Assembly: GCA_039583875.1 (NCBI GenBank)
Contig: CM077165.1
Span: 71,412,757 to 71,476,756 of the forward strand
Origin: Platanthera guangdongensis
Taxonomy: Eukaryota; Streptophyta; Magnoliopsida; Asparagales; Orchidaceae
DNA length: 64,000 nt
Direction: 5' to 3'
Shown in pieces: positions 1-64,000 of this stretch. Under the pieces are notes generated by a model. It did not search any database and was not told the origin of the DNA. It worked only from the letters and a program-made list of their open reading frames with translations. Both the position numbers and the translations under genes were made by a program. Within the stretch, counting starts at the first letter, position 1. Every line of letters starts with the position of its first letter.

Positions 1-110
1 TTTCACGCGGTTGAGATTACTCAACGCGGGTACGCACAGGGCCGTGTGTGCACCGGTGTTCACCTTCTTTATATAGGGCCGTGTCACCTTCTTCCTCCCC
101 ACTTCCTGGT
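1..110 (+). promoter_or_regulatory. Dyad-rich segment with TATA box upstream of the G env-like ORF
   Basis: The first 110 bases carry several copies of GGCCGTGT/CGGGTACGCAC-type words like those in LTRs elsewhere in the window, then a TATA-like TTTATATAG at 68-76. The env-like ORF of element G has its first ATG at 378. Subgenomic expression of the env-like ORF from an internal promoter is an inference; the left part lies outside the window. Confidence 0.4.
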
Positions 111-377
111 TTCAGCAATTCCTCCCAGCACCCATTCCCTCCACGGCCAGAGCTCGAGTTTGAAGCTTTTGCCTTCAAACTTTGCGGATACGCCTCCTCT
201 ACTTGACATCTATCCTCCTAGGTAACAATTTCTAGTATATATCTCTACTCAACTTCTTTTTTCTCTCCACCCCTTTCTCCAATTTCTTGCTCTGCCCCTT
301 TCATTTTAACTCTCCTTATTCTTCTTCATCATTTTTTAAAAAAAAAACAAAAAATTCTTTATATTTGACCACATATC

Positions 378-1638
378 ATGTCTTCGGGACGAGCTCAAGG
401 TGGTCGACGTCGTCGCCCGGAGCCCAGGCCTTGTCTACGGAGAGGTGCGACGCCACTGTGCCACTGCAGTTCACCGATCCCGCACACATCAACCGCTTCA
501 ACTGCCTACAGTCAAAGAAATATCAAGATACCTGATCTATTGACTGGAGTGTATTAGAGGAGATAAATTTAGCGAAAGATGTCAGAGATTTAATATCTGT
601 AGTGGGATGAGAGCAGTTTTTTGCTATTGAGGAGTTAGGTTTTAAGGAACTCACACTAGAGTTCATGTCGTCCTTCTACTTAAATCTTAGACCTAATCTC
701 ACCTAGCACGCGCACGCGCACGAGGGAGTCATTTCTTTTCGAGTAGGGGGCACTTTTTATACACTCACCCTTCTCCAATTCACCCAATACTTAGGGGTGT
801 ATAAGGACTCGTCCCTCTTTAGTGCCGCCTACCCCGAGCTTTATTTTGGCCTCCCCACTCGCGACCTTGCCGGAAACATCTCATCTCGGCTTTCTTTTGA
901 CTTTAGTCCCTATGAGGCCAAGAGATCCAAGGCCTCCAAGTTGCATTCTCCCACCCTCCACTACCTCCATCATTTACTGAGCCATACCTTGAGCGGCCGG
1001 AGCGAAAGCTCCGGTGTTGTTAGTAGATAGGACATGCTATACCTCTATAGCATGTCGTCTGGTTATCCCCTCCACCTGGGTTACATGCTTGCCCTGTTCA
1101 TTCTTCACTAGGCCGACAACTCCTATATAGGGTCTATTTGTGTAGCACCCTACATCACCCGCCTGGTGAAGAGCATGAACATATTCTCATCCCTTCCCCC
1201 AATGACAGTGGTCGCGAAGACCGTGCCCATCACGATGGCCAGTCTTCGATCCCTCCGCCTCGTTACCACCCGTCAGGGCCGGGGTGGCATTATATATTCT
1301 CTTGCGAGGCGTGGACCGCACGCATAGGACGATGATGACGACGAGGTGGATCCTGACCTCGATGTGCCTCTGGTGCCTCCGGCCCATTCTACCTATGCTC
1401 AGGGAGAGTCTTCTACTGCTCCTCCTCGAGCACGTTCGCAGTATTCACAGGAGTTCCAGCACATCTTCGAGACCAAGCTCTTGCCACGATTACAACATAT
1501 CGAGGATGCGCAGACGCGGACAGAGGACCTCCTCATTCAGATCAGGGACCACCTAGGGATCGCTCCTAGAGCACCGGCAGCTCCTGTCCAGGCTCACTTC
1601 CCCGACGATCAGACCGACCCGCTAGCCAACTATTGACA
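378..1638 (+). pseudogene. Athila-type env-like ORF of element G, decayed
   Basis: An ATG at 378 opens an arginine-rich N-terminus. After a frameshift near 430, one reading frame runs to the TGA at about 1636 with at least six in-frame stops (near 533, 608, 703, 1028, 1110 and 1327). The segment reading FKELTLEFMSSFYLNL, followed by ISFRVGGTFYTLTLLQF, matches the pattern of the extra ORF of Athila-type Ty3/gypsy elements, often labelled a putative plant transposon protein or env-like protein. The C-terminal part (1330-1636) is acidic, then Pro/Ser-rich with a short predicted helical stretch. No signal peptide or membrane segment is evident to me. Its biochemical role is unknown even in intact relatives. 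The gag-pol of G would lie to the left of the window. The gene cannot make a full protein. Confidence 0.6.
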
Positions 1639-1821
1639 TGTATCAGTGTATTTTAGCAGTCTTTATTTGTATCAGTATATTTTCAGAAATTATATATATG
1701 ATATCAGTTTTGCTCCTTTATCATTCATGTGCTCTTCTATTTTCATGATACGCAGTTCTTTATTTATTGGTGAAATTACACTAGCAACTCTTTACATTGC
1801 AATGAGGACATTATAAACTTC

Positions 1822-1836
1822 AAGTTTGGGGGTGGA
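1822..1836 (+). other. Polypurine-tract-like site after the env-like ORF (G)
   Basis: The purine-rich AAGTTTGGGGGTGGA follows the motif caatgaggacatt, a combination common near the 3' end of Athila-like plant gypsy elements. The next bases are TGTTCT, a plausible LTR start. A second similar tract lies at 3251-3267, so which one primes plus-strand synthesis is open. Confidence 0.5.
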
Positions 1837-1919
1837 TGTTCTTTAATTCACTAATTTCTGTGATAGACATGATTACAATTAGTTATACTTTTGATATCAT
1901 AGTACTCAAGGTTGTTATA

Positions 1920-1939
1920 CCCCCCCCCCCCCCCCCCCC
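1920..1939. repeat. Poly-C homopolymer, 20 C
   Basis: An uninterrupted run of 20 C lies inside the non-coding 3' region of G. The opposite strand is poly-G. Its length is likely to vary and to be error-prone in sequencing. Confidence 0.9.
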
Positions 1940-2508
1940 AAAGTTTTTTTGTGTACCCCTTTAAGCTCTCATGTATTCAATCATTTGGGATTATAGCTAT
2001 CTAATTTAACTTCGCACGCTGATTAAAATGAATTGATTTAGACTCATTGAGTGTTCAACTTTATTGATTCGTAATTAAGTATAGAAATTCATTAGCCTAA
2101 TTTTCTCTATATAATCTATTTTTAAGATTACTCCTTTATATTATTAACTATCAACCACTCTATTTTAGAAAATATAATCATCTATAATAAAGTGAGTTGA
2201 TTAGTGTAACATTTTGATAATTTTGTATTAGGAAATCAAAATACAGAATACTCTATTGATATCTAGAACTTACCCTCTAGCGATCCTCAAAACTTTTGCA
2301 TAGGTTAATTAGTAAGGGCGGAAAAGACTTAGGCCTCCTTTTGGATAGATTGAGCCTTGCAAACCCAAAACCTTAAACATTATAACCTTGCACACCCAGT
2401 TTGGACCTAATCCCTATGCCTTTTGATACTCTACCACTAAAATTCACCAAGGCCAAATCCTTACCTATTAACACACCTATCATTGAGATCTTCTTGGATG
2501 AGTTTGTT

Positions 2509-2645
2509 CATAGTGATATGTGGCCTGAGTGCGTGTATATTTGCACCCATTCGGAATGATCCCTACTATGAACCCTAAAAAAACATAGTGATATGTGGCC
2601 TGAGTGCGTGTATATTTGTACCCATTCGGAATGATCCCTATTATG
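2509..2645. repeat. Two-copy direct repeat, about 62 bp
   Basis: Copies at about 2509-2570 and 2584-2645 both begin catagtgatatgtggcctga and end in tatg. They differ at only a couple of positions and are separated by 13 bp. They are non-coding and lie inside the G terminal region. Confidence 0.85.
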
Positions 2646-3250
2646 GCCCCTTGGTTAAGAAAAAAATAAAATATAGAGTTTCCATCAAAATGTGGGAAGT
2701 ATAATAATTACAAAGTCTGTGGCTGCTTTTATAACATTGATGTATGTTAAGGTATTTACAAAACAAAAGGTTCAATTGTGATTTAGGTGTGAAAAAAAAT
2801 CCATCAAATTTATCTTTGATTACTCCACCTATAATCGTCTATCCTAAGCCAAAAAAAGGTTACACCATAATACAAGTCCTAAGGATCCAACCTCACTAAT
2901 TCTAACTAGTGTCGTGGAGAGGGTGTGAAAAGGTAAGCTCATGACTATCAATGGTGGTACTTACAAGTTTTGAAATACTAATACATATCTTATTGAGATT
3001 GTTATTTTCTCCTCACAATTGTTATAGATGACTATACTTCTATTTCTAAGAAAAAGTGAAAGATAATTAAAAGATATATTGGAGGAATTTTAAGATGAAT
3101 TTATATTTAGAAAAGTCTGCTACACTATTTCTTATACGATTACATCATCAAAGTTCTCTTTAAATTCATAGCAACCAGTGTGCGGAAGCAAAATTATTTA
3201 TTGGTAACCCAAATGTTGGAATTAGTTTGCTTAGGGACAAGAAAAATCTA

Positions 3251-3267
3251 AATCTTGGGGTATTTGA
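3251..3267 (+). other. Second polypurine-tract-like site in G
   Basis: The sequence gcttagggacaag, then aaatcttggggtatt, is followed directly by TGATGAGTAC. This resembles the border between polypurine tract and LTR in plant gypsy elements whose LTR starts TGATGAG. If it is the real tract, the 3' LTR starts near 3268 and 1837-3267 is internal non-coding sequence. Confidence 0.35.
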
Positions 3268-3540
3268 TGAGTACAATTATGATAGGCTTTTTACTATCAT
3301 AATTGTAATCATGTCTACTATTTTCTACCTCCCTATGCAGTAATTTAGCGAGAATAGTTATGAATTTGCTTTATCATGAGTAGAAGAGCACAGATTAGGA
3401 GTTTCTAATATCCATGTGTTAAGCTGTCTATTTATTTTTTTATTTTTCTAATGCAGGTATCGCTAACCAGTGGAGCTAGAAGTCTTGGAGCAAATAGAGG
3501 AGTTTACAGATTCAATATGGCTGATGGTAGGATAAGAATG

Positions 3541-3752
3541 GGGCGTACACGGGTAGGCACAGGCCCGTATTGCCTACCTGTGTCCTATCCGGGATGGAGC
3601 AGAAGAACTGGAAGAAGAAGATAGAGCACCACACAGGTGGGAACACGCCCGTGTTCCCACCCGTGTCCTTTTCGGCATAAATCTAACTTCGGCATGTGAC
3701 ACGACTGTGTTGGAACCCGTGTCCGACCCTGTTTGCTAGGAGACTATAAAAT
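3541..3752 (+). promoter_or_regulatory. CG-rich dyad cluster and TATA box of G
   Basis: Paired words such as acacgggtaggcac...cctacctgtgtcc and aacacgcccgtgttcccacc form inverted repeats across 3541-3735. A TATA-like CTATAAAAT follows at 3744-3752. The layout, dyads then TATA, is the same as in the other LTRs of this window. Confidence 0.5.
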
Positions 3753-3773
3753 ACCTGTAGAAAAATTAGAACA

Positions 3774-4432
3774 TGAAAGTTCTACCTCTGGAAAAACAGG
3801 ATGATACAATAGCTGAGAAATCTCTAAGGCCCTCACCTGGAACTGGCGATCAGGTGTAGGGGGAGACAATACAAGAGATGGATTCAATTGAGGGGGAGAA
3901 CCTCAATGTTCTGCCAGATATGGATATCGATACTATACATACTATAGTAATGGAAGTAGTACAAGAACTAGAACAGAAAATAACTGATAGAGAATATGAG
4001 GAAGTAGTCTCCAAGGAGACAGAAGCAGAAATCTTTCTGAATATAGATATAAATATCCAGGAGGAGATAACTTCTCTTCTAGAGGAGCATGTTCCTACTA
4101 TTGTAGTTCGGCAAGATGAGGCTAACCTTGATAACACCAACATTGGTGAAGAAGGTGCAATGGTTGAGGGGGAGTTAGCAGATCAGGCCCCAAATACTGA
4201 AACAGCTAAAGAGCCTACATCTGTTGAGATGGATAATTCATCAGAATATGAGGAGGAAGAAACATCTCAGTTAAAGAAAAGAAAATTATCTGAACTTAAA
4301 AAGGAAAGTAGAAGTTATAAGAAAAATATTAAGTCTGGCACAACTCCTGCTCCTGCTATGGATTTAAGTTCACTTCTAGTAAAAATGTAGATTATGCTAG
4401 ATCAGTAAAGGAATCAACTTGAGAAGTATGTA
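3774..4432 (+). pseudogene. Fragment of a Sirevirus-type third ORF (relic C)
   Basis: The frame at 3878-4390 gives a very acidic, Glu-rich protein starting MDSIEGENLNV and ending MDLSSLLVKM; similarity continues upstream to about 3800 and downstream to 4432. It is homologous to the third ORF of element A. Both share an EKS...GD...QVQGE stretch, an acidic EEE...KKRKL segment, and the ending SSLL followed by a LD/Q..EKY motif. The gggggag codon pairs also recur. The copia third ORF is env-like by position, but its function is unknown. The fragment stops exactly where LTR B begins, so I read it as the target into which B inserted (5 bp before the LTR are ATGTA). A tandem arrangement with B is an alternative. 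Confidence 0.55.
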
Positions 4433-4448
4433 TGTTGGGTATTGTATC
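4433..4448 (+). repeat. 5' LTR of B, segment 1 (first 16 bp)
   Basis: TGTTGGGTATTGTATC is the start of an LTR that resumes after element T with CACAATAACC at 13162. The joined start aligns with the LTR of A (TGTTGGGTAC..., AGATTTG, GAAG, CACCTT, GTATTTGATG in order). The last five bases, GTATC, are the target-site duplication of T. Confidence 0.7.
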
Positions 4449-6533
4449 TGTAATACCCCCTATCCATCGCATAGCATATAGCAGTAGGTCTGGCCGGGGC
4501 CCGATGCCATATACCACAGACAGGCTGGGTGGTTACTCAATGGAAACCATCACACTAATATCCAACGTCCTACACAGAGTCATTCTAGTAGAAGCAATTT
4601 AAAGTTGAAAATTAAAGAACCCAGCCACAAGCATGAATGTCCACTACTCAAATCAATAGGAATGAAGTATAATACACAAGTACAATGGCCTTAGGGCCTT
4701 ACAATTGTTTACTCAATAAAATGTGTCTTTCATACGACAACACGCAGGCCGGTCACACATGAAGAAATAAGTAAACACTCAAAATAGGCCTTCGAGGGCC
4801 GGCTCAGCAACTTGGGCTTTAGCCCGCTATTTACCATTTGGTCCTGTGGCACCTGCAAGCAACAATCCACCGCAACGGTGGCAAACAAAGGCAACGGTCA
4901 GTTATGCTGACCAAATTATAATGATCCCTCCCCCAAACTCGGGGCGGCGATGCTCCTTCCCTGCACTTTATTCGCATAACCAAGCATTATATAGTAATAA
5001 CACTACATCACAGGCGTAGTCACGCACGACCACACACCCCGTGCTCTCAGGGCACATTCTCGGTGAACCCTGTCAAAACCGCGGTCTCACCACCGCCACT
5101 TGGACGGCACATCTCGTGAGCATTTGAGTCTTTTAGTCAGAATTCACGTCACTTGAAAACATCGACAGCTTAAGACCCGACCTCTATGCCCTCGGTAGGC
5201 ACCAAACTGCATAGAGCAGGAACGGTTCCACTCAACCCGTTGCTCACTTCGCCATGACACTCAAAGTTATCGGCGTGGGTTGAGCTTCCCCGAAGCCCGC
5301 GAATCGAACGAACAATATTACATAACCCAGCTATATACAAGTTGGCTCCCAGGCTACCAAGATGGCAGAATCACGCATCTGCCTAGTTTTCCGGGTGCAA
5401 CTCGAGGTTAGTCCCCAAGGCTCCCTATTGCAATCTACCGCGTAGAAAACCCGAAAAACAACCAATTGCATGGAGTCTTCTCCGGCCATTTATGCAATGC
5501 AACATCACCGATCCAGACCAACTTGTCCGGGTAGGCTTCACACATTATGTCTATATCCGTTCTCGATTAAGGACTCTACATTTACACAACGGGGACTATT
5601 CATGTCTACCCGAAGGAACGCCTCAACTCACCGCAAACTCGCGTGAGCGGGCTTCCTATACAAAGGAAAAGAGAACTTCACATGTCCTAGGATGAGAATC
5701 GTTACCCTAGCATTTTTCCTTGGCGCCATGGAAATTTATGTAGATGAAAAGCACCGCAATCTCCTTGCCTCCGTAGATCCGAAGTCGGCTCGCGATTTGG
5801 AGCTCCGAAGCTCCACTGGTAACTGGATTTAGCCTCCTTTCTCCTTCCTTACTCTCCCCTCTCTCTAGACTTTAGAAAGAGACTAAGTGAAAGAAATGAG
5901 GGATTTGAACCCCTATTCCCGGGTATATCCCAAAAGGAACAACCCCCAGCCGTCGGATCCCAAAATAAGGAAACGAACGGCCATGATCCAGAGCTAAAAT
6001 ACAAAACCTGGGCCGAACACGGCCTGCGATACGCCCATGTCCAGGTCCGTGTCCCCCATTTGCCGTCGAAATCGACGTGTCTCGAAAAACATACGGGCAC
6101 CCGACATGCCTGTGTTCGACCAGACATGCCCATGTCAGCCAGTACACGCCCGTGTTCCCGGGCATGTTCCTCCATCAACTCAGGACCAACACCAACCCAA
6201 GACTCACACGGGTCTTGGACACGCCCGTGTCCTATTTGACATGCCCGTGTCATACCCGAACACGCCTGGGATCTAGGTCATGTTCACTGTCTCGACACTT
6301 CGTCTCGACACTTCGTCGACCACCTGACACGGCCTTGGACACGCCCGTGTCTTAGGCCGTGTTCCCTATCTCAACACTTCGTCGAGCAAAATTGTCGACT
6401 TCCCTGGCAGATCATCGATGCAAGCTCGACACGCCCTGGGACACGCTCGTGTCCCAGGCCATGTGCCCCCTGCCAAATTCCAAACTTGGCTCAAAACACC
6501 TCGCGTCGCTCTTTTGAGTTTTGGGGCGTTACA
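4449..6533 (-). repeat. Left (3') LTR of T
   Basis: The LTR runs from tgtaataccc to ggcgttaca. On the element's own strand this copy is the 3' LTR, because the coding strand is minus. It contains a CG-rich dyad cluster at about 5995-6480 and otherwise no credible gene. Minus-strand frames at 5849-6253 and similar are products of the dyad repeats. Confidence 0.9.
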
Positions 6534-6552
6534 ACTCTCTCCATCTTAAAAG
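6534..6552 (-). other. Polypurine tract of T
   Basis: On the minus strand CTTTTAAGATGGAGAGAGT directly precedes the LTR start TGTAACGCC. The position and purine bias fit the plus-strand primer of a gypsy element. Confidence 0.7.
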
Positions 6553-6599
6553 AATTTCATCCTCGAAATTACATAAAGGAAAGAAACATAAAACTTAAA

Positions 6600-8310
6600 C
6601 GGTACCTGAGTGAAACAACTCCGGGTACTCCTCAAGCATGGTCTGCTCTCGCTCCCAAGAGAGCTCTTCCCGACCGCAATTGTCCCAACACACCTTCACT
6701 ATCCTGATCTCTTTATTGAGTAGCCACTTGACTTCTGAGTCCTCAATTCAAACGGGCTTGACCTTCGTCGTCAACCCATTATCGACTGGAACTTGATCCA
6801 CCGCGATCACATGCGAAGGCTCTTGCACCGCCTTTCGAAGCAGAAATATATGGAATACATCATGTAGACCACTAAGCTCCACTGATAGCCTCAAACGATA
6901 ATCTTCTTCACCAATCCGCTCCAGAATCTCAAACGGTCAAAGGTACCTCAGTCTTAGCTCCTTCAAGCGCCGCACCCACGAGACACCCTCGAACGGCTTG
7001 ATCTTCAAGTACACCCAGTCGCCAACATCGAACTCCACATTCCTGTGCTTGGCATTATAGTACTTTGCATGGCGGTCCTGAGCGATAAGCAACCTCTCCC
7101 AAATGGTTTTCACCAAAGAAGTAGCATCCTCCACCTCTTGTCGCTTGTATAACTTTGAATTGCCCGTTTCCAACCAAGGCAACGGCGTGCGACATCTTCT
7201 ACCATAAAGGGCCACGAAGGGCGCCATTTGTATGCTCGCCTGGTAGCTATTGTTATACGAGAACTCCACTAAGTATAGTTGATCTTCCCACTGTTTCCCA
7301 AAGTCCAGGATGCACATGCGAAGAATGTCTTCCATCGTCCTATTGACCCTCTGGGTCTGTCCATCTGTTTGCGGATGAAAGGTTGTGCTGAAACTCAGCT
7401 TCGTTCACAACATCTGCTGCACCAGCCCCCAATCATTGGACGTGAACCGCCCATCACGGTCACTCACGATGTTGCGGGGCACACCATGAAGCCGCACAAT
7501 ATTGTCCACAAACAGCTTTGTCAACTTCTCAACCGGATCATCCTTCCTATGCGGAATAAAGTGTGACACCTTCGTTAGACGATCTACGACCACCCAAATG
7601 CCATCATTCCCCTTTTGCGACCTCGGCAGCCCATGCACAAAGTCCATAGTAATGTCGTCAAACTTCCACTCCGGAATAGGCAAGGATTTCAAGAATCCTC
7701 CCGGCTTTTGGCATTCCGCCTTCACCAAGACGCATGTCTGACACTTCACCACGTACAGAGCCATGTCCTTCTTCAGTCCTGGCCACCAGAACAATCTCTT
7801 GACATCACGGTACACCTTCGTGCTCCTCGGGTGAATCGAGTACTTGGTATGATGTGCCTCATACAACAATTTCGTCCGCAAATTGCCCACACTCGAGACG
7901 CACAGACGACCGTATTTCCAAAGCAATCCATCCTCAACAATGAATTGGTAATTTGACCCATCCAGAGCCTCAACCATGATCTGCTTCATATATCCATCCA
8001 CATCCAAAGCCTGCCGAATCCGATCAGCCAGGTCATATTGAACTTCAGTCCAGTTCAATAGCACTTCTGTACTTGACTGCCTGTCTACGCAAGTGATCTC
8101 CAACGCCTCCAACTCCCGAACCAACCGCTCGTCATGGACCAACATCCAATTGGCTTGAGCTGGGGCCCGTAGACTCAACGCATCCGCAACCGCATTGCCT
8201 TTCCCAGGAACATAATGGACTTTGAACATACAGTCCCCCAGGAACTCCATCCATATCTTCTGCCACATGTTTAGAGCCTACTGATCCGACAAATATTTCA
8301 GGCTTTCATG
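6600..8310 (-). pseudogene. Integrase and chromodomain remnant of T
   Basis: The minus-strand frames at 7405-8268 and 6937-7335 are parts of one integrase. The first gives the end of RNase H (HYVPGKGNAVADALS), the zinc-binding region with two His and the CQTC cysteines, the first catalytic Asp in TMDFVHGLP and the second in IVSDRDGRF. An in-frame TGA lies near 7405. The catalytic Glu expected 35 residues after the second Asp reads Gln (CAG, in GQTQRVNRT near 7360). The C-terminal part gives [11 protein letters not shown] and VGDWVYLK, then a remnant matching a chromodomain (EVKWLLNKEIRIVKVCWDN, about 6640-6770), broken by stops and a frameshift. Chromodomain integrases belong to chromoviruses and direct insertion into heterochromatin in studied members. 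The enzyme here is dead. Confidence 0.85.
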
Positions 8311-8314
8311 GTCG

Positions 8315-9300
8315 CTATAAATATCGACCTTTACCACCATACAAGTAGTGCCTCCATAACTTTAAGGAAAAAATCACGGCCGCTAACTTCAGGTCATGGA
8401 CCGGATAATTCCTTTCGTGCACTTTCAGTTGTCTCGAGCCATACGCTATAACGCTTCCATGCTGTAGTAGCACGCAACCCAAACCACTGCCCGAAGCATC
8501 GCTGTAGATTTCAAAACCTTCGATCCCACTCGGCGAACTAAGAACTGGCACCGTGGTCAACTGACACTTCAACTCCTCAAAAGCTCGCGCACACTCTGGC
8601 GTACAAACGAACTTCTGCTCTTTCCTCATCAAAGTAGTGAGGGGTAACCCTATCCGCGAGATGTTCTCCACGAAGCGACTGTAATAGCCGGCAAGCCCCA
8701 GAAAACTCAGGACTTCCTCCACCGTAGAAAGCACAGGCCACTCTTGTATCACAACAATCTTTGTCGGATCTACCGCAATTCCCTCTCCACTCACTATATC
8801 ACCAAGGAACGCCATTGAGGACAACAAAAACTCGCATTTGGAGAACTTGGCGTACAATTGATTCCTCCTCAGCATCTCCAAAACCAAATGAAGATGCTTG
8901 AAGTGATCTTCCTCACTCTGCGAGTACACCAAAATGTCGTCGATGAAGACTATCACAAAATGGTCCAAGTACTCCCTGAAAGTCTTGTTCATCAAATCCA
9001 TGAACATCGACGATGCATTCGTCAGCCCAAACAACATGACCGTAAACTTGTAATGCATGTATCTTGTACTGAACGTTGTTTTAGGGATATCACTCTCCCT
9101 TATTCTCAACTGATAGTAACCGAACTTAAGATCCAACTTAGAGTACACCGTCGACCTATCTAATTGATCAAATAAATCATCAATCCTTGGGATCGGGTAC
9201 TTGTTCTTCTCCATCAACTTGTTCAATTCTCAGTAATCAATACAAAGTCTCAAGCTCCCGTCCTTCTTCTTAACAAAGAGGACCGGTGCGCTCCAAGACG
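8315..9300 (-). pseudogene. Reverse transcriptase-RNase H of T
   Basis: Minus-strand reading begins upstream of 9226 with SAPVLFVKKKDGSLRLC, then a TGA where Arg is expected, then the long frame 8315-9226. The polymerase core has the Asp in [13 protein letters not shown] and the catalytic FIDDILVYS box, a normal Ty3/gypsy variant of YxDD. RNase H follows with [16 protein letters not shown] single inserted base near 8337 (after HYLYG) shifts the frame before the RNase H end, which resumes at 8268. The gene is well preserved compared with gag but cannot make an intact polyprotein. Confidence 0.9.
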
Positions 9301-9425
9301 ACGAGCTTGGACGCACTTAACCTTACTCCTGCAACTCTTAAAGTTGCACCTTCAGCTCCGCAATCTCCTTAGGCGCTAACTGATACGAAGAGCGTATGAC
9401 CGGTTTGGCATCACACTGAACCGCC

Positions 9426-9770
9426 TTAACCATCTGAAGAGCATACACCAACATCATGCTCGACCCCTTTCAAGCCCACAAATATCGTCTCACGACCAGT
9501 TCCCAACTTGACTTTCTTGCGATTTCGATCAATGTATGTTTGCTGCTCCGAGAGGCAGTCCATAATAAAGATTACGTCGAGCTCCCCTAGCGGTAGTAAC
9601 GATGCTTGTAAGTCAAAGTCTTGACCCCCAATCCGCACCTGAACGCAATAGATTCTACTCGCGTGCAATAAGAATCATTAGACAACAATGCATCCAATTT
9701 GTCTTTTGCCATCGAAGGAGGTACTCCGACGTGTAATACAAATCCTTTGGTCAAAAGGGAACGCGAAGCT
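9426..9770 (-). pseudogene. Retropepsin remnant of T
   Basis: The frame at 9426-9668 gives VRIGGQDFDLQASLLPL then GELDVIFIMDCLSEQQTYID, the C-terminal part of a gypsy aspartic protease (the family has GxDVILGMDWL here). The active-site DTGA/DSGA segment is not found upstream. The preceding bases read a different sequence (PSMAKDKLDALLSND), so the catalytic part is deleted or unrecognisable. Confidence 0.6.
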
Positions 9771-9888
9771 CCCTAAGCGAACGGTGCTCTCGCCGAATTA
9801 ATCGAAAATCAAAACAAAGCTTAGCACAAACAGTTCTAAGCTAACATGCACCAGGGCAACAAGTATTTAAAGCTAAATTGTCATAACT

Positions 9889-10845
9889 TTAAGCCGTACC
9901 TGTCATCACGATAGCGTGCTTCTTCTCGGACTTGGGGCATCCGCTCCAGCAGTCTCGGGCAAAGTGCCCAGACTTTCCACAATTAAAGCATGCGCCCGGG
10001 GTTCGACTCGTAGTCATCCCAGAAGCACCAGAATAAGGAGCTGCACCCGAAGTCCTAGCCTTCTTATACCACCTACGGTACGCAGACTTTGAGGAGTTCG
10101 GCATTTTGAACTCTGTCTTCTACATATCCAAGTCTTTGCTTCCTTGGATTTGATTCAGATCTCTGGCACTTTGTCCTATACCTGCTCCTGACATAGCTTT
10201 CTTTAACTTCTGAGCACCATTCCGATAATCTCTGGCAAAGTGCCCTTCCTTGCCACACTTAAAACAACCATATGGAGCCTGACCAGTAGACATTTTAGAC
10301 TTCTTGTTCCTCCTCCTTCGGTATGCAGACTTTACAGAATCTGGAAAGTCTAGTACCTTGAACTCCGACGTCCGATTGACTATTGCCAAATCTACTTCCA
10401 AAGATCTAGCCGATTCAACCAAGGCTCGGAATCCCAATAATTTTGGTCCTAGCAGCAAAACTCGTAATTCGCCGCGTATGCCATTATAAAACCTATCAAC
10501 CATCGACTATTCGCTCTCCACTTCAGAGCCCAGGTAGCGTCTTATCATCAGAAACGCTTGTAAATATTCCTCAACTGAGTGCGTACCCTGCACTAAAAGC
10601 ATGTTCAACTACTGCCCCAAAGTTCCTATAAATTTCATTTGCTCCATCACACCACTCGGTGTTGGAGTTACTTCAAAAATAGGGGACTGCACATGTATTT
10701 CATTTTGTGCACCAATCGCAGCGAACACTGCTTCCACCACCATTCTTATGGTTTCAGTGGAGGGAAGGGTGGCAGGCACGTCACTAGGTGCACTATAATC
10801 CTCAGAAACCGGATGTTCTGATGGCCCAGCACCGCTTCTGGTCAC
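9889..10845 (-). pseudogene. Gag of T with core deletion and duplicated zinc-knuckle module
   Basis: Minus-strand coding starts near 10845 with GAGPSEHPVSED, where a GTG lies at the expected start, and reads PSTETIRMVVEAVFAAI. It then jumps to VQGTHSVEEYLQAF, so roughly 130 residues of capsid core present in U are missing. The frame 10120-10503 carries the end of the capsid (VDRFYNGIRGELR) and a knuckle CFKCGKEGHFARDY, in which the last Cys is Tyr. After one stop the same frame (9889-10104) repeats a related module: KSAYRR, then a second, intact knuckle CFNCGKSGHFARDC. Related proteins usually carry one knuckle, and the two modules look like a tandem duplication. Gag binds and packages element RNA; this copy is non-functional. 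Confidence 0.8.
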
Positions 10846-11053
10846 CTATAGCTGTACAAAACACCATTAAGCGACCATACAAAATTGCAAAAAGCAATTA
10901 TAAGAACACGCAGGTTCCTCAAACAAGTGTATTTTCATTCCTAAGTAGACATTCATGGGTTCTTTTGATGTTATAACGATGACGCACACACATATGCTCA
11001 CCACCACTTAAAAAGAATTCGCCCACGAATTCATTTAAGACTGACCGAAACCA

Positions 11054-11067
11054 GAAGTCTGATTCCA
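11054..11067 (-). other. Primer-binding site of T (degenerate)
   Basis: On the minus strand TGGAATCAGACTTC starts 3 bp inside the 5' LTR end (11071). It resembles TGGTATCAGAGC, complementary to the 3' end of initiator-Met tRNA, with a few changes. U has the intact form at the same place. Confidence 0.55.
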
Positions 11068-11070
11068 AAT

Positions 11071-13156
11071 TGTAACACCCCCTATCCGTCGCATAGCATA
11101 TAGTAGTAGGTCTGGCCGGGGCCCGACGCCATATGCCACAGACAGACCGGGTGGTTACTCAATGGAAACCATCACACTAATATCCAACATCCTACACAGA
11201 GTTATTCTAGCGGAATCAATTTAAAGTTGCAAATTAAAGAACTCAGCCACAAGCATGAATGTCCACTACTCAAAACAATAGGAATGAAGTACAATACACA
11301 AGTACAATGGCCTTAGGGCCTTACAATTGTTTACTCAATAAAATGTGTCTTTCATATTACGGCACGCAGGCCGGTCATACATGAATAAACAAGTAAACAC
11401 TTAAAATAGGTCTTCGAGGGCCGGCTCAACAACTTGAGCTTTAGCCCGCTATTTACCACTTGGTCCTGCGGAACTTGCAAGCAACAATCCACCGCAACGG
11501 TGGCAAACAAAGGCAACGGTCAGCTATGCTGACCAAATTATAACGATCCTGCCCCCAAACTCGGGGCGGCGATGCTCCTTCCTTGCACTTTATTAGCATA
11601 ACCAAGCATTATATAGTAATAACACTACATTACAGGCATAGACACGCACGGCCACACACCCCGTGCTCTCAGGGCACATTATCGGTGAATCTGGTCAAAA
11701 CCACGGTCCCACCACCGCCACTTGAACGACACATCTTGTGAGCATTTGAGTCTTTTAGGCAGAAGTCACGTCACTTGAAAACGTCGACAGCCTAAGACCC
11801 GACCTCTATGCCCTCAGTAGGCACCGAACTGCATAGAGCAGGAACGATTCCACTCAACCCGTTGCTCACTTCACTATGACAATCAAAGTTATCGGCGCGG
11901 GTTGAGCTTCCCCGAAGCCCGCGAATCGAACGCACAATATTACATAACCCAGCTATATACAAGTTGGCTCCTAGGCCACCAAGACGGCAGAATCACGCAT
12001 TTGCCCAGTTTTCCGGGTGCACCTCGAGGTTAGTCCCCAAGTCTCCCTGTTGCAATCTACCGCGTAGAAAACCCAAAAAAACAACCAATTGCACGGAGTC
12101 TTCTCCGGCCATTTATGCAATGCAATATCACCGATCCAGACCAACTTGTCCAGGTAGGCTTCACACATCATGTCTATATCCATTCTCGATTACGGACTCT
12201 ACATGTTCACAATGGGGACTATTCATGTCTGCCAGAAAGAACATCTCAACTCACCGCAAACTCGCGTGAGCGGGCTTCCAATGCAAAGGAAAAGAGGACT
12301 TCACATGTCCTAGGATGAGAATCATTACCCCAGCATTTTTCCTTGGCTCCATGGAAATCTATGCGAATGAAAAGCACTGCAATCTCCATGCCTCCGTAGA
12401 TCCGAAGTCGGCTCGCGATTTTGGGCTCCGAAGCTCCGTCGGTAACCGGATTTAGCCTCCTTTCTCCTTCCTTGCTCTCCCCTCTCTCTAGACTTTATAA
12501 AGAGACTAACTGAAAGAAATGAGGGATTTGAAACCCTATTCCCGGGTATATCCCAGTAGGAACAACCCCCAGCCGTCGGATCCAAAAATAAGGAAACGAA
12601 CAGCCATGATCCACAGCTGAAATGCAAAACCTGGGCCGAACACGGCCTGCGACACGTCCGTGTCCATGGCCGTGTCCCCCATTCGCCGTCGAAATCGAAA
12701 CATCTCGAAAAACACACGAGCACCCGACATGCCCGTGTTCGACCTGACACGCCTGTGTCAGCCAGTACATGCCCGTGTTCCCGGGCATGTTCCTCCATCA
12801 ACACAGGACCAACACCAACCCGAGACTCATACGGATCTCGGACATGCCCGTGTCCTATTTGACATGCACGTATCATACCTGAACACGCGTGGGTTCCATG
12901 CCGTGTTCACTGCATCTACACTTCATCTCGACACTTCGTCGACCACCTGACACGGCCTTGGACACGCCCGTGTCCTAGGCCGTGTTAACTGTCTCGACAC
13001 TTCGTCGAGCAAAATGGTCGTATTACCTGGAAGATCATCGACACGAGCTCGACACGCCCTGGGACACGCCCGTGTCCTAGGCCGTGTGCCCCCTGCCAAA
13101 TTCCAAACTTGGCTCAAAACACCTCTCGTCGCTCTTTTGAGTTTCGGGGCATTACA
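11071..13156 (-). repeat. Right (5') LTR of T
   Basis: The LTR runs from tgtaacaccc to ggggcattaca and matches the left LTR along its whole length. Dyad words (acacgcccgtgt, ggccgtgt) crowd 12630-13090, at the U3 end on the element strand. No credible gene; frames such as 12325-12876 minus arise from these repeats. Confidence 0.9.
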
Positions 13157-13161
13157 GTATC

Positions 13162-14577
13162 CACAATAACCTAGATTTGTGTGAAGTCACCTTTGAACTA
13201 AGATGAATTAAGTATGTATTTGATGCCATCTTTTAGTTGAGTGCTTGCATGTAATTATTGCTAAGTGTATACCAATGTCAGTTTATAATGAGTCACTTAA
13301 CAAAGGACCATGCAATGTAATCCCTCATTGTGTGATCTATGGTGTTGACTCATGTATAACCTCTCTATTGGGATGCACTTCACTTTCAAGTACTAAAGTG
13401 TGGAAGTAAAGAAGGGTTGCTGGTCTTTGAAAAGAGAAGAAAATAAATTTAGTCTGAAATTTCCAAGCCCATTTTTTGAAAAGAAGAAAGTTTTTCAAAA
13501 GGTATAGTTAAATTTTTCGAAAAAGTAGAACTGTTCTCGAGAAACATAAAGTCTTTTCAAAAAACTCTAAAAAACTTCTAAGATCTCTTTTTCGAGAAAT
13601 GCCCTATTGATTTCGCGAAAAAGCCAAATCCATTTTTCGAAAAAGGAATGTTGTTTTCGAAAAATCAGACTCATGTTTTGAAAAAGAAAAGTTGGTTTCG
13701 AAAAGTCAAATTCATCTTTCGAAAAATCAGTTCCACAGTTCAGAGAATTCTGCGTGAATCATTTTTTTCGAGAAGGTTATGCCATTTTTCGAGAAATCAA
13801 ATACTTTTTCAGAAATCATGACTCCTTTCGAAGAATGCAGTTGCAGAATTTTCATCTTGAACACTCAGATGGGATTTCAAATTTTAATCCAAATTAAGTA
13901 TGATTGATCTTTCCTTAATCACGTGGATCATTCCTAAATGATTTCAGACCGTTGGTGAATGTCCTATATAAAGTCTTCTTACGGATTTGCTAACCCTAAG
14001 TAGTAATTACAGAAATCAGAATAGCAGCAAGTTGTAGATCTGGAAAAGCCGCACACCACCATCGTCGTTCTTCTCTGTCGCTTCTTCCTCGATCTAGCGA
14101 TTCAACAAAAGAAAAGATTCAACAGATCACAAAATCAAGTTTCCTCAATCATTTATTTGATCGTGTCAGATCCTAAGAGTTTCGGATTGTGTTCTCTCAA
14201 GATTTCTTCCACAATATATTCTTCAAGAATTTCAAGTTTCAAGAGGGAAGAACTTCGAAGATTTCAGATCTGGAAGTAAAAAATTTATTGTAGTTGTAAA
14301 ATTATTTCAACTCTTATAGGAGTTTTGTCTCCTAGTTTGTAGGAAGATTAATCTACCGAGTGTAGATCCCATTTTGGGGGGTCGAGTTTATATGGGTGTG
14401 TTTACTCTAATTTGAAGGAGCGTTCTCCGAGGTGTAGGATTGTTTCAATCCGAGAATTAGTGAAGTAGCCAAGGCTAGTCGTAGTGCTAGATTGCTGAGG
14501 TGAAAAGTGGACGTACCTAAGATTAGGGAACCACTATAATTCCTTGTATCATATGGCTTGTGCTTGATTACTCTCTG
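13162..14577 (+). repeat. 5' LTR of B, segment 2
   Basis: This segment continues LTR B after T and is cut by A at 14577. It holds the U3 dyad array, a TATA box at 13965-13973, a stretch rich in aagatttca words, and gaaccactataattcc, which aligns with gaaccactataaaa in the LTR of A. It is related to LTR A but clearly a different family. No gene is seen. Confidence 0.7.
13471..13973 (+). promoter_or_regulatory. TTTTCGAAAA palindrome array and TATA box in LTR B
   Basis: About sixteen copies of TTTTCGAAAA or close variants (TTCGAGAA, TTTCGCGAAA, TTTTGAAAA) are spaced about 15-35 bp apart between 13471 and 13838. The TATA box TATATAAAG is at 13965-13973. The array occupies the place held by the GTGTCGACAC array in LTR A. 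A regulatory role is inferred from position and repetition. Confidence 0.6.
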
Positions 14578-14700
14578 TGTTGGGTACATTGGAAAATGTG
14601 TACCAGATTTGAAGAAGTCTCACCTTACTCAATGATATGCATCAAGGTGTATTTGATGTTGTTTTGAGTTTATATGTGCAGGTTAAGAAAATGCAAGAAT
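14578..14700 (+). repeat. 5' LTR of A, segment 1
   Basis: The sequence from TGTTGGGTACATTGG to gcaagaat matches 52644-52766 of the 3' LTR almost base for base. The last five bases, AGAAT, are the target duplication of U, after which LTR A resumes at 21008. Confidence 0.9.
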
Positions 14701-17010
14701 TGTAACACCCCCACCTGTCACATGACATATAACGGTGGGTCCGGCCGGGGCCCCACGCCATATCTCACAGACAAGCGAAGGAATCACGTGTGGAAATCAA
14801 CATCGACGCGTATCCTTAACTCATCCATTCTAGCGCAGCATTTTTTTATGTTAGCATGAACTCCAACCAGAATGTCCACCACTATATAAATACCATATTT
14901 ATATATATCACAAACACCAGGAATGTATACAACCCACACACCCTGGCCTTATGGCCTTACAGGTTCCTCTTATATATCGCAAACACCAGGAATGTATACA
15001 ACCCACACACCCTGGCCTTATGGCCTTACAGGTTCCTCTTTTACACAACATTCATTTCATACATCGGCACGCAGGCCGGCCACACATGAAATCCAAACAA
15101 CACTCTTCGCATGGCCTTCAAAGGCCAACAGCAGCAAGCTAGCCATTCCACTTATTCATTTCAAGCCGCGGCACCTGCAATGAGACATCCACCAAAAAGC
15201 GGCAAAACAAAGTAACGGTCAACATTTGGCTGACCCATTATAACGACCCTACCCCCTACCCGGGGTAGTGGTTCCTTCCCTGTATACATTGCTCATCAAG
15301 TATCATCAAACAGCATATCCATATCATTCTCTTTCTTTCGCGAGCAAACACATGACATCACAAACGCTGGAATCCACCAGACGTTCCGTGCACTCAGGGC
15401 ACCTTCTTGGCGTACCGGAATCCACCAGTCATACACCGCCGATCCGAGGTTTTTAACTTGTTGGTTGACCGGCCCTAGTCCACCAGTCTCGCAAGCTGGC
15501 GACATCCCGCCCAACCACACAGAGGTACAACCTCACAGCAATAACCAGAGTAGGTCGACCCACAATATGTGGTGTAGCACGCCGGGTTTATCCAAGCTCC
15601 CCAGGCAATGTCTACCCATCGACCCCCCTCCTAATCCGATCGACCCACACTATGTGGTGCAGCAAGCCGGGTTTACCACGGCTCCCCAAGCATTGCCACC
15701 AATCGACCCCTCTAACTAACTAGATCAACCCACCCTAGTGGTGTAACAGCTCGGGTTTATCACGAGCTCACCAGGCGTGCTACCAATTGATCATATCACA
15801 ACCAGGAGCTTTGCCAAAGCCTCCTCACAAACAGCATCACATCCATACAATCAGCACAAGAGAAAATCATTTCCATCTCATCAAATCCACGGAGTCTCCT
15901 CCGGTTTACTCATGAACATCACCAATCCAGACTACCGGTCTAGATGGGCTTCACACAGCATGCCTATGCCGTACTCCATATTTCCGGCTCTAGATGCAGA
16001 CTCAACAAAGGAATCACTTCACGGATATCCACCTCTTGGTTGAGGATTCCAAGCACATGCATAAAGGAAGGACTTCGATGTCCAAGAAGGAGATCGTTAC
16101 CCTTGAAGACCGCTTCGGCGCCATGAAGTAGCAGGATGGAAATCACCGCCTCGACTTCCCCTTCATGAATCCGCTCTCGGATCTTCGCTCCGCACTCCGC
16201 AGCTCCTACAGCAGCTGGTAGACTCCTCCCTTCCCTCTTGCCGTAGCCTTTCTTCCTCCCGTGCTTAAAAGAAATGAAGAAGAAGAAGAAGAAAAGAGGG
16301 ATTAAATCCCCTTTTTCTCGGCCTTCACCACACCTGGACAGAGTCCAACCATTGGATCCAGGAAGAGGGAAACAAACGGCTCAGATTCGGCCAGAAAAGC
16401 TAAAACACGGCCTGACACGCCCTGTGGCACGCCCGTGTCACAGGCCGTGTCCCTCTAAGCGGCAGTCAACCGACTCAAAACCAACAGTACACGGCCATGG
16501 GACATGCCCGTGTTCCATGTCGTGTCCCTGATACGCCCTCAGACATGCCCGTGTCTGAGGCCGTGTGCCTCAACGAAAATAATCCCAAAATAACCCGAGA
16601 CTTCACGCGGCCGGGCACACGCCCGGTGTTCTGGGTCGTGTGCACCTGGACACACCCGTGTCCCGCAAACACGCCCTAGCTCGAAACGTCGAGTTGAGTT
16701 CGACGACCACTGACACGCCCTGTGACACGCCCGTGTCACAGGCCGTGTCCTCACTCGACCCTCGACACTCGACGATCGTCGAGCAAAATTCGTCGACATC
16801 AACGCCGATCGCCGACACAGCCCCGACACGCCCTGCGACACGCCTGTGTCGCAGGCCGTGTCCGCTGTGTCGACTCCAAATTTCGTCGACTTCATGACTC
16901 GACACTACCCAGGCCTGACACGCCCTGGGACACGCCCGTGTCCCAGGCCGTGTCACCCATGCCTGACCCGATTTTGCTCAAATTGCTCCGCTTGACTTCG
17001 GGGTGTTACA
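14701..17010 (-). repeat. Left (3') LTR of U
   Basis: This copy is about 2 percent different by eye from the right copy over the first 170 bases. It includes a two-copy tandem repeat of period 69 (about 14901-15038, unit with caccaggaatgtatacaacc). Three diverged repeats of about 85 bp with a gggttta core lie at 15557-15790, and the dyad array is at 16405-16955. It holds no credible gene; open frames over 16274-17273 follow the dyad repeats. Confidence 0.9.
16405..16955 (-). promoter_or_regulatory. Array of long CG-rich quasi-palindromes in the U LTR
   Basis: At least five units of about 38 bp have the pattern GACACGCC-stem-ACGCCCGT-complementary stem-GGCCGTGTC. They centre near 16432, 16545, 16729, 16843 and 16936. 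The stem hexamers differ between units but remain complementary within each unit. Between them lie cgacgatcgtcg-type dyads (16770). The array is near the U3 end on the element strand. Confidence 0.75.
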
Positions 17011-17030
17011 ATCCTCCCCCCCCCCCCCTT
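17011..17030 (-). other. Polypurine tract of U
   Basis: On the minus strand the tract reads AAGG, continues in a run of 13 G, and ends AGGAT directly before the LTR start TGTAACACCCC. Confidence 0.85.
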
Positions 17031-17358
17031 CAAATAATTTCGGCCTCGAAATTTGACTCCAATCAGCCACAACATCATCAAAGCTTACACCCCAAGCCTC
17101 CGCACAAACTAACAAACATACAACACAAACGAACATCCCTATCTTCCACTTGTGCACATTCAGCCACAGAAGACCTCAAAACAAAACAACACAATTTATT
17201 TATCTCCTCACAATCACAAGTGCACCAAGTTTTGATAGATATGTACACCATCTTTTATTCATCACAATTATAGATATAAACATAGTTTACATACACCACC
17301 ATGGACAATTCAGCAAGTTACTCTTCAGTCATAGCATCGACGTGCTTCACATCACACG

Positions 17359-18525
17359 TCACTTCCGCTCAACCTCCCGATTTTGAAATTCACGATTAAG
17401 CGACAAATTAAACACCCGAGACTGAATTTCACCAACTGAGCTTTGTGGCTCTTGCACGTCCATAGCATGAAATCGTGGTTGCGTCCGGGGTGCAGATGAC
17501 TCGGCCACTGCTTTTCCCTTTTCTTCATATGACGCTCCTATCTTTTTCTCACTCCCTGGAGGGGCATTCCGACAGAATTTTGCTATATGTCCTTGCTGCC
17601 CGCATTTATAGCATATACGTGTATCCACACGTCCTGACCCATAAGTCGCCCCCGAAGAAACAGTCGACGGAGCTGATTCCGCCGGCCTATATCTTTTCTT
17701 CTCTTGTCGTCAAAATTCTGAGTGATCCAACTACGACACTTTCAACTCTGACTTTTCCACTGCCAGTCGCTTATTCGCTGGTACTCGCTTCATATCTTTT
17801 TCCAATGCACGAGCTGTATCGACTAATGCTTGGAAGCCTTGGCTCACTGAACTCGGAAGTGCCAACCTCAATTCATCCCGCAAGCCTTCATAAAACCGAT
17901 TTGTCTTTCGTGCTTCCTCCGCAAAGTTCGATCCCGCATATCTCCCCAATCTTGTAAACTCATGCAGGTAGGTATCAATCTCTCGCTCACCCTGCACCAA
18001 ACGGAGAAATTCATTTTCCATCGCAATCCTCTGCGACACTGGTACATACTTGGCTAAAAATATTTGGGAGAATTCCTCCATGGAAACCTCCGTTAAACCT
18101 CGACCTGCCAAGTGATGAACTTCAATTTCATCCCACCACAATCTCGCATCTCCTTCCAACAGAAAAGTGGCCAACAACACTTTCTGTTCCTCGACCGTCC
18201 GGATTGCGGTCAGGATCCTTTTTACCCTTGCCAACCAATCTTCCGCCTGCATTGGGGAAAGCGCTCCACCAAACGTCGGTGGATGAAAGTGCATAAAACG
18301 TGTCAATGACTCGTCACTTACTTGCGCCTCCACCACCACTGCAGCATGCTCTTGCCTTCCACCAGGTCTTGCTTGTCCAGTAGGTTATGCTTGTAACACT
18401 GCAAGCACTGTCTCCGTCACCACCCGTATGGCTTCTGCCGAGGGAGGCATAGGCGCTTCCGCGGGTGCTGCACTCTCAGCAGACCGCTGGGGCTCAGACG
18501 GCCCAGCTCGATCCCTCGCCACCTA
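17359..18525 (-). pseudogene. Gag of U (capsid and zinc knuckle)
   Basis: The minus-strand frame 17731-18339 gives a typical gypsy gag core: HPPTFGGALSPMQAEDWL, GDARLWWDEIE, then EFSQIFLAKYVP, LVQGEREIDTYLHEFTRL and RFYEGLRDELR. It ends in two in-frame stops (TAG then TGA, near 17731-17710), after which the same frame (17359-17628) carries the zinc knuckle CYKCGQQGHIAKFC. Upstream the same frame extends to about 18525 through one TAA, with RAGPSEPQRSAES as in T. At the expected start both T and U read taggtg, so GTG stands where ATG is expected. Downstream to the polypurine tract there is no further coding sequence. Gag would assemble particles and bind RNA; with three stops this copy is probably inactive. 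Confidence 0.85.
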
Positions 18526-18670
18526 TCAATGTACAGAACACCATTAATACATCCAATCATAATGGTACTGCTACATTGACTACACACTCACGCACATCAT
18601 GTGCATGACATACATTCCTAGTGGACATTCATGAGTTCATTTAGGTTCTCTCCTCCCAAACAATCTAAAC

Positions 18671-18685
18671 CTCGCTCTGATACCA
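18671..18685 (-). other. Primer-binding site of U, initiator-Met tRNA
   Basis: On the minus strand TGGTATCAGAGCGAG starts 3 bp after the LTR end (TTACA, then AAG). It matches the usual initiator-Met primer site of plant LTR elements. Confidence 0.9.
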
Positions 18686-18688
18686 CTT

Positions 18689-21002
18689 TGTAATGCCCCC
18701 ACCTGTCACATGACATATAACGGTGGGTCCGGCCGGGGCCCCACGCCATATCTCACAGACAAGCGAAGGAATCACGTGTGGAAATCAACATCGACGTGTA
18801 TCCTTAACTCATCAATTCTAGCGCAGCATTTTTTTATGTTAGCATGAACTCCAACCAGAATGTCCACCACTATATAAATACCACATTTATATATATATCA
18901 CAAACACCAGGAATGTATACAACCCACACACCCTGGCCTTATGGCCTTACAGGTTCCTCTTATATATCACAAACACCAGGAATGTATACAACCCACACAC
19001 CCTGGCCTTATGGCCTTACAGGTTCCTCTTTTACAAAACATTCATTTCGTACATCGGCACGGAGGCCGGCCACACATGAAATCCAAACAACACTCTTCGC
19101 ATGGCCTTCAAAGGCCAACAGCAGCAAGCTAGCCATTCCACTTATTCATTTCAAGCCACGGCACCTGCAATGAGACATCCACCAAAAAGAGGCAAAACAA
19201 AGTAACGGTCAGCATTTGGCTGACCCATTATAACGACCCTACCCCCTACCCGGGGTAGTGGTTCCTTCCCTGTATACATTGCTCATCAAGTATCATCAAA
19301 CAGCATATCCATATCATTCTCTTTCTCCCGCGAGCAAACACATGACATCACAAACGCTGGAATCCACCAGACGTTCCGTGCACTCAGGGCACCTTCTTGG
19401 CGTACCGGAATCCACCAGTCATACACCCCCGATCCGAGGTTTTTAACTTGTTGGTTGACCGGCCCTAGTCCACCAGTCTCGCAAGCTGGCGACATCCCGC
19501 CCAACCACACAGAGGTACAACCTCACAGCAACAACCAGAGTAGGTCGACCCACAACATGTGGTGTAGCACGCCGGGTTTATCCAAGCTCCCCAGACAATG
19601 TCTACACATCGACCCCCCTCCTAATCCGATCGACCCACACTATGTGGTGCAGCAAGCCGGGTTTACCACGGCTCCCCAAGCATTGCCACCAATCGACCCC
19701 TCTAACTAACTAGATCAACCCACCCTAGTGGTGTAACAGGCTGGGTTTATCACGAGCTCACCAGGTGTGCTACCAATTGATCATATCACAACCAGGAGCT
19801 TTGCCAAAGCCTCCTCACAAACAGCATCACATCCATACAATCAGCACAAGAGAAAATCATTTCCATCTCATCAAATCCACGGAGTCTCCTCCGGTTTACT
19901 CATGAACATCACCAATCCAGACTACCGGTCCAGATGGGCTTCACACAGCATGCCTATGCCGTACTCCATATTTCCGGCTCTAGATGCAGACTCAACAAAG
20001 GAATCACTTCACAGATATCCACCTCTTGGTGGAGGATTCCAAGCACATGCATAAAGGAAGGACTTCGATGTCCAAGAAGGAGATTATTACCCTTGAAGAC
20101 CGCTTCGGCGCCATGAAGTAGCCGGATGGAAATCACCGCCTCGGCTTCGCCTTCACGAATCCGCTCTCGGATCTTCGCTCCGCACTCTGCAGCTCCTACA
20201 GCAGCTGGTAGACTCCTCCCTTCCCTCTTGCCTTAGCCTTTCTTCCTCCCTTGCTTAAAAGAAATGAAGAAGAAGATGAAGAAGAAAAGAGAGATTAAAT
20301 CCCCTTTTTCTCGGCCTTCACCACACCTGGATAGAGCCCAACCATTGGATCCAGGAAGAGGGAAACAAACGGCTCAGATTCGGCCAGAAAAGCTAAAACA
20401 CGGCCTGACACGCCCTGTGACACGCCCGTGTCACAGGCCGTGTCCCTCTAAGCGGCAGTCAACCGACTCAAAACCAACAGTACACGGCCATGGGACACGC
20501 CCGTGTTCCATGCCGTGTCCCTGACACGCCCTCAGACACACCCGTGTCTGAGGCCGTATGCCTCAACGAAAATAATCCCAAAACAACCCGAGACTTCACA
20601 CGGCCGGGCACACGCCCGTGTTCCGGGCCGTGTGCACCTGGACACACCCGTGTCCTGCAAACACGCCCTAGCTCGAAACGTCGAGTTGAGTTCGACGACC
20701 ACTGACACGCCTTGTGACACGCCCGTGTCACAGGCCGTGTCCTCACTCGACCCTCGACACTCGACGATCGTCGAGCAAAATTCGTCGACATCAACGTCGA
20801 TCGCCGACACGGCCCCGACACGCCCTGCGACACGCCCGTATCGCAGGCCGTGTCCGCTGTGTCGACTCCAAATTTCGTCGACTTCACGACTCGACACTAC
20901 CCAGGCCTGACACGCCCTGGGACACGCCCGTGTCCCAGGCCGTGTCACCCAGGCCTGACCCGATTTTGCTCAAATTGATCCGCTTGACTTCGGGGTGTTA
21001 CA
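18689..21002 (-). repeat. Right (5') LTR of U
   Basis: This LTR starts TGTAATGCCC and ends GGGGTGTTACA, with the same internal tandem repeats (18901-19030) and dyad array (20405-20945) as the left LTR. No gene is seen. Confidence 0.9.
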
Positions 21003-21007
21003 AGAAT

Positions 21008-22662
21008 GCAGGAAAAAGTTTCTAAGTCCATGAGTGGACACCTGAAGAAGCTGTGTCGACACTTATGAAGGCTTGTGTCGACACTGGAGAAAAGCTGTGT
21101 CGACACTTGGAGATAATTGTGTCGACACTTGGAAAGGCTGTGTCGACACCAGAAGAAACTGTGTCGACATACAGAGGTAGTGTCGACACACAGAGAAGCA
21201 TAGTAGACATCAACTGTGTAGAAAGTTTAGTCGACATCAACTGTGTCGACACACAGAGGCAGTGTCGACACACAGAAGCTTAGTTGACATTAATTTTGTC
21301 GACACACAGAGGCAGTGTCGACACACAGAAGACTTTGTCGACATCAACTGTGTCGACACACAGGACTTGTGTCGACACATGGCAGAATCTCAACAAAGTA
21401 AATTTGTGAAAAGAAAAGAAGTGACTGTGTCGACACCATGAAACTACTGTCGACACAATCTACAGAAGCTGTGTCGAGAAGCAGTGTCAACACCAAGGAA
21501 GCTGTATCGACATCACCAAGGCTTGTGTCGACACTTAGTCTACTTGTGTCGACACATGATGAAGTTCAGTCTCGATACTTTGCTGACAGAGACAGAGTTT
21601 CAAGAAGTGACTGGATGACTTGATAGCTGTCATTACCAACCGGTCTACTGCAACTGTCAGAGCTATCAGAAGTTTGTTAGAAATCTGATCAGCCGGTTAC
21701 CATGGAGGAAGACTATATAAAGGCATTCTCCATCAACAAATTAATGGGAACGAATACTGAAAAATAGAAAAGAATAAACTTATATAATCACAAAAACTGA
21801 AGAATATTTTCGTTAGAAGATCTAAGAAGAAGTTGGAGAGAGAGAGCTCCATCTTTTGAAGTGAAGAAAGGGACTTAAATCTACAAGTCCCTCAATTGCA
21901 GATCCTGAACCAGTCTGCTAAGAAGGATTCAGATTGAGATCTGAATTTCAAGAAAGAAGCTGATTGAAGATCAACTTCAAAGGAGTTCAACCCTACTAAG
22001 TTCAGATTCAAGAAGCTTTGAAGTAAGCTAAGAGTGGTTGTTCTCTGCCATCAGATTCTTCCAAGAATTGATCAAGAAGCCATCCATCTTTTCTCTCTCT
22101 ACTAGGGTGGTGGTATATTACAAACTTAAATCAATTTTCTATAGGATCTTTATAAGATCTGAGTTGTAAGCCTGTGTTTATATAAAGGTTGAGTTGTAGG
22201 AGATTATTTTCTCTAAGTGGTAGGCCTTATTGAAGGCTGAGGTAGGGCTGTGAGCCTGAGTTATAGGAGATTGTTATCTCTGAGTTGTAGGACTTGTTGA
22301 AGGCTGAGGTAGGGCAGTTTGCCTGAGCTATAGGAGTGTGGACTCACTCTGAGTTGTAGGAGCCTTGTTGGGTCCTGAGCTATAAGATCTGAGGATCTGA
22401 GGTGAAGAGAAGAAGTTAGGCCGAATCTAGCACACTACTAGATAGGCGAAGGGGGAAAGTGGATGTACCCAGACCTTGGGGAACCACTATAAAATTTGTG
22501 TGCAATCTGTGATTGTGTGATTCTGTGAATTATGTGTTGTGTTAGCTGTAGAATTAACTGTTTCTAGGTAATTAACTGAATAGATATTCTGCCTTAAAAA
22601 GAAAAAGGAATTACACCTATTCACCCCCCCCCCCTCTAGGTGTTTAGGAACTAATTCTTTCA
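21008..22662 (+). repeat. 5' LTR of A, segment 2
   Basis: The LTR resumes after U with gcaggaaaaagtttc and ends ctaattctttca at 22662. It contains the GTGTCGACAC array, the TATA box at 21714-21722, runs of gagttgtagg-type words (22190-22390), gaaccactataaaa (22486) and cacctattcac-C11-tctaggtg near the end (inverted CACCTA/TAGGTG). With segment 1 its length is 1778 bp, against 1811 bp for the 3' LTR. Confidence 0.9.
21048..21722 (+). promoter_or_regulatory. GTGTCGACAC array and TATA box in the A 5' LTR
   Basis: Roughly 18 copies of the perfect 10-bp palindrome GTGTCGACAC or one-mismatch forms are spaced about 20-35 bp apart from 21048 to 21560. TATATAAAG is at 21714-21722. The 3' LTR has the same array at 52795-53345 and its TATA box at 53502-53510. 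Confidence 0.75.
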
Positions 22663-22664
22663 AG

Positions 22665-22676
22665 TGGTATCAGAGG
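22665..22676 (+). other. Primer-binding site of A, initiator-Met tRNA
   Basis: TGGTATCAGAGG starts 2 bp after the LTR end TTTCA. It matches the initiator-Met tRNA 3' end over its first 11 bases. Confidence 0.9.
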
Positions 22677-22742
22677 GAGGTTCCTCAAAGTTATACTTAA
22701 CAGTCTGAGTGAGATCTGTAAGGCAAAATTAAGATCAAGAAG

Positions 22743-24778
22743 ATGGGTTCAGAAGAAAACCATAAAGAACTTGGTTCAATGAAATTGCCCATTTGCAGGA
22801 AAGAGATATTTGGAATATGGAAGGAAAGGGTCAGATTATTTATGGAGGCATCTGATCTTAGAATTTACATAACAGTTAGGGAAGGACCATATGTTCCTAT
22901 GAAGATTTCTGTTCTTGTTGCCAATCAAAGAATTCCAAAGGATTTTTCAGAGATGACTAAAGATGAGATCATCTTGGCAACAACGGATAAAAGAGCACAA
23001 GATATTATAGTAAGTGTCATTGATGATTCAACATTCCAGAATCTAATTCATTGCAAAACCTCTAAGGAAATGTGGGACACATTGATACTCTATATGGAGG
23101 GTTCTGAAGAGGTTAGGCAAGATAGAAAATCTATACTTAATCAAGAATATGAGAGTTTCAGACAAGCCAAGTCTGAAAGTATTACTGAATGTTATAAGAA
23201 GTTCTATAGGATTGTCAATGAACTTATGTCATATGGAAGAGTTTTCAGTACTTATGAGTTAAATGATAAATTCCTTAGGTCTTTGACTAAGTATTGGGAT
23301 ACAAAAATCTGTGCCATAAGGGAAGTGGCCAGACTGGCTGAGATTTCTCCTCTAACACTGTTTGGAAAATTGCTGTCTTATGAGATGCAGCTGTTGGCCA
23401 GAAAGGAGAAGAGAAAAACATAAAGGGTGACTATAAAGAAAAGTCAGTGGCTTTCAAGGTTGAAGCTACAAGGAAGAATAGGAAAATGTCTCCATCTTTT
23501 TCCTAAGAGAGATGCAGAAATGATTTCAAAAAATTCAGATAATCCCAGTTCAGACAGCAGTAATTCAGATGAAGACTTTGCAGCATTTACCAGGCAGTTC
23601 CAGAGATTCTTAAAGAAGAAGCAGTGGAAATCTAAGCCTTCCACATCTCTGTCCAGGGATGATTATTATCATAAGAGGAAATCATTCAGGAAGGACAGGA
23701 ATGGGACAAAGCCTAGCAAGTCAACTACATCCAAGAATATATGCTATTGCTGCAACAAAGCTGGACATGTTGTGGCTGATTGTCCAGACAAAAGGAAGGA
23801 GTCAGCTAATAGGAAGAAGTCACAGCACAAGAGCAAAAAGGAGAAATCCTTGGTTGCTGAGAAAGAGAAAAGTTTGACAGATCAATCAACTTCAGAGTCT
23901 GAATCTGAGACTGAGGCATACATTGGTTTGTTTGCAGAAGAAGAGGATGAGTTCATGCAATTACTGGACTCTCTCTATGAGCAGGAAGACTATCAGTGCA
24001 AAGGATTGATGACAGTGTCTGAAGAAGACCAGTGTTAGGATCAGCCTGGCCCTAGTAAGGTAAAATGTGTATCTGTAGATTCTGATTATTTCACTGGGTC
24101 AGAATCAGAAGCATCTCCATCAAGACATGAAGATGGGTCTGAATCCGAAGGAGATATTCATCAGTTGATAGATGAATATGGAGATTTATTGCATGCACTT
24201 TAGAGAACCAAAAACCTGGCCAAAACTCAAGCTAAGGAAATTGCAGCTCTTAAGTTGGCTGCATTTGATTTAGAGAAGCTGCTGGATCAAAAGATGAATA
24301 AGATTGCCAAATTGAAGAACATAACTGTTATTCAAATGGGAACAATCACTTTCAAAAATGATCAGATTAAAAGTCTGGAGAATAGACTTCAGAAAGAGAA
24401 GGAGATTGTGCCTAGTTTCTCTAAGCCAAATCTGTATTACCCTTGATTGATGAGTTTGTGTCTCAAAATGGTAAGGTAGGAATAGGTTTTAAGAAAACTG
24501 CATGGGCTGAACAGTCCAATAAGAAAGGCAAAGCCCCAGTACAAAACAAAAGACCTGTTGTAAACAATACAGCTAAGGTTATACCTAAAAAGAGGTATAA
24601 TAAGTTTGAGTGCTGGTGCTGTGGAAAGATAGACCACTATGCCTTAGACTGTTGGCACAATACCAGTGTCAAGGAGAGTAGCAGTCTGCCTGTTAGAAAA
24701 GCTGCAGGCAGATTTGTTAAGTTTCAGACTAACTTGAACCAAGGACACAAAAGTTATTTGGGTTCTAAGGTTAAGTAA
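22743..24778 (+). pseudogene. Gag of A (Sirevirus-type, two zinc knuckles)
   Basis: The ATG at 22743 opens a copia gag with IWKERVRLFMEASD, then KEMWDTLILYMEGSEEV and NELMSYGRVFSTYELNDKFL. The frame stops at 23421. The neighbouring frame is needed for about 100 bases (23400-23505), a pair of compensating indels. After that the first frame continues with a Ser/Asp/Glu-rich stretch and knuckle CYCCNKAGHVVADC (about 23740). Acidic and coiled-coil-like segments follow to 24446, with stops at 24036 and about 24200. A further shift leads to 24443-24778 with a second knuckle CWCCGKIDHYALDC. This last part is in frame with pol and separated from it by one TAA (24776). A large gag with two knuckles is usual for Sireviruses. 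The copy is damaged. Confidence 0.85.
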
Positions 24779-24784
24779 TCTTTA

Positions 24785-27700
24785 TTGCAGGTGAGTCTAA
24801 GTTGTCATACCCCTATATGGTACTTGGACAGTGGATGTTCCAGGCATATGACTGGAATAAGGGGATTCCTGAAGGACTACTCACCAATGCTGAATGGGCC
24901 TAAAGTAATCTTTGGTGGTTCTGAAAAGGGAGTCATCAAAGGTTTTGGTAACATTTCTAATAACTCAATTACAATCACTCAAGTGGCCAATGTAAAGGGT
25001 TTGAAACACAACCTAATTAGCATATGTCAGCTTAGTGATTTAGGTTATGACATTTCATTTGTCAAGAATGGTTGTCATATCAAAAGGTCAAGTGATCAAG
25101 AGGTCATATTGACTGGATATAGAAAAAGAAATGTATATTGCCTAGACTTTGTGTGTGAGAATAAAAATTCTCCTATCTGTCTTGTGGCTGATGAGAAAGT
25201 CTCTCATTGTGTCAAATGGCACAAGAGGCTAGCTCATCTTAACTACAAGATCATTGGCCAACTCTTTAGCAAAGAGTTAGTGAGGAATGGTCCTCAAGTT
25301 AAGTGTTATAAGGATGGAATATGTTCAGCTTGTCAAAAAGGCAAGCAGACTAGATCCTCCTTTCATAGCCTTGAAATCAAGGATTCAGTGAGGTGCTTGT
25401 ACCTCTTGCATATGGATTTATTTGGTCCTATGCCAGTTCAGAGTCTAGGTAGGAAGGTCTACACTTTTGTGGTTGTAGATGACTATTTTAGATTCTCATA
25501 GGTATTCTTTCTGAGGCAGAAATCTGAAACCCCAAGGGTATTCTACAATTTTGTCAAACAAATTCAGAATGAATTAAATAGTTCAGTGGTCAAAATCAGA
25601 AGTGACCATGGAACTGAATTCCAATCTGAAAGTATGACAAGGCTGAGTGAAGAGTTTGGGATTCATCAGGAATTCTCCTCACCTAGAACACCTCAGCAAA
25701 ATGGCATTGCTGAGAGAAAGAATAGGACATTGATTGAGGTTGGAAGAACACTATTGAGTGATACTTCTCTCCCATAATATTTCTGGGCTGAGGCAGCTAA
25801 CACTGCATGTCATGTGCTCAATAGGGCTTCGATCACCAAAAGCCACAAAAAGACACCCTATGAGGTTGTGAAAGGCAGAAAACCAAACTTATCCTATTTT
25901 AGGATCTTTGGTTGCAAGTGCTATGTACTTACCAATGGCAAATCTCACCTATCTAAGTTTACTGCCAAATCACAAGGTGGGATATTTGTTGGGTACAACA
26001 ATAATAGTAAGGCTTATAGGGTCTACAACTTGGCTACTCAAGTTGTAGAAGAGTCAGTTCATATCATCTTTGATGAAACTAGACTTATTAACAGTGAGTT
26101 GCCAAGAAGTTCTTGTAGTTCCATAGATATACAGCAAAAGATGGACCAGCTTACTATCAGAGAAGTTCCAACTGCAAAGATGGATGAGGAAAATGGTAGT
26201 TGCTATCCAGGGGGAGTACAAGGCACTCAAGATGTTGATGAAGATCATGAGGTGCAACATAATGAAGAGATTGGAGAAGGCCAAACTGCTGATAGATTAC
26301 CTCCAGCAGTTAGACAATTGAAGGATCATCCTGCACACCAGATCATTGGTGATCTAAGACAAGGAGTACAAACAAGGAGCAGGAACTTGAACACAGTTCT
26401 TTTCTCTAGCTTCTCATCTCAAGTAGAACCCAAGAGATTTGAAGAAGCTGTTAAGGATCCACACTGTATTGATGCCATGCAGGAGGAGTTAAATCAATTC
26501 AGAAGGTGCAAGGTCTTGGATTTGGTTCCAAAACCAAAGGGCCACAATGTCATAGGGACAAAGTGGATTTATAGAAACAAGCTTGATGAGAGTGGGATCA
26601 TAGTGAAGAACAAGGCAACGCTAGTTGCCAAAGGATACAGACAGGAGGAGGGCATAGACTTTCATCAGACTTTTGCCTAAGTGGCAAGGCTGGAAGCTAT
26701 CAGGCTATTTATAGCCTATGCAGCATATCAAGGCTTCAAAGTGTTCCAGATGGATGTTAAGTCTGCATTCTTAAATGGAGACTTAAAAGAGGAGGTCTAT
26801 GTAGAGCAGCCCTCAGGTTTTGTTGATCCACTCAATCCTGCTTATGTTTATAGACTTAGGAAAGCTTTGTATGGGTTAAAACAAGCTCCAAGGGCTTGGT
26901 ATGAAACCCTGTCTACTTTCTTCATTGAGAACAAATTCTCAAGGGGGAAAATAGATAAGACTCTATTCCTTAGGGAATCCAAAGGAAAGATTATCCTAGT
27001 CCAAATATATGTTGATGACATAATATTTGGGTCTACTGAAAGTAACCTTTGTAGAAAGTTTGCAAAACTTATGCAAGGGAAATTTGAAATGAGCAGTATG
27101 GGAGAACTTAAGTTCTTCTTGGGTCTCCAAGTAAGACAGACTGATGATGTCTTATCCATATCCCAGTCTAAGTTCACCCTGGAGTTAATTAAAAAGTATG
27201 GTATGGAGTCATCCACTACCATTAGAACTCCTATGGGGACAAGTGTATCTCTTAGCAAAGATGATGCAGGGAAACATGTAGATAAAACTTTGTATAGAGG
27301 AATAGTTAGCTCCCTCCTATATTTGATTGCTAGTAGACCAGATATCATGTATTCTACATGTGTCTATGCTAGGTACCAATCCTACCCTAAAGAATCTCAT
27401 CTTATTGTTCTCAAAAGGATTTTGAGATATCTTAAAGGCACCCCTAATCTAGGCCTTTGGTATCCTAGGAATAGAGATTTTTTACTAATGGGCTATTCAG
27501 ATGCAGACTTTGCAGGTTGCAAAGTAGATAGAAAAAGCACAACAGGCACCTGTCAATTTCTTGGAGAAAGATTGGTGTCTTGGAGCTGTAAGAAGCAGAC
27601 CAGTGTGGCAATATCCACAACTGAGTCTGAGTATGTTGCTGCTGGAAGTTGCTGTGCACAACTATTGTGGATACATCATCAGTTGGAAGATTATGGTATT

Positions 27701-27952
27701 CAGGTAAGTAGAACTCTATTATTATGTGATTCTACTAGTGCTATTTCTATTGCTCATAATCTTATTTCTCATAGTAGAACAAAGCATATAGAAATAAGAT
27801 ACCATTTTCTTAGAGACCATGTAGAGAAAGAAGATATCTCTTTAGAATTTGTTAGTACTGATTTACAACTAGCTGACATGTTTACTAAGCATTTAGATGA
27901 AACTAAATTCAACAATTTCAAAATTGAAATAGGCATGTTGAACATAAATTAG
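24785..27952 (+). pseudogene. Pol of A: protease, integrase, RT, RNase H
   Basis: One continuous frame is interrupted only by three stops (25499 TAG, 25775 TAA, 26678 TAA). In order it reads: protease active site WYLDSGCSRHMTG (about 24820); integrase zinc site WHKRLAHLN and CSACQKGK; catalytic Asp in LLHMDLFGP and in IRSDHGTEF; catalytic Glu in NGIAERKNRT; FGCKCYVL; RT with [25 protein letters not shown] and catalytic box [11 protein letters not shown] (about 27010); RNase H with [20 protein letters not shown] and [14 protein letters not shown]. It ends MLNIN at 27952. Order and motifs are diagnostic of Ty1/copia. The first stop replaces an expected Trp (TGG to TAG) and the second an expected Gln (CAA to TAA), so point mutation explains the loss. 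Length and key residues are otherwise intact. Confidence 0.95.
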
Positions 27953-27975
27953 TTTAACAAATTTTCGCTAAGTAA

Positions 27976-28266
27976 AATTGTGTCGACATCAGAAGTTATC
28001 TGTTTCGACACATAGTAGTTGTTGTCGACATTCCAGGAAAGCGGTGTCGACACTTCAGAGAAGTGGTGTCGACACATCCAGAAGTTGTGTCGACACTTAG
28101 AGTAAACACACAGATTCGTCGACCTCAGATCGTCGAACTCGACAAAAATAAATAGAATTGATGTCGAGACATTAGAAGTCTGTGTCGACACTTTTCAACA
28201 GTGTCGACACATTAAGAGATTGTTGACGTGACTTTTGACCTTCATTACTTAGAAAGGTATAAATAG
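27976..28266 (+). promoter_or_regulatory. Internal GTGTCGACAC array and TATA box before the third ORF of A
   Basis: Between pol (ends 27952) and the third ORF (ATG 28367) lie about nine GTGTCGACAC-type palindromes (27978-28290), the same motif that fills the U3 of this element's LTR. TATAAATAG is at 28258-28266, 101 bp before the ATG. This copies the LTR layout of array then TATA. An internal promoter for a separate transcript is the likely reading, but no transcript data are available. Confidence 0.6.
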
Positions 28267-28366
28267 GTCAACAACATATTCTGTCGACACACTCTCCATA
28301 TTTTCGAGACCAAAACCCTGTGTCGTCAACTTCATTCTTCTCAATCCAAGCTTTCACTCAACCCTA

Positions 28367-29359
28367 ATGGCGCCAAAGCTAGAAAATAATGTCAACGAAG
28401 GTTATGAGCTGGTACACAATGCCTTTGATAATGCGGAACCCGAAATTAAAGCAGTAGTAACCCTAATTGCTGAAAATGGGTTGGAATTTCTGGTATCTGA
28501 ACCAACAAAGATATGGAAGAAGGAAATACTAGATTTCTATGGCGCAGCTACTTTGGATTCTACTGGACATAAGATCAAGTCTACAGTTCAGGGAACTAAG
28601 GTTAAACTTACCTTAAAGAGCTTGAGGAAAACTCTTCAACTTCCAAGAACTCAAGAAGAAGAAGAAGTTCCCTCATCAAAGACTAGGGAAGCACTTCAAT
28701 GGTGTGGATTGGATCCCACCTTGAAGATTGGATCAGCAATGAATAGAAAAGGAATGAATCTATAAGGAAAATTCCTTTCAGAAGTAGTGGGAAAAGTCAT
28801 TCTCTCCAAGCCAGGGGGCATGATAGGATTTCAGCCTATATGTTCAGCCTAATGACCAGGATCATCTACAGACTAAACACAGATTGGTCAGTAGTAATAT
28901 ATGAAAAGATTAAGGAAAATATTAAGAAACCAAATCTGGGAAGGATTATGAGTCACTACTTAACTGGAATAATTCCAGAAGTAATGACACAAACTGCTGG
29001 TTCAAAAATCAACCATATGAGAAGAATGGACATAAGGATCATCTACAGATAGGATAGGGTCCTAACTAAAGATATGTCTGATGAAGAAAGGCAAGAGATT
29101 CGTGAAAAATCACCTGCACAAGATATTGGAGATAGTGCTCAAGTGCAGGGGGAGCCTCATCTTGAGGAAGAGCCAACCCACTTGGAAAGTGAAATGGCTA
29201 CACAGACTATACTTGAGGTAATTCAAGAAATTAATCAATCAATTTTCATTAATAAAGATGAAGCACTAACTGTGTCTTTGGATGATGCTGACCAGAACAC
29301 ACAAAAATGCAGTCAAGCACAAGATGTTATCATGGAGGATACATCTGCTGCTGCTGATG
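28367..29359 (+). pseudogene. Third (env-like by position) ORF of A, 5' part
   Basis: The ATG at 28367 begins MAPKLENNVNEGYELVHNAF. The first frame runs to 28765 (LKSLRKTLQLP near its end), continues past a stop, shifts near 28840 to YMFSLMTRIIYRLNTDW and HYLTGIIPEV, and after a TAG at 29050 becomes acidic with GEP/EEEP segments. It is cut at 29359 by element E and resumes at 50714. Sirevirus elements often carry an ORF here called env-like. I see no signal peptide or membrane span in the preserved frames, so an envelope role is not supported by this sequence. A homologue of its middle part is relic C. Confidence 0.7.
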
Positions 29360-32310
29360 TGATGGGCCCGCGAACAGACTCTTACTGTGGTTGGTTCGGT
29401 GAGTCGATCTCCGCGGTCTTGCTCGGGTAGGCAAGTGCACCTATCGCAAGTAGTACTCGATATTCGGGGGAATACCGAGGTCGTATTGTTCTCGGGGTCG
29501 TGTTGACTATTCTTACTCCTCCGGGAGGACTATTATTTTACTGAAAGTAAGTGGATTTTTTTTTTCTTAATAAAAGACGGAAAAGCAAAAGAGCGAAAAA
29601 ACGATTTAGAAAATATTCGATGAAGGGTTAACGCTCGGCATCGAATCAGATTAAGACAAAAACAATTTTTAATAATTATAGGACTTAGTTTTCAAATTAA
29701 TAATAAGGCAACTTGGCTGTGGAGGTTCCACAAATGTGAGCGCACTTATCTCTAGGAATATTGCTCACCTGAATGTTAAGACTATTCGACCGAACGTTAG
29801 TCCGACGAAGGATTCCTCTTAACGCCCGCTATACGCTAAGAACCCCGCTATTGGGTGGGGAACCCAATCCGGTAGAATTACTCTTGTCCTCTCTCGATGG
29901 TATGCACGCAACTCTATTTACCCAGGGGTGATCGGTCCATATGCACGGCCTCTCGGCTAGCTAGCATATGGACTACGGAAATAGGGCCCACACATCGATA
30001 TGTGGTCCTACGCGTCGTAAACCCGGGGTAAACCTTAAGTGCCTAAATTAAGATGAAAATAAAGAGCTTCAATTATTATAAATCATTTTAAATGTCTCAA
30101 TGCTCTTCGATGCCGAGGCTAATAGCGATTAGCCACACATCGGTATGGGGACGGCTTATAATTTAGTGAGGCGCAAGTTCGAAATTAAACACCAAACGAT
30201 TATAAGAAGGGGACATAAGAAAAATAACAAACATTTAGAAAACTGAAAAATTAGCTAAAACAAGAACTCACGCACACTCCAAATTATAAATTAAACAGGA
30301 ACTAAGTTACACATGAAAGAAATTTGCATATTTAAAATTTGCGAGTCCCACTCAAACGAGTGGGGGCGGTAAATAAAAGCTGAAAATTGCAAGTCCTACT
30401 CAAACGAGTAGGACTGAAATGAAAGCGAGTCCTACTCAAATGAGTAGGAGAAAATAAATGTGATTACAGGGCGATAAAATCCGGCCATTTAACTCAAGTG
30501 AGTAGGCGGAAAAATAAAGAAAGAAAAATTACAAATCCACTCAAACGAGTAGGCGGGAAATAAAGTCCGGCCATTTGAATCAAGTGAGTAGGCGAAAAAT
30601 AAAGAAAGAAAATAACAAGTCCTACTCAAACGAGTAGGACTGAAAATGAAAACGATGCGCCATTTAACTCTTAACGAGTAGGCGGAAATAAATACACATA
30701 GACACATACACTCCATAAGAATTTCAAGTAAGCAATAAAGCTAACACCTACACTCACACACTCTACAAAATTTGAATCAAAGCATAAAAGTTATACACCT
30801 ACACTCACACACTCTACATAATTTGAACAAAGCATTAAAAATTATACTCATACACTCACACAAACAACATGAAAATTTAAGAAGAACAAAAGAAAGTTTA
30901 TTCTCATACACTCACACACACTAATAACAAAGAAAAATCAAAGTTGCTTATAAATGAAAATAACAAGATTTCTACTCCTAAAATTACCCAAAACACATAA
31001 AAAAAGAACAAATAAAAAGAGAATGAGCAAAAAGTTTTACAAAATAAAGTCAAAATCAAAGGTGCTCAAAAATTAAAACTAAAACTTTTTCATTCTTAAG
31101 AATTTATAAAAGTGATAAAAAAGGTGAAGAGAAAATGAAAAGAACAAAAGATGTTTTACAATCCTAAAAGAAAAACTAAGTAAAAAAAAGAACAAATCAC
31201 TTTTCAACCTCATTCATAAATTCATAAGAATGAAATCTTATTACTTTCAAGAAAAAGACATGGTGAAAAAGAGGAAAACCTATCATACCTAAGCATGAAG
31301 ACAAGTTAAAAACATGAATATTAAGCATGTTACACTCATACACACACACACACATTTCATAAATGAAGAACAAAGATGAAACCAAGGATAAAAAGGAGAA
31401 GGAAAGTGGGCACAAGTTTTCATTCCAAAGCCAAATATGAAGAGAAAATTCTAACATTTTTATTACTTAAAGGAAACTATTACAAGCTATTACAAGAGCT
31501 AAAGCTAAAGCAAAAACAAACATGAAAGAAAAGAGGGAGAAATTTCCTTACATAGCTCTAGAAATCACGGATGCAGCCCACAAAAAGACACTAAAAATGG
31601 CCCAAAAATCTGAACCCTTGGACCTTACAGAATTGGGCAATTTATAGGCAAAAAATTCTAAGTACACGCCCTAGGTCACGGGCGTGTAGGGGGGGGGGTG
31701 ACAGTACTATTCATAAAGGCGGCCGGCGATTGGACAGGAAAGTTGACTTCGGGCTAAGTTCGCGGCAGTCACGCCCCAGGTCACGGGCGTGACTCTGGGC
31801 GTGTCGGGGAGGTAGAACCAGGCGCGGGTTGCGCCGAAAGTCTTCGGTAGCATCTTGTCGGGCTAGCTGGAAAGGTCACGCCCCAGGTCACGGGCGTGAC
31901 GCTGGGCGTGTCAGTTGGTGTCGACACTCGACGAATGTCGAGCGGAAAGTGTCGAGTCGAAATCGTCGAGCGGAAATTGAGTCACGCCCCAGGTCACGGG
32001 CGTGACGCTGGGCGTGACGCTGGGCATGACTGTTGGTGTCGACACTCGACGATCGTCGAGCGGAATTCGTCGAGAGGAGGGACACGGGCTTGGTCATGCC
32101 CCGTGTCAGGTGACACGGGCGTGTCGCCAGGCGTGTCAAGCTTGTACTTCAGAAATCGTCCGATTTCACGGGAAATTCAATGTCACGGCCCTGTCACGGG
32201 CGTGACCAAATTATCACGGGCGTGTACTGCCCAATTTTGGCAGATTTTTGAAAGTTTTCTGCAAAAGAAAATAAACAAGTTAGAAGTAAATTTACAAGAA
32301 TAGGAGCATT
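29360..32310 (-). repeat. E LTR copy 1 (outer, lacks its last 89 bp)
   Basis: The copy starts TGATGGGCCCGCG and ends taggagcatt at 32310. The complete LTR continues about 89 bp more (50620-50708). It contains the hairpin array, a stretch of actcacacac-type repeats, a minus-strand TATA (CTATAAAT, 31640-31647) and the dyad array 31665-32225. No gene is seen. Confidence 0.85.
30343..30685. repeat. Array of short hairpins (CCTACTC...GAGTAGG) in E LTRs
   Basis: Eight short inverted repeats lie in tandem at intervals of about 35-50 bp. Examples are CCCACTC-aaac-GAGTGGG, several CCTACTC-aaac-GAGTAGG, ACTCAAGTGAGT and CGCC-atttaACTC-ttaac-GAGTaGGCG. The array also occurs at 33239-33582 and 48656-48996. 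A T-to-C change in one arm is matched by A-to-G in the other in the first unit. Confidence 0.8.
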
Positions 32311-32329
32311 GTTCGGGGGAATACCGAGG
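32311..32329. other. 19-bp filler at the junction of two E LTR copies
   Basis: The bases at the junction repeat ttcgggggaataccgagg, found in the LTR itself at 29463-29480. They bridge copy 1, which lacks its right end, and copy 2, which lacks its left end. Confidence 0.7.
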
Positions 32330-35274
32330 TAGGCAAGTGCACCTATCGCAAGTAGTACTCGATATTCGGGGGAATACCAAGGTCGTATTGTTCTCGGGGT
32401 CGTGTTGACTATTCTTACTCCTCCGGGAGGACTATTATTTTACTGAAAGTAAGGTGGATTTTTTTTACTTAATAAAGACGGAAAGCAAAGGAGCGAAAAA
32501 CGATTTAGAAAATATTCGATGAAGGGTTACGCTCGGCATCGTATCGGATTAAGACTAAAACAATTTTTAATAATTATAGGACTTAGTTTTCAAATTAATA
32601 ATAAGGCAACTTGGCCGTGGAGGTTCCACAAATGTGAGCGCACTTATCTCTAGGAATATTGCTCACCTGAACGTTAAGACTATTCGACCGAACGTTAGTC
32701 CGACGAAGGATTCCTCTTAACGCCCGCTATACGCTAAGAACCCCGCTATTGGGTGGGGAACCAATCCGGTAGAATTACGCTTGTCCTCTCTCGAGGGTAT
32801 GCACGCAACTCTATTTACCCAGGGGTGATCGGTCCATATGTACGGCCTCTCGGCTAGCTAGCATATGGACTACGGAAATAGGGCCCACATATCGATATGT
32901 GGTCCTACGCGTCGTAAACCCGGGGTAAAACTTAAGTGCCTAAATTAAGATGAAAATAAAGAGCTTCAATTATTATAAATCATTTTAAATGTCCTAATGC
33001 TCTTCGATGTCGAGGCTAATAGCGATTAGCCACACATCGGTATGGGGACGGCTTATAATTTAGTGAGGCGCAAGTTAGAAATTAAACACTAAACGATTAT
33101 AAGAATGGGACATAAGAAAAATAACAAACATTTAGAAAACTGAAAAATTAGCTAAAACAAGAACTCACGCACACTCCAAATTATAAATTAAACAGGAACT
33201 ACGTTACACATGAAAGAAATTTGCATATTTAAAATTTGCGAGTCCCACTCAAATGAGTGGGGGCGGTAAATAAAAGCTGAAAATTGCAAGTCCTACCCAA
33301 ACGAGTAGGATTGAAATGAAAGCGAGTCCTACTCAAATGAGTAGGAGAAAATAAATGCGATTACAGGGCGATAAAATCCGGCCATTTAACTCAAGTGAGT
33401 AGGCGGAAAAATAAAGAAAGAAAAATTACAAATCCTACTCAAACGAGTATGCGGGAAATAAAGTCCGCCATTTGACTCAAGTGAGTAGGCGGAAAAATAA
33501 AGAAAGAAAATAACAAGTCCTACTCAAATGAGTAGGACTGAAATGAAAACGATGCGCCATTTAACTCTTAACGAGTAGGCGGAAATAAATACACACAGAC
33601 ACATATACTTCATAAGAATTTCAAGTAAGCAATAAAGCTAACACCTACACTCACACACTCTACAAAATTTGAATCAAAGCATAAAAGTTATACACCTACA
33701 CTCACACACTCTACATAATTTGAACAAAGCATTAAAATTATACTCATACACTCACACACACAACATGAAAATTTAAGAAGAACAAAAGAAAGTTTATTCT
33801 CATACACTCACACACACTAATACAAAGAAAAATCAAAGTTGCTTATAAATGAAAATAACAAGATTTCTACTCCTAAAACTTATCAAAAACACATAAAAAG
33901 AACAAATAAAAGAGAATGAGCAAAAAGTTTTACAAAATAAAGTCAAAATCAAAGGTGCTCAAAAATTAAAACTAAAACTTTTCATTCTTAAGAATTATAA
34001 AAGTGATAAAAAAGGTGAAGAGAAAATGAAAAGAACAAAAGATGTTTTACAATCCTAAAAGAAAACTAAGTAAAAAAAAAGAACAAAATCACTTTTCAAA
34101 CCTCATTCATAAATTCATAAGAATGAAATCCTATTACTTTCAAGAAAAAGACATGGTGAAAAAGAGGAAAACCTATCATACCTAAGCATGAAGACAAGTT
34201 AAAAACATGAATATTAAGTATGTTACACTCATACACACACACCACATTTCATAAATGAAGAACAAAGATGAAACCAGGATAAAAAGGAGAAGAAAGTGGG
34301 CACAAGTGTTCATTCCAAGCCAATATGAAGAGAAAATTCTAACATTTTTATTACTTAAAGGAAACTATTACAAGCTATTACAAGAGCTAAAGCTAAAGCA
34401 AAAACAAACATGAAAGAAAGAGGGAGAAATCTCCTTACATAGCTCTAGAAATCACGGATGCAGCCCACAAAAAGACACTAAAAATGGCCCAAAATCTGAA
34501 CCCTTGGACCTTACAGAATTGGGCAATTTATAGGCAAAAAATTCTAAGTACACGCCCTAGGTCACGGGCGTGTAGGGGGGGCGTGACAGTACTATTCATA
34601 AAGGCGGTCGGAGATTGGACAGGAAAGTTGACTTCGGGCTGAGTTCGCGGCAGTCACGCCCCAGGTCACGGGCGTGACTCTGGGCGTGTCGAGGAGGTAG
34701 AACCGGGCGCGGGTTGCGCCGAAAGTCTTCAGCAGCATCTTGTCGGGCTAGCTGGAAAGGTCACGCCCCAGGTCACGGGCGTGACGCTGGGCGTGTCAGT
34801 TGGTGTCGACACTCGACGAATGTCGAGCGGAAAGTGTCGAGTCGAAATTGTCGAGCGGAAATTGAGTCACGCCCCAGGTCACGGGCGTGACGCTGGGCGT
34901 GACTGTTGGTGTCGACACTCGACGATCGTCGAGCGGAATTCGTCGAGAAGAGGGGACACGGGCTTGGGTCACGCCCCGTGTCAGGTGACACGGGCGTGTC
35001 GCCAAGCGTGTCAAGCTTGTACTTCAGAAATCGTCCGATTTCACGGGAAATTCAATGTCACGGCCCTGTCACGGGCGTGACCAAATTGTCACGGGCGTGT
35101 ACTGCCCAATTTTGGCAGATTTTGAAAGTTTTCTGCAAAAGAAAATAAAACAAGCTAGAAGTAAATTTACAAGAATAGGAGCATTTTATTGAACAAAAAT
35201 AAGTAAAAACGACGAAAATAAATGAAAACAACTAAATTAATGTGCATAAAAATACATAAATTTACAATTCATCA
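32330..35274 (-). repeat. E LTR copy 2 (inner, lacks its first 68 bp)
   Basis: The copy begins taggcaagtgcacc, equal to 29428 onward of copy 1, and ends aattcatca at 35274 next to the polypurine tract. It holds the same hairpin array, TATA (34526-34533) and dyad array (34550-35105). No gene is seen. Confidence 0.85.
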
Positions 35275-35288
35275 AATACCCCCATAGG
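35275..35288 (-). other. Polypurine tract of E
   Basis: On the minus strand CCTATGGGGGTATT runs directly into the LTR start TGATGAATTG. Confidence 0.8.
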
Positions 35289-37045
35289 GTTTTGTTATTC
35301 CAGAGCAAAAGTTTGAGGTGAATCTATAAGGAATAAAAAACTCTAAGTTTTAGCTACCGCTTAATCAATTATAAGGGAGATCGAATAAATAAACGGGTGT
35401 AAGAGTTAAGTCCTGAATTATGTAGATGATTTAAATAGCGCAAAAGTTTTGGCCAAAAGACTTCTTGATGTAATCAAATAGAAGGCAACATTTGTAATGG
35501 TTAGATTAACGAAAATAGTTTGGAATTATAAGAACTCTAGCTTATACGAGTGCTACTGGAAATAATACAATTTACTAATTATGCTCTCAAAAAGATTTTT
35601 GAATAATTCTAGAATCGTGTAATTGGCTAAGGGGGTCGTGGTTTATGAAGAGGGTTTTGATATTTGAGTGAGGTAATTTTTTTCTCGAACCTCCATTTTT
35701 TTTCTTTTGGATTATTAGGAAAACGAAATCTTATTTTCCTAATATAATTTTTGTTTTTCAACTTCATAAGAATAAAAATAACCCAATGTATATTTGTAGG
35801 AGTAATGAATTTTATCCTCTTACTCCATATATAATCTTTTAAAATTATTGGATGCCTATGTTGCGGAACGAAATCTTATTCCCATTGACATAGGATCTTT
35901 TAAGGATAAAAGTTTTCATGTCAAGTAGGTCATGAAAAGTAAGGGGAGAAAGGAAAACTAGATTTTAATCCTAAAAATTTTTGAGAGCAACCTTAATAAT
36001 TTGTACATTCCAATTGTTTTCAGAAAGCTAAAAGTAAGTATAATAGAATTCTATAGTCGTTATTTCCTAACATAATATACGTGCTCCTATCAATGAAAAA
36101 TTAGAAGTAGTGCATAAACGAGTTCGCTATTTTTAACAAAGCATAAAGAATTCTTAAAACTTAACCCCGGTATTTAAATTTTCAATCAATAATTAACAAA
36201 CGGGTAGTGAACAAAGAATTAATCAAATTCGCATATAAATAAACTCAAAACTGAATTTTTGGATAGCAGAAAAGTTAAGGATGGAATATTTGATTTATTT
36301 GTTTCAAAACATTTTTTTTTCATTTATTTTTATAGTTTTTTATCATTTTTTTGTTTTTCATTTATTATCTTTTTTTGTATTTTTGTTTTTTTACTTAATT
36401 TTTTTTAATTTTTGAATTATTATATTTTTTTATTTTTGTTTTAAGAGAATTTTTATTATATGTACAAAAATAAGGGAGAAAAAGAGAGGTTTTTTTACAA
36501 GAATAAGGAAGGGGGAGAGAGAAAAGAGTATGTACAAAAAAATGAAAAATATTTACAAAGTGAAACTAAATATAATTTTTTTGTTGTTTTTGAGTTTTTT
36601 GGAAAAAAAAGAAAGAAAGTTTACTTCTACTCCTAAAAATTTTTTTTGGATTTTTCATTAAAAATTTTTTTTCATTTTAAGATGTTTTTTAATTAATTTT
36701 TTTTGTTTTGTTGTTATATGTATTTTTTTGTAGTTTTGAAATGCAGAAAAAAAATGAAGTGCAGAAAGTAAAGTACGAAAACACCCCCATACTTAAGTCC
36801 AACATTGTCCCCAATGTTGTATCGTAAGTATGCGGAACAAAAAAAAGAGTAAAGACAATATATACAAAGAAAAGAAAGGGAAGGGGGTAGAAGCTTCCCT
36901 GAAACGCGTAGGGGGAGGCCGATCAGAAACCCTGCATTTATTAGAAAAAGTAGCAAAGATAATAAGGAAAGAGCGAAAAAGATAAGCGAGGGGTGCCTCC
37001 CAGGAGCGCTTTGTTTATAGTCGTGTAGCTTGACTATTTTGGCGG
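35289..37045 (-). other. Non-coding 3' tail of E (env-like ORF missing)
   Basis: About 1.75 kb between the integrase end and the polypurine tract has no usable frame on either strand. It is AT-rich, with long T-rich runs at 36300-36720. Athila elements usually carry their env-like ORF here. I see no remnant of it. Confidence 0.6.
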
Positions 37046-37851
37046 AGTTATAGATCGAGGAGGGTTATGGTTTCGTAATGCTCGATCACTGGGTCGCCCG
37101 TGATGTATAACTTAAGTCGATGACCGTTTACTTTAAACGAACCTCTTTCCGGGTGGGAGACAAGTACGGTCCCATATGGAAAGACTTCTTCAACTAAGAA
37201 GGGACCGGACCATCTAGATTTTAGTTTACCCGGAAAAAGCTTAAGGCGTGAATTATAAAGAAGGACATGATTGCCCGGAGAAAATATTTTTGGGGACTTT
37301 AAATTTCGATCGTGATAAAACTTAGAGCGCTCCTTATAGAATTTATTGCTCTCGTAAGCGTTCGCACGCCATTCATCGAGCTCGTTTAGTTGCAGTTTTC
37401 TATTCTGAGCAGCTAAGTTGGAGTCGAGGTTTAAGAGTTTTAAAGCCCAAAGAGCGCGATGCTCTAATTATACGGGTAAATGGCACGCTTTGCCGTAGAC
37501 TAACCGGAATGGCGTACATCCAATTGCAGTTTTGTATGCCGTCCGATACGCCCACAACGCATCGTCGAGTTTAACGGACCAATCTTTCTTATTTAGCGAA
37601 ACGGCTTTTTCTAAAATTCGCTTAATCTCTCGATTTACTACCTCGACTTGGCCACTTGTTTGCGGGTGGTAGGGGTGGCAAGCTTGTGCGTGACTCCGTA
37701 TTTAGCTAACGTCTTAGCCATAAGAGCGTTACAGAAATGTGTTCCCCTATCACTAACAATTGCGCGAGGCGTGCCGAAGCGAGAAAATAATTTTTTTAAG
37801 AAATGTAACGACGACTCGCTCATCGTTGGTGGGGAGAGCTTGCGCTTCCGC
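37046..37851 (-). pseudogene. Integrase of E, C-terminal part
   Basis: Read on the minus strand after the F insertion: SLHFLKKLFSRFGTPRAIV then SDRGTHF (second catalytic Asp), a one-base deletion near 37680, then [12 protein letters not shown] with the catalytic Glu kept. It continues with [32 protein letters not shown] and FKVNGHRLKLY, and ends near 37046. The final TSD bases (37847-37851, TCCGC) join it to the N-terminal part at 43210. Apart from F and single-base indels, this is a well-preserved Athila integrase. Confidence 0.85.
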
Positions 37852-39121
37852 TGATGTAGGCTTGCCCCTTTTTGACGTTATGGAGACGGACATAACTAAA
37901 CGCAACGCTCTCCGCTAACTCTCACGTCACGCTCAAGCAACAAAAATGCAGCAACTACCCAATTCGTATATTCATTAAACATAGACGACGGAGGGTTCGC
38001 AAAGCCCTTCAAGATAGTACCAAGGCGATAGGCCAAGGTCCTCTCAAGCGAAAGGAACCCACACGGTTCGGTCGAGCGTTGTTGTACCAAAAGAGAATCC
38101 ACCGAAAACAAAAGATTCGGACAAGGATGGTTCTCTCCAACAAACTAAAACGAGGGCCGCCACGCCTCACGAACTTAAACGGAAAAGGGAAAACACCAAC
38201 GATATCAATGAAAATTAACCACGAAATTTCAAACGCTTCACAAGCCACGCAACACGCATATGCCACAAGATCTATCAAGAGAAAAACACACAACGGTAGA
38301 GATTTTCGTTACCCAAACCGGAATAGATGATTCCGATTATCTTGCTTGAATCGCTCTTCCATGGTTCCGCCGGAGTTATGCCGGATGGAGAGGAAACTCT
38401 TCCTCCTTCGTCGCGTCACGCCTTGGCCGAGATCCACGAGAGATTACCACAAGCACCTTGCTCTAACCACCAAGAGAGAGGGGTGGCGGGATTCTTCCTT
38501 GAAGGGGGAAGGGGGAGAAGTTGGGCGGCTTGGGAGGGAGAGGAGGTTGAGGGCCAAGAGGGGAAAGAAGGCTAGGATTGAGAGGGAGCCGAAATTAGAA
38601 TAGGAGGGAGAGGGGGGAGATTCCTTTTGGAGGTAGGATTTCAAATTCTCATTCAACTTAACCATATGAAAACAATCCATGCCTATATATAGGCTACACT
38701 ACTCAATCTCCACCTTAGAAAATTAACACCCTCATGATGGTTATATGCACCCATCATGAATTAAATAAGCATAGAGTTTACATGAAGAATAAAAATGCAA
38801 GATGTTTATAAGCACCCATCATGTAATACAAAATTAAAATGCTTGAAGTAAGATTTCTTAAAATAACAATCGATAAAATAATAATTTCATAAAATATATA
38901 ATTATAATTATTTTATTCATAATTATATATTTTATTTAATAGTGGCGGCGGCGTTGGCGTCGAGGTAGAAATCCCATCCGTGAGCTTGCGGCCACAATCG
39001 TCCAATCCACGAACGCTTTGGCGGCGGCGTTGGCGTCGAGGTAGAAATACCATCCGTGAGCTTGCGGCAACGACCGTCCCAATCCACGAACGCTTTCAGA
39101 CGGGGATCCATGGCGTCATCA
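37852..39121 (-). repeat. Left (3') LTR of F
   Basis: The LTR contains a minus-strand TATA inside the palindrome GCCTATATATAGGC (38681-38694) and an AT-rich stretch (38870-38940). A direct duplication of about 76 bp (38944-39019 and 39020-39096) with ggcggcggcgttggcgtcga at each start lies at the U3 side. Frames through it, such as 38327-38603 plus, are not supported as genes. Confidence 0.85.
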
Positions 39122-39135
39122 ATCCTCCCCCTCTC
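39122..39135 (-). other. Polypurine tract of F
   Basis: On the minus strand GAGAGGGGGAGGAT directly precedes the LTR start TGATGACGCC. Confidence 0.8.
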
Positions 39136-39399
39136 AAAAATACTCATCACTGATGAGTAGGCATGTGAGTACTCGCATGGAAGATCGTCGACGGGGAAGC
39201 AGAACCTGCAAGGCAAAAAGTGGTCTTGGGGGGACCTCAAAAATGCATTAGCCAACGAAGGAAAAACAGTTTCCACAACATCAACCAACATACCTCCGAT
39301 GGAGACCGAGAAAGAGAACGATCCTGGGAACTTGCACCACCCAACCCGATAGAATTCAAAGTGGAATATATACGGAGAGGTAGACATTTCTAGTGGCAT

Positions 39400-41566
39400 A
39401 GAAGCATGAAGCGTAAAATATGAAACGATGAAAATAGAAGCTATGCCCCAATCAATGGAAAATTCTAATAGAAAAGTGATGTTACCAAACCCTTAAGGTT
39501 CGCAAAGGATGGATTTGCCGATCCGTTAATATTTTTAAGGTGCTCGTGGGCATCCGTTCAGGGGTGAGACAAACCAAACCCAAATCATCCACATAACAGT
39601 AGGAGACTTTCTGACACAAACTCTCAAGTAAATTAAAGGACGCATTTTGATGGATTAAAAGGATAAGAATGCGCCTAATTAACTTTAAACCATGTGGGGT
39701 GAACCCATATGCAACATGACTAGAATTAATAGTAGAAAATAACGGAATTATGTCAGGTGGCACGGGTTCTTTAACTTCAAAAATTATTTCAGTGGAACCT
39801 AACGTTTTCATTTTAAATTTGGAATTAAATTTTGATTTTAAAATTTCGTAATGAATAGCCAGCAGAAAACGCTCGTCACCAACTACGTTTACCCACATCC
39901 ATCTAAGTAAGCCTAATGGGGAGGCGGTAATAATAAACTTCTCCAAATATAAAGGGCTAGGAATGACTAGCTCGTGTCCTAACAAATCATCTACTCGAGT
40001 TAAATGAACCGGAGGGAGAGTCGACATGGGTGATTCCGTAGGGGAAGTTAAGTCACACTCAACGTCAAAACACGGATTACTCGTCCAAGAACAAGCCTCC
40101 GTTTGCAGGCCGTTAAAATCATAGGAAAAATTAAAACAGTGGATTTGTCCTCACTGAAAACTCAGCCGACAAGTCTTCCAACTCATTCGATACTTCATTT
40201 AATTCAGAATTAGTGATCGTATCATAAGTAGGAAAATCATATCCGACAAAATTTCTAAACAGTTTTGGGCCCCAGGTAAAGGAGTTATCATCAACAAAAT
40301 GTCTTTTCTGGCCCTCCGGGCTACCGTCATCCAAACATAATTTTTCCCCATAGTGTAAATTTTCCAAAACGACAGATCCTTCGTTAACCAACTCTTCCCA
40401 AGAAGTGGGTGCATCGTCACAATCAAAATAAAGGGATGGGCAAATTGAATCCCGGTGAGTATCAAAATTAACTTTACTTTTAAGCGGTGTTGATACCGTA
40501 AATGAACTAACTCTCGCCTGTATCACACTAAGATTATCCCAAATTGAACATTCATCCCAAGGTGACTCTTCCAATACCGTTGAAACATCTATTAATTCTG
40601 GGTCAACCATAATAACATCGGGTCCTAGCAAGTCATCACCTAATTTAGTAACAGGTAAGCTTTCAACATTGGATGACTCTACCGACTCAGTCGGAACGTC
40701 TTCTGACTCAGGGTCATCAGGCGACTCCCTGACTAAAATATCGTCGAAGGGGGGTGAAGATGATTCCTCGGGGAGAAATCCTCGTCCAGGTCACTAGGGT
40801 AACCAATCTCCTCAACGTCACTAAAAGCGTCAGCGAAAATTGCCTCGTCCTTAGTGACGGGCTCAGTCCTATTCACATCCTCAGGTTCAATAGGAGAGTC
40901 AGGCACTATCGTAAGTGAAGGAAGACTCTCACCTGGCTGATTAAGTTCATCATCCAGAGATTCTATATCCACATAAGAATCCTGAGAGGTATCAGTCACT
41001 ATACTAGAGGGCTTAGATGTCGAGGCTAAAGAAGCAAACACCCTAATAGTAACCTCTTTCGAGTTCAAATTTTGGAGTCTAAATGGCTTATGTTCCCTAT
41101 AGGTGGGACTAGGCACACTTTGTGTATTACTACCTCTCTGGGGATAGGATCTATCTAGAGGCGTAGGGTCACTCCTATAAGCAGATACGGTTCTGGTGCC
41201 ATAACTATTCTTACTAACGGGTGTGGTGCTATTAGTGCGCATGTAGGCGGGATCAAATTGATCCGAGAGGAGGCTACGCATGTGAGACCAAGCATAATGA
41301 TAGCCACCAACACGACGCTCTTTCGTTTAACCAAAATAATATCGGCCTCGACCTACTAATAGCTCTCGGGCAAAGCTAACCTTTTCGTAGTCATCCCATA
41401 AGTGACAATTAAAATATTATTCTAATCCCTTAAGCCAGTGTCTAAAATTTTGGGGATACTCTAAACCGTCATAAGTATGATAAATATGTTGTGCCCTAGG
41501 GGTGTGTTTAGCCATATCCTTAGCATAGGAATAGTCTAACTGGGTAGCATATATGTCATATGCCAT
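39400..41566 (-). pseudogene. Gag-like polyprotein of F with long unrecognised C-terminal part
   Basis: The ATG at 41566 (minus strand) gives MAYDIYATQLDYSYAKDMAK, then a gag-like segment with FRHWLKGLE, a stop where Gln is likely, LWDDYEKVSFARELL, a second stop, and SHMRSLLSDQFDPAYMRT. It continues through 40733 into a Ser/Pro and acidic region. After a one-base shift near 40750 comes 40131-40631, with SFTWGPKLFRNFVGYDFP, and after another shift 39482-40027, with VEPDII-like acidic/hydrophobic sequence and SYCYVDDLGLVCL. I do not recognise the part after the gag segment. No zinc knuckle, DTG, RT or integrase motif is visible. SYCYVDDLG contains YVDD, but its surroundings do not look like RT. 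The frameshifts may be sequence errors, since the two LTRs of F also differ by lone indels. The product would be about 720 residues. Confidence 0.55.
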
Positions 41567-41931
41567 TTAGTGAGAAACCGGAGAGAAAACTCACCCAGAA
41601 CTAGTGCACATGAAATGACTAACTACCTGACCCTATTTAAATTTCAAAGATGGAATTGTTCCCGCTTAGCCACTAAGGTTATAATTATATAAAATAGATT
41701 TTTCTTGCTAGAAAAAATATGAGGATTATTAAAAAAATTTTATTTTTGAATTTTGCTGAAAATATAAAAATATAGGCCGCTATTTGCAGACCAACTATTA
41801 AATTTTAAAATAACTTAATAAAAATAATGACTTAATAAAAATAATTTTTTTTTTGGATTTCTTATTAAAAATAACATAGAGAATTTTCAAAAATAAGAGG
41901 GGGAGGGTGCCAATTAGGAAATTGACGTGAA

Positions 41932-41947
41932 CCTCGCTTTGATACCA
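41932..41947 (-). other. Primer-binding site of F
   Basis: On the minus strand TGGTATCAAAGCGAGG lies 3 bp inside the 5' LTR. It is the initiator-Met type with one G-to-A change (usual TGGTATCAGAGC). Confidence 0.85.
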
Positions 41948-41950
41948 AAT

Positions 41951-43209
41951 TGATGTAGGCTTGCCCCTTTTTGACGTTATGGAGACGGACATAACTAAAC
42001 GCAACGCTCTCCGCTAACTCTCACGTCACGCTCAAGCAACAAAAATGCAGCAACTACCCAATTCGTATATTCATTAAACATAGACGACGGAGGGTTCGCA
42101 AAGCCCTTCAAGATAGTACCAAGGCGATAGGCCAAGGTCCTCTCAAGCGAAAGGAACCCACACGGTTCGGTCGAGCGTTGTTGTACCAAAAGAGAATCCA
42201 CCGAAAACAAAAGATTCGGACAAGGATGGTTCTCTCCCAACAAACTAAAACGAGGGCCGCCACGCCTCACGAACTTAACGGAAAAAGGAAAACACCACGA
42301 TATCAATGAAAATTTAACCACGAAATTTCAAACGCTTCACAAGCCACGCAACACGCATATGCCACAAGATCTATCAAGAGGAGAAAACACACAACGGTAG
42401 AGATTTTCATTACCCAAACCGGAATAGATGATTCCGATTATCTTGCTTGAATCGCTCTTCCATGGTTCCGCCGGAGTTATGCCGGATGGAGAGGAAACTC
42501 TTCCTCCTTCGTCGCGTCACGCCTTGGCCGAGATCCACGAGAGATTACCACAAGCACCTTGCTCTAACACCAAGAGAGAGGGGTGGCGGGATTCTTCCTT
42601 GAAGGGGGAAGGGGGAGAAGTTGGGCGGCTTGGGAGGGAGAGGAGGTTGAGGGCCAAGAGGGGAAAGAAGGCTAGGATTGAGAGGGAGCCGAAATTAGAA
42701 TAGGAGGGAGAGGGGGAGATTCCTTTGGAGGTAGGATTTCAAATTCTCATTCAACTTAACCATATGAAAACAATCCATGCCTATATATAGGCTACACCAC
42801 TCAATCTCCACCTTAGAAAATTAACACCCTCATGATGGTTATATGCACCCATCATGAATTAAATAAAGCATAGAGTTTGCATGAAGAATAAAAAATGCAA
42901 GATGTTTATAAGCACCCATCATGTAATACAAAATTAAAATGCTTGAAGTAGATTTCTTAAATAACAATCGATAAAATAATAATTTCATAAATATTAATTA
43001 TAATTATTTTATTCATAATTATATATTTTTATTTATAGTAGTTGGCGTCGAGGTAGAAATCCCATCGTGAGCTTGCGGCCACAATCGTCCCAATCCACGA
43101 ACGCTTTGGCGGCGGCGTTGGCGTCGAGGTAGAAATACCATCCGTGAGCTTGCGGCAACGACCGTCCCAATCCACGAACGCTTTCAGACGGGGATCCATG
43201 GCATCATCA
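41951..43209 (-). repeat. Right (5') LTR of F
   Basis: The copy is near-identical to the left LTR except for single-base indels and a partial first copy of the 76-bp duplication near 43044. The TATA palindrome is at 42779-42792. Confidence 0.85.
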
Positions 43210-43550
43210 TCCGCCCACCTTGATACGTAGTCGACCGCCACTAAAATATACAGATTTTTGAAAGAAGGAGGTAGGGGGCCAACAAAATCTATGCCCCATA
43301 AATCGAAGACTTCGCACTCTAAAAACATGTTTTGGGGCATCTCGTCGCGACGAGAGATGTTACCCGACCGCTGACAGCTATCGCATGCACGCACAAAATT
43401 ATGCGCGTCTTTGAAGAGAGTGGGCCAAAAGTAGCCCGCCTCTAGCGCCTTCCGAGCGGTCCGGTTGGCTTGATAATGCCCACCGGCTGGACCCTCGTGG
43501 CAGTGCTTAAGAATTTGTAAGCACTCCACACCCGCAACGCATCTTCGGAC
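43210..43550 (-). pseudogene. Integrase of E, N-terminal part
   Basis: Read on the minus strand: CLQILKHCHEGPAGGHYQAN, then RKALEAGYFWPTLFKDA and the zinc cysteines in CDSCQRSGNISRRDEMP, then LWGIDFVGPLPPS with the first catalytic Asp and ILVAVDYVSRW. F cuts the gene just after this. The zinc site and first Asp are intact. It rejoins at 37851. Confidence 0.9.
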
Positions 43551-43589
43551 CGCTTGGTCCGCGCAGATACGAAAAAGAAATGGGTCCTC

Positions 43590-44995
43590 CCAAAGAAATT
43601 TTTCAAGTCAGAAAGAATTTCTTCTTTTGATGACTGGAAAACTCTTTCGGAAGAACCCGCGCTACTAAGAAATTTGCAAAATCTGCGAACCAAGGCGAAG
43701 ATGACGAAGATTTATTAATGAAAAGAAGGCGTTCCTCGGGGAATCTGTCATTTATTTCAGATTCGACGAGCGCTTCCGCACCCGGATTTTCTAAACGGGA
43801 GAGGTGGTCTGCCGCTAGATTTTCCGCTCCCCACTTATCTCGGATCTCCAAATCAAACTCTTGTAGGAGGAGAATCCATCGAAGAAGGCGGGGCTTCGCA
43901 TCATTTTTAGCTAATAAATATTTAAGCGCGGAGTGATCGGTAAAAACGATAACTTTAGATAGCGTTATATACGAGCGAAACTTATCGAAAGCGAAAACGA
44001 CGGCTAAGAGTTCCTTTTCCGTTGTCGTGTAATTTAAGGCAATATCACTAGCGTCTCACATTATTTCGAACGGAAGGGACCAATTAGGGGCCACTAAAAT
44101 TGGTGAAGAGATAAGTTTTTGTTTTATCAAATTAAAGGCGGACTCGCATTCGCTACTAAAGACGAAACGAGATTCCTTTTACAAGAGGTGAGTGAGCGGC
44201 TTTGTTATTTCTGAAAAGTCTTGAATGAAGCGTCGATAAAAGCCCGCATGGCCTAAGAAACTCCTAATAGATTTTACGTTTGTTGGATGCGAAGTTTTTC
44301 TATAATTTCTATCTTGGCCTTATCCACCTCTATCCCCTTAGACGAAATCATATGGCCGAGGACAAACCTCCTCGAACCATAAAGTTGCATTTTTCCCAAT
44401 TTAAAACAAGGCTTGTGTCCTCGCACACGTTGAAGGACACGATCTAAATTATGAGGCAATCGGGAAAAAGAGCGTCCGAAAAGAAAAGTCATCCATAAAG
44501 ACTTCCATAATGTCTTCTACTAGCTCGCCAAGATCGCTAGCATACATCTTTGGAATGTAGCTGGCGCGTTGCAGAGTCAAATGGCATTCTTCGATATGCG
44601 AAGGTGCCAAACGGGCAAGTAAAAGTTGTTTTCTCTTGATCATCGGGGAAATGGGGATTTGGAAAACCCGATAACCCATCAAGAAAACAATAATAGGGAT
44701 GACCGGATAAACGCTCTAAAATCTGGTCCAAAAATGGCAGAGGGAAATGGTCCTTGCGGGTGGTCATTAAGTTTTTATAATCTATGCACACTCGCCAACC
44801 CGTAACAGTACGAGTTGAGACGAGCTCGTTATGCTCATTCGCCACTACGGTAAGACCGCCCTTTGGGCACGACATGCACGGGACTAACCCATGCACTGTA
44901 TGAATAGGGAGTAGATATCCGCATCTAAATAACTTAATGATTTTGGCTTTAACGACGTCTTTCATGTTTGGTTTAAGACGACGTTGCGGCTGAAT
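43590..44995 (-). pseudogene. Reverse transcriptase-RNase H of E
   Basis: The minus-strand pieces are out of frame with one another. RT: VVKAKIIKLFRCGYLLPI (44537-44965), RTVTGWRVCIDYKNL, FPLPFLDQILERLSG, YYCFLDGLSG and TFTCPFGTFAYRRMPF, then after a shift VFMDDFSF as the catalytic box (about 44490) and [20 protein letters not shown]. RNase H follows: NWSLPFEIM, a stop for Cys, [34 protein letters not shown] and [18 protein letters not shown] (about 43800). Sequence is close to Athila pol. Damage is mostly single-base indels. Confidence 0.85.
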
Positions 44996-45307
44996 CGTTT
45001 TGCGGCAATTATCGTTAAGGAAAATCTTATTGGTGCAAAGGAGGGCTAATCCCTTTTAAGTCAGAGATTTGCCACGCAATTGCGTGGCGATGTTTAAATA
45101 AAACTTCCAATAAATCGGAAGTCTCTGAATCACTCAAGTCGAAGAAATGATAACGGGAAGTGATCGCCTTTTCCCAAAAAAGCGTATTTGAGCGATGCGG
45201 GGTAAGGGTTTGAGGTCTAGGATGGGCGTTCTTCTAGGGAGGTTTTAATCCTATGTCTTTCTTACCAATTGATTCGAAAGGCAAGTCTAAGAAGTATCCT
45301 CATCGCA

Positions 45308-45616
45308 TTAAAATTTTCGAGCGCATAAATATCGTCGTTTAAAAATACGGACTCGAAAGGAGGGAGAGAACGATCTCCAAAAAAGGTATCTAAAAGTAGC
45401 AGAAATCGTGCACGATGACAAATTGTCCATCGAGGGATTAATAGAGAAAGTAACTTGGTCATTGCCTACTCGGAGTAGAAGGCTACCATTACTAACATCT
45501 ATTAGTGCGCGGGAGGTGGCGAGAAAAGGGCGACCGAGTATTATTGGTACCTCCGCGTCCTCCTCGATATCTAAGATGACGAAGTCTAGGGAAGGTAAAC
45601 TTGTCGACTCGGACAA
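45308..45616 (-). pseudogene. Protease region of E
   Basis: The minus-strand frame gives SLPSLDFVILDIEEDAEVPI, then ILGRPFLATSRALIDVSNG and LLRVGNDQVTFSI. This is the C-terminal part of an Athila retropepsin, with the ILGRPFLATGRALIDV hallmark. The active-site triplet (DTG/DSG) is not clearly readable in the broken frames upstream (45620-45760). Confidence 0.75.
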
Positions 45617-46304
45617 GGACGTCCTCCACTACCCCGATAGGGAACTTAACGAGCGATCCACTAATTGGATGCGCATATTCGTAGGACTAGGAGTACCCAA
45701 CCTAAACGCGAAAAGAGCGAGAACGCATCAGCTTAATGCTAGCCCCTAAATCAGCTAAGGCGTACTTTACTAATATATTGCCAAAAAGGCACGGGATGGA
45801 AAACCGTCCGGGTCGTTTTGTTTTGTGGGCAATTTATTAGTAAGGGCCGCCGAGCAGACGCGTTGAGAGATACATGCAAAATATCCTCTAATTTACGTTT
45901 ATTAGAAAGTAGTTCTTTTAAAATTTCGCATATTTGGGCATTTGCGAGATAGCCTCGCAAAAAGGAACATTAATATGAATTTGTTTTAATAATAAAATAA
46001 ATTTTGTATTAGCGCGTCCTGACGCTCGTTTTCTAACATATGCGGATATGGGAGAGCCTTGTTTTAAATAATTTTTTCTTTTATAATGGTAAAGGCGGCG
46101 TAAGCGAAGAAAGGGGAAGAGGGTCGGAGGTGAAATATGTACCTGAGGGTCGGTCCGTTTTGGATCGAGCACCTCCTTTCCGCTACGGAAGGGTTATAGC
46201 GTGGCGTTCTCCCGCGCGATTGGGCTCCGGTGTTTCCCGGCAGTGCCCCGAGCGCTGCGCTCGGACATCATCCTCACCAGTTGTCCAATGTTGTTCGAGT
46301 GTTT

Positions 46305-47523
46305 TTAGTGATCCGGTGATGTTCCGGATATTTGACTCGTTGGACGCAATATTACTTCGAAAAATTTTCCTCCATCGGGAGGGTTTCGGAAGAGGAGGAG
46401 GAGGAAGAATTCGGGCGCCATAAGAAATAGGGGGACGCTGATTATTCGGGTTGCTCCACGAGAAGTTGGGGTGATTCCTCCAACCGGATTATAGTTATTA
46501 CTATAAGGGTTGTTGTTGGGGTTGAAGGGAGGACGACCCGAATTTCCCATGAAGTCCACGAACTCTTCAGCTACGCAGACATTAGGGGGAATAAAACAAG
46601 GCGGAGTGGAGGAGGCAGCAGACATCTCCGCCACCTGCTTTGTTAACCTTTCAACTTGAAGGGTCAAGAGAGCAGTGGCATCCACTTCAAAAAAGACCAG
46701 CGCGGCTTTGGCGTCCCCGCGGGACGTTCCATTGATAGGCATTCATAGCCATCTCTTCGAATAAAGCCTGGGCGGCCTCGGGGGTTTTGTTGTTAAGCGT
46801 ACCCCCGGCAGCCGCGTCAATCATTTGGACGCGTCTGAAAATTCAGCCATTAAAAAAAATTTGAACTTGCAACCACGTTGGCAGCGCGTGGTGCGGGCAA
46901 CGGCGGAGGAATTCCTTAAACCATTCCCAAGTCTCGTATAGAGACTCAGGATCGTTTTGCACAAACGAAGAAATGTCCGCCCGCAACTTTGCAGTTTTTG
47001 CGGGCGGAAAGTACTTCGTTAGGAACCGTTCCGTCAATTCAGGCCACGTGGTGATACATCCTCGCGGGAGGGCATTCAACCACGCCTTGGCTTTGGACTT
47101 ACGGGAAAAAGGAAATAAGCGCAAACGAATGCGTCATCAGTGACGCCATTAATCTTGAAGGTGTCGCATATCTCCAAGAATTGGACAAGTGGACATTCGG
47201 GTCCTCATCGGCAGTCCATCGAACTGCACGGCGTTTTGGACCATTTGAATGACACTTGACTTCTTTTTCAAAATTATTATTCGCCACCGCAGGGCGAACA
47301 ATACTCGACCCAGAATCATCCAGGTTAGGCGGGCGTAATAGGACATAGTACGCTCGGGCCGGGGGAGGGTTAGGCGCAGCCATAAGGTACAACAGTAGTT
47401 CTCCGATAGATTCCTCGGGATCTAAAGAAGGATTTCGCGTTGAGATCGAATACGCGCAAGAGAGCGTTCGATCTCAGGGTCGAAGTCAAAATCTTCAGAC
47501 TCTGAGGGTTGTCCTCGGGTCAT
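46305..47523 (-). pseudogene. Gag of E (Athila type)
   Basis: The ATG at 47523 (minus) gives MTRGQPSESEDFDFDPEIER. After stops and shifts it continues with the capsid segment RLFPFSRKSKAKAWLNALPR, then ITTWPELTERFLTKYFPPAK and SLYETWEWFKEFLRRCPHHA (46843-47124). Then 46305-46742 carries VERLTKQVAEMSA, CFIPPNVC, EEFVDFMGN and NPYSNNYNP. These are typical of Athila gag. Frames change several times by single bases. Confidence 0.85.
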
Positions 47524-47659
47524 ACACCCCAACACAAAAATAAAACAAAATAAACTTTTTTTTTTGTTTTAAAATAAAGTTTTTTAGTTTTTTTTTTTAT
47601 AGAAAATAAGTAAAAGTAATAGACTCCGGAATTCGAAATAGCAACTCGAAAAGAGAGTT

Positions 47660-47675
47660 CCCGGCAACGGCGCCA
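47660..47675 (-). other. Primer-binding site of E, Asp tRNA
   Basis: On the minus strand TGGCGCCGTTGCCGGG follows AGTTTT after the LTR end. This is the Asp-tRNA primer site typical of Athila and Tat elements. Confidence 0.9.
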
Positions 47676-47681
47676 AAAACT

Positions 47682-50600
47682 TGATGGGCCCGCGAATAGA
47701 CTCTTACTGTGGTTGGTTCGGTGAGTCGATCGCCGCGGGCTTGCTAGGGTAGGCAAGTGGCACCTATCGCAAGTAGTACTCGATATTCGGGGGAATACGA
47801 GGTCGTATTGTTCTCGGGGTCGTGTTGACTATTCTTACTCCTCCGGGAGGACTATTATTTTACTGAAAGTAAGGTGGATTTTTTTTTTACTTAATAAAAG
47901 ACGAAAATAAAGGAGCGAAAAAACGATTTAGAAATATTCGATGAAGGGTTAACGCTCGGCATCGTATCGGATTAAGACTAAAACAATTTTTAATAATTAT
48001 AGGACTTAGTTTTCAAATTAATAATAAGGCAACTTGGCCGTGGAGGTTCCACAAATGTGAGGCACTTATCTCTAGGAATATTTTGCTCACCTGAACGTTA
48101 AGACTATTCGACCAACGGTTAGTCCGACGAAGGATTCCTCTTAAGCCGCTATACGCTAAGAACCCCGCTATTGGGTGGGGAACCCAATCCGGTAGAATTA
48201 CGCTGTCCTCTCTCGAGAGGGTATGCACGCAACTCTATTTACCCAGGGGTGATCGGTCCATATGCACGGCTCTCGGCTAGCTAGCATATGGACTACAGAA
48301 ATAGGGCCCACACATCGATATGTGGTCCTACACGTCGTAAACCCGGGTAAACCTTAAGTGCCTAATTAAGATGAAAATAAAGAGCTTCAATTATTATAAA
48401 TCTTTTTAAATGTCTCAATGCTCTTCGATCCGAGCTAATAGCGATTAGCCACACATCGGTATGGGGACGGCTTATAATTTAGTGAGGCGCAAGTTCGAAA
48501 TTAAACACTAAATGATTATAAGAAGGGGACATAAGAAAAATAACAAACATTTAGAAAACTGAAAAATTAGCTAAAACAAGAACTCACGCACACTCCAAAT
48601 TATAAATTAAACAGGAAATAGTTACACATGAAGAAATTTGCATATTTAAAATTTGCGAGTCCCACTCAAACGAGGGGGCGGTAAATAAAAGCTGAAAATT
48701 GCAAGTCCTACCCAAACGAGTAGGATTGAATGAAAGCGAGTCCTACTCAAATGAGTAGGAGAAAATAAATGCGATTACAGGGCGATAAAATCCGGCCATT
48801 TAACTCAAGTGAGTAGGCGGAAAAATAAAGAAAGAAAAATTACAATCCTACTCAAACGAGTAGGGCGGGAAATAAAGTCCGGCCATTTGACTCAAGTGAG
48901 TAGGCGGAAAAATAAAGAAAGAAAATAACAAGTCCTACTCAAACGAGTAGGACTGAAAATGAAAACGTGCGCCATTTAACTCTTAACGAGTAGGCGAAAA
49001 TAAATACACACAGACACATACACTCCATAAGAATTTCAAGTAAGCAATAAAGCTAACACCTACACTCACACACTCTACAAATTTGAATCAAAGCATAAAA
49101 GTTATACACCTACACTCACACACTCTACATAATTTGAAACAAAGCATTAAAAATTATACTCATACACTCACACACACAACATGAAAATTTAAGAAAGAAC
49201 AAAAGAAAGTTTATTCTCATACACTCACACACTAATCATATACAAGAAAAAATCAAGTTGCTTATAAATGAAAATAACAAGATTTTATCTCTAAAACTTA
49301 CCCCAAAACACATAAAAAAGAACAAATAAAAAAGAGAATGAGCAAAAAGTTTTACAAAATAAAGTCAAAATCAAAGGTGCTCCAAAAATTAAAACTAAAA
49401 CTTTTTCATTCTTAAGAATTTATAAAAGTGATACAAAAAGGTGAAGAGAAAATGAAACGAACAAAAGATGTTTTACAATCCTAAAGAAAAACCAAGTAAA
49501 AAAAGAACAAAATCACTTTTCAAACCTCATTCATAAATTCATAAGAATGAAATCCTATTACTTTCAAGAAAAATACATGGTGAAAAAGAGGAAAACCTAT
49601 CATACCTAAGCATGAAGACAAGTTAAAAACACTGAATATTAAGTATGTTACACCTACACACACACACAACATTTCATAAATGAATAACAAAGATGAAACT
49701 AAGGATAAAAAGGAGAAGGAAAGTGGGCACAAGTGTTCATTCCAAAGCCAAATATGAAGAGAAAATTCTAACATTTTTATTACTTAAAGGAAACTATTAC
49801 AATCTATTACAAGAGCTAAAGCTAAAGCAAAAAACAAACATGAAAGAAAAGAGGGAGAAATCTCCTTACATAGCTCTAGAAATCACGGATGCAGCCCACA
49901 AAAAGACACTAAAAATGGCCCAAAAATCTGAACCCTTGGACCTTACAGAATTGGGCAATTTATAGGCAAAAAATTCTAAGTACACCCCTAGGTCACGGGC
50001 GTGTAGGGGGGGCGTGACAGTACACACATTCATAAAGGTGGCCGGCGATTGGACAAGAAAGTTGACTTCGGGCTGAGTTCGCGGCAGTCACGCCCCAGGT
50101 CACGGGCGTGACTCTGGGCGTGTCGGGGAGGTAGAACCGGGCGCGGGTTGCGCCGAAAGTCTTCGGCAGCATCTTGTCGGGCTAGCTGGAAAGGTCACGC
50201 CCCAGGTCACGGGCGTGACGCTGGGCGTGTCAGTTGGTGTCGACAATCGACGAATGTCGAGCGGAAAGTGTCGAGTCAAAATCGTCGAGCGGAAATTGAG
50301 TCACGCCCCAGGTCACGGGCGTGACGCTGGGCGTGACTGTTGGTGTCGACACTCGACGATCGTCGAGCGGAATTCGTCGAGAGGAGTGGACACAGGCTTG
50401 GGTCACGCCCCGTGTCAGGTGACACGGGCGTGTCGCCAGGCGTGTCAAGCTTGTACTTTAGAAATCGTCCGATTTCATGGGAAATTCAATGTCACGGCCC
50501 TGTCACGGGCGTGACCAAATTGTCACGGGCGTGTACTGCCCAATTTTGGCAGATTTTGAAAGTTTTCTGCAAAAGAAAATAAAACAAGTTAGAAGTAAAT

Positions 50601-50708
50601 TTACAAGAATAGGAGCATTTTATTGAACAAAAATAAGTAAAAACGACGAAAATAAATGAAAACAACTAAATTAATGTGCATAAAAATACGTAAATTTACA
50701 ATTCATCA
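47682..50708 (-). repeat. Right (5') LTR of E, full length
   Basis: This is the only complete copy (3027 bp). From its U3 side on the minus strand it has the dyad array (50535 down to 49985), a TATA box CTATAAAT (49965-49958), repeats of actcacacac words (about 49070-49240) and the hairpin array (48656-48996). Against copies 1 and 2 it differs mostly by single-base gains and losses. No gene is seen. Confidence 0.9.
49985..50535 (-). promoter_or_regulatory. CG-rich dyad array upstream of the TATA box in the E LTR
   Basis: Repeated gtcacgccccaggtcacg/ggcgtgac units and the dyads GTGTCGACAC and cgacgatcgtcg lie immediately upstream (minus strand) of CTATAAAT at 49965. The same block is in copies 1 (31665-32225) and 2 (34550-35105). 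Confidence 0.65.
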
Positions 50709-50713
50709 TGATG

Positions 50714-52382
50714 CTCCTGAGTTGGTGGTCCCTTAAGTCCCTACTCAACAAGAGTTTACCCTTGAGGAGTTGTTTTCAGATATAGTACAAGCAAGAACTG
50801 AGGGGGAGCAACCTGAATTTGAGGGGGAGAAAGCAGACTTTCAGGGGGAGTAAATCAACATTGAGGAGGAGCAAGTAAGTACTGTGGGGGAGGAGCAAGG
50901 GACTCAGGGGGAGCTACCTAAGACTGCATAGGCATTGTCTCCTAGTCCTAAGGAAAGAGTTGATATTGCCAGTACCTCAGCTTCAGAAGAGGAAGCAGAA
51001 ATTCAAGCTAAGAAAAGAAAGCTAATGGTATTCAAAAGAAGAAGCCAGAACTATAAAAGGGCTTTACAAACTGCTCCACAATCTGCCCCAGCTACTAATT
51101 ATAGTTCCTTGTTGATCTAATTGCAAGTAAAGTTAGATGAACAAAGGATTGCCATGGAGAAATATATGTATGAGACCCACAAAGATCTATAATTCTCCTT
51201 GGCACAAGATATTAAATCTATAAGATTTGAAGTTAATCAGAATAAGAAGGAAATGACTGATTGTTTCCACAAAGGTGGTAATACTGTGGTTTTCCAATCC
51301 ACACATCAAGAAAAAATCAAGTCTCAAGTTGATGATATAGCTCTTAAGCATGGCTATGTCCTAGAGAATCAACTTAGAATGAATGATAATCTGACAGAAT
51401 CACATAATGTGATTGTTATAGAAATGAAGAATATTGCTTCTGCCTAGACTGAGGCAAAGGCTAAAGCCAAGGTAGATTTTGACAATCAATTACAGGAAGG
51501 ACTAGCTGTTGTCCAAACAACTATTAAGGATTCTCAAAAGACTATTTCTGCACAGCTACTGAAGTTAAAGTCCTTTTATAAAGATGGTGTAAATTTTCTT
51601 GATGAACAAATCAGATTTCAAAAAGATGACCTCAAGCATCATATTGCAAGAGAATTCATAAAGGGGGAGAGAATGTTAGTCAAAGCAGGCTCTGATCATG
51701 CTAAATGGATATCTAATAGCATCAGATCCACCCTTGGATATCCACCCCTTTATGATGATGACAATGTAGCTGAGTCAGGTATACACCCTGCTTATTTTGG
51801 AGGTGACCAACCTGAGTTGCTCAGGTCATTTACCCTCCAGCAGATTTTGAAATGATTCACCAAGAAGTACAGTCAATGTACAACAGTCCAGAAGGTGCTC
51901 AAAATATTATCCTTGAGAAAGTAGAAATGCCAGTGCCAGAGGCAGTTTTGAACAAAGAGCAAGAAGCTCTATTATCTAAGAAAAGATTTAGAGAACAGTC
52001 AGAGTTGAAGCCTGATTTTGAGCAGTGGAGTCCAACATCCAGGAACATTATACTGACTGCTTGGAAAGCTGTAAAAGATAAGACCCATGATAGGGGCAAA
52101 TGGTACTTTGAGCAAGAATGGCTAAAGCATGAAGCCAGGCAAGAAGTCATTGTTCAATATAGAGGAAAGGCTAAAACTGGGAAGCTACCTCTTAATGCTC
52201 AGGAGCCTAACAAATATTTTCCCAAAGCCCTTTCACTACTTTGAAAGGCAAAGAATAGGGCTGAAGAGCAAAAGAAGAAAGATCTAAAGGGCAAGAAGCC
52301 AGTTGATGATACTGATGCTCCAGTACAAGCCAAGATCCAATCAGGCAAACGCATAGTTATCAAGGAGCCAGATCAGCTTTAG
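50714..52382 (+). pseudogene. Third ORF of A, 3' part
   Basis: It continues the ORF cut by E. Mostly one frame (through 51673-51855) holds GEQPEFEGEKADFQGE repeats from gggggag codons, then the acidic/basic stretch EEEAEIQAKKRKLMVFKRR and SSLL. A long helical region follows (51199-51660, many Glu/Lys/Gln), then SDHAKWISNSIRSTLGYPP. A one-base shift near 51850 leads to IHQEVQSMYNSPEGAQNII and ILTAWKAVKDKTHDRGKWYF. The end is the TAG at 52380. Stops lie near 50742, 50852, 50929, 51118, 51190 and 51445. The protein looks cytosolic and coiled-coil-like, with no obvious membrane span. Function is unknown. Confidence 0.65.
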
Positions 52383-52630
52383 ATTAGATTTACTTGATTT
52401 TACAACTTTGTAATCTTTAGTGTTGAAATCTATGTAAACTTTTGATTAGAAACTTTTGAAAGTTGAAACAAAACATGATTAATGCTCATTCTGGTTGCAT
52501 TATTATTCTGTGATGACTTTTTATATTTGTTTTGTTTAGAAGTTACCCTGTCATATAATGTTGTTATACATCATAATGTGTATTTGTTATGAATGGTGTA
52601 TATTATTGACTAAGGGTTATGACTTCTCCA

Positions 52631-52643
52631 AATAGGGGGAGAT
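52631..52643 (+). other. Polypurine tract of A
   Basis: AATAGGGGGAGAT lies directly before the 3' LTR start TGTTGGGTAC. Confidence 0.85.
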
Positions 52644-54454
52644 TGTTGGGTACATTGGAAAATGTATACCCGATTTGAAGAAGCCTCACCTTACTCAATG
52701 ATATGCATCAAGGTGTATTTGATATTGTTTTGAGTTTATGTGTGTAGGTTAAGAAAATGCAAGAATGCAGGAAAAAGTTTCTAAGTCCATGAGTCGACAC
52801 CTGAAGAAGCTGTGTCGACACTTATGAAGGCTTGTGTCGACACTGGAGAAAAGTTGTGTCGACACTTGGAGTTAATTGTGTCGACACTTGGAAAGGATGT
52901 GTCGACACCAGAAGAAACTGTGTCGACATACAGAGGCAGTGTCGACACACAGAGAAGCATAGTCGACATCAACTGTATCGACACATAGAGGCATTGTCGA
53001 CACACAGAGAAAGTTTAGTCGACATCAACTGTGTCGACACACAGAGGCAGTGTCGACACACAGAAGCTTAGTCGACATCAATTGTGTCGACACACAGAGG
53101 CAGTGTCAACACACAGAAGACTTTGTTGACATCAACTGTGTCGACACACAGGACTTTTGTCGACACATGGCAGAATCTCAACAAAGTAAATTTGTGAAAA
53201 TAAAAGAAGTGACTGTGTCGACACCACGAAACTAGTGTCGACACAATCTATAGAAGCTGTATCGAGAAGCAGTGTCAACACCAAGTAAGTTGTGTCGACA
53301 TCACCAAGGCTTGTGTCGACACTTAGTCTACTTGTGTCGACACATTATGAAATTCAGTCTCGATACTTTGCTGATAGAGACAGAGTTTCAAGAAGTGACT
53401 GGATGAATTGACAACTGCCATTACTAACCGGTCTACTACAACAGTCAGAGCTGTCAGAAGTTTGTTAGAAACCAGATCAGCTGGTTACCATGGAGGAAGA
53501 CTATATAAAGGCATTCTCCATCAACAAATTGATGTGAACTAATACTGAAAAACAGAAAAGAATAAACTTATACAGTCACAAAAACTGAAGAAGATTTTCG
53601 TCAAAAGATCTAAGAAGAAGTTGGAGAGAGAGAGCTCCATCTTTTGAAGTGAAGAAAGGGACTTAAATCAACAAGTCCCTCAAGTGCAGATCCTGAACCA
53701 GTCTGCTAAGAAGGATTCATATTGAGATCTGAATTTCAAGAAAGAAGCTGATTGAAGATCAACTTCAAAGGAGTTCAACCCTACAGAGTTCAGATTCAAG
53801 AAACTTTGAAGAAAGCTAAGAGTGGTTGTTCTCTGCCATCAGATTCTTCCAAGAACTGATAAAGAAGCCATCCATACTTTATCTCTCTACTAGGGTGGTG
53901 GTATATTAAAACTTAAATCAATTTTTTGTAGGATCTTTATAAGATCTGAGTTGTAAGCCTGTGTTTATATAAAGGCTGAGTTGTAGGAGATTATTTTCTC
54001 TGAGTGGTAGGTATTGTTGAAGGCTGAGGTAGGGTTGTGAGCCTGAGTTATAGGAGATTGTTATCTCTGAGTTGTAGGCCTTGCTGAAGGCTGAGGTAGG
54101 GCAGTTTGCCTGAGCTGTAGGAGTATGGACTCACTCTGAGTTGTAGGAGCCTTGTTGGGTTCTGAGATGTAAGATCTGAGGATCTTAGGTGAAAAGAAGA
54201 AGTTAGGCCGAATCTAGTACACTACTAGATAGGTGAAGGGGGAAAGTGGATGTACCCAGACCTTGGGGAACCACTATAAAATCTGTGTGCAATCTATGAT
54301 TGTGTGATTCTGTGAATTTTGTGCTGTGTTAGCTGTAGAATTAACTGTTTCTGGGTAATTAACTGAATAGATATTCTGCCTTAAAAAGAAAAAGGAATTA
54401 CACCTATTAACCCCCCCCCCCCCCCCTCGAGGTGTTTAGGAACTAATTCTTTCA
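52644..54454 (+). repeat. 3' LTR of A
   Basis: The uninterrupted LTR of 1811 bp is colinear with the two 5' LTR segments. It has the GTGTCGACAC array at 52795-53345, TATATAAAG at 53502-53510, gaaccactataaaa (54279) and a C16 tract (54411-54426) where the 5' LTR has C11. No gene is seen. Confidence 0.9.
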
Positions 54455-54555
54455 CTTTATATTAATCTCTCTCAAATTTTTATTTCACAAAAAGATGTAG
54501 ATCTCACCTATTCAGCCCCCTCTAGGTGATTTAGGTAGACAACTAGATACTTTCA
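54455..54555 (+). repeat. 5' LTR of B, segment 3 (last 101 bp)
   Basis: The segment ends cagccccctctaggtgattt and then tactttca, matching the end layout of LTR A. It continues LTR B after A, and is followed 2 bp later by a PBS. Confidence 0.7.
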
Positions 54556-54557
54556 AT

Positions 54558-54573
54558 TGGTATCAGAGCGAGG
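54558..54573 (+). other. Primer-binding site of B, initiator-Met tRNA
   Basis: TGGTATCAGAGCGAGG starts 2 bp after the LTR end TTTCA, as in A. Confidence 0.9.
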
Positions 54574-54596
54574 TTATTCTCAAAAAGGTTCACACC

Positions 54597-56742
54597 TTGA
54601 ATAGATCTACTTCTAGTTGCCGTAGAGATTATCAAGCATGGACAGATCCAAGGACTCCACAAAGCTTCTGGTGTGCACAAATGGCTAACTTTCTGATGTG
54701 GAAAGAAAGAGTCAATTTTTTCATGGAAGCTAGTTATCCCCGCATTTTCATGATAGTAGAAGAAGGCCCCTATGTTCCCATGACAGCCTCCACAATTGAT
54801 CCAACCAGAAAGGTACCAAAGAAATTGATGGATCTCGATAAAGATGAGATTTCCCTTGTCTCTCTGGACAAGAAAGCTACAAATATAATCACAAGTGCAG
54901 ACGATGACTCAATGTTGTAGAACCTTATTCACTTCCAAAATGCCAAGAAAATGTGGCAGTCTCTGATTGTCCTGATGGAAGGGACAAAAGAAGTAAGGTA
55001 TGACAGAAGATCACTTCTGAACCAAAAATATGAGGCCTTCAAGCAAGGCCCCAAGGACACAATTGCTGACACATATGACAACTTCTTCAAAATTGTCATC
55101 GGCCTGAAGAACTGCGGTCGGGTGTTCATAAATGGCGAACTAAATGACAAGTTACTAATATCTTAACTAAGGAATGGGACAATAAAATTTGTGTCATTAG
55201 GAAATTCGGGAGACTGGCTGAAATTGACCCTTCAGAAGGCTTATGTCCTATGAGCTTCAGATCAACACAAGAAAAGCTGAAGAAGAGGGCAGCAGATCTT
55301 CATCAAAAGAGAAGTTTGTTACACTAAAGGCAGACAACTCAAGGAAGGCTAAAGCAGCATCTACTGCTCCCACTCACAATGGAAGTGAAGAAGAAGACTT
55401 AGAGCCAAGTACCTCGGGCTCAGAACTATCTGATGAAGAGTTTTCTCTTCTCTCATGGAAGTTCAAGAAGTTTCTCAATAAGAAGAAACAGATGGAGGTA
55501 ATGACTCCTCTTATAGAAGATCACATCACGCTGGTGGTCATCAAAAGAAAAAATCATACAAACGACATGTATAAATCTAAACAGAACAAACATTATTCTA
55601 CTGACATTGTGTATTACTGTTGTAATAAGCCAGGTCACGTGATCGTCAACTGCCCTCACAAGAAAAAGGAGGGTGGAAGAATAGAAGAACACAAATCCTC
55701 CCACGGCAAAAAGAAGGAGAAGAGCTTCATGACAAAGAAGCAGAAGACCTTCAGTGACACTATCTCATCTGAGTCAAGTGAGGATGAAGAATCCTACTTC
55801 GGGCTCATGGCTCACTCCGACGAAGAAGAATTTGTCCCCCAATTTCATACGGAGGTAAATTCTCACACTACTCTTTCAGAGTCTGATGCTCCTGACGTTG
55901 ATCATGAGGACTATTCCTATGATGATGAATTAGAACTCATGAGTCAGTAAAAAGAGCTGATTAAGGTCTATTACCGGTGTAGAAAAGTTGTTAGAACTTA
56001 GGCCAAGGAAATCAAATCCCTTAAGGCTGAGGAGATCACTCTGAGGGAGGAAGTCGTAAGACTGGACTCACTCAGAAAGGAATTCAACACCATTGTTGAA
56101 GTATACAATAAAGCACTCGAGCACCTCAACCTGAAAGAGAAAATCATCGAGATGTTGAAAAAATAGCATGCCGCTGAAAAGAAGCTTGTTTAAAGTTTCT
56201 CCAAGCCCAAACAGTCCTTCCATTTGTCATTGAATTCTCTGCTCAGACTAAAGGAGTTGGCTTAGGTCATGAGGTAGCTCCTAGTAAATCTCCTGGGAGG
56301 AACAAGGCTCAAAGGAAAAATAAGGCTATTTTGAAAGCCTTAGCCAAAGAGAAAGGGAAGGCCTATCTAGATCAAACTTCGTTTAAGAAGATAATCTTCC
56401 CAACGAATGAGTTTGATTTTGAGTCATCCTATGGTCATTTTACCAGGCCTACTAATGTAGAGCCTAAGTCGCGGTACCAAGGATGGACCCGTCCCCAGAA
56501 CTATGGTGAAAGTGTATTTAAGGCACCTTACGAAGAAATTCAAATGAGGAGTTATGGTCCATATGTCCATGGACATAACAACAAGAAGGCACCTAAAGCC
56601 AAGCATGTTGTACATAAGGAAAAGGAGGTGCATAAGCACTGTGAGCACCATCACCATAAGGCTTTTACCTCTAATTTAGCCTCTCCTGCTAGATCACATG
56701 TTCAAAAGGTCAAGCAGGAGACCTGAAAAAGGTACACCAGCT
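54597..56742 (+). pseudogene. Gag of B, cut by element D
   Basis: Homologous to gag of A: MANFLMWKERVNFFMEASYP, then NAKKMWQSLIVLMEGTKEVR and NCGRVFINGELNDKLL, with a TAG near 54918 and TAA at 55164. After a shift, 55243-55950 carries SYELQINTRKAEEEG, an acidic Ser-rich stretch, and the zinc knuckle YYCCNKPGHVIVNC, where the first Cys of the CX2C pair is Tyr. Further broken pieces encode a helical region (to 56200) and 56331-56726 with FESSYGHFTRP and a His-rich KHCEHHHHK. D interrupts it at 56743. The gene is clearly inactive. Confidence 0.8.
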
Positions 56743-58479
56743 TGTTGAATTTTCTCAAAGTGGTCAACGAGATAGCCTAATGCCAAAATAATATCCTCAG
56801 AACTATCAAGATCACACCTTGAACGTGCGGAAACCAGGAAAGCAAACTCAACAACCAAATGCAATCATAGGGACAAGCAGATCATATATTTCTTTATTTC
56901 TTCTTTACAAAGTGAGGTATACATGGCGAGACATGATTTCGCCAGTACACAAGAACACAGGAAAAAATACAAGTAAAACAATTCGAGCGGATAGCACTGG
57001 AGACCGGCGAGACCGCCCAGTCCGCCAAAGTCGCCGAGGCCGCCCGAACTGCTGCTACTGCTGCTAGAAGACGAATAGAACACGGAGTTTGCCAAGACCG
57101 CAAGGTCGCACGGATACCCCATTATTCGCTGACTGCTACAAGCTGCTGCCGAACTGAAGAACAAACCGCCTAGACCGCCGAGTACGGCGGACAGGTTATT
57201 GAACTTGGAAAGCTGAAGCAGAGAAACTGACAAGCCACAAAAGCGACCTGCTGAGACCGCCGATTGAAACCGCAAACTTCACTGATGCTAATTGCAGTCA
57301 AAGCCAAACTCCTGGCTCCTCAGTGTTAGTCGTGCAACCTGCAAGCAACAAACAGTTCTCTTCAACCCGCATGGACAAGAAAATCCAGACCACAACACTT
57401 AACCAAGACTCAACTTACCGTTCACTCAGTTACTGTAGATGTGCCGGGGGGGTCTACTTATAGGCGAGGTGAGGAGTGTGGTCACCACCCTAGTGAATAG
57501 AGTCACCACCCCAGCCCGCGCGCTAACACAACCCAGTCCGCCAAGTCCGCAAGGACTTGGCCAGACCAATCCTCTAGGCGCCATGTCAAAAGCCAGTCCG
57601 CCACCATGCGGACACAATGCCAGTCCGCACAACACAAGCATAGCACTAGTCCTCCCAACGCAAGCATAGCGCCAGTACGCTACTCAACACAGCATGCGGA
57701 TACACTCGCAACTCATGCTGCATCAGTACGCAATTCAACAAAGCATGCAGACATAACCGCAACTCATGTTGCATCAGTCCGCACACTGTACGCAGACAAC
57801 GCGGCAGTCCGCATATCTTGACAACAACGCCACAGCCCGCCATGAGTCCATGACCAACAGACAGTCCGCTCGGTCCACAGCGTACTCTGTGGTCTCTGCG
57901 GACACCATGGACTTGTCACAAAAAATGACCAAGTCCAGCAGCCCATCAAGCAACTGGCGCGAGCACGGCGGACACAGAAGACCCAGACCGCCAATCAGTA
58001 GGACAGTCCGCCACAAGGATGTGAAACATCTGTCACAACATGGAGACCTCGGCAAGAACAAAATCCCATCTCCAAAGCCAGTCCACAAATGCGGACTCTG
58101 CGGACGTAATAAACAAGTCCGCCAACACACCGCAGATACAACTTCCAATCCGCTCGGTTACTCAAGAACTGGTTGAATGCATGGCCACATATCAAGCTGA
58201 ACAATACCAACAGACTGCCAACGCAGTTTGCTCAGGCCACTCGAATAGATGCCTAAGTTACTAAGACTTCCTTGGCCATACACCATCTAGGCCGCACACC
58301 AGTCCGCCTAGGCCGCACACTAGGCCGCACAGGATGCTTCATAAGAACAGTCAAGCCACCAAGTCCAACCAGGAGAGGTCACCCAGGCCGCAACCATCAG
58401 TTCGCCCAGGCCGCGGAATCAGACCGCTCAGACCGCCCGGCTTGCTCCATCTCCCACTTTCACTTCATAATTTTCAACA
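56743..58479 (-). repeat. Left (3') LTR of D
   Basis: The LTR starts tgttgaattttctc and ends ataattttcaaca. GTCCGC and GCGGAC words recur through 57500-58450, upstream on the element strand of a TATA box (GCCTATAAGTAG, 57465-57454). No credible gene lies in it; frames on both strands follow these words. Confidence 0.9.
57454..58450 (-). promoter_or_regulatory. GTCCGC/GCGGAC motif array and TATA box in the D LTR
   Basis: Dozens of GTCCGC and GCGGAC words in both orientations fill the U3 (e.g. agtccgccaagtccgcaag near 57535). They end just upstream of TATA on the minus strand. The right LTR repeats this, with TATA GCCTATAAATAG at 63358-63347. Confidence 0.55.
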
Positions 58480-61400
58480 CTCCCCTTGAAGTGAGAAGTG
58501 GTGATCAAGCACAGCAAGCCTCGTAACCGTTGAAATGTCCCCTTTGACAGTGGCTTTGTGAAGATGTGAGCAAGATTATCTTCACTCCGAACATGCCCTA
58601 CCAGAAGAGATCCCTCCAACACCTTCTCCCTTATGAAGTGGTGCTCGATCTCAATATGCTTGGTCCTTGCGTGACACACTGGATTGTTCACTAGTTTGAG
58701 AGCACTCTTATTGTCACATCGGAGTAAAGTAGGACCTTGCACTTTCTCATGATCATCCTCTATAAGCCTCCTCAATCAGATGGCTTCCCGAGCAGCCAAG
58801 GCCGAATCCTTGTACTCTTCTTCCGTAGTAGACACTGACACTAAGTCCTGGTTCTTGCTACACCACGAGATGCAAGCTAATCCACAAGTGAACACATAAC
58901 TCGAAGTTGATCTTCGATCATCCGAGTCACCACCATAGTCAGCATCCATGTATCCAAGCAAAGAAAACACCGTCTCCCTTCTATATAGGAGTCCCATATC
59001 AGAAGTCGCCTTGACATACTTCAAGATATTCTTTGCCGCTACCAAATGAGACTTCCTTGGTTCAGCCATAAACCGACTTACTCGGCCAACACCGTAGGCA
59101 ATGTCTGGCCTGGTAATCATTAAGTAGATCAAGCTCCCGACTAGAGCTCTGAACACCAAGGGATCAGGAAGAATCCTTCCTTCATATCGTCGAAGCTTCA
59201 GACCAAGATCCAGAGGAGTAGAGCAACTCTTCCCTTCGCCCCTGCCAAATTGATTCACAATGCGATCCGCATATCCTTTCTGTCAAATGAGTATCTCGTT
59301 CTCCTTCCTCTCCACGTCAAGACCGAGAAAGTGATGAAGCTCTCCCAAGTCTTTCATCTCAAAGCGAATAGCTAGCTCATCCCTGAGCCTAACTACATCC
59401 TCCTCTGAATTCCCTGTGATGATCATATCATCCACATACAGCAGGACCAATACTTGAAGCTCCCCCTTATTCATGATGAACAAGCTTGAATCCGAGTTGG
59501 AAGCTAGATATCCGTAGAATTGAAGGTATTCTGCTATCTTCCCATACCAAGCTCTTGGAGCTTGCTTCAACCCGTAGAGAGCTTTCCTGAGCTTGCAGAC
59601 ATAGTTCGGATGAACTTCAGAAACAAAACCAAGTGGTTGATCCATGAAGATGTCCTTATTAATCTCTCCATAAAGAAAAGCATTCTTCACATCAAGCTGT
59701 CACATTCTCTATCCCTTGCAAGCAGCAAAGGCGATCACCACCCGAACCGAAGTCATCTTTGCAACTGGACTAAATGTCTCCTCATAGTCTTCTCCATAAT
59801 ATTATGAGAATCCTCGAGCAATAAGGCGAGCTTTGTATCTATCAATTCTCCCATCAGCCTTCTTCTTCAACTTGTACACCCACTTGCAAGTCACTGGAGT
59901 AATGTCATCAACCTTGGGCACAAGATCCTAGGTTTCATTCTTCTTGAGAGCAGAGATCTCCTCCATCATGGCATCTTCCCACTCTTTGACTCCAATGGCC
60001 TCATTGAAGTTTGCAGGCTCTCGCTCATCCATATGACTTGCAAAGAAGCAGGAGACAAAACTCACTGCATTCCCATCACAGTACCAAGCTGGTGGCTTAA
60101 CAACCCTCTTTGATCTCCAAAGGGTCTGCTCCTTGCTAACCACCTCTGTTGCTTCTTCAGGCTCAACTCTAACTTCGGGAAAGCTTTGAGTAATGGTCCC
60201 CCCAATTCCTGAGCCAGAAACCTCAGCACCAGAGCTTGAAGCAATAGGAGCTGCTGGTGAAATAACAAGCTCCTCTTCTAGAACTTCAGCAGCCACCTTC
60301 TGCTCTTCATCAACCTTGCTCTCTTGTAGATCAACCAACCCACCTCCATACAACTTTAGTTCATCAAATACCACATCTCTTGATACAAAAAACTTCTTTG
60401 TCGTAGGATCCATGCATTTCCATCCCTTCTTCCATTCATCATAGCCAACAATGACAAGCTTCCTTGCCTTTGCGTCAAGCTTTGTCCTTGAAGCATCCGG
60501 GACATGAAAATAGCAAGTTGATCCAAACACTCGAAGGTGTTCCACGCTTGGCTTCTCCTTCATCAACATCTCAAAAGGAGACTTCATGTTGATCGGACTG
60601 AGCGGCATCCGATTGATGACATAAGAAGCACAACACATCCCCTCTGCCTAGAAGGACCTAGGAATGTCGTTCGCATGAAGCCAACACTTGCAGGTTTCCG
60701 TTAGATGACGGATCTTCGCTCCGCTACTCTATTTTTTCATGTAATATGAGCACAAGTAAGCTCTCTTTAGATCATGTGCTTCTTGCAGAAGTTAAAAAAC
60801 TCGGAGGAGACAAACTCACCACTGTTGTCTGATGTAAACTTCTTGATCTGCAAGCCAAGACGGCCCTCCACTAGCTCCTTGAACTCCACAAACACTTGGA
60901 AAGCTTCTGACTTCTCCTTCAAGAAATAAACTCAAGTATATCTTGAGTAGTCATCAATCAACACAAGCATTTATCTGCTCCCACTAAGCCTAGCAGTGAC
61001 GGTTGGTCCCATCAAGTCACCATGGATACACTCTAATGGTCTCTTGCTCCTCGTTTGTGACTTATCAAATGGAAGGTGATGAGCCTTACCGTACTGACAT
61101 CCCGCACAAACGTGACCGTCACCAAAGGAAGACAGCTTAGGCAAGCCTCTCACAAGGCTCCTGTTTGTCATAGATTTCAATTTATCCATTCCTACATGCC
61201 TCAGCCTCTCGTGCCATATAGTAGCGCTATCGTTTGCCCTCATCCGATCAACGTAAGAGTTTGTTGCATGAACAAACAAGTTCTTTACTCTCCTCCCAAC
61301 ATGAGCAACATCAGCCTTTACCGCTGATACGTTGCGAAGGAACTTCACTTCTGTTGGCCCAAATAGAATGTGATAACCTTCGTCTACCGCATTGGTCACA

Positions 61401-61690
61401 GAGAAGAGGTTCTTCTTCATGCCCGATACGTGATACACACTCCTTAACATGAGTGGCCCCTTATCACAACCCAAGGACACAACCCCCTCCTTCTATACTG
61501 CATAAACAGTATTATCAGCAGTTATGATAGCTTTGTTACCTAAGTAGGCTTGCAGAGAAGAGAACTTTGACTTGTCTCCGGTGAGGTGATGACCACACCC
61601 GGAGTCCACGATCCACTCGTCGTTGAAGTTGACAGCAGACAAAGCACGGACACAAGTGCCCGTCATGAAAGCTCCGCCACATCAAGCTTC
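58428..61690 (-). pseudogene. Pol of D: protease, integrase, RT, RNase H
   Basis: Minus-strand order: protease WIVDSGCGHHLTGD (about 61600); integrase zinc site IWHERLRHVG and CAGCQYGKAH (61480-60971); catalytic Asp in CIHGDLMGP and FTSDNSGEF; the Glu region is broken near 60735 by a shift. Then MCCASYVINRMPLSP and FGSTCYFHVP (59928-60638), RT with [24 protein letters not shown] and the catalytic box LLYVDDMIITGN (59283-59690), RNase H with YMDADYGGD, STTEEEY and RTKHIEIEHHF (to 58428). Outside the shift the frame is continuous. At least eight stops interrupt it, at least five where Trp is expected (TGG to TAG or TGA). The last frame runs through the polypurine tract into the LTR. Inactive. 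Confidence 0.9.
58480..58491 (-). other. Polypurine tract of D
   Basis: On the minus strand CTTCAAGGGGAG runs into TGTTGAAAAT, the LTR start. Confidence 0.7.
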
Positions 61691-62554
61691 TTCAGTACTC
61701 AAGCAAGCTTCCTCCTTTCCTGCAGCATGCTCAGGCTGCAGTTTGACCTTGCAGTCATGCTTGAAGAGTCCCCGTTGATGACACCTGAAGCACTTCAAGT
61801 TCTTCTTCCAATCCTTCCTAGGAGCAGTGCTCCTCTCTGGCTGATGAGAAGTTGAAGGCTCATTCTTGGCAACGGTGTTCTTCTTCTTCCCTTCCCATCT
61901 CTTCTTCTTCTTGCATGTGAACAGCGCTTCACTACATCCTTTAGAGATAGTCACTCCTGCAATCTATCTGGCCAAACTTTCCTGCAAAGCAAGCAGGTTC
62001 ACAAGCTCCAGCAGAGATGGCTCAGTTGCCCAGCCTTTAATATAGGTTACAAAGGCAACATACTCCTTCCACAAGCCGTGGATTATGAGCCTTTTCAACT
62101 TAGCCTCAGAAATAGGCTCATCAGGATCAAGCACTGATATCTCAGCACATAGACTCTTCATCTTCAAGAAGAACTTTGAGATAGTCAGGTCTCCTTGAGT
62201 TGTCCTAGCCAACTCATTCTCCAAGAACTGTAGCCTCGCCACATTCTTCCTGTTGAACAACCCATCAATAGTTGTCCATATATCAGCAGCCGACTCATAT
62301 CCTATGATGTGATCAAACAACTCTGGTGACATAGCCCTCTTGAGAGTAAACTCCTCCTTTGCGTTAGTTTTCCTCCAGACTCTCACCTGCTCCGTAGTCC
62401 CAAAAGCAGTAGTAACCTCCTGCCTGTCGTCACCACCGACGACCTCCCATAGCTCGTCCCCAAGAAGAAAACTCTTCGTACATGACTTCCACTTCTTAAA
62501 GTTAATCGTGGTCAGGAGTTCAATAGCCAGACCTCTTGCATAGTTCCCTTCCAT
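61691..62554 (-). pseudogene. Gag of D
   Basis: The ATG at 62554 (minus) starts MEGNYARGLAIELLTTINF, then KKWKSCTKSFLLGDELWEVV, LFDHIIGYESAADIWTTIDG and SLCAEISVLDPDEPISEAKL, as in copia gag. A TAG at 61966 interrupts one frame, which continues with a Lys-rich segment and the knuckle CFRCHQRGLFKHDC. In this knuckle the His ligand (CX2CX4HX4C) is Leu, so zinc binding is probably lost. A TGA near 61682 separates it from pol in the same frame. The open frame continues upstream of the ATG into the LTR, but the ATG gives the usual gag start. Confidence 0.85.
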
Positions 62555-62626
62555 TGCAACAACTTTGGTTAAGCTTCCAGAAGCACAGAGCAACAACACA
62601 AGTTGATCACCGCTCAAGCAACTGGA

Positions 62627-62642
62627 CCTGGCTCTGATACCA
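62627..62642 (-). other. Primer-binding site of D, initiator-Met tRNA
   Basis: On the minus strand TGGTATCAGAGCCAGG abuts the LTR end TCAACA with no spacer. Confidence 0.95.
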
Positions 62643-64000
62643 TGTTGAATTATCTCAAAGTGGTCAATGAGATAGCCTAATGCTAAATTAATATCCTCAG
62701 AACTATCAATATCACACCTTGAATGTGCGAAAACTAGGAAAGCAAGCTCAACAACCAAATACAATCACAGGGGCAAGCAGATCATATATTTCTTTATTTC
62801 TTCTTTACAGAGCGAGGTATACATGGCGAGACATGATTTCACCAGTACACAAGAACACAGGAAAAAATACAAGTAAAACAATTCGAGCGGACAGCACTGG
62901 AGACCTCCGAGACCGCTCAATCCGCCAAAGTCGCTGAGGCCACCCGAACTGCTGCTGCTAGAAGACAAATAGAACATGGAGTCTGCCGAGACCGCGAGGT
63001 CGCGCGGACACACCGTTATTCGCTGACTGCTAAAAGCTGCTGCCGAACTGAAGAACAGACTGCCTAGACCGCCGAGTACGGCAGACAGGTTATTGAACTT
63101 GGAAAGCTGAAGCAGAGAAACTAACAAGCCGTAAAAGCAACCTGCTGAGACCTATGATTGAAACCGCAAACTTCACTGATGCTGAACGCAGTCAAAGCCA
63201 AACTCCTGCCTCCTCAGTGTTAGCCGCGCAACCTGCAAACAGCAAACAGTTCTCTTCATCCCGTACGGACAGGAAAATCCAGACCGCAACACTTAACCAA
63301 GACTCAACTTATTGTTCACTCAGTTACTATAGATGTGTCGGGGGGTCTATTTATAGGCGAGGTGAGGACTGTGGTCACCACCCTAGTGAATAGAGTCACC
63401 ACCCCAGCCTGCGCGATAACACAACCCAGTCCGCCAAATCCGCAAGGACTTGGCCAGACCAATCCTCCAGGCGCCAGGTCAAAAGCCAGTCTCCCACCAT
63501 GCAGACACAATGCCAGCCCACACAACACAAGCGCAGTGCCAGTCTGCCCAACGCAAGCATAGCGCCAGTCTGCTACTCAACACAGCATGCAGATACACTT
63601 GCAACTCAAGCTACATCAGTTCGCAATTCAACACAGCATACGGACACAACCACAACTCATACTGCATCAGTCCGCACACTGTACACAGATAATACGGCAG
63701 TCTGCATAGCTCGACAACAATGCCACAACCTGCCATGAGTCCACGACCAATAGGCAGTCCGCCCGGTCAACAGCGGACTCTGCGGACTCTGCGGACACCA
63801 TGGACTTGTCACAGAAAATGACCAAGTCCAGTAGCCCATCAAGCAACTAGTGCGAGCACGGTGGACACAGAACACCCAGACTGCCAATTAGCAGCACAGT
63901 CTGCCACAAGGATGTGAAACATCCATCGCAGCATGGAGAGCTCGGCAAGAACAAAAGCCCATCTCCAAAGCCAGTCCACAAATGCGCACTCGGCGGATGC
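62643..64000 (-). repeat. Right (5') LTR of D, truncated by the window end
   Basis: The sequence from tgttgaattatctc to 64000 is colinear with 56743-58090 of the left LTR. TATA is at 63358-63347 (minus). No gene is seen. Confidence 0.9.

Follow-up and report, generated by a model that had tools for sequence, protein, structure and literature searches.

A candidate internal promoter upstream of the third open reading frame of a Sirevirus in Platanthera guangdongensis

Results

Structure of Sirevirus A

The window, by which we mean the whole 64-kb stretch of DNA analysed, contains on its forward strand a Sirevirus (Sirevirus A) whose 5' LTR and third open reading frame (ORF3) are both interrupted by nested insertions. 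The 5' LTR starts at 14578..14699 with the same TGTTGGG as the 3' LTR, is interrupted at about 14700-21003 by a nested LTR element (own LTR pair 14700-17011 and 18688-21003), and resumes at 21004..22662, this remainder being 93% identical to 52760-54454; it carries a U3 palindrome array (21032..21578) and the TATA box TATATAAAG at 21714..21722, where the original prediction had correctly placed it. The gag-pol region (22743..27952, broken frames, Pfam Retrotran_gag_2, SH3_retrovirus and RVT_2) is followed by a 414-bp linker (27953-28366) and by ORF3, whose first part (28367..29360, open in its first piece 28367-28765 and then in broken frames) is separated by a 21-kb nested insert (29361-50708) from a remainder in broken frames with uncertain limits (50709..52382). 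Polypurine tracts AGGGGGAG are located at 50801, 50822, 50843, 50906 and 51662, with the terminal one at 52634 (range 50801..52641), extra copies are found at 29147 in ORF3 and 26209 in pol, and the 3' LTR (52644..54454) likewise has an array and, at 53502, TATATAAAG.

The first piece of ORF3 showed 73% identity over 93 aa to the Platanthera zijinensis protein P0001, and the RT-RNaseH piece of Sirevirus A 85% identity to a protein of the same species. Assignment of ORF3 to PF20167 was rejected, the Pfam matches being far under the family cut-off. A model predicted for the first piece of ORF3 from two sequences had a mean pLDDT of 44.5 and was not used, and Kyte-Doolittle values, examined with regard to transmembrane segments, were at most 1.03 in every 19-residue window of seven open ORF3 pieces, which cover part of a broken frame. 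Sirevirus A itself is apparently inserted in the LTR of another Sirevirus (54456-55836); its own 3' LTR is followed by a primer site TATCAGAG at 54561 and, at 54690-55163, by a gag relative with 51% identity.

Several published features of Sireviruses are found in this element. The terminal AGGGGGAG at 52634 lies 10 bp 5' of the 3' LTR (52644), as a Sirevirus polypurine tract does, while the further copies at 50801-51662 fall within the broken ORF3 and those of published Sireviruses mostly after ENV. The 5' LTR/PBS junction at about 22662 reads TTTCA AGTGG TATCAGAGG, in agreement with the CA/ATTGG (or AGTGG) TATCAGAGC of Sireviruses, TATCAGAGG differing from TATCAGAGC by one base at the last position. 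A C-run between CACCT and AGGTG, corresponding to the poly-C integrase signal expected some 21 bp away from the end of the LTR, precedes both LTR ends, and Pfam assigned the RT to Ty1/copia RVT_2. RM boxes, palindromes that number 8 or more in the upper half of the LTR, are represented by 23 copies in each U3, the 3' LTR array beginning 147 bp into the LTR, slightly earlier than the published 200-400 bp, and the additional boxes 5' of an ENV-like ORF by 9 copies before the internal TATA box and 2 between it and the ATG. The CGG-CCG core of RM boxes is absent from the window motif GTGTCGACAC.

Palindrome arrays in the linker and the LTR

Palindromes resembling GTGTCGACAC occur 11 times in the linker at up to 2 mismatches (27980 to 28320), 8 times at up to 1 mismatch and 5 times exactly; 9 of the 11, including the 5 exact ones, form the array 5' of the TATA box (27980..28210), which bears out the "about nine" counted originally. 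In the U3 of the 5' LTR the corresponding numbers are 23, 18 and 14, the earlier figure having been about 18 copies. No such palindromes were present in gag-pol, in either ORF3 part or in the stretch after ORF3. Chance clustering was ruled out by 2000 dinucleotide-preserving shuffles of the linker, in which exact palindromes averaged 0.00 (maximum 1) and those with up to 2 mismatches 0.51 (maximum 4). Exact GTGTCGACAC sites are also found at 31918, 32036, 34803, 34909 and 50343, inside a local tandem repeat; these five sites belong to three LTR-like copies of a nested, CpG-normal insert.

As to the proposed duplication of the LTR array, the likeness score between the 7 linker spacers and the 17 U3 spacers was reached by 0.15% of 2000 shuffled-spacer sets and by 0.45% of random gag-pol pieces, and because the spacers resemble each other beyond shuffled and random sequence, the linker and U3 likely have a 21-22 bp unit in common. 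The two regions differ in their array-to-TATA spacing, which is 57 bp in the linker; in the window LTR it comes to 145-168 bp, varying with the mismatch limit, and at the LTR loci L002 and L011 to 143 bp and 144 bp, and L010 has no TATAWAW after its array. This difference in spacing counts against an internal promoter. Around the linker TATA box no copy of the LTR TATA surroundings is visible. Placement of the linker palindromes fitted a 10.5-bp period better than all 5000 random placements, and the best fit in U3 was 11.0 among the periods scanned; this phasing is partly a by-product of the 21-22 bp tandem unit. Across the 4.25-Gb genome the paired pattern GTGTCGACACN{10,14}GTGTCGACAC was found at 555,780 places and its control at 1, and the Sirevirus group with paired palindromes probably fills a large part of the genome.

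The internal TATA box and its conservation

The sequence TATAAATAGG lies at 28258, as originally placed; the distance to the ATG (28367) is 109 bp from the TATA start, and 100 nt separate the ATG from the end of the 9-mer TATAAATAG (28258..28266), rather than the 101 bp given earlier. This 9-mer occurs on the forward strand of the window only here. Among 5000 linker shuffles, TATAAATA appeared in 0.08%, the looser TATAWAW in 3.2% and TATAWA in 7.4%. Another palindrome (28281..28290, 23-32 bp past the TATA start) lies at the expected start site, and the presumed leader (28288..28366, C+T = 66%) is free of ATG; this freedom is no evidence in itself, since 70% of leader shuffles were likewise ATG-free.

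A protein search with the ORF3 N-terminus in the plant's own genome gave 67,334 first-look candidates, of which 150 were scored (89-100% identical), and the 30 best-scoring loci, the window copy and 29 others (L013-L041), were cut out. All 30 have an array in the 480 bp upstream, with between 4 and 15 palindromes when up to 1 mismatch is allowed, and TATAAATA was located at -100 to -109 in 28/30. Of the 29 others, 27 keep the TATA box unaltered; the box is missing from L018 and reads TATAAACAG in L032, and these two losses count against an internal promoter. In conservation, TATAAATA ranked second of 149 noncoding 8-mers (mean 0.48; ORF3 coding 8-mers, mean 0.52). Moreover, six stretches were fetched from places with the array pattern, not by TATA, and three of them (L006-L008) are distant copies (ORF3 69%, RT 79-82% identical) that keep both the array and TATAAATAGG. 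In these copies the 12 bp around TATAAATAGG are 92-100% identical to the window vs 15-31% for the next 13 bp, the start-site palindrome is 90% kept and the bases around the ATG are 92-100% kept; L009, from the same fetch, has pol and the array and has lost ORF3 and the rest of the linker. The absence of the array from other family members, which would have spoken against the original prediction, was not found among the copies examined, and the internal TATA box was conserved in most of them as well.

The distance from the last palindrome to the TATA box was 55-57 bp in all 31 TATAAATA-bearing loci not chosen by TATA. Genome-wide, the pattern GTCGACACN{40,69}TATAAATAGG matched 23,466 times on the forward strand and 13,103 times on the reverse, compared with 0 and 1 for its reversed control, a single TATA being countable twice when two palindromes are in range. 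Twenty loci (L042-L061) were hand-picked for variety from the first listed matches on one contig (C1); they have the TATA box by selection and were excluded from the conservation count. With them, the layout of array and TATA reaches subfamilies with about 55% ORF3 identity (L052, chosen by the TATA pattern). The survey of spacing and CpG omits L009, the LTR stretches L002, L010 and L011, L003-L005 (which overlap L002) and L001; the ORF3 start was extrapolated in L042, L044 and L056, and a plain 450 bp upstream of ORF3 served as the linker of L018 and L019.

In viral contigs, no RT relative was found, and the single pattern match (L001), with only two palindromes, was judged to be chance. A Ty1/copia RT with 58% identity to that of the window (P0119) comes from a 2.5-kb contig labelled as the bacterium Robertmurraya kyonggiensis and is probably plant contamination.

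CpG retention at U3 and the linker

The gag-pol region of the window (22663-27952) contains 4 CpG (o/e 0.02), vs 20 in the 414-bp linker (o/e 1.23) and 24 in the 5' U3 (o/e 0.67). The nested elements (o/e 0.85-1.13) and the region after 54455 (0.55) hold CpG, so CpG depletion is not genome-wide in the host. The CpG-rich stretch (27966..28543) covers the array, the TATA box and the ORF3 start, with o/e values of 1.40, 0.99 and 0.56 in turn and 0.04 after 28600, and CpG thus remains elevated past the TATA box for about 230 bp into ORF3 (28367-28600). In the RT-RNaseH frame (26681-27949), none of the 23 arginines has a CGN codon and no NCG codon occurs.

The same shape was found in the survey of 53 loci (L006-L008 and L012-L061), where the median o/e was 1.08 in the linker (0.85-1.39), 0.64 in the first 234 bp of ORF3 (0.24-0.91) and 0.03 in the next 667 bp (exceptions L053 with 0.85 and L060 with 0.78), the last 600 bp of pol having a median of 0.00 (49 loci, up to 0.21). 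The two LTRs of the window copy differ at 9/32 CpG sites vs 74/1594 others (p 1.6e-5), and because the pair differs disproportionately at CpG sites, CpGs decay fast in dead copies; those of the linker and U3 were therefore kept in the active lineage, which is almost CpG-free in its genes and retains CpG at these two places. CpG loss solely after insertion was rejected, since an LTR pair still 93% identical is incompatible with a pol o/e as low as 0.02; in addition, 0.08 was found over the first 1146 bp of ORF3 in a copy of the second family. This is the shape expected of a promoter that is unmethylated or under selection, and retention would result from selection on the motif, from an unmethylated promoter, or from both; because CpGs outside palindromes are also retained (15/26 within 350 bp of a TATA, a cut-off chosen after seeing the data), an unmethylated promoter is favoured.

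Other Sirevirus families in the genome

A second family, matching the protein P0025, had 87 scored copies (94-95% identical to P0025) and is probably young, because many copies keep 1061-aa open frames; one LTR stretch (L064) and two linkers (L062, L063) were read. Half-sites TCGTCGA/TCGACGA number 13 in its U3 stretch and 10 in each linker, and TGTCGACA is absent from all three stretches, while the window family has 18 TGTCGACA in U3 and 8 in the linker vs 0 and 2 of the half-sites. Each of the two families, then, has one motif common to its LTR and its linker, and this motif differs between the families. In the linkers of the second family, TATAAAAC precedes the ATG of ORF3 by 117-118 bp, the interval is free of ATG, and the CpG-rich stretch ends shortly inside ORF3. 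TATAWA is absent from the LTR stretch L064, which counts against an internal promoter. Between the ORF3 of the second family and that of the window the likeness is weak at best (19% across 98 columns, E 0.35), and the former gave no match in a Pfam search.

A third family, matching P0007, had 70 scored copies (91-93% identical to P0007). Both copies read (L065, L066) lack ORF3, their 3' LTR beginning about 300 bp after pol, and between pol and the 3' LTR neither array motif nor TATAWA was found. The 3' LTR part contains a third motif (12 copies in L065, 10 in L066) together with 7 and 2 of the second-family half-sites, respectively. The LTR arrays of this family (L065-L067) are built from the motif GATTCTCG / CGAGAATC.

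Discussion

The expression of the ENV-like ORF has been a standing question in most Sireviruses since at least 2002, and Bousios et al. 2010 described nine Sireviruses with palindromic boxes ahead of ENV, backing an internal promoter without being able to identify one conclusively (PMC2829016). We consider it probable, at roughly three in four, that transcription of ORF3 by RNA polymerase II starts from an internal promoter at 27976-28366, which shares a factor with the LTR, a reading that the conservation of the array and TATA box and the LTR/linker motif sharing of the second family both support. A host (or element) DNA-binding factor would recognise the palindrome in U3 and again in the linker between pol and ORF3, TATAAATAGG at 28258 would position transcription start at about 28288, and the resulting separate ORF3 mRNA would have a leader of about 80 nt without an upstream ATG.

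Among the alternatives, it is unlikely, if less so than the others, that ORF3 relies on splicing of the LTR transcript, which is reported of barley Bagy2, with the array and TATA box serving otherwise. Other plant elements are reported to splice their env-like mRNA (PMC7264820, PMC2829016), and splicing is favoured in the second family because a strong-looking acceptor, TTTTTGCAG/G, precedes the ORF3 ATG by 5 bases in 2/2 copies (L062 at 547, L063 at 570). The best acceptor in the window-family leader (TCCAAG/C, 28350), however, looks weak by eye and is not kept in L006-L008, and splicing leaves the conservation of the TATA box and its fixed spacing unexplained.

Slightly more doubtful is that the internal array acts on the LTR promoter alone, as an enhancer downstream of it or as a target for anti-silencing, with ORF3 having no start of its own. 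The occurrence of the same motif in LTR and linker and the CpG kept in both would suit such a role, but an enhancer has no need of a conserved TATA box, and the linker array is missing from the two ORF3-less copies read (L065, L066) and, in the part of PMC2829016 available, from four ENV-less elements. It is likewise improbable that the array has no part in a promoter and is instead a passive minisatellite or a stretch of RNA hairpins targeted by host small RNAs. The linker RNA folded better than 100/100 shuffles (z -5.9), which makes an RNA role possible, and such a role needs no TATA; palindromic LTR regions of maize Sireviruses are also reported to attract small RNAs (Bousios 2016, via the accessible text of PMC10760457). 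Against this reading, the distance to the conserved TATA box is locked, the arrangement extends to subfamilies with ORF3 identity as low as about 55% (L052, selected through the TATA pattern) and the other family has a different motif at the same place. Readthrough of a stop codon or reinitiation after pol is very unlikely: pol and ORF3 share a frame, but 414 bp with 5 in-frame stops lie between them and an ATG at 28161 precedes that of ORF3, while in soybean SIRE1, likewise a Sirevirus with a third ORF 3' of pol, ORF3 follows just one stop codon and is expressed by its suppression (PMC2829016).

Compared with the Sirevirus RM boxes as described in the available part of PMC2829016, the arrays of the internal promoter proposed here are alike in being high-copy palindromes in U3 before the TATA box and again before the ENV-like gene, in having a single consensus for both places per element and in being CpG-rich; there, too, the linker lacks boxes in the 4 box-bearing elements without ENV. 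Unlike 12 of the 13 motifs listed in that text, GTGTCGACAC has no CGG-CCG core, Tnd-1 being the listed exception, and the Vitis motif CGGTCGACCG has GTCGAC in common with it. A further difference from that text is the conserved TATA box at fixed spacing seen here in many copies. The idea of an internal ENV promoter is accordingly not new, nor is the box layout (PMC2829016, as far as available); what is new relative to it is the motif of the window family and the visible conserved TATA box. Among the titles, abstracts and passages searched, mostly outside subscription journals, we found no report that an internal promoter had been identified for the ENV-like gene of a Sirevirus.

Two other kinds of elements invite comparison, of which Grande is a Gypsy element and VANDAL a DNA transposon. 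Maize Grande gene23 is likewise an extra gene of a plant LTR element with its own promoter, but it is antisense and, in the part of PMC7264820 available, no motif shared with the LTR is mentioned. Arabidopsis VANDAL elements resemble the Sireviruses studied here in having family-specific short tandem motifs in noncoding parts, which change together between related families, and show local loss of CG methylation; their factor is the TE-encoded VANC (PMC5735166 and PMC10398659), whereas the factor of the Sirevirus is putative. This likeness is a lead and not a test. It is conceivable, though we hold it tentative and rather unlikely, that the palindrome arrays are targets of a VANC-like, element-specific anti-silencing or activating system, in which a factor, perhaps the fast-evolving ORF3 protein, would bind the family palindrome at both promoters and block methylation. 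If true, this would explain why CpG is found only at two places and nearly absent elsewhere, why the motif changes jointly in each family and why the internal array appears with ORF3; the main counterpoint is that families without ORF3 and with LTR arrays would need a host or lent factor.

As regards the proposed internal promoter itself, the TATA box at a fixed distance from the array, with more than 36,000 matches in the genome (some TATAs counted twice), offers an exact place for a test. The near-absence of CpG elsewhere may serve as a marker, readable from the sequence itself, of promoters kept by an active retrotransposon lineage, and the match of motifs in two families points to one factor for both the LTR and the linker.
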